Shown here: piece by piece, positions 1 through 64,000 of the stretch
How positions within the stretch are numbered: position 1 is the first letter of the stretch
How the letters are laid out: every line of letters starts with the position of its first letter
Origin: Scatophagus argus
Taxonomy: Eukaryota > Chordata > Actinopteri > Scatophagidae
DNA: 64,000 bases
Reading direction: 5' to 3'
NCBI RefSeq assembly: GCF_020382885.2
Contig: NC_058508.1
Coordinates: 10,205,917 to 10,269,916 of the forward strand
Position numbers and translations under genes: made by a program
Notes under the pieces: generated by a model
Seen by the model: the letters and a program-made list of their open reading frames with translations, nothing else
Database searches by the model: none
What the model was told of the DNA's origin: nothing

Positions 1-1002
1 AGATAACTCCTCAACTATGTGATGTTGTACTATTTTCCCCCAGTCTTCAGAAACACCATGTAATACATTTGAAACAGTTAACTCCATGCTACATTGTGAC
101 CTATCATATATTCATTTACACATACACTTTATACACATTGACGTAACTCGTCCATGTGGATGTGGGAAATCGGGGTGCAGTCAGAGCACAGTCCATCTAT
201 GATTTGTTGTTTTGGTGCATGTGTGTCGAAGCAAAGAGTAACAATGAAATGAAAGCTTCAAATACTAAGGAAAGAAAGGCACATATCTTCCAGAAATAGT
301 GTATTAAATGCTGCAGAGTGTCATTCATTTGCCTTTTTATCATTCTCTAGATGGTGGTACAAACTCCCAAGATAAGTATATCCAGGAAACATCTCAGAGC
401 ATCGCTCAGCAGCAGTCCAAATGAGAGGTGAACTGGGTGTTCTCTTTCTTTTCTATGTCTAACAGTAAAATGACATTTCATTATGTGTTTGGTTTTATTT
501 TTATATTTCTCACATTTGCCTTCATTCAAATCACAAGGACATTGATGAGACCTTCCTGTTGGTTTAGTAGGGACATGGGAACTTGAAGTTTATTCATTCA
601 GGACTAAGAAGGACTATCTTTCTAAACTGTAATGGATGTAACTCCAATCTGTGTCTACCTATGCAACTAAAGAAAACAGAATGAGCTTCATTTTGTGAAA
701 GGTATAATACTGAAACAAAAGCTTAATTCTAACATTTGTTAAAAGATTATCTCAAGGATAACCACTGTTATTACTGGAAAGGGGTGTCAACCAAACGTGT
801 AATTCAACTTGCGAAAAAGAAAAAAACAACTGAGTTGTGATTTCATTTTAAAATATAACACATCTGAAACAGTTAACTCCATGCAGTTTATTATTCTTAT
901 GCTGACAGAATGATCATTATGTAAGGCAGATGATTAGAATGAATATTATGTTATACCTGGCATTGTTTTAAATTCCACTTTAATAGCAATGCCAGAAATA
1001 AC
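1..1002. other. 5' flank of VH cluster A; no gene seen
   Basis: AT-rich non-coding DNA. From about 350 onward it is closely matched by about 46,690-47,320, so this is the left part of the duplicated block. I see no V exon, leader, octamer/TATA pair or RSS here. Confidence 0.6.
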
Positions 1003-1593
1003 TGTCAAGATAGGTCGGCGTCGTCGCTGACGCAGAAATCCACTGAACCCCGATACAGAATCAAAAAGGCTGGCAGGCAGGCAAGGCAGAGGTCCAAGCA
1101 ACAGTCTTTATTTAATAATAACAAAAATCAACTCAGAAAGGCACACTCTCACCATGGCAGAAGAACAACAAAAAACTGTGGCAAAAACTCTTGGCAAAAA
1201 GCATAGCAAAAGTTCCTGGCATGTCATGGGTAAAACACAGACGCACTGACAATGGTGACCGGGAAGACAAGGACTAAATAGACAAGACAACGAGACACAG
1301 GTGACACGCATCAGGAGGGAAAAAGCAATCAGGAAAACTAAAAGCAAAGCTACATGAAAACAGGGCACATAGGGGAAGAGACACTTTCAAAATAAAACAG
1401 GACATGACAAAAACCTTTAACAAAATACATGGAGGCACAAGACACACATGGAACATGACACATGGACTCAAACAAAACATGGAAACACAAGAAACATGAC
1501 CTGAACTTAACGCATGAAAAAACACATGGGAGACAAACATGGAACATGGACAGAAATCAAAAGACAAAGCATATCAAAAACCCAGGCATGACA
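1003..1593 (-). mobile_element. Solo LTR of an LTR retrotransposon (591 bp)
   Basis: Read on the minus strand it begins TGTCATG and ends TTGACA (TG...CA termini) and holds an AATAAA signal near its 3' end (1108-1113). It is flanked by a perfect 5-bp target duplication ATAAC (998-1002 and 1594-1598). The duplicate block near 47,300 has the uninterrupted empty site. A relative lies at 19,010-19,583. No gag or pol is present between LTRs, so this is a solo LTR. The superfamily is not determined. Confidence 0.75.
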
Positions 1594-1729
1594 ATAACAT
1601 AACATTATATACATTCTAATGTATAGTATATAAATAACATGTAACTGATATTTTAGGGTTAATTTTCTTTTTAAAACCCCAAAAGAATCTAGTGATCACA
1701 CTTGTATTACCAAAATATGGTAGTAGTAG

Positions 1730-2037
1730 GTGTGTGCAGTCAGACTCTGACTGAATCTGAACCAGCGGTGAAGCGACCTGGAGAATCTCACAAACTGACC
1801 TGTACATATGCAGGAATATCAGATGGTAGTGCTCCTATCAGCTGGATCACTCAAGTTAAAAGAAAAGGGCTGCAGTTGGTTGCCTTCATTTCTGCTCTGA
1901 GTGGAGACACTAAAGCTTATTCCACATCAGTCCAGAATCGCTTCACCATCTCCAGAGACAACAACGTGGACCAGGTGTATCTGCAGATGAACAGCCTGAC
2001 AACTGAAGACTCTGCTGTTTATAATTGTGCTCAAAGT
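1730..2037 (+). CDS. IGHV: VH segment 1, open V exon with no visible leader exon
   Basis: V exon of an antibody heavy-chain variable segment, starting after the TAG at 1727-1729. It reads [20 protein letters not shown] and has the FR1 Cys (KLTC), the FR2 Trp (ISW) and the FR3 end DSAVYNC. The usual GLEW of FR2 is GLQL. RSS: heptamer CACAGTA 2038-2044, 23-bp spacer, nonamer CAGAAACTA 2068-2076. The related segment at 50,408 has a leader 85 bp upstream; nothing like it is visible here, nor in the copy at 47,448. The segment can be read through but probably cannot be expressed as a normal V. Family: [15 protein letters not shown] (the LTCTYAG subgroup). Confidence 0.75.
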
Positions 2038-2076
2038 CACAGTAACACAGGAGGCCACAGAGCTGTTCAGAAACTA

Positions 2077-2843
2077 CAAACTCATAACATTTGATGTGAC
2101 CTCCCACACTGAGTTTCTGTCACATTTTGGCCTCAGTTTACACATCATCAGGTTGATTATCTCATTATGAGGCTGAGCAGCACTTTAGCTGTAAGAACGA
2201 TAACAAAACCCCTCATGATGGCTGCCAAAAGGACCAACTAAAACATTCATCGTTGCTTCAGTGTTTCAATTTTTATTTACCAGTGTTATAACAGCACTAA
2301 TTGCTTAGCTTATTTTGACATATTTTTTCAGGGTTCTTCAGTTTCCTTGACAAGGTGAAAAGGTCTTTAAAAGGTCAATATTTTAATTGAAAATACTTTT
2401 ATTGTTCTTTATGTTTTTTAAGCAGTATAGTTTAGGAAGAGCAGTTGATCATATTTTTATCAAGTGATGGTCTGAATAAACAATGTCAGCAGCCATTCAG
2501 TAGGCTGGTGATGCATGAGTATATTAAAAATAAATAGAAAATCAAGTTTTCCCCCAAACAAATGCATGAAAGTCTTTTATTATTATTATTATTACACATA
2601 GTAATACAATTTTATATGATTTCATTACACACATGCATGTCTTCAAATGTTCCAAAGACACATGAATTAAAACAAGGACAATAACAGCATCAGTTTATCA
2701 TCACTCAGGAAAAAGCGAAAATGCTAAAAAGCACAGCTTTGATGATGAATTTACACTGTGGAGTCTGGAACAGTGAGGATAAAGAACCACAAAGTAAAAC
2801 AACCAGTCTGACCTGGTTTGTACATTTTTATGAGGAGGAATCA
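2077..2843. other. Intergenic, duplicated at 47,810-48,305
   Basis: Non-coding spacer between VH 1 and VH 2, largely repeated after VH 17. It includes a short (TTA)n run near 2,577-2,595. No gene recognised. Confidence 0.5.
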
Positions 2844-2923
2844 ATGCAAAACTCGGATGTCTTCCACCTCTACTTATGTGACTGCAGAGAGGAGGACAGA
2901 GAACAGTGGACACACAGTTTGAC

Positions 2924-3359
2924 ATGATGGACTATAGGACAGGACTGCTGCTTTTAACTGTCTGCTGGGCAGGTGAAGAATATTCACTTATGACAATTGT
3001 TGTATAAACTTATGTTGTCAACTTGGATCACATGAAGATCTGGTTTCTCTTGACAGGTGTTGATGGTCAGACTCTGACAGAATCTGAACCAGTGGTTAAA
3101 AGGCCTGGAGAATCTCACAGATTGACCTGTACAGCCTCTGGATTCACATTCAGTGACTACTGGATGGTCTGGGTCAGACAGGCTCCTGGAAAAGGACTGG
3201 AGTGGATTGCTGCTATTTATGACAGTAGCAGCATCCACTACTCTCAGTCAGTCCAAGGCCGGTTTACCATCTCCAGAGACGACAGCAGACAGCAGGTGTA
3301 TCTGCAGATGAACAGTCTGAAGACTGAAGATTCTGCTGTTTATTATTGTGCTGGAGACT
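2924..3359 (+). CDS. IGHV: VH segment 2, intact, main family
   Basis: Heavy-chain variable segment. Leader exon 2924-2972 ([17 protein letters not shown], splice donor GTGAAG), a short intron, V exon 3057-3359 after TTGACAG. Mature start [16 protein letters not shown]; Cys in [23 protein letters not shown] across CDR1/FR2, DSAVYYC at the end of FR3. RSS: CACAGTG 3360-3366, 23-bp spacer, nonamer ATAAAATCC 3390-3398. An octamer-like ATGCAAAA lies at 2844-2851, about 73 bp before the ATG; no clear TATA box. The tract from there to the leader is shared by all members of this family. No damage seen, so it should be usable for V-to-DJ joining. Confidence 0.92.
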
Positions 3360-3398
3360 CACAGTGACTGGAGTTGGTTGAGCAGTTGCATAAAATCC

Positions 3399-4450
3399 TA
3401 CAGTAATTATGCTTGAAGGTGATTGAGTCCAACCATTTTTATGTCACATATTATATTCTACAGCTTTCAACAGCTTGAAACATTCTGAAAATTGATCCAA
3501 TAAAAAAGTGTTACGAAACATTAAATGCAATAAAGATCAAATATTTGAATGCAACATTAAATTTAAACATTGATTTATTAAAATAGAAAGATGATCACTA
3601 AAACCATAATAGACATAATCATGAGACTAATATAAATTTTAAAAAAGAAATTAAAAACCCGACAATGTCTCCTGACTGAATGTTGAGCAATGTAGCAGTT
3701 ATGTAGCAAGACAAATGACAGAAAAGTCTAAGTGGAACAAACACAACAGACTACTGACTGAAACACATCAGTTTGAAAGTTGTGCTGAGTGGCACAAACT
3801 GCTGTAACACTGAATTCATTTCACATGATTCATGTCCTCAGGTTACGATATTTAAAATGGTCCAACACACAGACACTTGATGATGATTACTTGATTATGA
3901 TTACTGAACACCTGATTACTACTTATGGTGACTTTAAAGTAACAAATCATGAGAAATATTAATAGTTCCACATAATTAAACAGAAAATATAGTTCTACAC
4001 ATCTCCATGAGCAATCTGGGCCTTCATGTGTTGTTTCTTTTTGTCATATTACCATTGAATTTGGAGATAATAATGTTAACATAACTAACGAAGTGCAAAA
4101 GAAACAAAAAACAAACTATAACCTCTTTGACACATAAACACAGAGATAAAGGTAACATGTACTGATGAACTAAATTACATTTCATCTAAGCTGAATGATT
4201 TAGCATTTTGCCTTTTGTCACACATTTGACACACATTGAAAACAACACATTTAGGCATTAATAGTTTAGAGTATCAAAAATAACAGTTGTAGGGACATTA
4301 TCAAAATGTTCCAGCTGAGTGTGTAATGAAGATAAAACATCACATGTAAATCAGAGGTGATTTCCAGGCATGTTTTCACTCTGCAGATATAATAACAGTC
4401 AACAGACTCTTCTATTGGCTCCAGTCACACCAACATTGATGTTTGATTGT
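3399..4450. other. Intergenic, no gene seen
   Basis: AT-rich spacer. The stretch around 3,822-3,960 is repeated at 19,584-19,710, and 4,280-4,450 (the upstream region of the KCEQL family) recurs before the segments at 21,414, 51,994 and 63,646, and in part at 16,230-16,317. No coding content. Confidence 0.5.
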
Positions 4451-4490
4451 ATGCAAACTCAGTGAGCTTCCTTGTTCCTCAGCTATAAAA
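4451..4490 (+). promoter_or_regulatory. VH 3 promoter: octamer and TATA box
   Basis: ATGCAAAC (4451-4458), one base off the Ig octamer ATGCAAAT, then TATAAAA at 4484-4490, 55 bp before the leader ATG. The same arrangement precedes every KCEQL-family segment with a complete leader. Confidence 0.75.
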
Positions 4491-4544
4491 ACTTCACATC
4501 AGGCTGTCAATGGAGTTCACAGCACGTCAGTTTCAACATAAACC

Positions 4545-4968
4545 ATGTTTTCTGTAGCTCTGCTGCTGCTGTTGGCAGCTGGATGTGAGTCTCTGTGGAT
4601 TTGTCAAAGTCAGCAGTTCTTCTTTTGCAGTATAACTTGATCATTTGTTCCAAAACATTTTCTCTTTTCAACAGGTGTGAAGTGTGAACAGTTGACACAG
4701 TCAGCCTCTGTGACTGTGCAGCCAGGTCAGCGTCTGACCATCACCTGTCAGGTCTCTTATTCTGTCAGTGACTACTACACAGCTTGGATCAGACAGCCTG
4801 CAGGGAAAGAACTGGAGTGGATTGGAATGAAGTCTGCTTGGTATTCATTCTACAAAGATTCACTGAAGAACAAGTTCAGTATTGACGCTGACTCTTCCAG
4901 CAACACAGTGACTCTAAGTGGACAGAATGTGCAGCCTGAAGACTCTGCTGTGTATTTCTGTGCCAGAC
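4545..4968 (+). pseudogene. IGHV: VH segment 3, KCEQL family, RSS missing
   Basis: Leader exon 4545-4584 (MFSVALLLLLAAG, donor GTGAGT) and V exon from 4675, after TTTTCAACAG. The V exon is fully open: CEQLTQSASVTVQPGQ, Cys in [29 protein letters not shown]. Directly after CAR, where its relatives have the heptamer CACAGTA or CACAGTG, it reads CACCACTTTTTTGCAG, and no nonamer follows at the right distance. It has a good promoter and could be transcribed in germline form but should not recombine normally. Coding part intact; I call it non-functional because of the lost RSS. Confidence 0.75.
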
Positions 4969-5163
4969 ACCACTTTTTTGCAGTACTTGAAATTGTGATG
5001 AAAACTGCATACTATGATATCATTTATCACATTTGAGTATATTATATTACATTCAGTAGCAACCTGCATTGGTGCTGGTCAGATTTTCAACCATGTTGAA
5101 ACTGAAGAACACACATGAAGAAGTGCACCATTAAATGGACATTTTGACATATTTTTAAAAATT

Positions 5164-5474
5164 CATTCATTCATTCATTTTCTATACTGCTTATCCAAAA
5201 GAGTCGCTGGAGCCTATCCCAGCTGACTACGGGCGAGAGGTGGGGCTCACATTAGACTGGTCGCCAGTCAATCGCAGGGCTGACACACAAAGACAGACGA
5301 CCACACATGCACACCTATGGGCAATGTAGAGTAGCCAGTTTCCCTGGAGAAAACCCACACAGACAGGGAAAACATGCAAACTCCACACAGAAAGGCCCAG
5401 ACCAGGATTCCAAGCTGGGACCCTCTTGCTATAAGGCAACAGTGCTAACCACTGCATGACTATGCCACCCAATG
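5164..5474 (-). mobile_element. tRNA-like SINE family copy (minus strand)
   Basis: Relative of the full copies at 41,251 and 45,100, in reverse orientation. Its head (reverse complement) has the GTTAGCACTGT and GGTTCGAATCCCGG-like pol III box region, and its tail has the AGAAAATG end. A 10-bp target duplication TTTAAAAATT flanks it (5054+100 to 5163, i.e. 5154-5163, and 5475-5484). Confidence 0.7.
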
Positions 5475-5484
5475 TTTAAAAATT

Positions 5485-5961
5485 AGTAGTTTAAAGTAAT
5501 TTGAAGTTGTAAGTCACAATGTGTGACAATCTGTGCCAGAAATTCCAAAAATTATATATATCATACGTACCCCAACTAATGCTGCTATCAAAGTGTCTGT
5601 TTATTTTTTGTTAAAATAATGGTCATGATATAAACATTGTGTAATTATTTCTCCTTGTGCTGTTAAAGCACAAAGAGAGTATAGAAAGCTAAAAATTATT
5701 ATTAATTATCGTAATTTTTCAGTTTTGTGCTGTATTTTTGCTTGTTGCTTCTACTCTGGGATTTTTCTTGTGATTATTTCTCATTCATAATATTATTGGT
5801 TCAAAAGAAGAAATTGTAAACAAATTCAGAGCACAAAATTCAAGTTCAATCTAATTTTCAAATTCAGATGCATGAACTGAATTAATTTCACCTGAGTCAC
5901 ATCTTTCAAGAAACAGCAGGTGATTCAGTCCACACAGTCTCCTTCCTGTGAGGAGAAGTCA
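5485..5961. other. Intergenic, no gene seen
   Basis: AT-rich spacer between the SINE and the octamer of VH 4. Its last part resembles the upstream regions of the other QTLTESEP-family segments. Confidence 0.45.
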
Positions 5962-6041
5962 ATGCAAAACTCGGATGTCTTCCACCTCTACTTATGTGAC
6001 TGCAGAGAGGAGGACAGAGGACAGTGGACACACAGTTTAAC

Positions 6042-6455
6042 ATGATGGACTATAGGACAGGACTGCTGCTTTTAACTGTCTGCTGGGCAGGTGAAGAATA
6101 TTCACTCATCATAATTTGTTGATGGAATTTCAGTTATGATAACAGTTCACATGATATCTTGTTTGCTTTGACAGGTGTTGATGGTCAGACTCTGACAGAA
6201 TCTGAACCAGTGGTTAAAAGGTCTGGAGAATCTCACAGATTGACCTGTACAGCGTCTGGATTCACACTGAGCAGCTACCATATGGCCTGGGTCAGACAGG
6301 CTCCTGGAAAAGGACTGGAGTGGGTTGCCTTTATTAACTGGAGTGGTGGTAGCACCACATACTACTCTCAGTCAGTCCAAGGTCGGTTTACCATCTCCAA
6401 AGACGACAGCAGACAGCAGGTGTATCTGCAGATGAACAGTCTGAAGACTGAAGAT
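6042..6455 (+). pseudogene. IGHV: VH segment 4, 3' end deleted
   Basis: Octamer-like ATGCAAAA at 5962-5969, leader exon 6042-6090, V exon from 6175 ([30 protein letters not shown]). The frame is open until NSLKTED, then an internal deletion joins GAAGATT straight to the RSS spacer (TGGTTGAGCAG). The FR3 Cys codon (YYC), the CDR3 start and the heptamer are all lost; only the nonamer ACAAAATCC (6472-6480) remains. It cannot recombine or form the conserved disulfide. Main family. Confidence 0.85.
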
Positions 6456-6807
6456 TTGGTTGAGCAGCTGCACAAAATCCTACAGGACTCATTTTTTCTG
6501 GACAGAACTAGATTTCTGTAAATGTTGAACTTCTGGCTGATTAAATACATTAATTTAATAAAAAGAAATTAATTTCACATGTAAATTGCATATTGTTCAT
6601 GAAAACATAAATGTGAATGTTTTTGATTAAATCTGTGTTGTGTTAAAACTTTTTTGAAAAATGAAAAATAAAACATTACTGCAGTTTCTGTTTGAAATAA
6701 TAAAAACATTTCCTTCCACATACATCATAATAAATGTTTATAATACAATTTAAGCGATGTGACAGGACAGTCAATCCTTCTTTTATAACCTGTCAGTGTC
6801 CTTCTCT

Positions 6808-6841
6808 ATGCAAAGTGAACTTCCTCACAGTGTGCTATAAA
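6808..6841 (+). promoter_or_regulatory. VH 5 promoter: octamer and TATA box
   Basis: ATGCAAAG at 6808-6815 and TATAAA at 6836-6841, 56 bp before the leader ATG. The same pair occurs before the paralog at 59,575. Confidence 0.7.
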
Positions 6842-6896
6842 GACTTGATATCAGCAGAAGAAGAGAAGCTCCCATCAGATCACCTTCAATACCAAC

Positions 6897-7340
6897 ATGT
6901 TCTCTGTAGCTCTGCTGCTGCTGCTGGCTGCTGGATCCTGTGAGTCTCACTGAGGCAGAGACACTGACAGTCTGATCACAACACACTGACTGTTTACTGT
7001 TTTTAATTTAATTTAATATTTCACTTGTTTTCCTCTCCAGGTGTGAAGTGTGAACAGTTGACACAGCCAGCCTCTGTGACTGTGCAGCCAGGTCAACGTC
7101 TGACCATCACCTGTCAGGTCTCTTATTCTGTTGGCAGACACCACACACACTGGATCAGACAGCCTGCAGCGAAAGGACTGGAGTGGATTGGAGGTGCACG
7201 TGTTGGATACACAACAATTTACAAAGATTCACTGAAGAACAAGTTCAGCATCAGCTTAGACTCGTCCAGCAACACAGTGACTCTAAATGGGCAGAATGTG
7301 CAGCCTGAAGACTCTGCTGTGTATTTCTGTGCCAGAGAGT
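6897..7340 (+). CDS. IGHV: VH segment 5, intact, KCEQL family
   Basis: Leader exon 6897-6939 (MFSVALLLLLAAGS, donor GTGAGT); V exon 7041-7340 after CTCTCCAG. It reads VKCEQLTQPASVTVQPGQ with Cys in ITCQV, HWIRQPAAKGLEWIG and [12 protein letters not shown]: heptamer CACAGTA 7341-7347, 23-bp spacer, perfect nonamer ACAAAAACC 7371-7379. Nothing is broken. The close paralog is VH 22 at 59,575, whose flanks also match. Confidence 0.92.
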
Positions 7341-7379
7341 CACAGTAACACAAACCATCAGTGGAGCTGAACAAAAACC

Positions 7380-8125
7380 CCTCAGTGCCTGAACACTTGG
7401 AACATGAAGCCACCAGAGGAGGAGCCCTCAGACCACTAATGATTTCAACACCAGTTCACTGTTGAAGAGACAGATAAAGCAGGGGGAAAGTACAAAGGAA
7501 TATAACATTGATTATCATAATAAACAATGTAAATGAATTAAACATATAGTGGAGATTTATTTCAAAAAGTGTCTCTACTTTATGACAAATTTGGATGAGT
7601 GAAAACTAAACATTTGTGGTAAACTAATACTTTGTGTCATGAGGATTCAGTTGAGGTGAAAACTGTTGTTTGTTTAGGGACAAATTGGATAAATCTGAAG
7701 ACATTCAAAATTGTCAAGTTTCAAGTTAAGACTTGTTTGAATCAAATTTGTTTGGCTGATATCACAGCTCCTACAATGTTTATAAAGTCCAGCAAACAAA
7801 ACCAGTGCAAAAAGCCGTTGTCTTTCACCTTTACAAACGTAAATGCAGAGAGGATGAAAAACTTTTAGTTTTTCCCACAAATCTTATTTTATGCAATGGA
7901 CAAGAGTTTTAAATTATTTATTTACCTGAATGAATGATTCATTTGTGCTGAAAGAAAAACATTTGTATTCATGACATCCATGTACTGAGGGTTTTATGTT
8001 TCTCTTGAATTTAAGTTTAATTAATATTCTAGAGAGACTTCAGTTTTATTCATCTCATGGTTTACTTTCCTCTGATGTCCTGAAAATGGTCTGACTTATG
8101 AGCACCACACAGTGAGGAGAAGTCA
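7380..8125. other. Intergenic, no gene seen
   Basis: AT-rich spacer without V-like, RSS-like or transposon signal that I can recognise. Short open frames here have no family resemblance. Confidence 0.45.
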
Positions 8126-8205
8126 ATGCAAAACTCAGATGTCTTCCACCTCTACTTATGTGACTGCAGAGAGGAGGACAGAGAACAGTGGACACACAGT
8201 TTGAC

Positions 8206-8645
8206 ATGATGGACTATAGGACAGGACTGCTGCTTTTAACTGTCTGCTGGGCAGGTGAAGAATATTTCTTACTTTAACATACTTTGATTTGTCTGCAGCC
8301 ATAACCATAACATTGATGCTATCTTCTCTTTGACAGGTGCTGATGGTCAGACTCTGACAGAATCTGAACCAGTGGTTAAAAGGCCTGGAGAATCTCACAG
8401 ATTGACCTGTACAGCCTCTGGATTCACATTCAGTGACTTCTATATGCACTGGATCAGACAGGCTCCTGGAAAAGGACTGGAGTGGGTTGCTTATATCAGT
8501 CAGCTTAGTGGTAGCGACAAATACTACTCTCAGTCAGTCCAAGGCCGGTTTACCATCTCCAAAGACAACAGCAGACAGCAGGTGTATCTGCAGATGAACA
8601 GTCTGAAGACTGAAGATTCTGCTGTTTATTATTGTGCTCGAGACT
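8206..8645 (+). CDS. IGHV: VH segment 6, intact coding, weak nonamer
   Basis: Octamer-like ATGCAAAA 8126-8133, leader exon 8206-8254, V exon 8337-8645 after [54 protein letters not shown]. Heptamer CACAGTG 8646-8652 is canonical, but at 23 bp the nonamer position (8676-8684) reads ACTGAGTTT, against ACAAAATCC in its relatives. Recombination efficiency is therefore doubtful. The 3' half and downstream DNA are nearly repeated in VH 18 at 48,516. Confidence 0.85.
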
Positions 8646-8999
8646 CACAGTGACTGGAGTTGGTTGAGCAGCTTAACTGAGTTTTGTACTCACACCCTTT
8701 GTGAGCTCACTGCACCACAACACTAACAGAACATTTGAAGTGCTGGATCAACATGTTCGAGAAGCTCTGAAGCCTTTCAGGACTTTGCAATCAAACGTCC
8801 CACTGAATGATGACAAATTAACAATGAAACACATTTCATTAATAAAATATTTGTCAGTGTGTCTGCACTTATGAGAAGACAACATTACTATAGTTACAGT
8901 ATTACTTAAACCAGAGTGAAAACACTGCCTTAAAATGCTCTGTGTCCTGCAAGATACAATGTTCTCACACGAAGATTTAAAATATTTTTACTTTAGCAA

Positions 9000-9102
<103 letters not shown>

Positions 9103-9252
9103 ACAAATTAAAACCTAGCAGCGTGGCAATTAATTTTGCTAAATTAATCATCCTGATAGTGACATTTAGGTCCATACAGGGTATTTTATAGAAATATGCT
9201 CTTTAAATACAAGCACATTTCTGTGCTTTTATGTTGATTTGTGTTTCCACAG

Positions 9253-9568
9253 GTGTGAACAGTATTGATCTCATCCAGCCAGACTCAATGGTTGTGCAGC
9301 CTGGACAGTCTTTGACCATCACCTGTCGACCGTCTGGTTATTCTGTGACTGATAACAGCTATGCAACAGGTTGGATCAGACACTGTGAAGGAAAACCAAT
9401 GGACTGGATTTCTCATCAGTGGGGTGGAAGTGGTGGCAGCTTTTTTCAAAATGATGCTCTGAAGAACAAGTTCAGCTACAGCAGAGACACTTCTGTTGGA
9501 ACAGTGACTCTAACAGGACAGAATCTGCAGCCTGAGGACACAGCTGTTTATTACTGTGTATGTCAACC
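9253..9568 (+). CDS. IGHV: VH segment 7, distinct family, extra Cys in FR2
   Basis: V exon starting after TTTCCACAG. It reads NSIDLIQPDSMVVQPGQ, Cys in ITCRPSGYSV, GWIRHCEGKPMDW, EDTAVYYC. FR2 has a third cysteine (RHC) where other VH segments have RQxxGK. No separate leader exon could be placed; ATG at 9231 runs straight into the exon through the acceptor and may be chance. RSS: CACAGTC 9569-9575 (last base off), 23-bp spacer, nonamer ACAACTACC 9599-9607. The paralog at 49,337 has a canonical heptamer. Expression is uncertain. Confidence 0.72.
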
Positions 9569-9893
9569 CACAGTCGCACAAACCACCAACAGACCTACAC
9601 AACTACCCAGACATCATGTGACTCAACCACACACACAAGAGGTTTAATGAATTAGTTTAATTTATTTCATTTCAATTCATTCAAGTAATACACAACAAGT
9701 ACTGCAATCCATAGTGTGTCATCAATAAAGATTAAGAAACTTTCAGTGTGTTCCTTCTTTGTCTTACATCAGTGTTTGTTGTTGTTTCTGATGCTGTCAC
9801 TGATTTCTGGTGAATACACACTTCTGGACTCTTTACTTTCTGTGTCAAGGTTTCTGTTCTGCTCTGTTCTGGTCAAACTGCCTTTCTTCCCAG

Positions 9894-10176
9894 GTGTGTG
9901 CAGTCAGACTCTGACTGAATCTGAACCAGCGGTGAAGTGACCTGGAGAATCTCACAAACTGATGACAGTGCTGAAATCAGCTGGATCAGACAAGCTGAAG
10001 GAAAAGGGCTGGAGTGGGTTGCCTTCATTTCTGCTCCGAGTGGAGGCAATAAACTTTATTCCACATCAGTCCAGAATCGCTTCACCATCTCCAGAGACAG
10101 CAACGTGGACCAGGTGTATCTGCAGATGAACAGCCTTACAACTGAAGACTCTGCTATTTATTACTGTGCTTGAAGC
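9894..10176 (+). pseudogene. IGHV: VH segment 8, stop codon and deletion
   Basis: Member of the [12 protein letters not shown] subgroup. Codon 9938-9940 is TGA (GTGAAGTGACCT; paralog AAGCGACCT). Directly after, the region around the first Cys (LTCTYAGIS) is deleted, so CACAAACTGA joins TGACAGTGC. The 5' part of its leader exon is also gone: the paralog at 50,272 has an ATG-led leader, here only the tail (TTTCTGATGCTG...ATTTCTG, donor GTGAAT) is left near 9,786. RSS remains: CACAGTG 10177-10183, 23-bp spacer, nonamer CACAAACTA 10207-10215. Confidence 0.88.
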
Positions 10177-10224
10177 CACAGTGACACAGGAGGCCACAGA
10201 GCCGTACACAAACTACTGCAGATG

Positions 10225-12170
10225 TCATGGCAGTTACTGAAAGAAAATTGTTCCCACAGACTCAAGACCCATTTGTGGTGGCTGCCGCCTTGGGTAGGGG
10301 TGGGGATGCGTAGGACAACAAGGACAACACGAGGTAGAGCATGCATAGCAGCCCTCCTGACCAGCTTGTTCAGTCTCCTCCTGTCCCGGTCCGTGCTGCC
10401 GGGTCCCCAACAGACCACAGCATAGTGAAAAGCAGAGGCTACCACAGAGTCATTACATGTCCATAGCAGGGGCCTGCACACTCCAAAGGACCTCAGTCTC
10501 CTCAGAAGGTGAAGACAACTTTGGCCCTTCTTCGGTGGGGGAAGTCAGTCACCATCTCCTTCGTTTTACTGGTGTTTGAGCACAGGTGGTTGCGCTCACA
10601 CCAGTCCACAAAATCCACGATGACTGACCTGTACTCCGTCTCATTCCCCTCAGACACACAGCCAACAATTGCTGAGTCATCAAACAACTTCTAGAGGTGA
10701 CATCTGCTGGTGTTGTAGGAAAAGTCCAAAGTGTAAGTATAGTGCCCCCCTGCTGCAGACCACCACCTCAGACACACAGTTATACAGTGTCACATGCTGT
10801 GGCCTGATGGTGAGGCAGTTGATGATCCAAGCAGCTAAATGTCCATCCACTCCTGCTCTCTCCAGCTTCCCTCTCAGCAGCACTGGTTGAATTGTGTTGA
10901 ATGTGCTTGAGAAGTCAAAAAACATGATTCTCACAGCGCTCCCAGCACTCTCCAGGTGAGTCAGCGCCCAGTGCAGCAGGTAGATGACAGTGTCATCCAT
11001 CCCGATGTTTGGCAAACTGCACAAACTGTGTCCATCGCGAAGGTGACTGAGGATGAGCCTCTCCATGGTTTTAATCAGTTGGGATGGGTCTGCTGGCCTG
11101 GAGATGTGTGAAGAGGGGAGAGGAAGGGTAGCAGAGGGGGTGGGGTTGGAATTAAATCTATTGAAAAACAGGTTTAATTCACTTGACCAGCGCTGATCGT
11201 CCCATTGGCTTGACTCAGTCCATGTCCTGAGATGGTCTTCAGGCCCTCCACACATCTTGCGTGTTGTTCTGCTCCAGTCGCTCCTCCAGCTTCTTCCTGT
11301 ACTTGTTCTTGGCCCACCTGATTGTGTATTTGTGTTCACACTGAACTCTCTTCTGCTCCCCTCTGTCCCCAGAAAAGAAAGCTCTCTTTTTCTGGTTCAA
11401 GCTCAGGGCTTGTTGTTGGAGAAACACCGTATTCTCCGGGTTGGCAAAGTGTTCTCCACACAGAAGTTAATGTAGTCTGTGATGCAGTCGGTCAGGCCAT
11501 TGATGTCATCACCATGAGAGCTGTAAAGTGTCTCCCAGTCTGTAGTTTGGAAACAGTCTCTCAGTCTCTCATTGGCCTCATCAGTCCACACTTTCACAGA
11601 CTTCTTCTGTGCAGGCTCTCTTCTCACTCTGGGTGTGTATTCGGGGAGCAGATGAACGAGACATTGATCAGAGCGTCTGAGCAGGGGGTGGAGGTGTATG
11701 TTGACATCCTTGACATTAGCATACAAAAGGTCCAGTATCTTGTTGTCCCCAGTGTGGCATTTCACATACTGTGTGAATGTGGGGAGGGTGGAAGATAGAG
11801 AGGCATGAAACATTAACATTAAACACAATAACGTGCGAAAACTCCCTTGGGATGTAATAAGGCCGAATGCCAACAGCAAGTAACTCGATATCTATAATGC
11901 AGACTTGTTCCTTTAGACGTGCCTCGGTTTCACCATCTCTCATTAATAAACACCGCCAGCCTTTCCGCTTACCACAGTCCTCCACTCTCTGGTTAATACG
12001 CACAAGTTTAAAACCAGAGACGCCATGGAATCTTGTATCAGTCCATTCAGCCAGGTCTCACTAAAACACATAAGGCTGCACTCCCTGTACAGTCTACAAC
12101 CGGGTCAGTGCCGTAAGCTCGTTGGTCTTATTAGAGAGGGAACAGACATTTCCCATAATAATGGAGGGTA
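10225..12170 (-). mobile_element. Degenerate non-LTR retrotransposon (LINE), minus strand
   Basis: Reading the minus strand from about 12,100 down: endonuclease-like segment (GVCLLMRDGETEARLKEQ, then IELLAVGIRPYYIPREF), DLLYANVKD, RRSDQCLVHLLPEYTPRVRR, then reverse-transcriptase pieces (FDFSSTFNTIQPVLL, HLAAWIINCLTIRPQHV), a decayed DDSAIVGCV catalytic block at about 10,670 and a C-terminal SVVASAFHYAVVCWGPG region. Frames are broken several times. This matches the CR1/L2/Rex1-type LINE ORF2 layout. It sits between VH 8 and VH 9 and is absent from block B. Fragments of the same family lie at 12,950 and 60,440. Confidence 0.85.
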
Positions 12171-12238
12171 AATATTAAGAATAAATAGAAAATCAAGTTT
12201 CCCCCCCAAACAAATGCATGAAATTATTTTGTTTTTAT

Positions 12239-12639
12239 TACAAATAATAACTGCTGCTGTTGGCAGCTGGATGTGAGTCTCTGTGGATTTGTCAAAGTCA
12301 GCAGTTCTTTTGCAGAATAACTTGATCATTTGTTCCAAAACATTTTCTCTTTTCAACAGGTGTGAAGTGTGAACAGTTGACACAGCCAGCCTCTGTGACT
12401 GTGCAGCCAGGTCAACGTCTGACCATCACCTGTCAGCAGCTACTTCACAGCTTGGTTCAGACAGCCTGCAGGGAAAGGACTGGAGTGGATTGGAATGAAA
12501 CATACTGGAGATTCATACTACAAAGATTCACTGAAGAACAAATTCAGTATTGATGTTGACTCTTCCAGCAACACAGTGACTCTAAATGGACAGAATGTGC
12601 AGCCTGAAGACTCTGCTGTGTATTTCTGTGCCAGAGAGT
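12239..12639 (+). pseudogene. IGHV: VH segment 9, KCEQL family, broken
   Basis: Only the 3' part of the leader is left (CTGCTGCTGTTGGCAGCTGGAT, from about 12,249); the ATG and promoter are lost next to the LINE end. V exon 12360-12639. After ITCQ a deletion removes the VSYSV region and shifts the frame, giving a stop near 12,551. The tail DSAVYFCAR is still visible in another frame. RSS is perfect: CACAGTA 12640-12646, 23-bp spacer, ACAAAAACC 12670-12678. Confidence 0.88.
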
Positions 12640-12702
12640 CACAGTAACACAAACCATCAGTGGAGCTGAACAAAAACCCCTCAGTGCCTGGTACATGAAG
12701 TC

Positions 12703-12704
<2 letters not shown>

Positions 12705-12739
<35 letters not shown>
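12705..12739. repeat. (TG)n microsatellite
   Basis: Thirty-five bases of TG repeat in the 3' flank of VH 9. The same place after VH 22 (60,092-60,120) also has (TG)n. Confidence 0.95.
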
Positions 12740-12740
<1 letters not shown>

Positions 12741-12949
12741 AGAAAGACAAATCACACACAAGACAAATCAAATTAAGCAGTTTCCTAACTTAGATGTACC
12801 AATATCAAATGAATGATGATTGATGATTGATCTTAAATTATATGCTGGTCAAAATCCTGGACAAATTTTCGATATTAGTGTGGTAAACCTATGTCCACGT
12901 CTTTGTTAAGTACATACATGAAAATCATACATCTGATGCTGAAGTTTAC

Positions 12950-13186
12950 ATTTAATGTCAAGGATGTCAACATACACCTCCACCCTCTGCTCAGACGCTC
13001 TGATCACTGTCTCGTTCATCTGCTCCCCGAATACACACTCAGAGTGAGAAGAGAGCCTGCACAGAAGAAGTCTGTGAAAGTGTGGACTGATGAGGCCAGT
13101 GAGAAACTGAGAGACTGTTTCCAAACTACAGACTGGGAGACACTTTACAGCTCTCATGGTGATGACATCAATGGCCTGACCACAAA
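12950..13186 (+). mobile_element. LINE fragment (plus strand)
   Basis: Encodes VKDVNIHLHPLLRRSDHCLV and onward to SSHGDDINGL, the same endonuclease/linker region found on the minus strand at 11,510-11,730. It is cut off abruptly. Its flank to the right (13,187-13,850) reappears inverted at 62,200-62,600, still attached to a short piece of this LINE. Confidence 0.8.
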
Positions 13187-13892
13187 TCTATTTTTTATTA
13201 AATATATAAATATTTAATATGATTATTGTCAGGTGAAGTAAACATTAGAATGATTTATTGTTGCACTGTACCAGAAGTCTGAGAAAGTACCAGCGAGTCC
13301 AGAAAGACCACAACAACCTCCCAGTTTACTGCTGTCCATACTGTGACAAAGCTAAGATGAGACAGTTTGATGGCAACCAGCAGGAACGATCTGTTCAGTG
13401 TCCATGCTTCACTTTTCAAAACAAGTGATTGGAAGGGAATTCTTTTACTTCTCTATCATTCTCTTTTCGGTTAGGGGTTGACCTTGGTCATCACCGTTGT
13501 ACTGAATCTCAATGACAGACACCCAGGCGTCTCCTCTGGAGACAGCTGGAAAGTCGGCTGATCCAAAGGCTGTGACAGTGGTAGATGATTGGACTTGACT
13601 CTGGGCATAACAATGTCCTGTTGTGGCCATTTCTCCCATGAAGTAGACGCTCAGTCCCTTCCTTATCGTCTATTTTGGGTTTTTGCCAAGAATGGGTGAA
13701 GCTACCTGGAGTGTTCTCTAAGCTGTATGAAAGACTAGTGTTGAGGTTTCTCAGGTCAGACCTCGGTGACGTCACATCCTGCTGTACTGATGACATCTGA
13801 TTCTCTTTGAGTGCGCAAGTTCAATAAATCTGTCAGCATAAGACATCCAAGTCCGGCATCATTTCTTCAACAAAGCAGTACTGAGACTGTCT
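13187..13892. other. Non-coding block, present inverted at 62,200-62,600
   Basis: No intact gene. The minus strand holds a decayed open stretch (SDLRNLNTSLSYSLENTPGS) that recurs in the inverted copy on the plus strand (62,280-62,400). I do not recognise a family, and it is probably an old repeat. Confidence 0.5.
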
Positions 13893-13900
13893 CCCTAACA

Positions 13901-14627
13901 CAGTGCTTCTCAAATAGTGGGGCGCGGTGCGATGCCAGGGGGGGCGCGTGTGACCCTGGGGAACATGCTTTTTTTGCCGTACTAGAATAAAGTGTAATTG
14001 CACATCCACTACAGTAGTTGGCAGTGGCACTCTCATTGTCAGAGTGTGCGCAGGGAGTATTAGCTCTATGGTGTAGCGGCTTTTTTGCACCGAGCAGGCG
14101 ATATGAAGTGCAGTAAGCGAACCCTTAAGAGACAACATGAAGAAATTTTTAACAGGGATGAGAAGAAAGGCGGAGAGAGCCGAAGATAATGAGACAAAAG
14201 TAACTCACCCGAAAGCTAAGACGAGGAAATATGACGAAGCATATGTAGCGCTTGGCTTCACTGTGACTACAGTGGGAGACGACAGACCGGTGTGTTTACT
14301 GTCTAAAAATGCTGGCAGCGGACAGCGTGAAGCCAAATAAATTAAGGCGCCACTTGAAGACATTACATCCCAATCATGCTGATAAGCCGCTGGAGTTATT
14401 TCAGCCAAAACGTGCCGAATATTGCCAACAATCATCCCGCTTTGTGAATACTACTTCAGTAAACCAGCGAGAATTGTTAGCATCCTATTATTACATATTA
14501 TTAAATATTATTACATATTATTATTACTATTATTTATAGTCGCGGCGGAGAGTGGGGGGGGGGGGGGGCGCGAATTGTTTTCTACTTGCTGGGGGGGGGC
14601 GCAACAGAAAATAATTGAGAAGCACTG
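13901..14627 (+). mobile_element. hAT transposon, internally deleted, with BED-finger transposase remnant
   Basis: Terminal inverted repeats CAGTGCTTCTCAAATAGTGG and ...ATAATTGAGAAGCACTG, and a perfect 8-bp target duplication CCCTAACA at 13893-13900 and 14628-14635. Inside is the 5' part of a ZBED/hAT-type transposase: RKYDEAYVALGFTVTTVGDD and, in a second frame, PNKLRRHLKTLHPNHADKP (zinc-finger-like H...H) up to VNQRELLASY, so there is a frameshift, and the catalytic core is deleted. Two G-runs mark the 3' part. The inverted paralog at about 62,180 shows the empty site with one CCCTAACA. Confidence 0.9.
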
Positions 14628-15063
14628 CCCTAACAGAACATTTACATGAACATTTACCTGTTTGTTTGATTGTTATAAAATTCTGTAGTTACAGCAGTAA
14701 AAGAACAAATGATTACAGATAAAAACAGAAAGTTATAAATATCAGGATTGATTTCTTAATTGTGCAGTGTGCTTTTCCTTGTCGCTCCTACTCTTTGGGA
14801 TTTTTCTTGTGACTGTTTCTTGTGCACAATATTATAAAAACCAAAAGCCATATTTTAAACAACTGAGATTAAAAACAAAACCTTCAAACCTCACTTTTAA
14901 ATTAAGATATGTGAATTAACTTCATTTCACTTGAGTCACATCAAATCCAGTCCACACAGTCTCCTTACTGTGAGGAGGAGTCAATGCAAAACTCAGATGT
15001 CTTCCACCTCTACTTATGTGACTGCAGAGAGGAGGACAGAGAACAGTGGACACACAGTTTGAC

Positions 15064-15286
15064 ATGATGGACTATAGGACAGGACTGCTGCTTTTAACTG
15101 TCTGCTGGGAAGGAGAACATATTCACTAATCTTGATTTTAGATGTCTTTTATTTGTCACCAACTCTACTCTCAGTCAGTCCAAGGTCGGTTTACCATCTC
15201 CAGAGACAACAGCAGACAGCAGGTGTATCTGCAGATGAACAGTCTGAAGACTGAAGATTCTGCTGTTTATTATTGTGCTCGACACT
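15064..15286 (+). pseudogene. IGHV: VH segment 10, truncated to leader and FR3
   Basis: Octamer-like ATGCAAAA 14984-14991 and leader from 15064 ([15 protein letters not shown]), but the splice donor is ruined (GGGAAGGAGAAC against GGGCAGGTGAAG). The intron then joins FR3 directly ([20 protein letters not shown]), so FR1, CDR1, FR2 and most of CDR2 are deleted. The end is intact: DSAVYYCAR, heptamer CACAGTG 15287-15293, 23-bp spacer, nonamer ACAAAATCC 15317-15325. Its inverted paralog at 61 kb keeps the full exon. Confidence 0.88.
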
Positions 15287-15325
15287 CACAGTGACTGGAG
15301 TTGGTTGAGCAGCTGCACAAAATCC

Positions 15326-16094
15326 TACAGCACTGATCTCTCAGGCTGTTTTTTTTTTCTCTTACATGGCATTGATATTATATATTTTTATTTTGTACAT
15401 GATTTTTTAAAATCATGTAATTTATAATTTTTTAACCTTTATCTTACAAGATGTATTTTGTAAATAATGCTTAATAAGACAAAAACAAAACAAAACACAA
15501 CAACAATCACTTGTTGAATAAAGAGCCACAGACAGCATCACAATGTTGTTGAAAATATTTTTTTCTAAAACCATATAATGTCTATAATTTTTTTAAAATT
15601 TAAAATAAGTCATGGTGCTGAAATTTTTATTAACTTGACTCATCACATTTTGAATAATGAAGTGTGACTACAAGCTGTTTACCATCAGCAGCAAAAAGGA
15701 GGGCAGGAATAATGCTTTGCCTTCATGTGTTACAATTTCTGTCGTTTTTTGCCACATTTTATCTCTTTAGTTATTTACTTAGAAAAAAGAGAAAAAACAA
15801 TAAAAATAATAAAAACATTCTAATCCACAAATCATGATGTTTCATTGCTTGAAGACTGTTTGTAATTTTGATTAAACCACACATAAAGATAAAATATGCT
15901 GATCATTTAAAATTAAAACAACTTATGACCATAGTTTTCATCTGATCTTAAATATTCAGTCTTCAGGTTTTTGTCATAAGTTTCTGTTCCAGCTGCTGTG
16001 TTTCTTTAAAGGCTTCAAGTTTTTTCTCTCCGGCTTCAAAGATCTTTGTGCACAATCACACACAAATTTACATGTACACAATAAGACAAATAAG
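15326..16094. other. Intergenic, duplicated after VH 20 and partly at 62.8-63.3 kb
   Basis: AT-rich non-coding DNA matching about 50,750-51,600. No gene or RSS recognised. Confidence 0.5.
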
Positions 16095-16138
16095 ACACTG
16101 ATTATCATGGTTGATTGCACAACCATGATAATCAGTGT
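16095..16138. repeat. Perfect 19-bp inverted repeat
   Basis: ACACTGATTATCATGGTTG and its exact reverse complement, separated by six bases. The matching place in block B (about 51,615) has only one arm-like piece, so this is a local inverted duplication. Confidence 0.85.
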
Positions 16139-16317
16139 TAACAATATAATCACATAAAATTTGCATAATGTTTTAATATCAAATTATTGTGAATTCAACT
16201 CACTTAAGCATTAATGATTTACAGTAAAAGCAAAGATAACAGCTGTAGGGACATTATCAAAATGTTGTGAGTGTGTAAGTTAAGTTAAAATATCATATGT
16301 AGATCAGAAGTGATTTC

Positions 16318-16366
16318 CAGTGGTTAAAAGTGGTCTGGAGAATCTCACAGATTGACCTGTACAGTT
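16318..16366 (+). pseudogene. IGHV: VH fragment 11 (FR1 scrap)
   Basis: About 49 bp matching FR1 of the main family (CAGTGGTTAAAAG...GGTCTGGAGAATCTCACAG...CTGTACAG) with one inserted base. It is joined directly to DNA that resembles the KCEQL-family upstream region (ending TGATTTCCAG), so it is a recombination scar between two VH types. Confidence 0.75.
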
Positions 16367-16559
16367 ACGCTATGGTTAAAATGGCACAGCCATGTTTCTG
16401 TCTGTAAAATTTGCCATTGAACTGGAAATATGTGGTGTTTAGGCACAAATCCAGAAGTTGGCATATGTGTTCTGGATATAGAGCATGATAATAATAATGC
16501 TATATATCCTATAAATGTCTATAATAGAGCATTAACGAAGTCGAAACCAACTTTACCAT

Positions 16560-17067
16560 CCCCAACGACTGTCTCTCAACGACTGTCGTTTGGCATAATG
16601 GGGCACTAACGAGCCTACGACACCACTGGCCATGTGAACGCCTCCGCAGAGGTTAAATACCTGGGTCTCCACACCAGCTAGTTGGACTAGTCCCAGCCTA
16701 TTCGAGCGAGCATGAACTGATGAAGCCTCTTGGATGAGAGGTGAAACGTTTTCAAAGACAAATAACTAAGTCCAGTTGCGTTCGATTGAATTTCCTTGAG
16801 ATAACCATGACCTGGATGAATGAGAATATTCACAGGCTTATTGCAGAACAATTTGGGTTGGCAACCCTGAAAATGGTGCGGGAATATGAAAAGTTGGCTC
16901 GGAATATTGCAGATTACAGAAACCACCTACGGTTTAATCTGAGATGCAGACAACAAGGGCTTATACCAACTAGCCTACGCCTATGTTCCACTATGGAAGG
17001 CCATAGAGTGAAAAGAATCATAGGAAAAGCACAAACAGTTACAACCTACAGAAATATAATGACTTAA
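16560..17067 (+). mobile_element. Retroelement-like fragment, class uncertain
   Basis: Contains a stretch reading KRFQRQITKSSCVRLNFLEI and then a 60-residue open piece (HRLIAEQFGLATLKMVREYE, NHLRFNLRCRQQGLIPTSLR). From memory, similar tracts accompany repeated elements in fish genomes, possibly Penelope-like, but I cannot confirm the class. Not related to Ig genes. Confidence 0.4.
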
Positions 17068-17176
17068 TATAAAAAACAGTCTAATAATACAAATGTCCTT
17101 ATTAAACTTTCTGTATTAATATGATGAAAGTGTGTCCATAAATAAAATATGCTAAATAAACCAGCAGAGGGCGTTT

Positions 17177-17201
17177 ATGCAAACTCTTCCTCTCTTATAA
17201 A
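17177..17201 (+). promoter_or_regulatory. VH 12 promoter: octamer and TATA box
   Basis: ATGCAAAC 17177-17184 and TATAAA 17196-17201, about 100 bp before the leader ATG. Confidence 0.7.
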
Positions 17202-17299
17202 CACACCATCAGCAACTTGTGGCACATCACTGTGACACTTTGACACATTTTCAGAAACACTCAGCTCAGAGAGCAGTGAACTGCTGTGTTTATCACAGA

Positions 17300-17742
17300 A
17301 TGGAAAATATAATTATCTGGAGTTTATTATTTGTAGTTACTGTTCATGGTGAGAAAATCAATTCTGCGTTCCTTCTTTTATAAACCTGATTGACAATTGA
17401 TAATGATAATGATCATATTTTCTTTGCTCACAGGAGTTTGGAGTGAGATCAGACTGGACCAGACTCCCTCTGAGGTGAAAAGACCTGGAGACACAGTGAA
17501 GATGTCATGTATCATATCTGGGTTTGACATGACAAGCTACTATATTCACTGGATAAGACAGAGGCCAGGGAGAGCTCTGGAGTGGATTGGGAGAATGGAT
17601 ACAGGTTCAAACTCAGCTATCTATGCCAGCTCCTTTCAAAGTGGTTTCGTCATGACTGAAGACGTGTCCAGCAGCACTCAGTACCTCGAGGTCAAGAGCC
17701 TGACAGCAGAAGATTCTGCTGTTTACTTCTGTGCTCGATGGA
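17300..17742 (+). CDS. IGHV: VH segment 12, intact, single-copy family
   Basis: Leader exon 17300-17348 ([17 protein letters not shown], donor GTGAGA); V exon 17434-17742 after TGCTCACAG. It reads [18 protein letters not shown], Cys in [33 protein letters not shown] is ideal: CACAGTG 17743-17749, 23-bp spacer, ACAAAAACC 17773-17781. It is the only member of this family in the window and has no counterpart in block B, consistent with the deletion inferred there. No defects seen. Confidence 0.93.
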
Positions 17743-17781
17743 CACAGTGACTGAAGACAGTGAAGCAGCTGCACAAAAACC

Positions 17782-18348
17782 TCCACAAACGACAAACAAA
17801 AAGTGATCTTCACAACATCTGGGTTTTCTCACTACCTGCAAAAGCACTTTGATTTATTCATGTTAGATTTCTATATATTTAACTGTAAGCTCATGACTAC
17901 ATACTTATTCTCTTTGTGGAGTTGCATCACTCTCACCAACAAAGTTCCTTCATTTGTCAAAGCATGATTTAATACTAAATTTCCAACATCAAATTAACAA
18001 GTACAAAACATAAACAACATATATTATATATATTGAGATGACAATGAAACAACAGCAGATATGACAATACTAAAGTAGTGTAGATTATTTAGCATGTTTG
18101 CTGCTTAATATGACTAATGAAAATGCAGATATGAGGATGCATTTTATTTGAAGTCATTTAAATAAAAAATGTACACAAATCTGATTTTGGAAAATTTTAA
18201 ACTGAAAATTTCATCATGGAAAGAAATTATGGTAATGTGGCTATGGAGTTAATACTCAAAAAATATTATATTGATTCTGCAGTGTCAGTAAATAGTAAAC
18301 TGAAAGCCAAGTCCAAAGTTGTTCTCCCCTCCCTGTGAGGAGGAGTCA
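17782..18348. other. Intergenic, no gene seen
   Basis: AT-rich spacer between VH 12 and the octamer of VH 13. Confidence 0.45.
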
Positions 18349-18428
18349 ATGCAAAACTCAGATGTCTTCCACCTCTACTTATGTGACTGCAGAGAGGAGG
18401 ACAGAGAAAAGTGGACACACAGTTTAAC

Positions 18429-18867
18429 ATGATGGACTATAGGACAGGACTGCTGCTTTTAACTGTCTGCTGGGCAGGTGAAGAACATTCACTCATCATA
18501 ATTTGTTGATGGAATTTCAAGTATGAAAGCAGTTCACATGATATCTTTTATGCTTTGACAGGTGTTGATGGTCAGACTCTGACAGAATCTGAACCAGTGG
18601 TTAAAAGGCCTGGAGAATCTCACAGATTGACCTGTACAGCCTCTGGATTCACACTCAGTGACTACGAGATGGCCTGGGTCAGACAGGCTCCTGGAAAAGG
18701 ACTGGAGTGGGTGGCTTCTATCAGCTATGACAGTGGCAGCATCTACTACTCCCGGTCAGTCCAAGGCCGGTTTACCATCTCCAGAGACAACAGCAGACAG
18801 CAGGTGTATCTGCAGATGAACAGTCTGAAGACTGAAGATTCTGCTGTTTATTATTGTGCTCGACACT
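18429..18867 (+). CDS. IGHV: VH segment 13, intact, main family
   Basis: Octamer-like ATGCAAAA 18349-18356, leader exon 18429-18477, V exon 18562-18867 after [51 protein letters not shown]. Heptamer CACAGTC 18868-18874 (last base C instead of G), 23-bp spacer, nonamer ACAAAATCC 18898-18906. The frame stays open past the RSS. Likely usable; the heptamer change is at its least conserved end. Confidence 0.9.
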
Positions 18868-19009
18868 CACAGTCACTCGAGTTGGTGGAGCAGCTGCACA
18901 AAATCCTACAGGACTCACCTGTATAGGTGACTGAGCCAAACCATTTTTATAGTTTTTATGTCATATATTATATTCTACAGTTTCAGAATTCTTTTTTAAA
19001 TGCTGTTTC

Positions 19010-19299
19010 TGTCATGCCTGGTGTTTTTTGGTTATGCTTTGTCTTTTGATTTCTGTCTATGTGCCATGTTCCATGTTTGTCTTGTGCTTCCATGTATTAT
19101 GTTCAAGGTTTTTGTCATGTCCTGTTTTATTTTGAAAGTGTCTCTTCCCCTGTGTGTCCTGTTTTCATGTAGCTTTGCTTTAGTTTTCCTGATTGCTTTT
19201 TCCCTCCTGATGTGTGTCACCTGTGTCTCGTTGTCTTGTCTATTTAGTCCTTGTCTTCCCAGTCACCATGGTCAGAGCGTCTGCTTCCCCTAACCCCCA

Positions 19300-19344
<45 letters not shown>

Positions 19345-19583
19345 AGCCATGGCAGGATCTGCATTGTTCCCCCATGCCATGCCAGGATCTGTTGTTTAGA
19401 TTTACCTTGTTACGCCTTGCCATATCTGCCCAGGAGTTTTTGCCACAGTAAGTGTGTTTTTGTATTTAGTTTTGTTTAATAAAAGACCAGTGTTTTTGGA
19501 CCTCCACCTCGCCTGCCAGCCTCTTTTGACTCTGCATCGGGGTTCAGTAAATTTCTGCGTCAGCGACGCGACCAATCGTGTCA
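19010..19583 (+). mobile_element. Solo LTR, second copy, with poly-C tract
   Basis: Starts TGTCATGCCTGG and ends GTGTCA, with AATAAA at 19,478-19,483; same family as 1003-1593 but in the opposite orientation. A run of 44 C (19,301-19,344) lies inside. I see no matching target duplication (left GTTTC, right ATTCA), and the flank to its right corresponds to DNA about 350 bp further along after VH 2, so a deletion probably accompanied or followed the insertion. Confidence 0.7.
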
Positions 19584-19795
19584 ATTCATGTCCTCAGGTT
19601 ACGGTATTTAAAATGGTGCAACACACAGACACTTGATGATGATTACTTGATTATGATTACTGAACACCTGATTACTACTTATGGTGACTTTAAAGTAACA
19701 AATCATGAGAAAAAGCCGGAAAAATACTGTATTTGTGTTTGCAGCAGTAAGTGAATAAACAAATGAATTAAATGCAGTGAATCCAATGAGCTGTC

Positions 19796-20041
19796 AAGTC
19801 AAGTCAAGTCAACTTTATTTGTATAGCCCATTTTTACAAGCAGTTTGTCTCAAAGGGCTTAACATAACATCAGCAACATCCTCTGCCCTTTGACCCTCAC
19901 ATCGACTAAGGAAAAACTCCCAGAAAAACCTTTAACAGGAAAAAATGGAAGAAACCTCAGGGTGAGCAACAGAGGAGGGATCCCTCACCCAGGACGGGCA
20001 GACGTGCAATGGATGTTGTACAGGCAGGAAAGCAATTTGCA
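19796..20041 (+). repeat. Dispersed fish repeat with CAAGT lead-in
   Basis: Begins with CAAGT tandem units, then CTTTATTTGTATAGCCCATT and the CTCAAAGGGCTT tract. By memory of teleost genomes this is a common interspersed repeat. Family not assigned. Confidence 0.55.
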
Positions 20042-20385
20042 ACATGAGAAATGACATTACTAAAAAGATAAGCAAAACAAAATCTCAACTGTTTAGTTTC
20101 ACTTTTTGCTACCACCTCAATATGATTTTAACATTTCACAAGCTATAGGAAATTTATAGTATTGAAAATTATAATGAACTGCTGTAACATTCATGTATTC
20201 TTTTTTTATGTGATGTTGAGAATCACTATCCTATCAGTTCGATTTCGGCCCGTAGGGAGAACCACCCCGCCCATAGTCGGTACATAGAGGAATGACAGGC
20301 AGATGTCAACAATACACATTGGGTTGGTCATAGAGCCGGCTACAGTTCAACTTGAAGATCTGGATGGAGAGATACCTGCGGAAAG

Positions 20386-20389
<4 letters not shown>

Positions 20390-20433
<44 letters not shown>
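20390..20433. repeat. (GA)n microsatellite
   Basis: About 44 bp of GA repeat. Confidence 0.95.
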
Positions 20434-20439
<6 letters not shown>

Positions 20440-21319
20440 AGAGACACAAGACTACGAGGAGCACTGGACACACAGTTAGTGACATAAAATAATGAACTGC
20501 ATGTTAATCTGACGAGGGGAGAGGATAGAAGAGGAAAAGGAGGAGGGGAAACTGCTTGGTGGATCATGTTTGTGTCCCCCGGCAGCATAGGCCTATAGCA
20601 GCTTAGCTAAGATAGAGATTTAAAGATTAACAGTTAGTCAGACCTATTCTAGCTGTGCTTATATACTTGAGGTAAATCATGAATGTGATGGAACAGATGC
20701 TGAGTAAATAAATTATCTGAGGAAAGCAGCTCACATCATGTTTAATGAGTGTTTAATCATTTGACAACATGATAAGTACACTGTAAACATGGCTTATAGA
20801 AGGAAACATTCTTCTTGGTTGTTCTGTCTGTTTCCATCAGTGCACATCATCATTGTTAATCCAATGCTGATTTTAATGAATGTGTTTCAGATATTTTAGA
20901 ATTAAGAAGAACAATTATGAATCACTTTATTGGCAGTATATATTTTTACATACACACACTGAATTTGTCTTGCATTTTATCCATCCTTAGTTAAACACAC
21001 ATGCAACACCCAGCAAATTACATGCAGTGAAACACACACAGAAGCAGTGGGCTGCATTGAGCACCCAGGGAGGTTAAGTGCCTTGCTCAAGGGCACTTAG
21101 AGGGGAGGGGCTGTTTTTTCAAGCCGCTTCTACAACCTCTAAGCCAGGGCTGCTGTTATAATGACATTATCAAAATGTTCCAGCTGAGTGTGTAATGAAG
21201 TTAAAATATCACATGTAAATCAGAGGTGATTTCCAGGCATGTTTTCACTCTGCAGATATAATAACAGTCAACAAACTCTTCTATTGGCTCCAGTCACACC
21301 AACATTGATGTTTGATTGT
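20434..21319. other. Intergenic; no gene seen
   Basis: Non-coding. About 21,041-21,150 (AGTGCCTTGCTCAAGGGCAC) resembles another common dispersed teleost repeat. From 21,170 onward it is the upstream region of the KCEQL family. Confidence 0.45.
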
Positions 21320-21359
21320 ATGCAAACTCAGTGAGCTTCCTTGTTCCTCAGCTATAAAA
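21320..21359 (+). promoter_or_regulatory. VH 14 promoter: octamer and TATA box
   Basis: ATGCAAAC 21320-21327 and TATAAAA 21353-21359, as in VH 3. Confidence 0.7.
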
Positions 21360-21413
21360 ACTTCACATCAGGCTGTCAGTGGAGTTCACAGCACGTCAGT
21401 TTCAACATAAACC

Positions 21414-21845
21414 ATGTTTTCTGTAGCTCTGCTGCTGCTGTTGGCAGCTGGATGTGAGTCTCTGTGGATTTGTCAAAGTCAGCAGTTCTTCTTTTGCAGT
21501 ATAACTTGATCATTTGTTCCAAAACATTTTCTCTTTTCAACAGGTGTGAAGTGTGAACAGTTGACACAGCCAGCCTCTGTGACTGTGCAGCCAGGTCAAC
21601 GTCTGACCATCACCTGTCAGGTCTCTTATTCTCTGAGCAGCTACTTCACAGCTTGGATCAGATAGCCTGCAGGGAAAGGACTGGAGTGGATTGGAATGAA
21701 ATATACTAGAGGTTCAGACTACAAAGATTCACTGAAGAACAAATTCAGTATTGATCTTGACTCTTTGACTCCAGTAACACAGTGACTCTAAATGGACAGA
21801 ATGTGCAGCCTGAAGACTCTGCTGTGTATTTCTGTGCCAGAGAGA
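21414..21845 (+). pseudogene. IGHV: VH segment 14, KCEQL family, stop and frameshift
   Basis: Leader exon 21414-21453 is intact. V exon from 21544 has a TAG at 21663-21665 in FR2 (WIR-stop-PAG) and extra bases in FR3 (GACTCTTTGACTCCAGTAAC against GACTCTTCCAGCAAC). The heptamer place reads CTCAGTG (21846-21852) and no nonamer is found 23 bp on. Orthologous position to the intact VH 21 at 51,994 in block B. Confidence 0.88.
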
Positions 21846-22194
21846 CTCAGTGAGAGACAGCAAGAGGAGACTAAATATTAAATTCTGTAGCAAACAACAG
21901 ATACAATTAGACTTAACATTTCCATTTTGTTTTTCGTAAAATTATGTATGCGTATATGTGCTTGTGTTTTCTATGAAAGAAACATTCATTCATTCATTTC
22001 CAACACACAAAGACAGACAACCACACACACACACCAATGGGCAAAGAGCAGCCAATTAACCTGCAAAGCAAAAGACACACTAAATCACTGAAATATACAA
22101 TGTAGACTGGACAGAGATAACTTGCTTTTATAGTGATCATCACCTTATTTGGTTGGCTGCATTACAGTAACTAATGAGCTGTACTGAGGGTCAA

Positions 22195-22472
22195 AACACT
22201 GACTGAGTCTGAACCAGCTGATAAAAGGCCTGGAGACCTGCGCATATTCAGGGTTTGGTGGTCATTGCTGGAATGCTTGAATCAAACAGGCTGCTGGAAA
22301 AGGACTGGAGTGTGTTGTTACTATCAGTGAAGGCAGTAGCAGCATCTACTACTCTCAGTCAGTCCAAGGCCGGTTTACCATCTCCAGAGACGACAGCAGA
22401 CAGCAGGTGTATCTGCAGATGAACAGTCTGAAGACTGAAGATTCTGCTGTTTATTATTGTGCTCGAGATCCC
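22195..22472 (+). pseudogene. IGHV: VH segment 15, main family, decayed 5' half
   Basis: CTGACTGAGTCTGAACCAGC and AGGCCTGGAGA mark FR1, but the first-Cys region and FR2 carry several indels. FR3 is clean from [19 protein letters not shown] to DSAVYYCAR. No leader was seen. RSS: CACTGTG 22473-22479, 23-bp spacer, nonamer CAAAAACTT 22503-22511 (ACAAAAACT at 22 bp). Confidence 0.82.
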
Positions 22473-22721
22473 CACTGTGACACAGAAGGGAGCAACACTG
22501 GACAAAAACTTAGCTTAGGGGCAATGCAGAGTAGCCAACTGCAAAAAACAAAAAAAGTGAACTCACAGTCTACTATAAAGACTTGCAGCAGAAGAAGAGA
22601 CGCTCCCATCAGATCACTGTGTGCTGGATCCTGTGATCACTGAGGCACACACACTGACAGTCTGATCACAACACACTGACTGTTCACTGTTATTAAACTG
22701 ATTTAATATTTTCCTCCGCAG

Positions 22722-23014
22722 GTGTGAAGTGTGAACAGTTGACACAGCCAGCCTCTGTGACTGTGCAGCCAGGTCAACGTCTGACCATCACCTGTCAGGT
22801 CTCTTATTCTGTTAACAATCAGCACACTCACTGGATCAGACAGCCTGCAGCGAAAGGACTGGAGTGGATTGGAGCTGCACGTGTTGGATACACAACAATT
22901 TACAAAGACTCATTGAAGAACATGTTCAGTACGGTCTTCCAGCAACACAGTGACTCTAAATGGACAGAATGTGCAGCCTGAAGACTCTGCTGTGTATTTC
23001 TGTGCCAGAAGGGA
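22722..23014 (+). pseudogene. IGHV: VH segment 16, KCEQL family, leader lost and frameshift
   Basis: The leader exon is reduced to its last bases (GTGCTGGATCCT, near 22,620); the ATG and core are deleted. V exon begins CEQLTQPASVTVQPGQ and is clean to KDSLKNMFS, where a deletion shifts the frame and gives a stop at 22,979-22,981. RSS is degraded: CTCAGTG 23015-23021, no nonamer. The 3' flank repeats that of VH 14 (21,846-22,070). Confidence 0.87.
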
Positions 23015-23157
23015 CTCAGTGAGAGACAGCTAGAGGAGACTAAATATTAAATTCTGTAGCAAACAACAGATATAATTAGACTTAACATTTCCATTTTGTT
23101 TTTCGTAAAATTATGTATGCGTATATGTGTTTGTGTTTTCTATGAAAGAAACATTCA

Positions 23158-23372
23158 TTCATTCATTTCCAACACACAAAGACAGACAACCACACACACA
23201 CACCAATGGGCAAAGAGTAGCCAATTAACCTAATGTGCATGTTTTTGGTATTGTGGGAGGAAGCCGGAGTACCCAGAGAAAACCTACGCAGGCACAGGGA
23301 AAACATGCAAACTCCACATAGAAGAGCCCAGACCGGGATTCAAACCTGGAACCCTCTTGCTATGAGGGGACA
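23158..23372 (-). mobile_element. SINE fragment (same family as 41,251)
   Basis: Reverse-oriented copy carrying GGGATTCAAACCTGGAACCC and the CACAGGGAAAACATGCAAAC tract. Shorter pieces lie at about 21,990-22,070 and 52,505-52,612. Confidence 0.65.
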
Positions 23373-23814
23373 TGTGTGCACATCTGTGATAAGTATGCAT
23401 TTGATACTAAAATTAATTTGTAACTGTTTATGATATTTGTTTAATGTTTTGTTCAGGACTTATCACTTCTCTTGACAAGTTTCAAAGCTACTTGTTTTTC
23501 TTAGAAATCTTTAAAAAGATATTTAAAAATATTTTCAGTTGAAAATACTAATTTTTGTTGCTGTTTTATGAGCAATGATGCCGCTGTTTTATCCATTAGA
23601 CTTTTTATTTGCTACTGATGACAGATTATGACGAATGAAGATTGAAAAACAATAATGAAACAATTAACACACATAAAAAATAATTATGATGCAAAATTCC
23701 CTTTTACTTATAAGCTTAATTACCTTTTCTTTATCAGAATTGAAGTTTTGTTTTATTTTTACCAGCTGCTGACAGTACAGGTCCCCTGAGTGCTCAGTGC
23801 AGGAAACAGTGTTG

Positions 23815-23884
23815 GGTTTTTGTATTAGGGTTCATCATGGTGATGGCTATGGTGGCCACTGAGATACAGACCCATACAAAAACC
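23815..23884 (+). other. IGHD: D-tau 1 segment with two 12-bp-spacer RSSs
   Basis: 5' RSS: nonamer GGTTTTTGT 23815-23823, 12-bp spacer, heptamer CATGGTG 23836-23842. D core ATGGCTATGGTGGC, 23843-23856. 3' RSS: heptamer CACTGAG 23857-23863, 12-bp spacer, nonamer ACAAAAACC 23876-23884. Both nonamers are perfect and both spacers are 12, as required to join to the 23-bp RSSs of V and J. Both heptamers are off consensus, but they are identical in the copy at 53,121. Confidence 0.88.
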
Positions 23885-24208
23885 TTAGATTAAAAATTTA
23901 CAATCTCCAATCGTGTGATGTTAAATAAAAGAACAGGATGAAATATCTCTCCCCAGAAGATGAGGTAACTACTGTGTTTATCATTTTTAAATAGAAGATT
24001 AGTCGTTAAAAGCTGATTAATTAGAAGTTTAAAGTCACAGTTTGTGCACAAATGTAAAATTTATCTTCCAGAAAATCTTAACTTTTAGAAGTGATTAAGA
24101 ATCAACGTGAAACATGTTCACATGGTGTCACCAGGGGATAATACTGACCAGGATTTCTGTGTATGGAAAACATTTTACGAGGTTTTAAAACATTTTTCTG
24201 TTGTGGCA

Positions 24209-24295
24209 GGTTTTTGTTCAAGCAGTGAGTGGAGATGCAACACTGTGATTACTTCGACTACTGGGGTAAAGGGACTGCAGTCACCGTATCTTCAG
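24209..24295 (+). other. IGHJ: J-tau 1 segment with 23-bp RSS
   Basis: Nonamer GGTTTTTGT 24209-24217, 23-bp spacer, heptamer CACTGTG 24241-24247, J coding 24248-24295 (YFDYWGKGTAVTVSS), then splice donor GTAAGT. It is the only J before C-tau 1 and lies about 1.3 kb upstream of CH1. Confidence 0.95.
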
Positions 24296-25602
24296 GTAAG
24301 TCACATTTAAACTGAATATCTTTTAGCTACCAGTTTATTTTACATTTTAAAAATATGCTTCTTTTGGTACGGTAGTTAAACTAATGATTTTAAGTTTGCA
24401 CTGATGCTGACAAGGTACAAAATACAGCAGACAGATGTTTTTAATGCGGTTGCTTCTTGGAAAGTGTTTGAAAGAGGTTCTTTGGTTTTATTATTAAATT
24501 CAGGAGGTGATTTGTTTTACCTTAAATTTTATTCAGCTGGACTGTAATTGCTGCTGACGAAAGTCTGCATTTACATTAAGATTATTATTCAATACATTTT
24601 TTATGACTATGGATATTAATTATACATGTTGCCATACCTGCCTTTCATATAAGAAGAGCAGTACAGAAGAGCAGAGGAATACATATATATTTTGTGTATT
24701 TCACTGAAGGATCAGCATCTGCTTCAACTTAGCGAACTGAACACTGAGGATAGACGTAATTAAGTAGATAAATTATATGACATGTATTATATAAAGTGTA
24801 TAGTATTGTTTGAAGTACCACAGGGATTAATGGCTTTAAAAGGGACATGTGTGTTTCAGTTACATTTTAGAGGAGCAATTTTACATCAAGTAATCTGTGA
24901 TTATTCTCAACAGCTTTTGTGAATTCTTTTAGATTTACTGTAAAATAAAAATGAACATAAAATGAATAAATATAATACAATACATAAACAGAATAATAAC
25001 TAAATTATATTTTAAAATGATCAAAACCCTTAATACTAAGATGGATTTTAAACATTATTATATTAGTTCACATATTCATGGTTATATCTTATATAATATT
25101 CTTTGTATTAATACTGAACACATATTAATTTATTTGAATTTAAATTTAAAAGATTTTAATTTAATTTTAAAAAGTGGACTCTGGTCTCTTTGGTTCAGTG
25201 AAACTCAACTGGAGATGAAATCACTGTTGGTTTTCTTTCTTCTACCCCAACAGAACTTTCTAGCAGGCAAGACAAACAGATTAATAAGTATATTTCAAGT
25301 GTAGTATTAAATACATTTATTATTGTGAAGTAAATCAGACGTACCTTGAATGTGATTTTGATAAACATGCTGTGGCTGCTATGAAAGAATGAAGGTAATT
25401 TTATGTTTCACCAGCAGCAGCATTTTAACATGAACAATGTTGCTGGTACTTTTAATATTATTGCTACAATGATTACATGATCATAAAGACAAGAAATATG
25501 AATTGAACATGGGTTAATATTGTAATTAGATTTAGGACATGCTATTGATCGTTTCTGTTCTTTAATATGGCTGTATTGGCTTTTATGTGTCCTCTTTCAC
25601 AG
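24296..25602. other. J-C tau intron
   Basis: AT-rich intron, nearly identical to 53,592-54,892 in the second tau cassette. No exon or switch-like tandem repeat seen. Confidence 0.7.
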
Positions 25603-25896
25603 CACCACCTGCACCACCAACTGTGTTCCCTCTGATTCTGTGCTCCCCTGGAACCGGAGATAAAGTCACTGTTGGTTGTCTCGCACAAGATTTCTTCCCA
25701 AAGCAACTCACCTTCAGGTGGACCGATGAGAGTGGGACCAGTTTGACTCCTTTACAATATCCTCAAGCTGTGAAAAACAGCAAATATACAGAAGTCAGTT
25801 TGGTCGAAGTATCAAAATCTGCCTGGGATTCAAGGAAGTCTTTCAATTGTTCTGTGACTCACAATACAAGGGACTACAGTGTGAAACTGCGAAACA
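25603..25896 (+). CDS. IGHT: C-tau 1 CH1 exon (IgT/IgZ heavy chain)
   Basis: First constant domain of the teleost IgT (also called IgZ) heavy chain. Exon bounded by TTTCACAG and GTATGT, phase 1 at both ends. APPAPPTVFPLILCSPGTGD; the Cys in ILC is at the place used to bond light chain; domain disulfide Cys in VGCLAQDF and FNCSVTH; Trp in FRWTDE. It differs only slightly from the copy at 54,893. The gene is placed after its own D and J, the standard tau arrangement. IgT rather than mu, because mu exons with their own J cluster lie downstream and the membrane tail differs. Confidence 0.93.
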
Positions 25897-26095
25897 GTAT
25901 GTGATTATTATTTTTTTTAACTTACTGTGATGGCTCTCTTACGAGTTCAGATGCATTGCATTGTTCATCTTGTTTTGATTTTAAAATGTTCATCTGTCTC
26001 GTATTACATCTTCTTTTCTTAAAATTCTAAAATGAATAATTACAGACTGATTAAAACAGGCACATCTATTTCTGCTCCTTCTTCCTCATGGACAG

Positions 26096-26380
26096 GGACT
26101 CCATCACCTCCAAAGTTAACTCTGGTTTCAGTAACAAGAGAAGACGCTCAGACCTTGGTGTGCACAATCGAGGATTTTTTTCCAGAAGAGCTGTCAGTCA
26201 AATGGAAAAAGAATACAGCTGATGTAACTGGCTTTACTGACTACGCTCCCAAATTAGATGGAGGGGCATATTCAGCTGTCAGTGTCCTGACGGTCAAGAC
26301 GACAGACTGGGACAGTCAAGCTGTTTACACATGTGAGGTGACGCACAAACAAAACCGATATTCAAAGAAGACCTCCAAAG
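26096..26380 (+). CDS. IGHT: C-tau 1 CH2 exon
   Basis: Second domain: TPSPPKLTLVSVTREDAQ, Cys in LVCTIEDF, Trp in VKWKKN, Cys in YTCEVTH. The likely acceptor is CATGGACAG at 26,087-26,095 behind a pyrimidine tract; donor GTACAG; phase 1. This exon has no counterpart in C-tau 2. Confidence 0.88.
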
Positions 26381-26500
26381 GTACAGAGCTACGACATTTA
26401 TTACATGAGACTGTACTGTAACTCTGAGCCAACTGTTGTGTTGACGTAATTGTACACAGATATCAAGTAAAGGTTTTCTCTGCTGCTCTCGTTTTTGTAG

Positions 26501-26815
26501 CCATGGTTACAATGACACTGAAGCAACCCAGTCCCAAAGAGATTTTCAGCAACAACCAGGCAAAGCTGGAGTGTATCATTACAGGACAAGTCAGCAACAT
26601 TTTGCAGCAAATTAATTTCAGTTGGCAAACTGATGGACAAAGTGACGCACACAACATTTCGACTTCTCCAGTAACGTCCAAAGGTGGTCAGCACAGTAGA
26701 AGTAGCACGAAGTCCTTCTCTCGCGATCAGTGGAACAAAGTCAACAAAGTTCGCTGTTCTGCCAGTAGTGATGATGTGACTCTAATTTCTGAAGAGCTGA
26801 CTGTCCACAAAGGAG
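26501..26815 (+). CDS. IGHT: C-tau 1 CH3 exon
   Basis: Third domain: MTLKQPSPKEIFSNNQ, Cys in LECIITGQV, Trp in FSWQTDG, Cys in VRCSASSDD. Acceptor TTTTTGTAG, donor GTATGT, phase 1. Missing from C-tau 2. Confidence 0.88.
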
Positions 26816-26924
26816 GTATGTTACTGGGTGATGGAGACTGATTGGCAGAAAAGTAATCTGTAAGTCTGGGCAAAACATAAAGCTTATATATAAAGTTCCC
26901 TGGTAAACAATTTGTCTCTTTCAG

Positions 26925-27281
26925 ATGGAAGTAACGCAGAAGTGACAGTCCATGTCCTCTCAGAAGAGGATATCAACCAACCAAGCAAAAATGAGGTCAC
27001 TCTGGTGTGTCTGGTCTCCAGCCCTGTGCAGCAGGATTTCTACATTGCCTGGACAGAAGATAGGGGACAAAAATTCAGGCATCTATATGGATGGCATCAC
27101 CTCCCCCCCACAGACGACCCAACAAGGCTACTTAGTTACAAGTGTTTACACCACCACCAAGGCAAAATGGAATAACAGGCATACGTTTGGGTGCAACGTG
27201 TGGCCTGCTGGCAGCAACAACTCCGTGAAACTACGAGAAGTCTCTAAGGCCCAGGGTAACTCAATTGAATGTGACAAATAG
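26925..27281 (+). pseudogene. IGHT: C-tau 1 CH4 exon and secreted tail, one-base frameshift
   Basis: Last domain. NAEVTVHVLSEEDINQ and Cys in LVCLVSS, then Trp in AWTED. Between about 27,062 and 27,080 there is one base more than in the intact copy at 55,329 (19 against 18 bases in the aligned stretch), so the original frame stops at 27,173-27,175. The rest of the domain (GYLVTSVYTTTK, FGCNVWPAGS) and the secreted tail (NSIECDK, stop 27,279-27,281) are read in the next frame. Membrane splice donor at 27,255/27,256 (CAGG|GTAAC). PolyA signal AATAAA 27,499-27,504. Either a real defect or a base error in this assembly. Confidence 0.85.
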
Positions 27282-27712
27282 TAGATTCAGCTTTAAATGT
27301 GGTATTTTGTGCAAATGTGTTGTTCTGTCTCTGTGTGTATTATCTGCCATGGGAATCTGTGTACTTTGTCATGTCATCAGTCTTTGTGATTGTAAAAATG
27401 AGAGTCAACAGGTCAGTTTGGTTCTTGTTTGCCGTCACACTGTGTTTCACTCTGTCTTTGTCATGTCTAACATCTTGAGAAGTGTGCTGACTGTTTCAAA
27501 TAAATGTTGCATGGAGAATCTCTTGTTATATGTTCATGAATGACGTCAATATTTTAAAACAAACAGAAAAGTAAGCGTGCTGTATACGGTCTACTGCATT
27601 GTTTAACTGTAGAAAGCTCCACATACGATATGTGATCAATGAGTGAATAATGCTCAATTACAGTTTATGACCAATGCTTAGCTGTCAATTTAAAAATCTT
27701 AAAAATCTTTGT

Positions 27713-27714
<2 letters not shown>

Positions 27715-27744
<30 letters not shown>
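27715..27744. repeat. (AC)n microsatellite
   Basis: About 30 bp; shorter at the same place in C-tau 2 (56,120-56,132). Confidence 0.95.
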
Positions 27745-27746
<2 letters not shown>

Positions 27747-27779
27747 TTTATCTAACCATATATACCTTCCTCTTCTTAG

Positions 27780-27934
27780 ATTTTACTCCAGAGTCGAAAC
27801 TGAATTTTGCTCTGAGCTGCAAAGATGATTTTAATGAAGAGGATGAGCTCAGCAGTCTGTGGTCCACAGCCTCCTCCTTCATTTTCCTCTTCATATCTTC
27901 TCTCCTCTATAGCATGATATTCAGCGTAGTCAAG
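27780..27934 (+). CDS. IGHT: C-tau 1 membrane exon TM1
   Basis: Acidic extracellular spacer with one Cys (FALSCKDDFNEEDELSS) followed by the transmembrane helix (TASSFIFLFISSLLYSMIFS) ending VVK. Acceptor CTTCTTAG, donor GTAAAT. It joins to the internal donor of CH4 in phase. Confidence 0.92.
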
Positions 27935-28749
27935 GTAAATATGCAGGCCTTTTCTGCATTTCTGCTATACTGATGACCAAAGATTGTAGAGGACATAATA
28001 AAGAATTCATTTTCTTCCCAGACAGGAATGTGCAGGAGAAAACTGCTAAGAGATATTAATGTGAAAGTTAGTGATTTTCTGTCTGTGCTTGTGATTGACC
28101 ACAAAGTTTTTCAGGTTTGTCCAGTTTGTGCAGGGAAATTGAGATGTCTGTGATGCAGGTTAAGGCTTCCACTTACCTCATTAAATTGTACAAAAAAGAC
28201 AAAAAAAAAAAATAAAATCAGATAAATGACGGGTTGTGAATTGCATCAGCTTAATTCACTAGCTCTGTTCTGAATTTGAGTTCATTGGCATGACCAGCTG
28301 GAACGTGTGTGACAGATCAACTTTTAGCAGCAACAGACTGAAGACCTTCTCCAACAATAGAAAATGTGCTGTTTTGTGATGCTCCACAGCACGTACATGA
28401 ATGTTAACAACTGAATGAATGAGTCACACCACAGATACCATCTTTAAGAAACAAATTATGGGTAGTTACAGTTTCCTGGCATTTGAAAATGAAGCTTTAC
28501 AAGCAACTTAAAAAAGGTTATAAAATTGGGCCAATCATCTGGTCCAACAGGTAATATAATAACTATAGAACATGTGTGGCCTGCAGCAAATCTGCTTTAT
28601 TGAAGACAGAGATTATTTTGGTGTCAGTTCTCTCGCTGGGTGAAACACAAGAGTGAAATAATCAATCAAACCTTTGCACTGTTTAACAATGTGGATGACA
28701 AGTTCATTTAAAAAAGTATAATTTTTTGATTCTTTGATTTTTATTTCAG

Positions 28750-28764
28750 ATGAAGAGACGGTAA
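28750..28764 (+). CDS. IGHT: C-tau 1 membrane exon TM2
   Basis: ATG AAG AGA CGG TAA after TTATTTCAG, so the cytoplasmic tail after TM1 is VVK-MKRR. Identical in C-tau 2 (57,121-57,135). Confidence 0.85.
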   Translation: MKRR

Positions 28765-29969
28765 AGGATGAGATGGATGCACAGAAGAGACGACTAAAGG
28801 GTCTTCATTTATTTTTTGTCTTTGATATTGTTCTCATTTACTAAGTGGATCATCATCTACAATAATTAACTAGCTGATTGAAAATGTCTCTGTAACCTGT
28901 ATTTCTTAAATGTTTATCTAAATAAATGTGTGTATTGTTGCTACATAACAATGACAGAAGTTGTTGATTACTTTGCTTTTCATTGATAAACAAATAATAA
29001 TTGTACCACAGTGGACATACAGATAGAAATATATCCTGTATGCAGGTTTTCATTTTGCAGTTCGACTATAAATCTTTGCTCTTCTTTGGTCATTTTGGCC
29101 ATTTGTGTTTGCTTCCTCATTAATTCAATGGATACAATAAATATGATTTGTGCGGCCACATGGAAATTAAAGGTCATATAAACATGAGTATTGGTGTGAT
29201 TCTAATAAATATCAAAAGCTTTTGAGGATTTTCTTGCATTTGAGTCACAGGATGGGGATCTAAGAACATCAAAAATAACAGCATAAACATCTGCTATCAG
29301 TTAACCTCTCAACGTTTTTCAGTTTCCTGATGTTTCTAAACATATCATGTTTAGAAAGACACTTCCCCCCTCACTCTGCACATCTGGGACCACACCTGCA
29401 GCCTTGACACTTTGTAGAAACTGTAAGGGCTACAAATAAACTTCTTCGAAGAAAAACGGTTCATCTTTCACTGCACATATTTGCATTTCAGTCCGCATTC
29501 AGGCATGAAGTGGCTCCCCAGTGAAGCAGGAAAAATGAACAGAGACATCAAATACAGAGAATCCAGAAAACAATATTGGTGTCATACAACTCATGTTCAA
29601 ATGAGTTTGGAGTCTAGCTCCCGCCTCATCATTCACCACAGCTTACGTGAGATACTAAGGAGCGATGACAAAATATTTTGAACCCCCCTGCCGGAGTCTA
29701 CAGGTGGATGATGGAGTGGTGGTGGGGCTGAAAGAAGGCTGAGTTTGACTTTGTAACACGCCTTTTAGCTATGTGTGGGGAGTATCACTCACTGCACTGC
29801 TTGTGTGACTGAGATAATATAGGACTGGGACTGTACCCAGAACTTGTAGACGACAGTTAAAATGTGATTCCTGGTGTTAAAACTCCTCAACATCCTCACA
29901 AGATGATTTAAAGCATCCTGAGCAGATTATGGAGGTAATAGTAATTGAGTTACTTTGATGCTTTGGGGT
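28765..29969. other. 3' flank of C-tau 1, no gene seen
   Basis: Non-coding DNA matched by 57,136-58,040. About 29,515-29,810 is absent from the copy. Confidence 0.5.
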
Positions 29970-30862
29970 GATCTCCCCCTTCCTCTTCACCACCTACACT
30001 GCGTATTTCAAGTACTGTTCCAAGTCACGTCACCTACAAAAGTACTCAGATGACACGGCTGTAGTGGGGTGTGTGGAGAGGGGACAGGAGGAGGACTACA
30101 GAAAACTGGTGGATAACTGTGGGGAAAACCACCTCCAGCTGAACATCGACAAGACTAAGGAGATGGGGATCAATTTCAGCCGTACGAAGACATCATCGCC
30201 GCCAATCTCCATCTCGGGAACAGATGTGGAGCAGGTAACATCGTACAAGCACCTCGGTGTTAACCTCGACTGCAAGCTGCAGTGGTCCACAAACACTGAG
30301 GTACTCTATGAAAAGGGCACGAGTAGACTTTATTTCCTCTGCAAGCTCCTACAACATCTGGACCATCTTGCTCCAGATGGTCAACCAATCAGTGGTGGCC
30401 AGTACCATCTTCCTTTCAGCAGCATGCTGGGGTGTGGGAATAAAAGGCAAGGATTCAAAATGTATGAACAAACTCATAAAAAAGGCTGCGTCAGTTGTGG
30501 GGAGGCTGGCTCCATTTGAGGAGGTGGTGAGAGACAGAATGCTGGGGAAGATCAGAACAATAATGAACAATGACTCTCACCCCCTTTACAGCACTCTGGA
30601 CAGCCTGAGGAGCAGCCACAGCCAAAGACTACTGCAGCCCAGATGCGTAAGGGAGCGCTACAGCAAGTCCTGTCTGCCTGAGGCTATCGGACTTTACAAC
30701 ACATGTAACCTCCAGATATGTGCATCTTAATTGACCTAATTTTTACTGAGTGGCTTGCGTGTGTCAAGGAGACTTTTATCCGTCTATTTATATACTGCTT
30801 TTGCCTATTATTTCTTTAATGCTTAGACAAACTAATTTTCAATAAAGTTTAACTGAATTGAA
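29970..30862 (+). mobile_element. LINE 3' end (reverse transcriptase C-terminal part)
   Basis: Reads ISPFLFTTYTAYFKYC, then the RT catalytic block YSDDTAVVGCVERG, NHLQLNIDKTKEM and, after frameshifts, SVVASTIFLSAACWGVG to CLPEAIGLYNT. Ends with AATAAAGTTTAACTGAATTG, a LINE-type 3' end. 5'-truncated CR1/L2/Rex1-like element. Block B has the same insertion at 58,042 with about 395 bp deleted inside, so the insertion came before the duplication. Confidence 0.85.
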
Positions 30863-30942
30863 ATGAGCCGATAGGCCATTTGACATTTTAAGTGCAATAA
30901 TTCTGAAGGTTTTTTGTGTTTGTCTAAAAATACATACTATAC

Positions 30943-31101
30943 CATCCATCCATTTTCTATACCGCTTATCTGCCAGGGTCGCAGGGGGGCTGGAGCCTAT
31001 CCCAGCTGACTACGGGCGAGAGGCGGGGTACACCCTGGACTGGTCGCACTCAATCGCAGGGCCAACACACAGAGACAAACAACCACACACTCTCACACTC
31101 C
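30943..31101 (-). mobile_element. SINE fragment (minus strand)
   Basis: Reverse copy of the family at 45,100, from the CATCCATTTTCTATACCGC tail to the AACACACAGAGACA tract; the tRNA-like head is missing. Block B lacks it at the matching site (near 58,628), so it inserted after the duplication. Confidence 0.7.
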
Positions 31102-34100
31102 AGATATGTATGCAGTACTGCACTGCCTCCTCGGTGCATTCTGCCCATGAACTGGAGCTTAAAGATGATCTGCACAAGGTGAAAAGTTTCTTATACTGCC
31201 ATCTACTGGCTTTTATGTTCACCATCCCCAAACTGTAAGGTAGGGGAGACCGGGGACAGTTGTAACAGGGGATAGTTGCAACTTGTGATTTGTCTCCCAT
31301 CAGAAACAAGCTAGAGTGATGACACTCACACTGTACATGCTCAGTTGGATGCTCATCCTTGCAGAGAAAACGCAAACAGATGCAAGAGGTGGTCCAGGAT
31401 TTATCGGAAAAAACTGTATTTGACGTTTGAAAGTGTTTTTTTTTTTCTTGAGCTTTTGATTTTGTTAAATTGTTGTCACTGTTTTTTTGATTCAGCTCAA
31501 ACGTATATGGTTTAAACAAGTGATATGTTAACTTTTAGCTAACATTGGTTAGCATGTATCAGGTCACCTTGTTTAGCGAGCACATGAGGTTTTATCATGG
31601 CTGACAGATGATCTTTAATCCTGATCTTTAAAAAGAATGGTGGGATTTGTCTAAGGTTACTGAGTTCAAGAAAAGAACTACAATTTCACTGTTGCTGAAC
31701 ACGCACACTAAATAAACATTAATAAAAACAAATTCAAAAGAAACATTCATTAAGGTTAAGATTCTGCAACTGTTCTGCTTTTGGTAAAACAACAGTAAAA
31801 ATGACATTAAAAAGCACAAACTCATCACAAGCCTGAACTGTGGTGCTTTGAAGAATCTTTAAATGTTTAAAGTATGTGTGACCATTGCTAATGTTACTGA
31901 TCCTTTGCCCAAACTACTGACTAATTTGTGGCTGTGTAGAAAAGATGGTTAAGGTCATATTCTGCCTCTGCTTTTTTTAAGCGCAAAGCAGTGTGATAAA
32001 TAATTTATATTAGTAATTCGTAATTTTATTCAATTACTTTTTTAAAATGATTTCCCATCACTGCATTTGAACATACATATTATTACATACAGCACCTTGA
32101 ATGAACACAGGTGAGGAGGTAGGATGGAGAACTCAGAGTTCAGAGAGTGGTTATGTTTTGGCAAGAAAAGCAATGACCATAGAAAAGAATTAAGCTGTAG
32201 TCACAAGGAGTGTATAGATGGTTACCTATTTTGGAAAACAAATGACAGATCCTATCAGCAAACATTTCACTAATATGTTCAAGATCAAACTTTTTTTTAC
32301 ATTACAACTTTTCCTCATTAGGTTTATAAAAATGTAACACAGTGGTTACATTTCCCTTAAAAAATATCTGCTGTTGTAGATTAGCTGTAAATGAAATTTT
32401 CTGGAGATGGGGCTGCTCTGTTATCTTTATTAGGTGGGCTGCAACCAGATGCTTCCCTCTAGATGAATTTTCTGAAGAGTCCATTTGCTTGAATACAATT
32501 GCAGTTCTAATACAGTTTTAATTACCATCCTCGTTTGCTCTTTAATTTCATAGTGTGCAGATATTTTGCGTATAATTAGTGTTCATTTTTTTAGCTTGAA
32601 GCTGCTCCATTCGGATTCTCCAAAAATGTAATCATATCATATCGTGACATAAAACTTACAAAGAATTGATCTGTATGAAACACTCTCTCTCTCTCTCTCT
32701 CGCTTCTTCATCTAAAACTGTTCAAAAGAAAACTTGATTGTTTTATTGAACAAGGTCGAATACTGTATGGCATCTTAGAGGAGTGGTAGGTTTTTGTCTT
32801 TCACACCATTAACATAATGATGAGACATAGATGACGAAATGAATGACCAGTGAGAATTATGAGATTTCTGTCAAAGGATATATTGGGACTGTTAAATTAC
32901 ATTTACTGCAATTATAGAAATAGTATGGCAATGAATGACATAATGTTAACATATACAGTGTCACAAATACAAATGGAGGATACGTATGCATTCACTGCAC
33001 TACTGCTAGTCAGGCAAGGAAGAGAGCAGTTCAGAGTGATGAGTGGATGTCACGTCATGTGACATAAAGCAGCTATAGAGTGTTGAGCTGAGGCAGGCTT
33101 GTTGTTGATCCGAAACATAAAACGGAGGATGAAGTGGGTTTTCTGCGCCAGTAGCTTAAGTTCATTCATCTACCTCCACCAGGAATATTCCAGGAGAGAC
33201 ACATAAACCCTGTGGCCCATTTCCCTCTTTTCCATCACTTATTGAACAAAGGTGAGGTCAGGGCACCTGTGATCAGAATGTCCAATACTTCCACGTATAA
33301 CATGAGAAAGGTGGGAAACAAATTGTTCCCCTGATGTTCTCGAGCTTTAATCTGGTGAAAGAACTCCAGGTACCTCAATAGAAAACTGAATTTACAAACA
33401 AGACAAAACAAACAGCCATCCACAAATGAAGAAGCTCTTATTTTTGATTGTTGTGTACAACAATTGTACTTGTACTGTAAAACCTTTTATCTTTGTGACT
33501 TTAGAGGAAAAAAAAATATTTTAATTAAAAAAAAAAAATTTAAGCAATTTATTTTGGGAAGGTTTTATTGCACTCACAGTAACACAACGAGTTGTCTGAA
33601 ATTTGGGAAATGGCATCTTCACTGCATGTCTTCAGGCTAATAGTTAGTTTATCCTTGAAATAAGTCCTTGTCAACATTACAATAAGTACACTAGACAGTG
33701 CAATACAATGAAATACATAGGGAGATCTGAGTTATTGTGCTGTATAGGCCTGGTAACAGTCGTGTTATTTTTTACATACATACATTTATTGTCAGTGACT
33801 TGTGCACTGTACCAACAGAAGAAACAAATAACATAAAGAGAAGGAAGCAGAAACAAAAGAGTAATTTAAAAAAAAAACATTTCAAAATGAAGCAATGAAT
33901 GAATATTGGTTTTAATTTTAGCGTCAAAAAATCTTTTTTTATGGCCTGCCAATGACTTGCCATCGACAAATAACTACTGGAATTTTGGTCAGATCAGCGG
34001 GCTTGCATGGACCCCCGTGCTGCAGGAACTTCAAGCTGCCAGGGGGATATGATAAAGAAGAAGTGTTTACCAACCACCAGCAAACACACTTAATATTATG

Positions 34101-34214
34101 CAACCCAGACCATAGGAAATGATATCTCAGGGGAAGTGGTTCATAAATAGCATGGTGGGAATTGCTTTGTCAGGGGGAACATATTTGCCTTTCTTGATTT
34201 AAACAGCACTTTAT
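31102..34214. other. Spacer before the mu J cluster; no D or V recognised
   Basis: Non-coding. It holds a repeat-like piece at about 31,240-31,310 (GGGGAGACCGGGGACAGTTG). I searched for paired 12-bp RSSs by eye and found none; a lone nonamer GGTTTTTGT at 32,789-32,797 has no heptamer at 12 or 23 bp. The D for mu is either outside my recognition or elsewhere. Confidence 0.5.
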
Positions 34215-34304
34215 AGTATTTGTATTAGAAGCAGACTGTAATATATCACTGTGACAGCTACTTTGACTACTGGGGGAAAGGAACTCAAGTCACAGTAACT
34301 TCTG
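34215..34304 (+). other. IGHJ: J-mu 1 segment with RSS
   Basis: Nonamer AGTATTTGT 34215-34223, 23-bp spacer, heptamer CACTGTG 34247-34253, J 34254-34304 (SYFDYWGKGTQVTVTS), donor GTAAGT. Confidence 0.93.
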
Positions 34305-34374
34305 GTAAGTCATCATCAAAGAACTTTTAATATTTTTCTGGTTTATTTTTACATTTATGTTGGTTTAAATTGCA

Positions 34375-34397
34375 TGTAAACTACAATGTAGTTTACA
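34375..34397. repeat. 11-bp perfect palindrome between J-mu 1 and 2
   Basis: TGTAAACTACA, one base, TGTAGTTTACA. Could form a cruciform; no function known. Confidence 0.8.
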
Positions 34398-34484
34398 GCA
34401 AAAGCCAGGATTGAGTTATATGTTATGCATACAATATTTTACTGAATTAATAAAATGATTTATAAGATACTACCAGATGTAAGA

Positions 34485-34574
34485 TATTTTTGCACGAAAG
34501 TGCCATTGAAACTTGTCACTGTGACTACTACTTTGACTACTGGGGAAAAGGAACAATGGTGACCGTCACATCAG
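34485..34574 (+). other. IGHJ: J-mu 2 segment with RSS
   Basis: Nonamer TATTTTTGC 34485-34493 (imperfect), 23-bp spacer, CACTGTG 34517-34523, J 34524-34574 (YYFDYWGKGTMVTVTS), donor GTAAAA. Confidence 0.93.
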
Positions 34575-34677
34575 GTAAAAAGAGATTATTTTTTCTTCAT
34601 TTTGAAAATGGAAAAATTACAATGTTTAATTTAGTATATTTAGACCTCAGTGGCATCAGCGGCATCTTTAAGGTGCT

Positions 34678-34761
34678 TGTTTTGGTATGTTGGGTGTGTT
34701 GACTTGTTACACTGTGATGATGCTTTTTGGGGAAAAGGCACGATGGTCACAGTTAAATCAG
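34678..34761 (+). other. IGHJ: J-mu 3 segment, short, weak nonamer
   Basis: CACTGTG 34710-34716; at 23 bp the nonamer place reads TGTTTTGGT. J 34717-34761 (DAFWGKGTMVTVKS) lacks the FDY tract seen in the others and ends VKS instead of VSS/VTS. Donor GTAAGC. Confidence 0.85.
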
Positions 34762-35010
34762 GTAAGCCAATCTTTTTTTTTTTTTTATAAGGCATGCATT
34801 TTGATTTAAAACAGTTTTTGTATTTTTTAGGAAATCTTAGTTGTGACTTAGTTGGTTCACTTCTGGAATGCTGAACGTTAAATTTGTTCTAACCAGTAGA
34901 CTCAAAATCATATTCGATTCCATCCTCTGAATCCTTATCTTCAAAATACAAGGAAAATGTGTCAGAGTGTAGATAGAACTGACCATGGAAGGTTTAGATA
35001 TGTGGGAACA

Positions 35011-35100
35011 GGTTTTTGTACACAGAGGTTCATAATTTGTTGAACTGTGACTACGCTTTTGACTACTGGGGAAAAGGCACCACGGTCACGGTCACCTCAG
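35011..35100 (+). other. IGHJ: J-mu 4 segment with RSS
   Basis: Perfect nonamer GGTTTTTGT 35011-35019, 23-bp spacer, heptamer AACTGTG 35043-35049 (first base off), J 35050-35100 (YAFDYWGKGTTVTVTS), donor GTATGT. Confidence 0.92.
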
Positions 35101-35371
35101 GTATGTAGTTTTAATGTCTGTTTGGAGAATACATTTTCTGATGGCATCACTAAAATAGATTTTATTATTTTTATGCAGTCACAACTTTTGGCCAGTGATT
35201 AAACAGCCAACAGCAAAATGTAGACTGACAAAAAAGTTGTGAAAATGTTAAACTCCTGGCTCTTGAGTTCAGTGGAAAAAGAATATTATCAACATGTGTA
35301 CATATTAGTGTAGTTTTAACTGTTGCCAGAACCAAAGGGTATGCCATTACATAATGGGGTACTGCAGAAAT

Positions 35372-35464
35372 GAATTTTGTATGAAGGTTGAATTGACTCT
35401 CTTAACTGTGATGGCTGGGCTTTCGACTACTGGGGAAAAGGCACTATGGTAACAGTGTCATCAG
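35372..35464 (+). other. IGHJ: J-mu 5 segment with RSS
   Basis: Nonamer GAATTTTGT 35372-35380, 23-bp spacer, heptamer AACTGTG 35404-35410, J 35411-35464 (GWAFDYWGKGTMVTVSS), donor GTAAGA. Confidence 0.92.
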
Positions 35465-35740
35465 GTAAGATTTGTACGATTTCAAATCTACACCAGCGTG
35501 TGTTTCGGACTGTAAAGTGTCATGTTGTTAGGGCTTCCATAACTTCTCAGCATGCCAAGTGTCACTTCAAAAGCAAAGTTTGTTAATACTGTTTGTATTT
35601 GTAAAATTCAAACAGTAGTATTCTCAGTAGGACTCGCTGGTGGATATTCATGACTAATATATTTTGGGTCATTTAAATGGATTTTAAGAGCATAGGGGGA
35701 TTAATTAAAGGTTGAGGTAGACTTCTTGCACTCGACAGTA

Positions 35741-35835
35741 GACTTTTCAAACTAACAGCTGAGTAGATTCAGCACTGTGCTACTACGGTGCTTTTGACTA
35801 CTGGGGAAAGGGTACAATGGTGACTGTTTCATCAG
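35741..35835 (+). other. IGHJ: J-mu 6 segment with RSS
   Basis: Nonamer place GACTTTTCA 35741-35749 (weak), 23-bp spacer, CACTGTG 35773-35779, J 35780-35835 (YYGAFDYWGKGTMVTVSS), donor GTAAGA. Nearest J to C-mu1, about 450 bp away. Confidence 0.92.
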
Positions 35836-36282
35836 GTAAGAATACCCTTTAACTTCATAAATCATTGCTGTATTTGACCAAAAGTAGGCTGATACGTTTT
35901 TTCTAAGAATAGGACTGCCATCAGCTCAGTTATATGGATGTTTACCAACTTTCAGTTTAAAAAATTCCTATTGACTTTTCTTAAAATTGCCCATTTAAAA
36001 TAATTTCTAAGAATAACAAGAATACCAAAAATAATATTACTGAACGAGTTTTTATCCAATAAACAACATGTAAATAAATGAGATAAGGAAACAATATATG
36101 TATATGCAGGACACTTGAAATTTCCACATTCAGTTTCCACATTCAACAAAATGGTAAGGCTGCGGAGCTTTGCCTTTTTACACACTGATCAAAAAACTTA
36201 CATTGACTTGGTGAAAAATGTCCTGTTGAATGTTATTTATATATTTGTATTTTATTTACACATTTATTTGTCCCTTTCTTAG

Positions 36283-36591
36283 CCACTCCACAACCACCAA
36301 CCGCGTTTCCTCTGATGCAATGTGATGCTGCAACAGCAGACACGATCACTGTTGGCTGTCTTGCCACCGGCTTCACACCCTCCTCACTGACCTATGCATG
36401 GAGGAAAAATGGAGTAGCCTTGACAGACTTCATTCAGTACCCTCCAGTACAGAAAAACAACCTGTATACAGGAGTCAGTCAAATCCGAGTGAGGAGACAG
36501 GACTGGGACAGTATAAAGACTTTACAATGTGCCGTGACACATCCAGCAGGAAATGCTGAGGTTGGTGTGTACGGAGGCCCACATACTCCTG
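36283..36591 (+). CDS. IGHM: C-mu 1 exon (IgM heavy chain)
   Basis: First constant domain of IgM, the main B-cell receptor and secreted antibody. ATPQPPTAFPLMQC (light-chain Cys), VGCLATGFTPSSLTYAW, LQCAVTHPAGNAE. Acceptor CTTTCTTAG, donor GTAAGT, phase 1 at both ends. The GCLATGFTPSSLTYAW tract is typical of teleost mu CH1. In teleosts this exon is also normally used at the start of IgD. Confidence 0.95.
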
Positions 36592-37394
36592 GTAAGTCAC
36601 ATATAAATACCTGCTCAGCAACTGATTTGAAATCTAGCAGTTTTACATGGTGGAACTGTTACCATATTTTACTATTGTACAAAATAAAAATTAAAAGTTT
36701 TTAAATTAAATATGGAAATACAAAAAAACATGCAGAGCAAGATTTGCAAATGATAATGATAACTGATAAATAATGTCATATTGCTAGTAAATAGTCATAG
36801 TGGTTTTTCCTGGGAAATATTATTAGAAACAGACCTTATGACATCTTTGTAGATTTATTTTGAGCTGCTACTGACACACGTGAAGTAAATTTGAAAGACA
36901 GCAGCAATTTGCTTCAAAGTTTTAGAAACAATTATACTGTAGTCTGTCAAAAGTATAAGACAACTGTTACCAAATTAGATAACATGATGAATATTTAAAC
37001 GGTTTGGTTAAATAATTTTCATTAAATTTCAAAATTACTTAATTATTAAGAAAAAAGGAGTCAATGTATATGCAGAAGTGAGCCTTAAAGCTCTGCTGCT
37101 CAAATATGTAATTGTAATATGACAAGCTTATTTTCCTTTTGATTCTTTTGATGCACTTCAGTAACAAGCTACACTAAACATTAAATTAAAAAGTGCAATT
37201 ATTATATGCACATGTATGCACAAATTGAATAGTATGCATTGATATGTATATAGTCATATTCTAAGTCTATATTCAATATCTGAACACTGTAGCATATTGT
37301 TCACCTTTTCTGCTTTTGCATATACATATATTCTTCCTACTTCTGCACATATATATATATGCTGTATATATATCTGTATGTGTCTGTTTTTTAG
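36592..37394. other. C-mu 1 to C-mu 2 intron
   Basis: AT-rich intron of about 800 bp, no exon seen. Confidence 0.7.
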
Positions 37395-37724
37395 AGGAAG
37401 ACGTCATTAAGCCAAGCCTTAAAGTGTTGGCCTCCTCTGATGAGGAAAACGAAGCCTCCTTCTCCTGCTTTGCCAAAGATTTTTCACCAAACACTTATGA
37501 GTTCAAATGGCTGAAAAATGACAAGGACATCGCCAACAAAAAATATGAGCTCACAACACCTGCTAAAGAAACAAAGTATGAGAATGGAACTGTAGTGTAC
37601 AGTGCAGCAAGCCTTCTCGTAGTGCCGTCCAGTGAGTGGACTTCAGGAACAACATTTACATGTCAGTTTAAGGGGGAAGGTGAAACTGTCACGAATTCAT
37701 CTGTGACTTCAAGTGACCATTCAC
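37395..37724 (+). CDS. IGHM: C-mu 2 exon
   Basis: KPSLKVLASSDEENEASF, Cys in FSCFAKDFSPN, Trp in FKWLKN, Cys in FTCQFKG. N-glycosylation sites NGT and NSS. Acceptor TTTTTTAG, donor GTGAGT, phase 1. Paralog of the exon at 39,430. Confidence 0.94.
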
Positions 37725-37824
37725 GTGAGTAATTGTTTTTTCTTTAAAAATTGTGTAAAATTGAATTTCAATTCTCATAGTTTTTCAGGCATTGCTATTA
37801 AATATTAAAATCTTTGCTCAACAG

Positions 37825-38142
37825 CTGACGAATGTAAACAAACTGATGTGGACATAACGATCTTAGGACCAAGAATGGAGGATATCTTTAAGGATAGCCT
37901 TGGACAGATAGTGTGTCAGGTCAATGTATACAAGCCATCTCTCAGTAAGATTTGGTGGGAGAACGAGTTTGGAAAGGAATTGGTTAGTTCCCCACAGGAC
38001 GCCATTAAAATAACTACAGGGGTATTCAACCTTTCACTTGATATCACATATGATGAATGGAGCCAGGGGGTAAAGCGCTACTGCTTTGTTGAACACACAG
38101 AGTGGATGGAGCCAATAAAGAAACTCTATGAAAGGGATGCTG
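37825..38142 (+). CDS. IGHM: C-mu 3 exon
   Basis: ECKQTDVDITILGPRMED; hinge-like Cys near the start for a possible inter-chain bond, domain Cys in IVCQVNV and RYCFVEH, Trp in IWWEN. SLDITYDEWSQG is characteristic of teleost mu CH3. In teleosts the membrane form usually splices from here to TM1; phase 1 allows it. Donor GTAAGA. Confidence 0.95.
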
Positions 38143-38284
38143 GTAAGAAAACTATTCTGCAGATGTGCACTAAAAGTCTGTGTTTAATTTCTCTTGTCAC
38201 TCATGCATTATGAGCGTTACTGCTTGGTGCATTTTGTTCAGTAACGCTGTGACAGGAGGCCTAATTATTCTCTCATGCTTGCAG

Positions 38285-38676
38285 GAGAACAGACTCTGCG
38301 TCCTTCAGTGTTTATGCTGCCTCCAGTAGAGCATACTAAAAAAGAAATGGTGACCCTGACTTGCTATGTGAAAGACTTTTTCCCTCAGGATGTTCTTGTG
38401 ACTTGGCTTGTTGATGATGAGGAAGCAGGCCCAAATTACCACTTCCATACCACAAATCCTGTAGGACACCATGGATCCTATTCTGCTTATGGCCAGTTAT
38501 CACTCAGCCTTGACCAGTGGCAAAATGATGACGTGGTGTATAGCTGTGTAGTTCACCATGAGTCAGTGGCTAACAGAACTAAAGCTATTGTCAGGTCCGT
38601 CGGGTACAAAACATTTGAAAAAATCAACCTGGTCAACCTCAACATGAACGTCCCTGAATCGTGCAAGGCCCAGTAG
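38285..38676 (+). CDS. IGHM: C-mu 4 exon and secreted tail
   Basis: LRPSVFMLPPVEHTKKE, Cys in LTCYVKDF and YSCVVHH, Trp in VTWLVDD, then the secreted tailpiece NLVNLNMNVPESCKAQ with the near-terminal Cys used for polymer formation. Stop 38,674-38,676; polyA signal AATAAA 38,778-38,783. Confidence 0.96.
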
Positions 38677-39429
38677 ATGTTGTTCTGTGTCGCTGTGTCT
38701 TCTGCTGTTTGTTGTTTGATGTTTGTTGCTTGTGATATGACATTGTGTTTGTCTTTTTAATGCAGATTCAAAATCAAAATAAAAAAAAGCACTTTGCAAC
38801 TCTGTTGATGTACGTCGCATGCAGTTCATGTCTTTATTCAACCAAAGTTTTGAGCTATGTGTTCATTGTAAGTCTACTGTCACAGTGCTGTCCTAATACA
38901 ACACAAATGATGTGTAGCATGTTTGAGTTTTAAAGCCCAGTGACATTATTAGCAACTTTGCACATATTGTTAGAATAACTACATCCCCAGCACCCAAACT
39001 TCAAAAAACAAAGTAATTTGTTTTTATTTGTACATAGTACATTTACTCTGTTTGTGTGACTTGTCTTTGTAAATGTGTGTTTCCTCTACTGGGTCTTGCA
39101 CCCCCAACACAAGACACATGACTGTTTCTGGTCTAACTCCAGTTCTGTGGTCTCTCAGTCAAATGATGAATATATGCTGATTCACAAGCCAAGTCACATA
39201 TTCCATATCAACAATGGAGTCTTTCAGTAGCAATTCATGGTCATTATAGGAGAAATGTATTATTTATCAACCTATTAGCCTTATGATACACCCATAACAA
39301 TGTGATAAGTAACAAGACAAAACATATACCTTACAGTTTTTTTAAATGTATTAATTTATTTTATTCCTTAATTGGATTGATTAACTGGCAAACTGGTTGA
39401 TTTTCAAATATTTTGTGTTTGTATTTCAG
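38677..39429. other. 3' UTR of secreted mu and following intron
   Basis: Contains the polyA signal of the secreted form. No exon seen before 39,430. Confidence 0.6.
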
Positions 39430-39762
39430 TGACTTTTGTGTCACCAACTCTTGAAGTATTGGCCTCCTGGAATGAGAAAAATAAGGCCTCCTTCTCCTGC
39501 TTTACCAAAGATTTTTCACCAAACTGTTTTGCGATCAAGTGGCTGAAAAATGGCAAGGACATTACCAACAAAATATATGAGATTGAAACTTTCAAGAAAA
39601 GAGAGAATGAGACAGGAACTGTACTGTACAGTGCAGCAAGTTTTCTGACGGTGCACTCGGATGAGTGGAGTCCCGGCACTACGTTTACATGTCAGTTTGA
39701 GGGAAAAGATCAAAAAAATTATACAACCCTGAAATCATCTGTGACCTACAAAGAGAGTAAAA
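39430..39762 (+). CDS. Extra C-mu 2-like exon between C-mu 4 and TM1
   Basis: An intact Ig constant exon where no CH exon is expected in a mu gene. SPTLEVLASWNEKNKASF, Cys in FSCFTKDFSPN, Trp in IKWLKN, YSAASFLTV, Cys in FTCQFEG: clearly a paralog of C-mu 2 (by eye about 60% identical), with one extra Cys (PNCF). N-glycosylation sites NET and NYT. Acceptor GTTTGTATTTCAG; two possible donors, both phase 1 (exon end 39,756 or 39,762). It could splice in frame after C-mu 1, 2 or 3 and on to TM1, or be a silent relic. No stop and no damage. Confidence 0.88.
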
Positions 39763-40069
39763 GTAAATGAGCACATTGCTTTTTCTTGAAACGAACCAAT
39801 CATCTTTTCCTGTCTCTCTGTCTGTCTGTCTCTCTCCTAATACATAAATTAATTTTTGGGACAAATATGTCCTCCAAGTTTGAAACAATAGCTCATGAGT
39901 ATAATGAGCCAATTCCTTTGATGACCACTCTGTTAAAGTAAATATAGTCAGTAAATACAGACCGCTCCATTAAAGTAAATATAGTAAATCAATCAGTGTG
40001 TCATATGTAGAGGATTTTGCATGCTATAGATGTTGTATCAAATCATTTCCAACTGTACACTATATCCAG

Positions 40070-40206
40070 AGCTCCTGACTGAACCTAACTATAAGTGGGA
40101 CAGTACCATGGAGGCAGAAGAAGATAACATGGGAGACACAGCTATCACCTTCATCCTTCTCTTCCTCATCACTCTGCTGTTCACCATTGGAACCACTGCT
40201 TTCAAG
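40070..40206 (+). CDS. IGHM: C-mu membrane exon TM1
   Basis: Acidic spacer ([14 protein letters not shown]) followed by the transmembrane segment [20 protein letters not shown] and AFK. Acceptor TATATCCAG, donor GTAAAG after a complete codon (phase 0). Confidence 0.93.
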
Positions 40207-40948
40207 GTAAAGTTGTGCACAGATTTGCATTTAATTCAACCAGACAAGTGAGTAAACACTTTTATGTATTCAAACTACAAAGATGCAAGAGCAAAAAGGC
40301 ACTCACTCCTCCTAACCTGAGGTGTAAAATGACAACAGGTTCAATATAGCATAGGGACAATTATTAAAAATTAATGTTTGAACATAATTTGTTACTCTTT
40401 TGAGGATCTTATTAACCACACTGGAACAAAAACTATCTTTATCCATTATGCCACTAGGTTTTTACATGTTTTTTTAGAGCTTATACTTCTAAGTTATTGC
40501 AACAGAAGCTTAGGTATCAGTGATGATCAACAGAATGTTTGTGCAGTTTCATACTTTGAGACATGATAAACATACAGTTAAAAATTACCTCTGTAAAGCA
40601 TAGTGATTGTTAAATGTTAAGCTTTTTGAACACAGCAATGATTCTTTTAAATTTTAGAGCTGTTGTCTCTATTGTATGTTCAGTAACATCCCTTTTTTGA
40701 AGCTAATTAAGATAAATTATTTTTACATTGGTACAGCAGACTAAATTGGCAGAAAGCAATTGTCACAGCTTCATGTGTGTATTATGATATGTTATTATAC
40801 AGCAATGTTGTAACTGCAATGTGCATTCATTGGTCAAATAATATTTTTTGCAATATAACCACACATGTGAGTGGTGAGAAATAGCATTTGATCATTTTGC
40901 TGCAGTATTACTAATTCTTATATTTTTATTCTTTTTCTGTCTTTTCAG

Positions 40949-40957
40949 ATTAAATGA
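40949..40957 (+). CDS. IGHM: C-mu membrane exon TM2
   Basis: ATT AAA TGA after GTCTTTTCAG, giving the short tail FK-IK, close to the K-V-K tail of membrane IgM in other vertebrates. PolyA signal AATAAA at 41,102-41,107. Confidence 0.85.
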   Translation: MK

Positions 40958-41250
40958 AACAAGACGAACTGTCTGTAAAAAGTATTTGAAATAAGTATTT
41001 TCACATTTTTCTTAAAAATTCATTGCATCATGTAAGTAATCCCAATTGTCCTTTTTTGCCTTTTTTTCAATTTAATTACAAGCTCTTTGTATGTTTTTGA
41101 AAATAAATGTTTCAGTGAAGATAATCTTCAAACGTTTTCCTTCTGTGATTTTGAAATGTTCATACAGCATACATTGTCAAAATTTAAGGACATAATATTC
41201 ATGATTACTTTTCTATATTTTTTGTTTTCCATTATGTATATTGTGTAAAG

Positions 41251-41608
41251 GGGTGGTGCAGTGGTTAGCACTGTCTCCTCAAAGCAAGAGGGTTCCAGGT
41301 TTGAATCCCGGTCTGGGCCCTTCTATGTGGAGTTTGTTCTCCCTGTGCCTGCGTGGGGTTTCTCCGGGTGCTCCGGCTTCCTCCCACAATACCAAAAACA
41401 CATGCACATTAACTGGCTACTCTACATTGTCCATAAGTGTGTGTGTGGTTGTCTGTCTTTGGGTGTCAACCCTGCAATTGACTGACGACCAGTCCAGGGT
41501 GAACCCCACCTCTTGCCCATAATCAGCTGGGATAGGCTCCAGCCAACCCCCCGCCTCCCCCCACCCCCACTCCCACCCTGACAGATAAGTGGTATAGAAA
41601 ATGGATGG
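41251..41608 (+). mobile_element. tRNA-like SINE, full copy
   Basis: Head with pol III box-like motifs (GTGGTTAGCACTG and GTTTGAATCCCGG) and tail ending GGTATAGAAAATGG. A perfect 17-bp target duplication ATGTATATTGTGTAAAG flanks it (41,234-41,250 and 41,609-41,625), a hallmark of retroposition. Confidence 0.85.
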
Positions 41609-41625
41609 ATGTATATTGTGTAAAG

Positions 41626-42640
41626 TGATATTATGTTCAGGACCTCCACAGCACCTGGAATCAACAGCCCATGTTCAACTCAATATGTAAATTCAGAGAT
41701 TTTACAGTCGGGTAGTCCTTGAGTCTATTATAAACCGAGAACTAAAACTAAAACCTTCAAGTCATGAGAAACCATGTAAAGTCCATGTGCAAAACATATG
41801 TAAACTGATATGAAACATTTAAATGTGCACTCTGTTTCTCTTACTGGCATGACCGCATCTCACACCTGCAGTTTGTGATGCTCCGTTGCTCTTTGCATTG
41901 TTTCAGTTCTGCATCTTCGTACTTTTTCTGGACCTTGGTGTTACTCAGTGTTTGCGCTTGCTGCTAGCTCTGATCACTCTGCCCTGTCATGCTTCAACAT
42001 CTGTGCAAAAGACCTTCAAGCCCAATCTTCACCTGATTCCAACAGATACTGTAAAAGCACAACTTTGCCATCTAGCCTAAATATAAAACATTACACTTAG
42101 AACTGAGTCAGCACAGTTGGTTACCTGACCAAACTTTGAAGGTATGAAGAGATGAAATCAGTTCATATCTTAAACATGTTCACATTCAAGGTTTATATTG
42201 ATGCAAGTAAAAACAGGTAACATGTATAGCTACTATCTCACCCGATTATGACAATCGTTGATATATCAAGAATGTTTTAAGATTAACAAATTCATATTGT
42301 AACAAACATTTCTAGCTAAAAGCATTTTTTTCTACAGTTAATGTAAACAGACGCCCATACAGTCATGTTGAGATTCCCAGCTTCAAGACAGTAATGATGG
42401 TAGCATCTGAGGTGAAGGTGGATTGCCTGCATTATGTGTATCCTTTGTATGTGATGCCAAGGTGACTGGCTGATGAATGTGAAACTTCCATCCAGTGACA
42501 AATTGAACAAGGCCTCAAACACAACTCATTTAGTAAGCACTGTGATGGCTACCTTGAGTCAGTGGAAACAACTGAAATTAATAAAATGTGAGGCTAAACA
42601 ATGATTCCTCTCGTTGAGATGATCATGAATGCTTCAAATA
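41626..42640. other. Region 3' of mu; no C-delta exon recognised
   Basis: Non-coding by eye: no open frame with the paired Cys and Trp pattern of an Ig domain, and no second membrane exon. In most teleosts C-delta would begin about here. Confidence 0.6.
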
Positions 42641-42648
42641 AGTGGATT

Positions 42649-42999
42649 ATGCAAAATAAAAATCTGGTGAATTTTGAAAGTTAATTACCTAAGATAATAC
42701 ATTCTCTAATGATGCAAATTTCCACTGCAAAGTGAATAAAGGCTTCTGACTTTGAGATTCCACGATGAATGTAATGAACAAATCTTCTAAAATCAAAATA
42801 CATTGGCAAATTTTGATGAGAGGAGTGGCTTTGATGAAGCCACATTTGATAAAGCCACTCCTCCAGAACACAAGAAGACGCAGCAGGAGGACACATAGAA
42901 GAGTTTGGTCTCAAAAGCTGGTTTCCGGTTTCTGGTTTCTGTTTGTAGTCCATTTACAATAGTATTTGCAAATCATGTTTGAGCTGGCTGTGTTTGCAT
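42649..42999. promoter_or_regulatory. Octamer cluster 3' of mu, candidate enhancer
   Basis: Within 350 bp: ATGCAAAA 42,649-42,656, perfect ATGCAAAT 42,712-42,719, ATTTGCAAAT 42,964-42,973 and GTTTGCAT 42,992-42,999. In fish the main IgH enhancer lies 3' of the mu exons and depends on octamers, so place and motif fit. The region also holds a 13-bp inverted repeat (42,820-42,832 with 42,851-42,863). Function is inferred only. Confidence 0.4.
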
Positions 43000-45085
43000 G
43001 CATTGACAGAGTCATGTCATGACATGACAGAGTCAGAGACATCATCTCTCGATTCCAACTCCACTCTCACATCTCAAGTTGCTAATCAAACTGTAAGCAA
43101 TGACCACCTCGTGGAAGAAGTAGTCTTGACCCAGATATCTTTATTCTGGATATTTGCTAGCCACAACAGAAGCCCTGAAACATTTGCTGCTTCTTCTAGA
43201 GGCTAAATCGTCATCAAATGATAGCCAGTGGGTACCAAGATTGAGCTGTTGGTAGTACTCACAGAGGTCAAGCTAGAATTTCAGTACTGGAGTTGTATTT
43301 TAGCTGCATTTTTGTTCCTTCTGCATTTATATAGAATTTTAATAAAAGAAAAAGAAAAGGAAGAAAACAACTCAACATATTTTACACTATTTATACACTA
43401 ACTTTAAAACCACAGCAGAAATGTCATCAAGTTTGTTATTTTGAAGTAGAGCTTTTAGTATCTGGACACAGTATTTAATGAAAAAAGATTTATTTACTTG
43501 TTACTTGCCAAATTTAGACAGCCACAGCTGGTTAGCTCAGTGCATCAGATAAATATGGAAACATTTAAGTATCAGATCAGACTTGACTGACTAAGATTTC
43601 AACATGAATGTAATGAATAAATAAAAATAATATCACTGGACTCATTCCTCCATTCAGATTATACAGATTCAGATATACAAAATGTATTGAACAAGGCTGT
43701 CGTGATTTGCTTAATTGATTAGAATAAAATATTTATTTAATTTATATTTATTCTTCCAGGATATGCTCAATACCATAGTATACCATGTCACAATGCTCAT
43801 GCTCTTGTTACCCAGATTGTCCACAAGAGTGAGACAAAGCTCCACATTTGACAGTGGTGATTTGCTCCCTCTTCTGAGAAACACCAGTTGAGCAGGAATT
43901 TGAAGATGCTGACAGGTCTGAACTGGATTCAGTAAATGGTATGATACAGAGGTACATTCACATGAAAACAGAACTTCACCTTTCTATGCATACACACACA
44001 TACACATACACAGAGTCACTGTAAATGTGTGCAGACTGTTTTCAAGTTAGAGCTGCCTGTCTGTGTCTGTATTTGTATACCTTGTGGGTTTTAAGGAACC
44101 CACATCTGGGAGGGATGACACATAGCACATCCAGGCTTACTATTGGATACCTCTGGAGGGATCTGGCACTGTGTTTGCCCTGATTGGCTGTGGAGCGCAT
44201 GGCAGCCAGCCCAAATCTGTGACGCTGTTGCTGGGATGGAGCTGCAGCATGCTCCTGCCAGTCTTAAGTGCCAAGGGACCGGTAACAGGGAAGCAGGGCA
44301 CCATGCCCAGCAGGCTGCTTGAGAGCGTCTCACTGTCTAACACCTCCATACACTCCCGTATTCTTATGCTGAGCTCCGCCCTTCTTCTGGGTCTTTGCTT
44401 AACCCTTTGAGTGTGTTAAAACAGGGATAAGTAGCAACCCAACATCCTCACACATGTAAGATGACTATACTCCCTTTGCAACTACTGCTGGGGCACCACT
44501 GAGCAAACTACTCAACCACAAACTGCCCAGCGGCCAGCTGCAGAAGTTTGTCGTTGCACTCAGCAGCTCCAAATTTTAGAAATGTTGCACTGAATGTGCT
44601 GAAAAATCCATACATGCTCAGTCAGTTTTACCTGAGAAAGAAAGATTTATCATTATTTAAAGGAGATTAATCTTATGTTAGAGCTATCAACAAAGAAGCT
44701 GTCTGTTGAGCATTCAGATCTTTCTATAACATTTCCTTTTAGACCAAATAAGTTTTGCTTTTACAAAAAAGAAAGGAAAAAAAATCAAAATAGAGGGCAG
44801 TAAATAGATGGTCATGGTCATTCTAATGATCATTAAAGTGTTACCTCTTTTTTCACTGTCATGATCAGCATCATCTTCATTGCATGCACACACACAAGCT
44901 CATACATAGCTACTGGATGCCTTAAAGTTCCTTTAATGTGGGGATCAATAAAGTATCTATCTATCTATTTATCTATAAATTCAAGAGTTGTTTTTTTTTA
45001 ATATTTTGAAAAACATGATCTGACCTACTCTAAAGACATATGTACAAACACTTGCTGAAATACACTTAAATTAGTTTACAAAATT
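43000..45085. other. Intergenic, no gene recognised
   Basis: Non-coding with short unrelated open frames. At 44,945-44,985 GGGGATCAATAAAGTATCTA plus (ATCT)n looks like a LINE 3' tail. About 44,090-44,410 is less AT-rich and may be an old repeat; I cannot name it. Confidence 0.45.
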
Positions 45086-45099
45086 AAAATAAAGAGGCA

Positions 45100-45457
45100 G
45101 GGCGGTGCAGTGGTGTAGTGGTTAGCACTGTCGCCTCATAGCAAGAGGGTTCCAGGTTCGAATCCCGGTCTGGGCCCTTCTATGTGGAGTTTGTGGAGTT
45201 TGTTCTCCCTGTGCCTGCGTGGGTTTTCTCCGGGTACTCCAGCTTCCTCCCACAATACCAAAAACATGCACATTAGGTTAATTGGCTACTCTAAATTCCC
45301 CCTAGGTGAGAGTGTGTGGTTGTCTGTCTTTGTGTGTTGGCCCTGCGATTGACTGGCGACCAGTCCAGGGTGAACCCTGCCTCTCGCCCAGTCAGCTGAG
45401 ATAGCTGAGATAGCTCCCCCGCGACCCTGACGGATAAGCGGTATAGAAAATGGATGG
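45100..45457 (+). mobile_element. tRNA-like SINE, full copy
   Basis: Head GGCGGTGCAGTGGTGTAGTG and GTTAGCACTGTCGCC, then the B-box-like GGTTCGAATCCCGG; tail ends GGTATAGAAAATGGATGG. A 14-bp target duplication AAAATAAAGAGGCA lies at 45,086-45,099 and 45,458-45,471. Reference copy for the fragments elsewhere in this window. Confidence 0.87.
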
Positions 45458-45769
45458 AAAATAAAGAGGCATTCAATAGCAGAAACCTCATCACCCCACC
45501 TCCGGCTGAAGCATCTTGATGCATCTTTGTCCTTTTTTCTGTTACAATTGCTTCAAAAGAACAGATGAAGTGATGTAGGCTTTAATCAAGACACGTCAAG
45601 TTTTAAAGCACCATAGTTACAAGAAACAACCAAAATAATCACAATACGCCATTATGAGAATAATTAGTGAGATACACAATGACACTGATGTTCTTTTTAT
45701 GCTGAAGACTGATGATTTTATAGAGTGGGATGTCAATGCTTATTCATCTATTGGCTGTTGCTGCTTACC

Positions 45770-46020
45770 CTTAACAGGGTCACAGGGGGCCTGGAGCCTA
45801 TCTCAGTTGACCCTGGGGGAGAAAAGGGGGACACCCTGGAAAAGGATTGCCATCTCACAGGGGGGGACGTAGAGACAAACACCTATTTACACTCACATTC
45901 AGCTATTTTCAGTCACCAGTTAACCTAACCTATATGTCTTTGCACTGTGGGGTGAAGCCAGATGGGCATCCAGGCAGACATGAAGAGAACATGCAAACTC
46001 TCTACAAAAACACCTTCTAG
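45770..46020 (-). mobile_element. Old, diverged SINE copy
   Basis: Reverse-oriented pieces of the same family (GGGCCTGGAGCCTATCTCAG, then AGAACATGCAAACTCT), heavily diverged. Confidence 0.5.
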
Positions 46021-46227
46021 CATATTCTAATATGTGTTTAAGTGACTTGCACTTTGTGGTAAGAGCATCACTTACATGGCAAAAGTGATTCAAAGCTTGA
46101 ACAAATGTCACACACACTATTTTCATCGTCTGTATATATAGGGCTATACAATGTATTGAAATACTTAAACCATGATCATGATTACAATCATAAATAAGGA
46201 CATATGTTTTGTGCTACTCCGCCACAC

Positions 46228-46235
46228 ATGCAAAT
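46228..46235 (+). promoter_or_regulatory. Isolated perfect octamer
   Basis: ATGCAAAT with no V leader or TATA box behind it. May be chance or part of a regulatory region. Confidence 0.25.
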
Positions 46236-46689
46236 AGACTTTTTCAGTCAGTAAACCACGACACAAAACTACGATGTGGTGTGTGTGTTTTATTTATCAA
46301 CACTTCCAGCAGATGGCAACATTCTCCTAATCATATTGACCCAGAACTTACTGTCACCAGTCGGTCTTTCTAACGTTTTACATGTTAACAGAAAAGCATA
46401 AATAAGAGCTATCAAAGGCCTGATTCCATTCAGCTGCTTTGGATTTAAGGGCTCTGGCATTATAGACTCTGATACACTGTTACACTGTCACAGCTTCCAG
46501 AGCTATCATTCTTTTTCTTAGAAATACTTTTATTTTTAGTCAAACTGTCTGCTGTGAAATAGACCAGTAAACTACTGTGAAGCTAGCTTTAAGTTGGATA
46601 TTCAACAGTAATATGACCCAGTGACCCCAAATGAATACCAAAAACTTAAACTACTACTACTAATATAATACATCTGAAACAGTGATGTA

Positions 46690-47447
46690 TGTCCAGGAAA
46701 CATCTCAGAGCATCACTCAGCAGCAGTCCAAATGAGAGGTGAACAGGGTGTTCTCTGTCTTTTCAATGTTGACTAACGGTAAAATAACATTTCATTATCG
46801 GTTTGTTTGATTTTTATATTTCTCACATTCACCTTCATTGAAATCACAAGGACATCGATGGAGACCTTCCTGTTGGTTTAGTAGGGACATGGGAACTTGA
46901 AGTTTATTCATTCAGGACTAAGAAGGACTATCTTTCTAAACTGTAATGTATGTAACTCCAATCTGTGTCTACCTATGCAACTAAAGAAAACAGAATGAGC
47001 TTCATTTAGTGAAAGGTATAACACTGAAACAAAAGCTTAATTCTAACATTTGTTAAAAGATTATCTCAAGGATAACCACTGTTATTACTGGAAGGGGGGG
47101 TTAACCAAACGTGTAATTGAACTTGTGAAAAAGAAAAAAACAACTGAGTTGTGATTTCATTTTAAAATATAATACATCTGAAACAGTTAACTCCATGCAG
47201 TTTATTATTCTTATGCTGACAGAATGATCATTATGTAAGGCAGATGATTAGAATGAATATTATGTTATACCTGGCATTGTTTTAAATTCCACTTTAATAG
47301 CAATACCAAAAATAACATAACATTATATACATTCTAATGTATGGTATATAAATAACATGTAACTGATATTTTAGGGTTAATTTTCTTTTTAAAACCCCAA
47401 AAGTATCCAGTGATCACACTTGTATTACCAAAATATGGTAGTAGTAG
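46690..47447. other. Start of block B: duplicate of 350-1,729 without the LTR
   Basis: Runs parallel to the start of the window and shows the uninterrupted site for the LTR at 1003-1593. No gene in it. Confidence 0.7.
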
Positions 47448-47755
47448 GTGTGTGCAGTCAGACTCTGACTGAATCTGAACCAGCGGTGAAGCGACCTGGA
47501 GAATCGCACAAACTGACCTGTACATATGCAGGAATATCAGATGGTAGTGCTGCTATCAGCTGGATCAGTCAAGTTAAAAGAAAAGGGCTGCAGTTGGTTG
47601 CCTTCATTTCTGCTCCGAGTGGAGACACTAAAGCTTATTCCACATCAGTCCAGAATCGCTTCACCATCTCCAGAGACAACAACGTGGACCAGGTGTATCT
47701 GCAGATGAACAGCCTGACGACTGAAGACTCTGCTGTGTATAATTGTGTTCAAAGC
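47448..47755 (+). CDS. IGHV: VH segment 17, copy of VH 1, no visible leader
   Basis: Open V exon nearly identical to VH 1 ([39 protein letters not shown]). RSS: CACAGTA 47756-47762, 23-bp spacer, CACAAACTA 47786-47794. No leader upstream here either, and here no LTR can be blamed for that, so loss of the leader predates the duplication. Confidence 0.75.
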
Positions 47756-48385
47756 CACAGTAACACAGGAGGCCACAGAGCTGTTCACAAACTACAAACT
47801 CATAACATTTGATGTGACCTTGACAAGGTGAAAAGGTCTTTAAAAGGTTGTGAAAAATATTTTAATTGAAAATACTTTTATTGTTCTTTATGTTTTTTAA
47901 GCAGTATCGTTTAGGAAGAGCAGTTGATCATATTTGTATCAAGTGATGGTCTGAATAAACAATGTCAGCAGCCATTCAGTAGGCTGGTGATGCATGAGTA
48001 TATTAAAAATAAATAGAAAATCAAGTTTTCCCCCAAACAAATGCATGAAAGTCTTTTATTATTATTATTACACATAGTAATACAATTTTGTATGATTTCA
48101 TTACACACATGCATGTCTTCAAATGTTCCAAAGACACATGAATTAAAACAAGGACAATAACAGCATCAGTTTATCATCACTCAGGAAAAAGCGAAAATGC
48201 TAAAAAGCACAGCTTTGATGATGAATTTACACTGTGGAGTCTGGAACAGTGAGGATCAAGAACCACAAAGTAAAACAACCAGTCTGATCTGGTTTGTACA
48301 TTTTTATGCAAAACTCAGATGTCTTCCACCTCTACTTATGTGACTGCAGACAGGAGGACAGAGAACAGTGGACACACAGTTTAAC

Positions 48386-48824
48386 ATGATGGACTATAGG
48401 ACAGCACTGTTGCTTTTAACTGTCTGCTGGGCAGGTGAGAATATTCACTTATGACAATAAGTATAAACTTATGTTGTCAACTTGGATCACATGAAGATCT
48501 GGTTTCTCTTGACAGGTGTTGATGGTCAGACTCTGACAGAATCTGAACCAGTGGTTAAAAGGCCTGGAGAATCTCACAGATTGACCTGTACAGCCTCTGG
48601 ATTCACATTCAGTGACTTCTATATGCACTGGATCAGACAGGCTCCTGGAAAAGGACTGGAGTGGGTTGCTTATATCAGTCAGCTTAGTGGTAGCGACAAA
48701 TACTACTCTCAGTCAGTCCAAGGCCGGTTTACTATCTCCAGAGACGACAGCAGACAGCAGGTGTATCTGCAGATGAACAGTCTGAAGACTGAAGATTCTG
48801 CTGTTTATTATTGTGCTGGAGACT
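48386..48824 (+). CDS. IGHV: VH segment 18, intact, hybrid of VH 2 and VH 6
   Basis: Octamer ATGCAAAA 48306-48313, leader exon 48386-48434, V exon 48516-48824. The upstream region, leader and intron (including the start of the V exon) follow VH 2; from CDR1 ([20 protein letters not shown]) to the 3' flank it follows VH 6, including the weak nonamer place ACTGAGTTT (48,855-48,863). Heptamer CACAGTG 48825-48831. Open and complete (DSAVYYCAG). The splice donor region lacks one base compared with VH 2 (GTGAGA) but is still a good donor. Confidence 0.88.
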
Positions 48825-49336
48825 CACAGTGACTGGAGTTGGTGGAGCAGCTTAACTGAGTTTTGTACTCACACCCTTTGTGAGCTCACTGCACCACAAC
48901 ACTAACAGAACATTTGAAGTGCTGGATCAACATGTTCGAGAAGCTCTGAAGCCTTTCAGGACTTTGAAATCAAACTTCCCACTGAATGATGACAAATTAA
49001 CAATGAACCACATTTCATTAATACAATATGTGTCAGTGTGTCTGCACTTATGAGAAGACAACATTACTGTAGTTACAACATTACTTTAACCAGAGTGAAA
49101 ACACTGTCTTAAAATGCTCTGTGTCCAGCAAGATACAATGTTCTCACACCAAGATTTAAAATATTTAAAATGTATTTATTTATTTTACAAATTAAAACCT
49201 AGCAGAATGGCAATTAATTTTGCTAAGTTAATCATCCTGATAGTGACATTTAGGTCCATACAGGGTATTTTATAGAAATATGCTCTTTAAATACAAGCAC
49301 ATTTCTGTGCTTTTATGTTGATTTGTGTTTCAATAG

Positions 49337-49652
49337 GTGTGAACAGTATTGATCTCATCCAGCCAGACTCAATGGTTGTGCAGCCTGGACAGTCTTTGAC
49401 CATCACCTGTCGACCGTCTGGTTATTCTGTGACTGATAGCAGCTATGCAACAGGTTGGATCAGACACTGTGAAGGAAAACCAATGGACTGGATTTCTCAT
49501 CAGTGGGGTGGAAGTGGTGGCAGCCTTTTTCAAAATGATGCCCTGAAGAACAAGTTCAGCTACAGCAGAGACACTTCTGCTGGAACAGTGACTCTAACAG
49601 GACAGAATCTGCAGCCTGAGGACACAGCTGTTTATTACTGTGTACGTCGACC
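49337..49652 (+). CDS. IGHV: VH segment 19, copy of VH 7
   Basis: NSIDLIQPDSMVVQPGQ family with the same extra FR2 Cys (GWIRHCEGKPMDW); EDTAVYYC. Acceptor TTTCAATAG. RSS better than in VH 7: CACAGTG 49653-49659, 23-bp spacer, ACAAATACC 49683-49691. No separate leader exon identified. Keeping the extra Cys and the open frame in both copies argues against recent random decay. Confidence 0.75.
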
Positions 49653-50271
49653 CACAGTGACACAAACCACCAACAGACCTGCACAAATACCCAGAGACCA
49701 TGTGACTCAACCACACACACAAGAGGTTTAATGAATTAGTTTAATCTATTTCATTTCAATTCATTCAAGTAATACACAACAAGTACTGCAATCCATAGTG
49801 TGCCATCAAAAAAGATTAAGAAACTATGATTTATCTTTTGCATGAAATTATTCCCTTTACTTTCAGTGTGTTCCTTCTTTGTCTTACATCAGTGTTTGTT
49901 GGTTTAATGTTGGTCATGAATACCTGCCAAGGAAAAAACTCAAACGGGCTGCAGCTTCGTTTGTTTTTCTCATGAGTATAAACTGCTATAAATTCACATC
50001 TTCTCTCCTTCAGACTCAATCATTTAGATATTGGATTTTAAAAATAATTAGGAAAATGAATGATTTGCTCTCACCATAACTGAGTCTTTTCAAAGCTATT
50101 TTTATTTGAGAATGTGAAACAGTTTCATAGTTTTACATTGAACTCAGCTTTTACCTTTAGTCATGGTAGGAATTAGATCATTCCTGTTAGTATTTTCTCC
50201 AATCTTTATTTATCTCACTGCAAGCTGAAGCAGAGAGACCAAACCAGCATCCAGACATCCAAAACATTTTC

Positions 50272-50709
50272 ATGATGACTTTAGCTACATGTATAATGTT
50301 TCTGATGCTGTCACTGATTTCTGGTGAATACACACTTCTGGACTCTTTACTTTCTGTGTCAAGGTTTCTGTTCTGCTCTGTTCTGATCAAACTGCCTTTC
50401 TTCCCAGGTGTGTGCAGTCAGACTCTGACTGAATCTGAACCAGCGATGAAGCGACCTGGAGAATCTCACAAACTGACGTGTACATATGCAGGAATATCAG
50501 ATGACAATGCTGAAATCAGCTGGATCAGACAAGCTGAAGGAAAAGGGCTGCAGTGGGTTGCCTTCATTGGAGTGGAGGCAATAAACTTTATTCCATATCA
50601 GTCCAGAATCGCTTTACCATCTCCAGAGACAACAGCAGACAGCAGGTGTATCTGCAGATGAACAGTCTGAAGACTGAAGATTCTGCTGTTTATTATTGTG
50701 CTGGAGACT
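50272..50709 (+). pseudogene. IGHV: VH segment 20, hybrid of VH 8 and VH 10 types, frameshift
   Basis: Leader exon 50272-50323 ([18 protein letters not shown], donor GTGAAT); V exon from 50408 follows VH 8 ([31 protein letters not shown]). A deletion of about 11 bases in CDR2 (FIGVEAINF against [11 protein letters not shown]) shifts the frame to a stop. From about 50,630 the sequence switches to the main family ([17 protein letters not shown] in another frame) with its RSS: CACAGTG 50710-50716, 23-bp spacer, ACAAAATCC 50740-50748. A hybrid at a deletion point. Confidence 0.85.
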
Positions 50710-50749
50710 CACAGTGACTGGAGTTGGTTGAGCAGCTGTACAAAATCCT

Positions 50750-51899
50750 ACAGGACTGATCTCTCAGGTTGTTTTTTTTTTTGTTGTTTTTTTACATGGC
50801 ATTGATCTTATATATTTATATTTTGTACATGATTTTTTAAAATCATGTAATTTATAAATTTTTTAACCTTTATCTTACAGGATGTAGAAAGGGCCACAGA
50901 CAGCATAACAATGAAGCTGTTGAAAATAAACTTATCCTAAACAAGACTACAAATTAAAACAATACAAAGTCTGTCAGTTTTGTGAAATCAAAAGTGATTC
51001 ATGACTCTGAAAAACAATGTTTTACTTTCTTGTATAAAACCACTAGAGGGCAGTCAGTGTCAAGTTTCTGTCTCCTCTGTCACTAAAAGGAGACACTCAG
51101 TTTAATCCTCCTGCTGCTCGTGTACACTGGATGTTGGAGCTGAAACTTTTCTACCTTCAACAAAAGTCATTTATTAACTTGACTCAGCACATTTTGAACA
51201 CTACAAGGTGTTTACCATCAGCAGTAAGAAGGAGGGCGGGAATAATCCTGTGCCTTCTTGTGTTGCAAATTCTTTTTTCCACACTTTATTTATTTTTATT
51301 TATTTACTTGGAGCAAAGAGAAAAAAAAATCATACAAACTCTGATCCACAAAGCATGATGTTTGATTGCTTGAAGACTGTTTGTATTTCTGATTAAACCA
51401 CACATAAAGATAAAATATGACAATCATTAAAAAAGCAACTTATGACGATTAAGACAAATCTTAAAGATTAAGTTTTCACATTTTGTCATAAAAGGTTCAA
51501 TTCCAGCTGCTGTTTTTCTTAAGTTTTTCTGTCCGCCTTCAAACATGTGCAAACACTGAAACCTGCAGTCAGTCTTATCTTTGTGCCCAATCACTCACAG
51601 ATTTACATCATAAGACTGAACTACAATGATAATCAATAGTATCATTATATGAAAATTTACACAATGTTTTAATATCAAATTATCAGTTCAACTCACTTAA
51701 GCATTAATAGTTTACAGTAAAAGCAAAGATAACAGTTGTAGGGACATTCTCAAAATGTTCCAACTGAGTGTGCAATGAAGATAAAATATCACATGTAAAT
51801 CAGAGGTGATTTCCAGGCATGTTTTCACTCTGCAGATATAATAACAGTCAACACACTCTTCTATTGGCTCCAGTCACACCAACACTGATGTTTGATTGC
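50750..51899. other. Intergenic, no gene seen
   Basis: Matches 15,326-16,300 and then 21,170-21,320 of block A. The part from about 50,985 also matches 62,620-63,550 in block C. No RSS or exon. Confidence 0.55.
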
Positions 51900-51939
51900 A
51901 TGCAAACTCAGTGAGCTTCCTTGTTCCTCAGCTATAAAA
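51900..51939 (+). promoter_or_regulatory. VH 21 promoter: octamer and TATA box
   Basis: ATGCAAAC 51900-51907 and TATAAAA 51933-51939. Confidence 0.75.
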
Positions 51940-51993
51940 ACTTCACATCAGGCTGTCAGTGGAGTTCACAGCACGTCAGTTTCAACATAAACC

Positions 51994-52423
51994 ATGTTTT
52001 CTGTAGCTCTGCTGCTGCTGTTGGCAGCTGGATGTGAGTCTCTGTGGATTTGTCAAAGTCAGCAGTTCTTCTTTTGCAGTATAACTTGATCATTTGTTCC
52101 AAAACATTTTCTCTTTTCAACAGGTGTGAAGTGTGTACAGTTGACACAGCCAGCCTCTGTGACTGTGCAGCCAGGTCAACGTCTGACCATCACCTGTCAG
52201 GTCTCTTATTCTCTGAGCAGCTACTACACAGCTTGGATCAGACAGCCTGCAGGGAAAGGACTGGAGTGGATTGGAAGCGATTGTGCTGGATGCAGCGCTT
52301 ATTTCAAAGATTATCTAAAGAACAAGTTCATTATGACCTTCGACTCCTCCAGCAACACAGTGACTCTAAAAGGACAGAATGTGCAGCCTGAAGACTCTGC
52401 TGTGTATTTCTGTGCCAGAGAGT
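51994..52423 (+). CDS. IGHV: VH segment 21, intact, KCEQL family with CxxC in CDR2
   Basis: Leader exon 51994-52033 (MFSVALLLLLAAG); V exon 52124-52423 after TTTTCAACAG. CVQLTQPASVTVQPGQ, Cys in [32 protein letters not shown]2 reads SDCAGCSAYFKD, two extra cysteines three apart that no relative here has. RSS: CACAGTG 52424-52430, 23-bp spacer, ACAAAAACT 52454-52462. Position equivalent to the broken VH 14 of block A. Nearest intact V to the second tau cassette. Confidence 0.92.
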
Positions 52424-52504
52424 CACAGTGAGAGACGACAAGAGGAGACTCATACAAAAACTAGTTCCTCTATTTACACCATTGGAAACATTCAGTTCAG
52501 TTTC

Positions 52505-52612
52505 AGTACCCGGAGAAAACCCACGCAGGCACAGGGAGAACATGCAAACTCCACATAGAAGAACCCAGACTGGGATTCGAACCTGGAACCCTCTTGCTAT
52601 GAGGGGACATGT
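52505..52612 (-). mobile_element. SINE fragment
   Basis: Piece of the family at 45,100, reverse orientation (GGGATTCGAACCTGGAACCC), also present at 23,270-23,370 in block A. Confidence 0.65.
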
Positions 52613-53092
52613 GTGCACATCTGTGATAAGTATGCATCTGATACTAAAATTTACAAAAATTTACATTTCTGCTCTGAGTAAGAGCACAAAAAATTAATTT
52701 GTAACTGTTTATGATATTTGTTTAATGTTTTGTTCAGGACTCATCACTTCTCTTGAAGTTTCAAAGCATCTTGTTTTTCTTAGAAATCTTTAAAAAGATA
52801 TTTAAAATATTTTCCATTAAAAATGCTATTTTTTGTTGTTGTTTTATAAACAATGATGCCGCTGTTTTATCCATTAGACTTTTTATTTGCTACTCATGAC
52901 AGATTATGACGAATGAAGATTAAATAACAATAATGAAACAATAAACACAAGCAAAAAATAATTATGATGCAAAATCCCCTTTTACTTATACACTTAAATA
53001 CTTTCTCTTTATCAGAATTGAAGTTTTGTTTTATTTTTACCAGCTGCTGACAGCACAGGTCCCCTGAGTGCTCAGTGCAGGAAACAGTGTTG

Positions 53093-53174
53093 GGTTTTTG
53101 TATTAGGGTTCATCATGGTGATGGTTGGTATCTGGGTATACTTGGCCACTGAGATACAGACCCATACAAAAACC
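53093..53174 (+). other. IGHD: D-tau 2 segment with two 12-bp-spacer RSSs
   Basis: GGTTTTTGT 53093-53101, 12-bp spacer, CATGGTG 53114-53120; D core 53121-53146, 26 nt (starts ATGGTTGGTATCTGG); CACTGAG 53147-53153, 12-bp spacer, ACAAAAACC 53166-53174. RSSs are identical to D-tau 1; the core is 12 nt longer. Confidence 0.88.
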
Positions 53175-53493
53175 TTAGATTAAAAATTTTACAATCTCCA
53201 ATCATGTGATGTTAAATAAAAGAACAGGATGAAATATCTCTCCCCAGAAGATGAGGTAACTACTGTGTTTATCATTTTAAAAATTAGTTGTTAAAAGCTG
53301 ATTAATTAGATGTTTAAAGCCACAGTTTGTGCACAAATGTAAATTTTATCTTCCAGAAAATCTTAACTTTTAGAAGTGATTAAGAATCAACATAAAACAT
53401 GTTCACGTGGTGTCACCAGGGGATAATACTGACCAGGATTTCTGTGTATGGAAAACATTTTATGTGATTTTAAGACATTTTTCTGTTGTGGCA

Positions 53494-53591
53494 GGTTTTT
53501 GTTCAAGCAGTGAGTGGAGATGCAACACTGTGATACTACTACAGCTACTTCGACTACTGGGGTAAAGGGACTGAAGTCACCGTATCTTCAG
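53494..53591 (+). other. IGHJ: J-tau 2 segment with 23-bp RSS
   Basis: GGTTTTTGT 53494-53502, 23-bp spacer, CACTGTG 53526-53532, J 53533-53591 (YYYSYFDYWGKGTEVTVSS), donor GTAAGT. Eleven nucleotides longer at its 5' end than J-tau 1. Confidence 0.95.
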
Positions 53592-54892
53592 GTAAGTCAC
53601 ATTTAAACTGAATATCTTTTAGCTACCAGTTTATTTTACATTTTAAAAATATGCTTCTTTTGGTACGGTAGTTAAACTAATGATTTTAAGTTTGCACTGA
53701 TGCTGACAAGGTACAAAATACAGCAGACAGATGTTTTTAATGCAGTTGCTTCTTGGAAAGTGTTTGAAAGAGGTTCTTTGGTTTTATTATCAAATTCAGG
53801 AGTTGATTTGTTTTACCTTAAATTTTATTCAGCTGGACTGTAATTGCTGCTGATGAAAGTCTGCATTTTCATGAACATTATTATTCAATACATTTTTTAT
53901 GACTGTGGATATTAATTATACATGTTGCCATACCTGCCTTTCATATAAGAAGAGCAGTACAGAAGAGCAGAGGAATACATATATATTTTGTGTATTTCAC
54001 TGAAGGATCAGCATCTGCTTCAACTGAACAACTGAACACTGAGAATAGACGTAAATAAGTAGATAAATTATATGACATGTATTATATAAAGTGTATAGTA
54101 TTGTTTGAACTACCACAGGGATTAATGGCTTTAAAAGGGACATGTGTGTTTCAGTTACATTTTAGAGGAGCAATTTTACATCAAGTAATCTGTGATTATT
54201 CTCAACAGCTTTTGTGAATTCTTTTAGATTTACTGTTAAATAAAAATGAACATAAAATGAATAAATATAATGCAATACATAAACAGAATAATAACTAAAT
54301 TATATTTTAAAATGATCAAAACCCTTAATACTAAGATGGATTTTAAACATTATTATATTAGTTCACATATTCATGGTTATATCTTATATAATATTCTTTG
54401 TATTAATACTGAACACATATTAATTTATTTGAATTTAAATTTAAAAGATTTTAATTTAATTTTAAAAAGTGGACTCTGGTCTCTTTGGTTCAGTGAAACT
54501 GGAGATGAAATCACTGTTAGTTTTCTTTCTTCTACCCCAACAGAACTTTCTAGAAGGCAAGACAAACAGATTACTAAGTATATTTCAAGTGTAGTATTAA
54601 ATACATTTATTATTGTTAAATAAATCAGAAGTACCTTGAATGTGATTTTGATAAACATGCTGTGGCTGCTATGAAAGAATGAAGGTAATTTTATGTTTCA
54701 CCAGCAGCAGCATTTTAACATGAACAATGTTGCTGGTACTGTTAATATTATTGTTACAATGATTACATGATCATAAAGACAAGAAATATGAATTGAACAT
54801 GGGTTAATTTTGTAATTAGATTTAGGACATGCTATTGATCGTTTGTGTTCTTTAATTTGGCTGTATTGGCTTTTATGTGTCCTCTTTCACAG

Positions 54893-55186
54893 CACCACCT
54901 GCACCACCAACTGTGTTCCCTCTGATTCTGTGCTCCCCTGGAACCGGAGATAAAGTCACTGTTGGTTGTCTCGCACAAGATTTCTTCCCAAAGCAACTCA
55001 CCTTCAGTTGGACTAATGAGATTGGGACCAGTTTGACTCCTTTACAATATCCTCAAGCTGTGAAAAACAACAAATATACAGAAGTCAGTTTGGTCGAAGT
55101 ACCAAAATCTGCCTGGGATTCAAGGAAGTCTTTCACTTGTTCTGTGACTCACAATACAAGTAACCACAGTGTGAAACTGCAAAAGA
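54893..55186 (+). CDS. IGHT: C-tau 2 CH1 exon
   Basis: Nearly the same as C-tau 1 CH1: APPAPPTVFPLILCSPGTGD, VGCLAQDF, FTCSVTH. It has N-glycosylation sites NTS and NHS near the end that CH1 of copy 1 lacks. Acceptor TTTCACAG, donor GTATGT, phase 1. Confidence 0.94.
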
Positions 55187-55328
55187 GTATGTGACTTTTT
55201 GTAACTTACTGTGATGGCTCTCTTACAAGTTAAGATGCATCGCTTTGTTCATCTTGTTTTGATTCATCTGTTTGGTATTACGTCTTCTTTTCTTTCAGCT
55301 CCCCTGGAAAACAGTTTGTCTCCTTCAG

Positions 55329-55684
55329 ATAAAAGTGGGCCAGAAGTGACAATTCATGTCCTCCCAGAAGAGGATATCAAACAACAAAGCAAAAATGAGG
55401 TCACTCTGGTGTGTCTGGTCTACAGCCCTGTGCAACAGGATTTCACAATATCCTGGACAGAAGATAGTGGACGAAAGAATGGCGTCTATACAGATGGCAT
55501 CACCTTCCCCCCACAGAAGTCCAAACAAGGCTACTTAGTTACAAGTGTTTACACCACCACCAAGGAAAAATGGGATAACGGGTATAAGTTTGGGTGCAAC
55601 GTGTGGCCTGCTGGCAGCAACAGCTCCATAAAACTACGACAAGTGTCTAACGCCCAGGGTAACTCAATTGAATGTGACAAATAG
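55329..55684 (+). CDS. IGHT: C-tau 2 last CH exon and secreted tail, directly after CH1
   Basis: Equivalent to CH4 of C-tau 1 but with the frame intact: PEVTIHVLPEEDIKQQSK, Cys in LVCLVYS, Trp in ISWTED, FGCNVWPAGS, tail NSIECDK, stop 55,682-55,684. Two in-frame acceptors exist: TCCTTCAG (start 55,329, the place homologous to copy 1) and TTCTTTCAG (start 55,299, adding ten residues). Membrane donor after 55,658. CH2 and CH3 are missing: this gene encodes a two-domain IgT. PolyA signal AATAAA at about 55,902. Confidence 0.93.
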
Positions 55685-56168
55685 TAGATTCAGCTTTAAA
55701 TGTGGTATTTTGTGCAAATGTGTTGTTCTGTCTCTGTGTGTATTATCTGCCTTGGGAATCTGTGTACTTTGTCATGTCATCAGTCTTTGTGATTGTAAAA
55801 ATGAGAGTCAACAGGTCAGTTTGGTTCTTGTTTGCCGTCACACTGTGTTTCACTCTGTCTTTGTCATGTCTAACATCTTGAGAAGTGGGCTGACTGTTTC
55901 AAATAAATGTTGCATGGAGAATCTCTTGTTATATGTTCATGAATGACGTCAATATTTTAAAACAAACAGAAAAGTAAGCGTGCTGCATACGGTCTACTGC
56001 ATTGTTTAACTGTAGAAAGCTCCACATACGATATGTGATCAATGAGTGAATAATGCTCAATTACCGTTTATGACCAATGCTTAGCTGTCAATTTAAAAAT
56101 CTTAAAAGTCTTTGTTAACACACACACACACACCTTTTATCTAACCATATATACCTTCCTCTTCTTAG

Positions 56169-56323
56169 ATTTTACTCCAGAGTCGAAACTGAATTTTGCT
56201 CTGAGCTGCAAAGATGATTTTAATGAAGAGGATGAGCTCAGCAGTCTGTGGTCCACAGCCTCCTCCTTCATTTTCCTCTTCATATCTTCTCTCCTCTATA
56301 GCATGATATTCAGCGTAGTCAAG
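56169..56323 (+). CDS. IGHT: C-tau 2 membrane exon TM1
   Basis: Same protein as TM1 of C-tau 1 (FALSCKDDFNEEDELSS, then the helix ending VVK). Acceptor CTTCTTAG, donor GTAAAT. Confidence 0.92.
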
Positions 56324-57120
56324 GTAAATATGCAGGCCTTTTCTGCATTTCTGTTATACTGATGACCAAAGATTGTAGAGGACATAATAAAGAATTCATT
56401 TTCTTCCCAGACAGGAATGTGCAGTAGAAAACTGCTCAGAGATATTAATGTGAAAGTTAGTGATTTTCTGTCTGTGCTTGTGATTGACTACAAAGTTTTT
56501 CAGGTTTGTCCAGTTTGTGCAGGGAAATTGAGATCTCTGTGATGCAGATTAAGGCTTCCACTTACCTCATTAAATTGTACAAAAAAGACAAAAAAAAAAA
56601 AAAATCAGATAATTGATTGTAATTGAAGGGTCGTAAAATCTGTTCTGAATTTGAGTTCATTGGCATGACCAGCTGGAACGTGTGTGACAGAACAACTTTT
56701 AGCAGCAACAGACTGAAGACCTTCTCCAACAATAGAAAATGTGCTGTTTTGTGATGCTCCACAGCACGTACATGTTAACAGCTGAATGAATGAGTCACAT
56801 CACAGATACCATCTTTAAGAAACAAATTATGGTTAGTTATAGTTTCCTGGCATGTGAGAATGAAGCTTTACAAGCAACTTAAAAAATATTATAAAAGTGG
56901 GCCAATCATCTGGTCCAACAGGTAATATAATAACTATAGAACATGTGTGGCCTGCAGCAAATCTGCTTTATTGAAGACAGAGATTATTTTGGTGTCAGTT
57001 CTCTAGCTGGGTGAAACACAAGAGTGAACTAATCAATCAAACCTTTGCACTGTTTAACAATGTGGATGACAAGTTCATTTCAAAAAGTATAATTTTTTGA
57101 TTCTTTGATTTTTATTTCAG

Positions 57121-57135
57121 ATGAAGAGACGGTAA
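57121..57135 (+). CDS. IGHT: C-tau 2 membrane exon TM2
   Basis: Encodes MKRR and stop after TTATTTCAG, as in copy 1. Confidence 0.85.
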   Translation: MKRR

Positions 57136-58041
57136 AGGATGAGATGGATGCACAGAAGAGACGACTAAAGGGTCTTCATTTATTTTTTGTCTTTTTTTAC
57201 TAAGTGGATCATCATCTATAATAATTAACTAGCTGATTGAAAATGTCTCTGTAACCTGTAGAAAAAACAAAAATGCTACTGTATTTCTTAAATTTTTATC
57301 TAAATAAATGTGTGTATTGTTGTTACATAAGGATGACAGAAGTTGTTGATTACTTTGCTTTTCATTGATAAACAAATAATAATTCTACCACAGTGGACAT
57401 ACAGATAGAAATATATCCTGTATGCAGGTTTTCATTTTGCAATTTAACTATAAATCTTTGCTCTTCTTTGGTCATTTTGGCCATTTGTGTTTGCTTCCTC
57501 ATTAATTCAACACATACAATAGATATGATTTGTGCAGCCACATGGAAATTAAAGGCGATATAAACATGAGTATTGGTGTGATTCTAATAAATATCAAAAG
57601 CTTTTGAGGATTTTCTTGCATTTGAGTCACAGGATGGGGATCTGAGAACATCAAAAATAACAGCATAAACATCTGCTATCAGTTAAGCTCTCAACGTTTT
57701 TCAGTTTCCTGATGTTTCTAAACATATCATGTTTAGAAAGACACTTCCCCCTCACTCTGCACATCTGGGACCACACCTGCAGCCTTGACACTTTGTAGAA
57801 ACTGTAAGGGCTACAAATAAACTTCTTCGAAGAAAAATGGTTCATCTTTCACTGCACGTATTTGCATTTCAGCCCGCATTCAGGCATGAAGTGGCTGGCA
57901 TGCAAACTGTACCCAGAACTTGTAGACGACAGTTAAAATGTGATTCCTGATGTTAAAACTCCTCAAGATCCTCACAAGATGATTTAAAGCATCCTGAGCA
58001 GATTATGGAGGTAATAGTAATTGAGTTACTTTGATGCTTTG
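57136..58041. other. 3' flank of C-tau 2, no gene seen
   Basis: Parallel to 28,765-29,969, with about 300 bp fewer. Confidence 0.5.
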
Positions 58042-58554
58042 GAGTGATCTCCCCCTTCCTCTTCACCACCTACACATCAGTGGTGGCCAGTACCATCTTC
58101 CTTTCAGTAGCATGCTGGGGTGTGGGATTAAAAGGGAAGGATTCAAACTGTATGAACAAACTCATAAAAAAGGCTGAGTCAGTTGTGGGGAGGCTGGCTC
58201 CATTGGAGGAGGTGGTGAGAGACAGATGCTGGGGAAGATCAGAACAATAATGAACAATGTCTCTCACTCCCTTTACAGCACTCTGGACAGCCTGAGGAGC
58301 AGCCACAGCCCAAGACTATTGCAGCCCAGATGCGTAAGGGAGCGCTACAGCAAGTCCTGTCTGCCTGAGGCTATCAGACTTTACAACACATGTAACCTCC
58401 AGATATGTGCATCTTAATTGACCTAATTTTTACTGAGTGACGTGCGTGTATCCATCTATTTATATACTGCTTTTGCCTATTATTTCTTTAATGCTTAGAC
58501 AAACTAATTTTCCCCCTTCAGGGATCAATAAAGTTTCATTGAATTGAATTGAGC
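58042..58554 (+). mobile_element. LINE 3' end, internally deleted copy
   Basis: Same insertion as 29,970-30,862: joins the ISPFLFTTYT start to SVVASTIFLSVACWGVG, lacking about 395 bp with the catalytic YSDD block. Ends GGGATCAATAAAGTTTCATT. Confidence 0.85.
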
Positions 58555-58837
58555 CGATAGGCCATTTGACATTTTAAGTGCAATATTTCTGAAGGCTTGT
58601 TGTGTTTGTCTAAAAATACATACTATACCAATATATGAAAAGTTACTTTTGTGAAATGAACTTTGCACCACTAAACTGCTCTGGGCCAGTAGGTGACCTA
58701 ATTCCTATAAACTAATTTGAGATGTATTCATTCCTAATAGCTTTTTGTTTATTTTTCAGATATTTCCAAATTTCATACGGTTTTACAATTGATTCAATCA
58801 GAAAACTAATTGAACCTGTGTACTTCATTTCCTTTAG

Positions 58838-59088
58838 ACTCAACACACTTTCTTAAGATTAATAACAAGCTCCCAGATGAACAATTTTCATTACAAAGTG
58901 ATACAAAAAATGAGAAAATATTCATGAACTGGAGGGACATTTTGGACATTTACTTTCCAGCTCGTGAAGAAGTCAGGAAAGAGAGTAAAGACTACCATCT
59001 AGTGGTAAAAGGCTTTGGGAAGATTGACTTATTGGTCACATCATTAGAAAAAACAGATGCAAAAGATTACAAAACATTATTTTCATGA
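58838..59088 (+). other. Unassigned open stretch after a splice-acceptor-like site
   Basis: Open from the TTTCCTTTAG at about 58,828-58,837 to TGA at 59,086-59,088; reads SLEKTDAKDYKTLFS near its end, which faintly recalls the end of an Ig V-type domain, but there is no Cys pair. I do not recognise it. It may be chance or a relic. Confidence 0.2.
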
Positions 59089-59485
59089 AAGACTTTTGGT
59101 ACTTGCTAGACAAATTTTAAAAAATCACTGTAGTCCAAAGAAAAATCTCTACACTTCCATAGTAATAACCTTTCCAATCATTTGTTCATTCATGCATTCA
59201 TTTACCTTATCGACAAAATCTCTGTCATGGCAATGAGACTAAAATGTATCCCAACATCTTCCCCAAGGGCAGGAAACACATAACATTAACCCTCACAATT
59301 TTGTCTATGTTTTGTCTACAGTTTAAAACTTCAATCTGACTGCAACTGCTGGGAGGTGTTTCAGCACTGACTGAAAAATCATCCAATATGTACAGAACCA
59401 TCAACAAGAATTTTGATAAATATTTTTTTTCCACATTGAGAGTAACATGTTCAACTTTACAAAATCTTCTAGATTTTAATTCTCT
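59089..59485. other. Intergenic, no gene seen
   Basis: AT-rich spacer upstream of VH 22. Confidence 0.4.
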
Positions 59486-59519
59486 ATGCAAAGTGGACTT
59501 CCTCACAGTGTGCTATAAA
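59486..59519 (+). promoter_or_regulatory. VH 22 promoter: octamer and TATA box
   Basis: ATGCAAAG 59486-59493 and TATAAA 59514-59519, as for VH 5. Confidence 0.7.
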
Positions 59520-59574
59520 GACTTGATATCAGCAGACGAAGAGAAGCTCCCATCAGATCACCTTCAATACCAAC

Positions 59575-60018
59575 ATGTTCTCTGTAGCTCTGCTGCTGCT
59601 GCTGGCTGCTGGATCCTGTGAGTCTCACTGAGGCAGAGACACTGACAGTCTGATCACAACACACTGACTGTTCACTGTTATTAAACTGATTTAATATTTT
59701 ACACGTTTTCCTCCACAGGTGTGAAGTGTGAACAGTTTACACAGCCAGCCTCTGTGACTGTGCAGCCAGGTCAACATCTGACCATCACCTGTCAGGTCTC
59801 TTATTCTGTCAGCAGCCACCACACGCACTGGATCAGACAGCCTGCAGGGAAAGGACTGGAGTGGATTGGAGCTGCACATGTTGGATACCCAACAAATTAC
59901 AAGGACTCACTGAAGAACAAGTTCAGCATCAGCTTAGACTCTTCCAGAAACACAGTGACTCTAACTGGACAGAATGTGCAGCCTGAAGACTCTGCTGTGT
60001 ATTTCTGTGCCAGAGAGT
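59575..60018 (+). CDS. IGHV: VH segment 22, intact, copy of VH 5
   Basis: Leader exon 59575-59617 (MFSVALLLLLAAGS); V exon 59719-60018 after CTCCACAG. CEQFTQPASVTVQPGQ, Cys in [39 protein letters not shown] 60019-60025, 23-bp spacer, perfect ACAAAAACC 60049-60057. It differs from VH 5 mainly in CDR1 and CDR2. First V downstream of the second tau gene, so it must serve a D-J-C set beyond this window or remain unused. Confidence 0.92.
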
Positions 60019-60089
60019 CACAGTAACACAAACCATCAGTGGAGCTGAACAAAAACCCCTCAGTGCCTGAACACTTGGAACATGAAGTC

Positions 60090-60091
<2 letters not shown>

Positions 60092-60120
<29 letters not shown>
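60092..60120. repeat. (TG)n microsatellite
   Basis: Same place as 12,705-12,739 after VH 9. Confidence 0.95.
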
Positions 60121-60439
60121 CAGAAAGGAGATGAGAGTAAAAACCAAACTTGTCACCTCATTATCTGTGACAAAGTTTAATATTTTGTGTCAGGTTGGTT
60201 CAGTTGAGGTTACTATTGATATTGCTTAGAGGATGATGGACTTGGAACACAAGACAAATCAAATTAAGTAGTTTCCTAACTTAGATGTACCAGTATTGAA
60301 TGAATCGGGCTATTGATTGATCTTAAATTATATGCTGGTCAAAATGCTGGACAAATTTTCGATATTAGTGTGGTAAACCTGTGTCAACGTCTTTGTTAAG
60401 TACATACATGAAGATCATACATCTGATACTGAAGTTTAC

Positions 60440-61014
60440 ATTTCATGTCAAGGATGTCAACATACACCTCCACCCTCTGCTCAGACGCTCTGATCACTGT
60501 CTCGTTCATCTGCACCATGTATACACACCCAGAGTGAGAAGAGAGCCTGCACAGAAGAAGTCTGTGAAAGTGTGGACTGATGAGGCCAGTGAGAGACTGA
60601 GAGACTGTTTCCAAACTACAGACTGGGAGACACTTTACAGCTCTCATGGTGATGACATCAATGGCCTGACCGACTGCATCACAGACTACATTAACTTCTG
60701 TGTGGAGAACACTTTGCCAACCCGGAGAGTACGGTGTTTCTCCAACAACAAGCCCTGAGCTTGAACCAGAAAAAGAGAGCTTTCTTTTCTGGGGACAGAG
60801 GGGAGCAGAAGAGAGTTCAGTGTGAACACAAATACACAATCAGGTGGGCCAAGAACAAGTACAGGAAGAAGCTGGAGGAGCGACTGGAGCAGAACAACAC
60901 GCAAGATGTGTGGAGGGCCTGAAGACCATCTCAGGACATGGACTGAGTCAAGCCAATGGGACGATCAGCGCTGGTCAAGTGAATTAAACCTGTTTTTCAA
61001 TAGATTTAATTCCA
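60440..61014 (+). mobile_element. LINE fragment ending at an inversion junction
   Basis: VKDVNIHLHPLLRRSDHCLV, SSHGDDINGL, INFCVENTLPTRRVRC, then KKRAFFSGDRGEQKRVQC and WAKNKYRKKLEERLEQ: the plus-strand equivalent of about 11,140-11,720. It stops at TTTAATTCCA and is joined to GTTAAGCTGCTCAACC, the reverse complement of VH downstream DNA. Confidence 0.85.
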
Positions 61015-61039
61015 GTTAAGCTGCTCAACCAACTCCAGT

Positions 61040-61485
61040 GAGTGTTGAGCACAATAATAAACAGCAGAATCTTCAGTCTTCAGACTGTTCATCTGCAGAT
61101 ACACCTGCTGTCTGCTGTCGTCTCTGGAGATGGTAAACCGGCCTTGGACTGACTGAGAGTAGTATTTGTCGCTACCACTAAGCTGACTGATATAAGCAAT
61201 CCACTCCAGTCCTTTTCCAGGAGCCTGTCTGATCCAGTGCATATAGTAGCCACTGAATGTGAATCCAGAGGCTGTACAGGTCAATCTGTGAGATTCTCCA
61301 GGCCTTTTAACCACTGGTTCAGATTCTGTCAGAGTCTGACCATCAACACCTGAACGTCAACAGCAAAAAGCATTAAATGACATAAGCAGGTGACAAATAA
61401 AAGACATCTAAAATCAAGATGAGTGAATATTTTCACCTGCCCAGCAGGCAGTTGAAAGCAGCAGTCCTGTCCTATAGTCCATCAT
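61040..61485 (-). pseudogene. IGHV: VH segment 23, inverted; coding intact, heptamer lost
   Basis: On the minus strand: octamer ATGCAAAA (61,562-61,555), leader exon 61,485-61,437 (ends TACCTGC side, donor GTGAAA), V exon from 61,349 down. QTLTESEP is read through [41 protein letters not shown]. After the Cys it reads CTCAACACTCACTGGAGTTGG where relatives have CTCACAGTGACTGGAG: about six bases with most of the heptamer are missing, and the nonamer is cut off by the LINE junction. The only VH on this strand. The coding frame itself is complete. Confidence 0.85.
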
Positions 61486-61649
61486 GTTAAACTGTGTGTC
61501 CACTGTTCTCTGTCCTCTCTGCAGTCACATAAGTAGAGGTGGAAGACATCTGAGTTTTGCATTGACTCCTCCTCACAGTAAGGAGACTGTGTGGACTGGA
61601 TTTGATGTGACTCAAGTGAAATGAAGTTAATTCACATATCTTAATTTAA

Positions 61650-61918
61650 CCCTAGAACACTAACGTTAAAATTAGTAACACCATCACTAACGTTGGGTAT
61701 ATTTTACCCGATATAATATCTCGGATAAAATACAGTTTATCACACCAGCGTTCATCATGCCATATAGGACACACAGTGGCCACCTCTTGGTTTTTCTTTC
61801 ACAGCTGTACTGAGCACACATTTGGTCGAAAGATTCAACACATCCCTTCATTTGGTTGTAAAATTCGATCACTTCAAAATTGTGTGGGTGAAAATCATCC
61901 GACGTTAGTGTTCTAGGG
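61650..61918. mobile_element. piggyBac-type MITE (269 bp)
   Basis: Terminal inverted repeats CCCTAGAACACTAACGT and ACGTTAGTGTTCTAGGG, flanked by TTAA on both sides (61,646-61,649 and 61,919-61,922). The paralogous place near 14,900 has a single TTAA and no element. Non-coding, non-autonomous. Confidence 0.88.
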
Positions 61919-61922
61919 TTAA

Positions 61923-62640
61923 AAGTGGAGTTTGAAGTTTTTGTTTTTGAGTTGTTTAAAATATGGCTTTTGGTTTTTTATAATATTGTGCATAAGAAAC
62001 AGTCACAAGAAAAATCCCAAAGAGTAGGAGCGACAAGGAAAAGCACACTGCACAATTAAGAAATCAGTCCTGATATTTATAACTTTCTGTTTTTATCTGT
62101 AATCATTTGTTCTTTTACTGCTGTAACTACAGAATTTTATAACAATCAAACAAACAGGTAAATGTTCATGTAAATGTTCTGTTAGGGAGACAGTCTCAGT
62201 ACTGCTGTGTTGAAGAAATGATGCCAGACTTGGATGTCTTATGCTGACAGATTTATTGAACTTGAGCGTGTGACGTCACCCAGGTCTGACCTGAGAAACT
62301 TCAACACTAGTCTTTCATACAGCTTAGAGAACGCTCCAGGTAGCTTCACCCATTCTTGGCAAAAACCCAAAATAGATGATAAGGAAGGGACTGAGCATTT
62401 ACTTCATGGGAGAAATGGCTGAACAGGAGATCGTTCCTGCTGGTTGCCATCAAACTTTCTCATCTTAAGTCCTGAGATGTGCTGGTACTTTCTCAGACTT
62501 CTGGTACAGTGCAACAATAAATCATTCTAATGTTTACCTTACCTGACAATAATCATATTAAATATGTATATATTTAATAAAAAATAGATTTGTGGTCAGG
62601 CCATTGATGTCATCACCATGAGAGTGATTCATGATGCTGA
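61923..62640. other. Inverted copy of 13,150-14,940, without the hAT element
   Basis: Runs backwards relative to block A: 61,923-62,190 equals 14,640-14,920 reversed, and 62,190-62,600 equals 13,190-13,890 reversed, ending with a short reversed LINE piece (62,590-62,630). Confidence 0.75.
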
Positions 62641-63551
62641 AAAACAATGTTTTACTTTCCTGTATAAAACCACTAGAGGGCAGTCAGTGTCAAGTTTCTG
62701 TCTCCTCTGTCACTAAAAGGAGACACTCAGTTTAATCCTCCTGCTGCTCATGTACACTGGATGTTGGAGCTGAAACTTTTCTACCCTCAACAAAAGTCAT
62801 TTATTAACTTGACTCAGCACATTTTGAATTAGGAAGTGTGACTACAAGGTGTTTACCATCAGCAGTAAGAAGGAGCGCAGGAATAATCCTGTGCCTTCAT
62901 GTGTTGCAAATTCTTTTTTCCACACTTTATTTATTTTTATTTATTTACTTGGAGCAAAGATAAAAAACGATAAAAATCATACAAACTCTGATCCACAAAG
63001 CATGATGTTTGATTGCTTGAAGACTGTTTGTATTTCTGATTAAACCACACATAAAGATAAAATATGACAATCATTTAAAAAAAGCAACTTATGACGATTA
63101 AGACAAATCTTAAAGATTTAGTTTTCACATTTTGTCATAAAAGTTTCAATTCCAGCTGCTGTTTTTCTTAAGTTTTTCTGTCCGGCTTCAAACATGTGCA
63201 AACACTGAAACCTGCAGTCAGTCTTATCTTTGTGCCCAATCACACGCAGATTTACATCATAAGACTGAACTACAATGATAAACAATAGTATCATTATATG
63301 AAAATTTACAAAATGTTTTAATATCAAATTATTATCAGTTCAACTCACATAAGCATTAGTAGTTTACAGAAAAAGCAAAGATAACCGTTGTAGGGACATT
63401 CTCAAAATGTTCCAACTGAGTGTGCAATGAAGATAAAATATCACCTGTAAATCAGAGGTGATTTCCAGGCATGTTTTCACTCTGCAGATATAATAACAGT
63501 CAACACACTCTTCTATTGGCTCCAGTCACACCAACATTGATGTTTGATTGT
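62641..63551. other. Intergenic, copy of 50,990-51,900
   Basis: Direct-orientation duplicate of the DNA upstream of VH 21. No gene. Confidence 0.6.
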
Positions 63552-63591
63552 ATGCAAACTCAGTGAGCTTCCTTGTTGCTCAGCTATAAAA
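63552..63591 (+). promoter_or_regulatory. VH 24 promoter: octamer and TATA box
   Basis: ATGCAAAC 63552-63559 and TATAAAA 63585-63591. Confidence 0.75.
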
Positions 63592-63645
63592 ACTTCACAT
63601 CAGGCTGTCAGTGGAGTTCACAGCACATCAGTTTCAACATAAACC

Positions 63646-64000
63646 ATGTTTTCTGTAGCTCTGCTGCTGCTGTTGGCAGCTGGATGTGAGTCTCTGTGGA
63701 TTTGTCAAAGTCAGTAGTTCTTCTTTTGCAGAATAACTTGATCATTTGTTCCAAAACATTTTCTCTTTTCAACAGGTGTGAAGTGTGAACAGCTGACACA
63801 GCCAGCCTCTGTGACTGTGCAGCCAGGTCAACGTCTGACCATCACCTGTCAGGTCTCTTATGATGTTGGCAGCTACTACACAGCTTGGATCAGACAGCCT
63901 GCAGGGAAAGAACTGGAGTGGATTGGAGCTGCACGTGTTGGATCCTCCACATACTACAAAGATTCTCTGAAGAACAAGTTCAGTATCAGTGCTGACTCTT
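63646..64000 (+). CDS. IGHV: VH segment 24, KCEQL family, cut by window end
   Basis: Leader exon 63646-63685 (MFSVALLLLLAAG), V exon from 63776 after TTTTCAACAG. CEQLTQPASVTVQPGQ, Cys in ITCQV, AWIRQPAGKELEWIG, KDSLKNKFSISADS, open to the last base. The FR3 Cys and RSS lie outside, so function cannot be judged fully. Confidence 0.88.

Follow-up and report, generated by a model that had tools for sequence, protein, structure and literature searches.

Teleost IgM is known in several membrane forms. Surface IgM of teleosts usually omits C-mu 4 and varies in length, the functional meaning of which is called unknown in a review (PMC3570791). In the passages on membrane forms of two reports (PMC7287348, PMC3141427), the surface IgM of medaka and Nothobranchius furzeri is given as C-mu 1-C-mu 2-TM1, and corresponding passages on zebrafish (PMC5192425, PMC3570791) put an additional C-mu 1-TM1 form on record. 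The first-pass annotation of the DNA studied here had stated that membrane mu of teleosts is normally spliced from C-mu 3 to TM1; judged by these passages, this stands as the usual state, but not as the only one, as C-mu 2-TM1 and C-mu 1-TM1 are also recorded. A membrane IgM with four C-mu domains is described for Clarias macrocephalus in the account of its IgM (PMC9247300), and notothenioids are reported to carry two additional exons of 39 bases, RA and RB, which follow C-mu 2 and precede TM1 (Coscia et al. 2010, as summarised in PMC3570791). For medaka, the description of zone 4 of the IGH locus (PMC3141427) places C-mu 2 and C-mu 4 between C-delta exons, in addition to a duplicated C-mu 4 with TM; the same description includes C-mu exons that are predicted to be functional and lack transcripts, with the authors' caution that the EST libraries were perhaps too shallow.

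We analysed a 64-kb stretch of Scatophagus argus DNA, referred to below as the window, which, judging by its own sequence, covers a portion of the heavy-chain antibody locus of a teleost and carries an IgM gene on the + strand (Table 1). The best match of C-mu 3 and C-mu 4 is the solved teleost IgM chain 8ghz (E 1.6e-59). This otherwise complete gene contains an extra C-mu 2-like CH exon, which we label C2'; it is a complete exon for a C1-set Ig domain and a paralogue of C-mu 2. The exon is located 3' of C-mu 4 and of the AATAAA that follows it, and 5' of TM1. Since the likely secreted-form poly(A) signal lies upstream of it, C2' is possible solely in transcripts that run past 38,778; judging from this position, membrane forms alone could contain it, except where it serves as the end of a transcript itself. 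In the titles and abstract openings listed by literature searches, we found no account of an exon resembling C-mu 2 that is placed between C-mu 4 and TM1, a weak negative because terms containing the Greek letter mu are unsearchable. Prokaryotic contigs (queried with C-mu 4) and viral contigs (queried with C-mu 2) yielded no relatives, which is uninformative about fish.

Table 1. Features of the IgM gene around C2' (positions in the window)
Feature	Position	Strand	Remark
C-mu 1 exon	36283..36591	+	start read off the sequence
C-mu 2 exon	37395..37724	+	paralogue of C2'
C-mu 3 exon	37825..38142	+	usual teleost donor to TM1
C-mu 4 exon	38285..38676	+	with secretory tail and stop
AATAAA	38778..38783	+	likely secreted-form poly(A) signal
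C2'	39430..39762	+	C-mu 2-like CH exon, in phase 1 at both ends; alternative shorter end 39,756
TM1 exon	40070..40206	+	connecting peptide and membrane helix
TM2 exon, coding part	40949..40957	+	Ile-Lys-stop

The frame of C2' is open from end to end, with zero stops and zero frameshifts, and its length is within 3 bases of that of C-mu 2. The exon starts at the acceptor tgtatttcag/TGACT and is in phase 1 at both edges, which fits C-mu 1, C-mu 2, C-mu 3 and TM1. Its translation matches the Pfam C1-set family with 47.6 bits (E 2e-12, cut-off 21), compared to 44.0 bits for C-mu 2, and contains the Cys pair of the domain (Cys23 and Cys87) together with its Trp (Trp37). A third Cys, which C-mu 2 does not have, is found at residue 32, just ahead of the C strand as placed via the Trp, and the two N-glycosylation sequons of C2' are offset by a few residues from the two of C-mu 2. 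The residue is identical in 62 of the 107 aligned codons, and 73.2% of bases agree; within the window, tblastn joins the two exons with an E of 5e-34 and 60% local identity, whereas the other CH exons show at most 28% identity to C2' among the window matches listed. A C-tau origin of C2' was considered and ruled out by the same window comparison, C-mu 2 being far closer. The first-pass annotation had described a complete, stop-free CH exon with an acceptor, both Cys and the Trp, paralogous to the C-mu 2 exon at 37,395, and this description was confirmed. The positions that it gave for the C-mu donors (36,591, 37,724 and 38,142) and for the start of TM1 (40,070) proved correct, and so did its proposal that a membrane-only form would be frame-compatible, the donors of C-mu 1-3 being in phase 1 and TM1 accepting phase 1.

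Splice sites were scored using an approximate weight matrix, and donors were ranked against the 3,718 GTs scanned on the + strand of the window. On this approximate scale, the C2' donor at 39,762 (AAA/GTAAAT) has 4.0 bits, with 11% of scanned GTs equal or better, and the donor at 39,756 (AGA/GTAAAA) has 1.1 bits, with 32% equal or better. The same approximate matrix assigns 10.6, 8.2, 9.1 and 7.4 bits to the reference donors of C-mu 1, C-mu 2, C-mu 3 and TM1, respectively. Both C2' donors lack G at -1 and at +5. The donor at 39,762 aligns without gaps with that of C-mu 2, position +5 being A in C2' and G in C-mu 2, and its nine-base sequence occurs in two further copies at most 215 bases downstream. 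Two usable phase-1 donors had been proposed for C2'; both are present and preserve the frame, but the word "usable" is too strong for sites of 4.0 and 1.1 bits compared to 8.2-10.6 bits for the C-mu exons. As far as predicted strength can tell, the weak donors are the main result against use of C2'. The acceptor has 5.6 bits on the approximate matrix, compared to 7.3 for C-mu 2 and 3.4 for TM1, and 9% of scanned AGs are equal or better; it outscores the acceptor of TM1 and precedes it. The intron between C2' and TM1 has 307 bases, and a weak donor ahead of such a short intron would be compatible with inclusion.

If C2' did terminate a transcript, readthrough of its donor would lead to the in-frame stop at 39,768-39,770, and polyadenylation downstream would yield a secreted IgM that lacks the customary tail piece. 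The stop is reached only two residues beyond the C2' donor, and an ATTAAA is present at 39,969, both in favour of an alternative last exon. It should be noted, however, that C-mu 2 likewise runs into a stop shortly past its donor, so that the stop is nothing special, and that AATAAA is absent from 38,784 to TM1; we consider this use of C2' very improbable.

C2' differs from C-mu 2 by a synonymous distance of 0.55 and a nonsynonymous distance of 0.28. For comparison, the window contains a block duplication carrying both IgT-like genes (23268-29515 and 52505-57896), whose copies show 91-98% identity depending on the BLAST piece, a divergence of 0.03 in each of the two stretches compared, and approximately 0.12 gap openings per substitution. 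Given 0.55 versus 0.03, C2' and C-mu 2 separated long before the IgT-like block was duplicated. A fresh tandem duplication was rejected, the 300 bases 5' of C2' and 5' of C-mu 2 having an alignment score of 24, compared to a 95% point of 27 in shuffles. The comparison of the 3' flanks was marginal (a score of 26 versus 95% points of 24 and 21, with shuffle maxima of 31 and 35). A tract of 39 bases with one mismatch is shared by C-mu 2 (37454-37492) and C2' (39486-39524); shuffling of bases gave a p value of 0.0016 (the minimum over six thresholds) and shuffling of codons one of 0.008 (the minimum over five), and the tract may be a patch of gene conversion.

Duplicated antibody loci are difficult assembly targets, and C2' might, for this reason, be a misplaced fragment of another C-mu copy. 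The closest match in the window is C-mu 2, at 60%, the window contains zero N, and the 5' flank of C2' differs from that of C-mu 2, all of which argue against an assembly artefact; among the explanations considered here, it is the least probable.

The pairwise dN/dS between C2' and C-mu 2 is 0.51 (bootstrap 0.30-0.86); because it is obtained from a single sequence pair, this ratio is blind to which of the lineages is constrained, and would on its own be compatible with constraint on C-mu 2 and neutrality of C2'. Relative rates were estimated with C-mu 1, C-mu 3, C-mu 4 and C-tau 2 as outgroups, which are 15-27% identical to C2'. An assignment was possible at 16 of the differing sites, a sample of low power, with 7 derived residues in C2' and 9 in C-mu 2; by single outgroup, the ratios of derived residues (C2' to C-mu 2) were 4:2, 3:5, 2:5 and 3:3. 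From these counts, the amino-acid change in C2' looks no faster than that in C-mu 2.

A profile built from the four other CH domains scores C2' with 39.5 bits and C-mu 2 with 33.7 bits. We simulated the decay of this score under neutrality (substitutions only, stops read as X, 500 runs per distance). Starting from C-mu 2, none of the 500 runs reached 39.5 bits at any of the distances 0.05, 0.1, 0.15, 0.28 and 0.4; starting from C2', at least 39.5 bits were retained in 48 of 500 runs at 0.05 and in 13 of 500 at 0.1, and in none of 500 at 0.15, 0.28 or 0.4. Survival of the frame was simulated with indel-to-substitution ratios of 0.2, 0.12 and 0.06, the middle of which matches the local rate in the IgT-like block (17 gap openings per approximately 138 substitutions). 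For all three ratios, less than 5% of neutral runs preserved an uninterrupted frame together with the Trp and the Cys pair beyond approximately 0.05-0.1 substitutions per site. If half of the synonymous distance is assumed to have accumulated on the C2' branch, no more than roughly one sixth to one third of its history can have passed without constraint.

These results bear on the possibility that C2' is an old copy that was never used and whose frame has survived by chance or through conversion by C-mu 2. Such a relic could well have weak donors, and the 39-base tract hints at conversion, which would be able to repair parts of a dead copy. However, the neutral simulations are contrary to this explanation, the divergence of C2' is higher outside the tract and the frame is still whole there, and its substitutions do not look faster than those of C-mu 2; we regard a neutral relic as improbable. 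No disabling change and no relaxed constraint were found in the coding part of C2', weak though its donor is; the pairwise ratio, the outgroup comparison and the neutral simulations agree on constraint. Together with a dS of 0.55 and the simulated decay, this upholds the earlier statement that C2' is not a fresh relic. To judge by its sequence, C2' served as a functional domain during most of its existence, whether here or in another C-mu gene, two histories that would leave the same sequence; past constraint may have been exerted elsewhere, before the exon arrived at its present site. Intactness alone does not show use, because medaka, according to the description of its locus, has C-mu exons that are predicted to be functional and have no transcripts (PMC3141427).

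The surroundings of the IgM gene were also analysed. We call the two other constant genes in the window IgT-like, a name that we infer from their place before C-mu and from their CH domains. The first copy (25566-27278) has four domains; compared with the second copy, its last CH exon is shifted out of frame by one base near 27,077. The second copy (54856-56305) has only the first and last CH exons, the last one open, and a TM-like frame with a weak TM match (E 0.05); approximately 0.87 kb of the first copy, including the two middle CH exons, is gone from it. A VH at 61048-61338 is inverted and shares 96.9% protein identity with the VH at 48.5 kb.

Teleosts usually keep IgD downstream of the mu TM exons. 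Here, C-delta was undetected in the stretch of approximately 6 kb that separates TM2 from the next VH (40958-47300) by a five-domain C-mu-type profile, applied to the 1,685 window reading frames of at least 25 residues, a search that a strongly diverged exon could escape. The profile gave one weak candidate, at 42,455 (E 0.6, without a Pfam match), and Pfam detected no C-delta in 10 selected reading frames at 41.0-46.2 kb. Since the two last C-tau exons of the first IgT-like copy were caught weakly by the same profile, a strongly diverged C-delta exon could be missed. C-delta may be lost, too diverged, or located elsewhere in the locus. The locus is thereby of the medaka type, with duplicated blocks, an inverted VH, a two-domain IgT-like gene beside a four-domain one, and C-delta undetected.

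In a locus of this kind, C2' might be a stray exon, namely the C-mu 2 of another, diverged C-mu gene, which was recently inserted by unequal recombination and is unspliced here, its intactness being retained from service in the source gene. We consider this quite possible, and the main competitor of the explanation preferred below. The locus has block duplications and an inverted VH, the second IgT-like copy is without the two middle CH exons of the first, and the stretch between TM2 and the next VH may be rearranged, as C-delta is undetected there; the weak donors of C2' point in the same direction, as do the C-mu 2 and C-mu 4 exons inside the delta gene and the functional-looking exons without transcripts described for medaka (PMC3141427). 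What argues against a stray exon is the lack of accompanying sequence: C-mu 3, C-mu 4 and TM remnants were undetected beside C2' (best E about 0.03, at noise level), and a search of four stretches within 38,677-47,300, outside C2' and TM1, for remnants of C-mu, C-tau and TM exons gave nothing above noise. In addition, with block copies at 91-98% identity and a dS of 0.55 for C2', a stray origin would require a second C-mu gene of unusual age; neither such a gene nor a near-identical source exon is present within the 64-kb window.

We lean slightly, and tentatively, toward another explanation, ranked ahead of the stray exon, in which C2' would be a cassette exon of membrane IgM that is optional and included at a low or regulated level. 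The exon itself, its frame, its place, its age relative to the IgT-like block and its constraint are established; the splicing of C2', the resulting protein and its role in B cells are inferred as follows. An ancestral C-mu 2 exon would have been duplicated long ago, and the copy retained as a functional Ig domain in the membrane-only portion of the gene. A transcript that bypasses the secreted-form poly(A) site could then be spliced from the donor of C-mu 3 (or C-mu 1) to C2' and from C2' to TM1. The long product, C-mu 1-2-3-C2'-TM, would add to surface IgM a fourth CH domain, adjoining the membrane, and the short product would be C-mu 1-C2'-TM. The C-mu 3-C2'-TM1 path, the C-mu 1-C2'-TM1 path and skipping of C2' are all in phase 1, and each of them would preserve the frame. 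The weak donor would make inclusion low or regulated, with C-mu 3 to TM1 remaining the default. A stricter version, in which C2' is spliced into the B-cell receptor alone, as a private, long-selected domain that produces a four-domain or short receptor with an added Cys, appears somewhat doubtful.

The variety of membrane IgM forms in teleosts accommodates a membrane-only domain. If C2' is such a domain, surface and secreted IgM would be distinguished by a dedicated domain, which would permit a direct question about the role of the membrane-proximal domain in the B-cell receptor; a displaced exon in a duplicating antibody locus would then have been co-opted, rather than being debris.

Among known systems, the one nearest to C2' is the C-mu 2 domain exon of teleost IgM (IGHM), which is alike in C1-set family, phase, near-equal length and 62 of 107 residues; C2' differs in its location after C-mu 4, weak donor, extra Cys and shifted sequons. 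The medaka IGH locus, as described in PMC3141427, has in common with the present one that C-mu exons are displaced in a duplicating locus. According to that description, the medaka strays are found between C-delta exons or as C-mu 4 with TM, in zones termed recently duplicated, whereas C2' is single, old, and within the mu gene ahead of TM1. The membrane forms of medaka, Nothobranchius furzeri and zebrafish resemble the proposed use of C2' in that a C-mu 2 domain or C-mu 1 is spliced to TM1; unlike C2', these forms use the normal exons, and the passages describing them make no mention of an extra exon. Four domains in surface IgM are common to Clarias macrocephalus and the proposed long form, although Clarias, in the account cited (PMC9247300), uses C-mu 4 and not an extra exon. 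The notothenioid exons RA and RB, as summarised in PMC3570791, are, like C2', extra exons for a membrane form adjoining TM1; they have 39 bases each and are supported by transcripts, whereas C2', known here from genomic sequence, encodes a whole domain.
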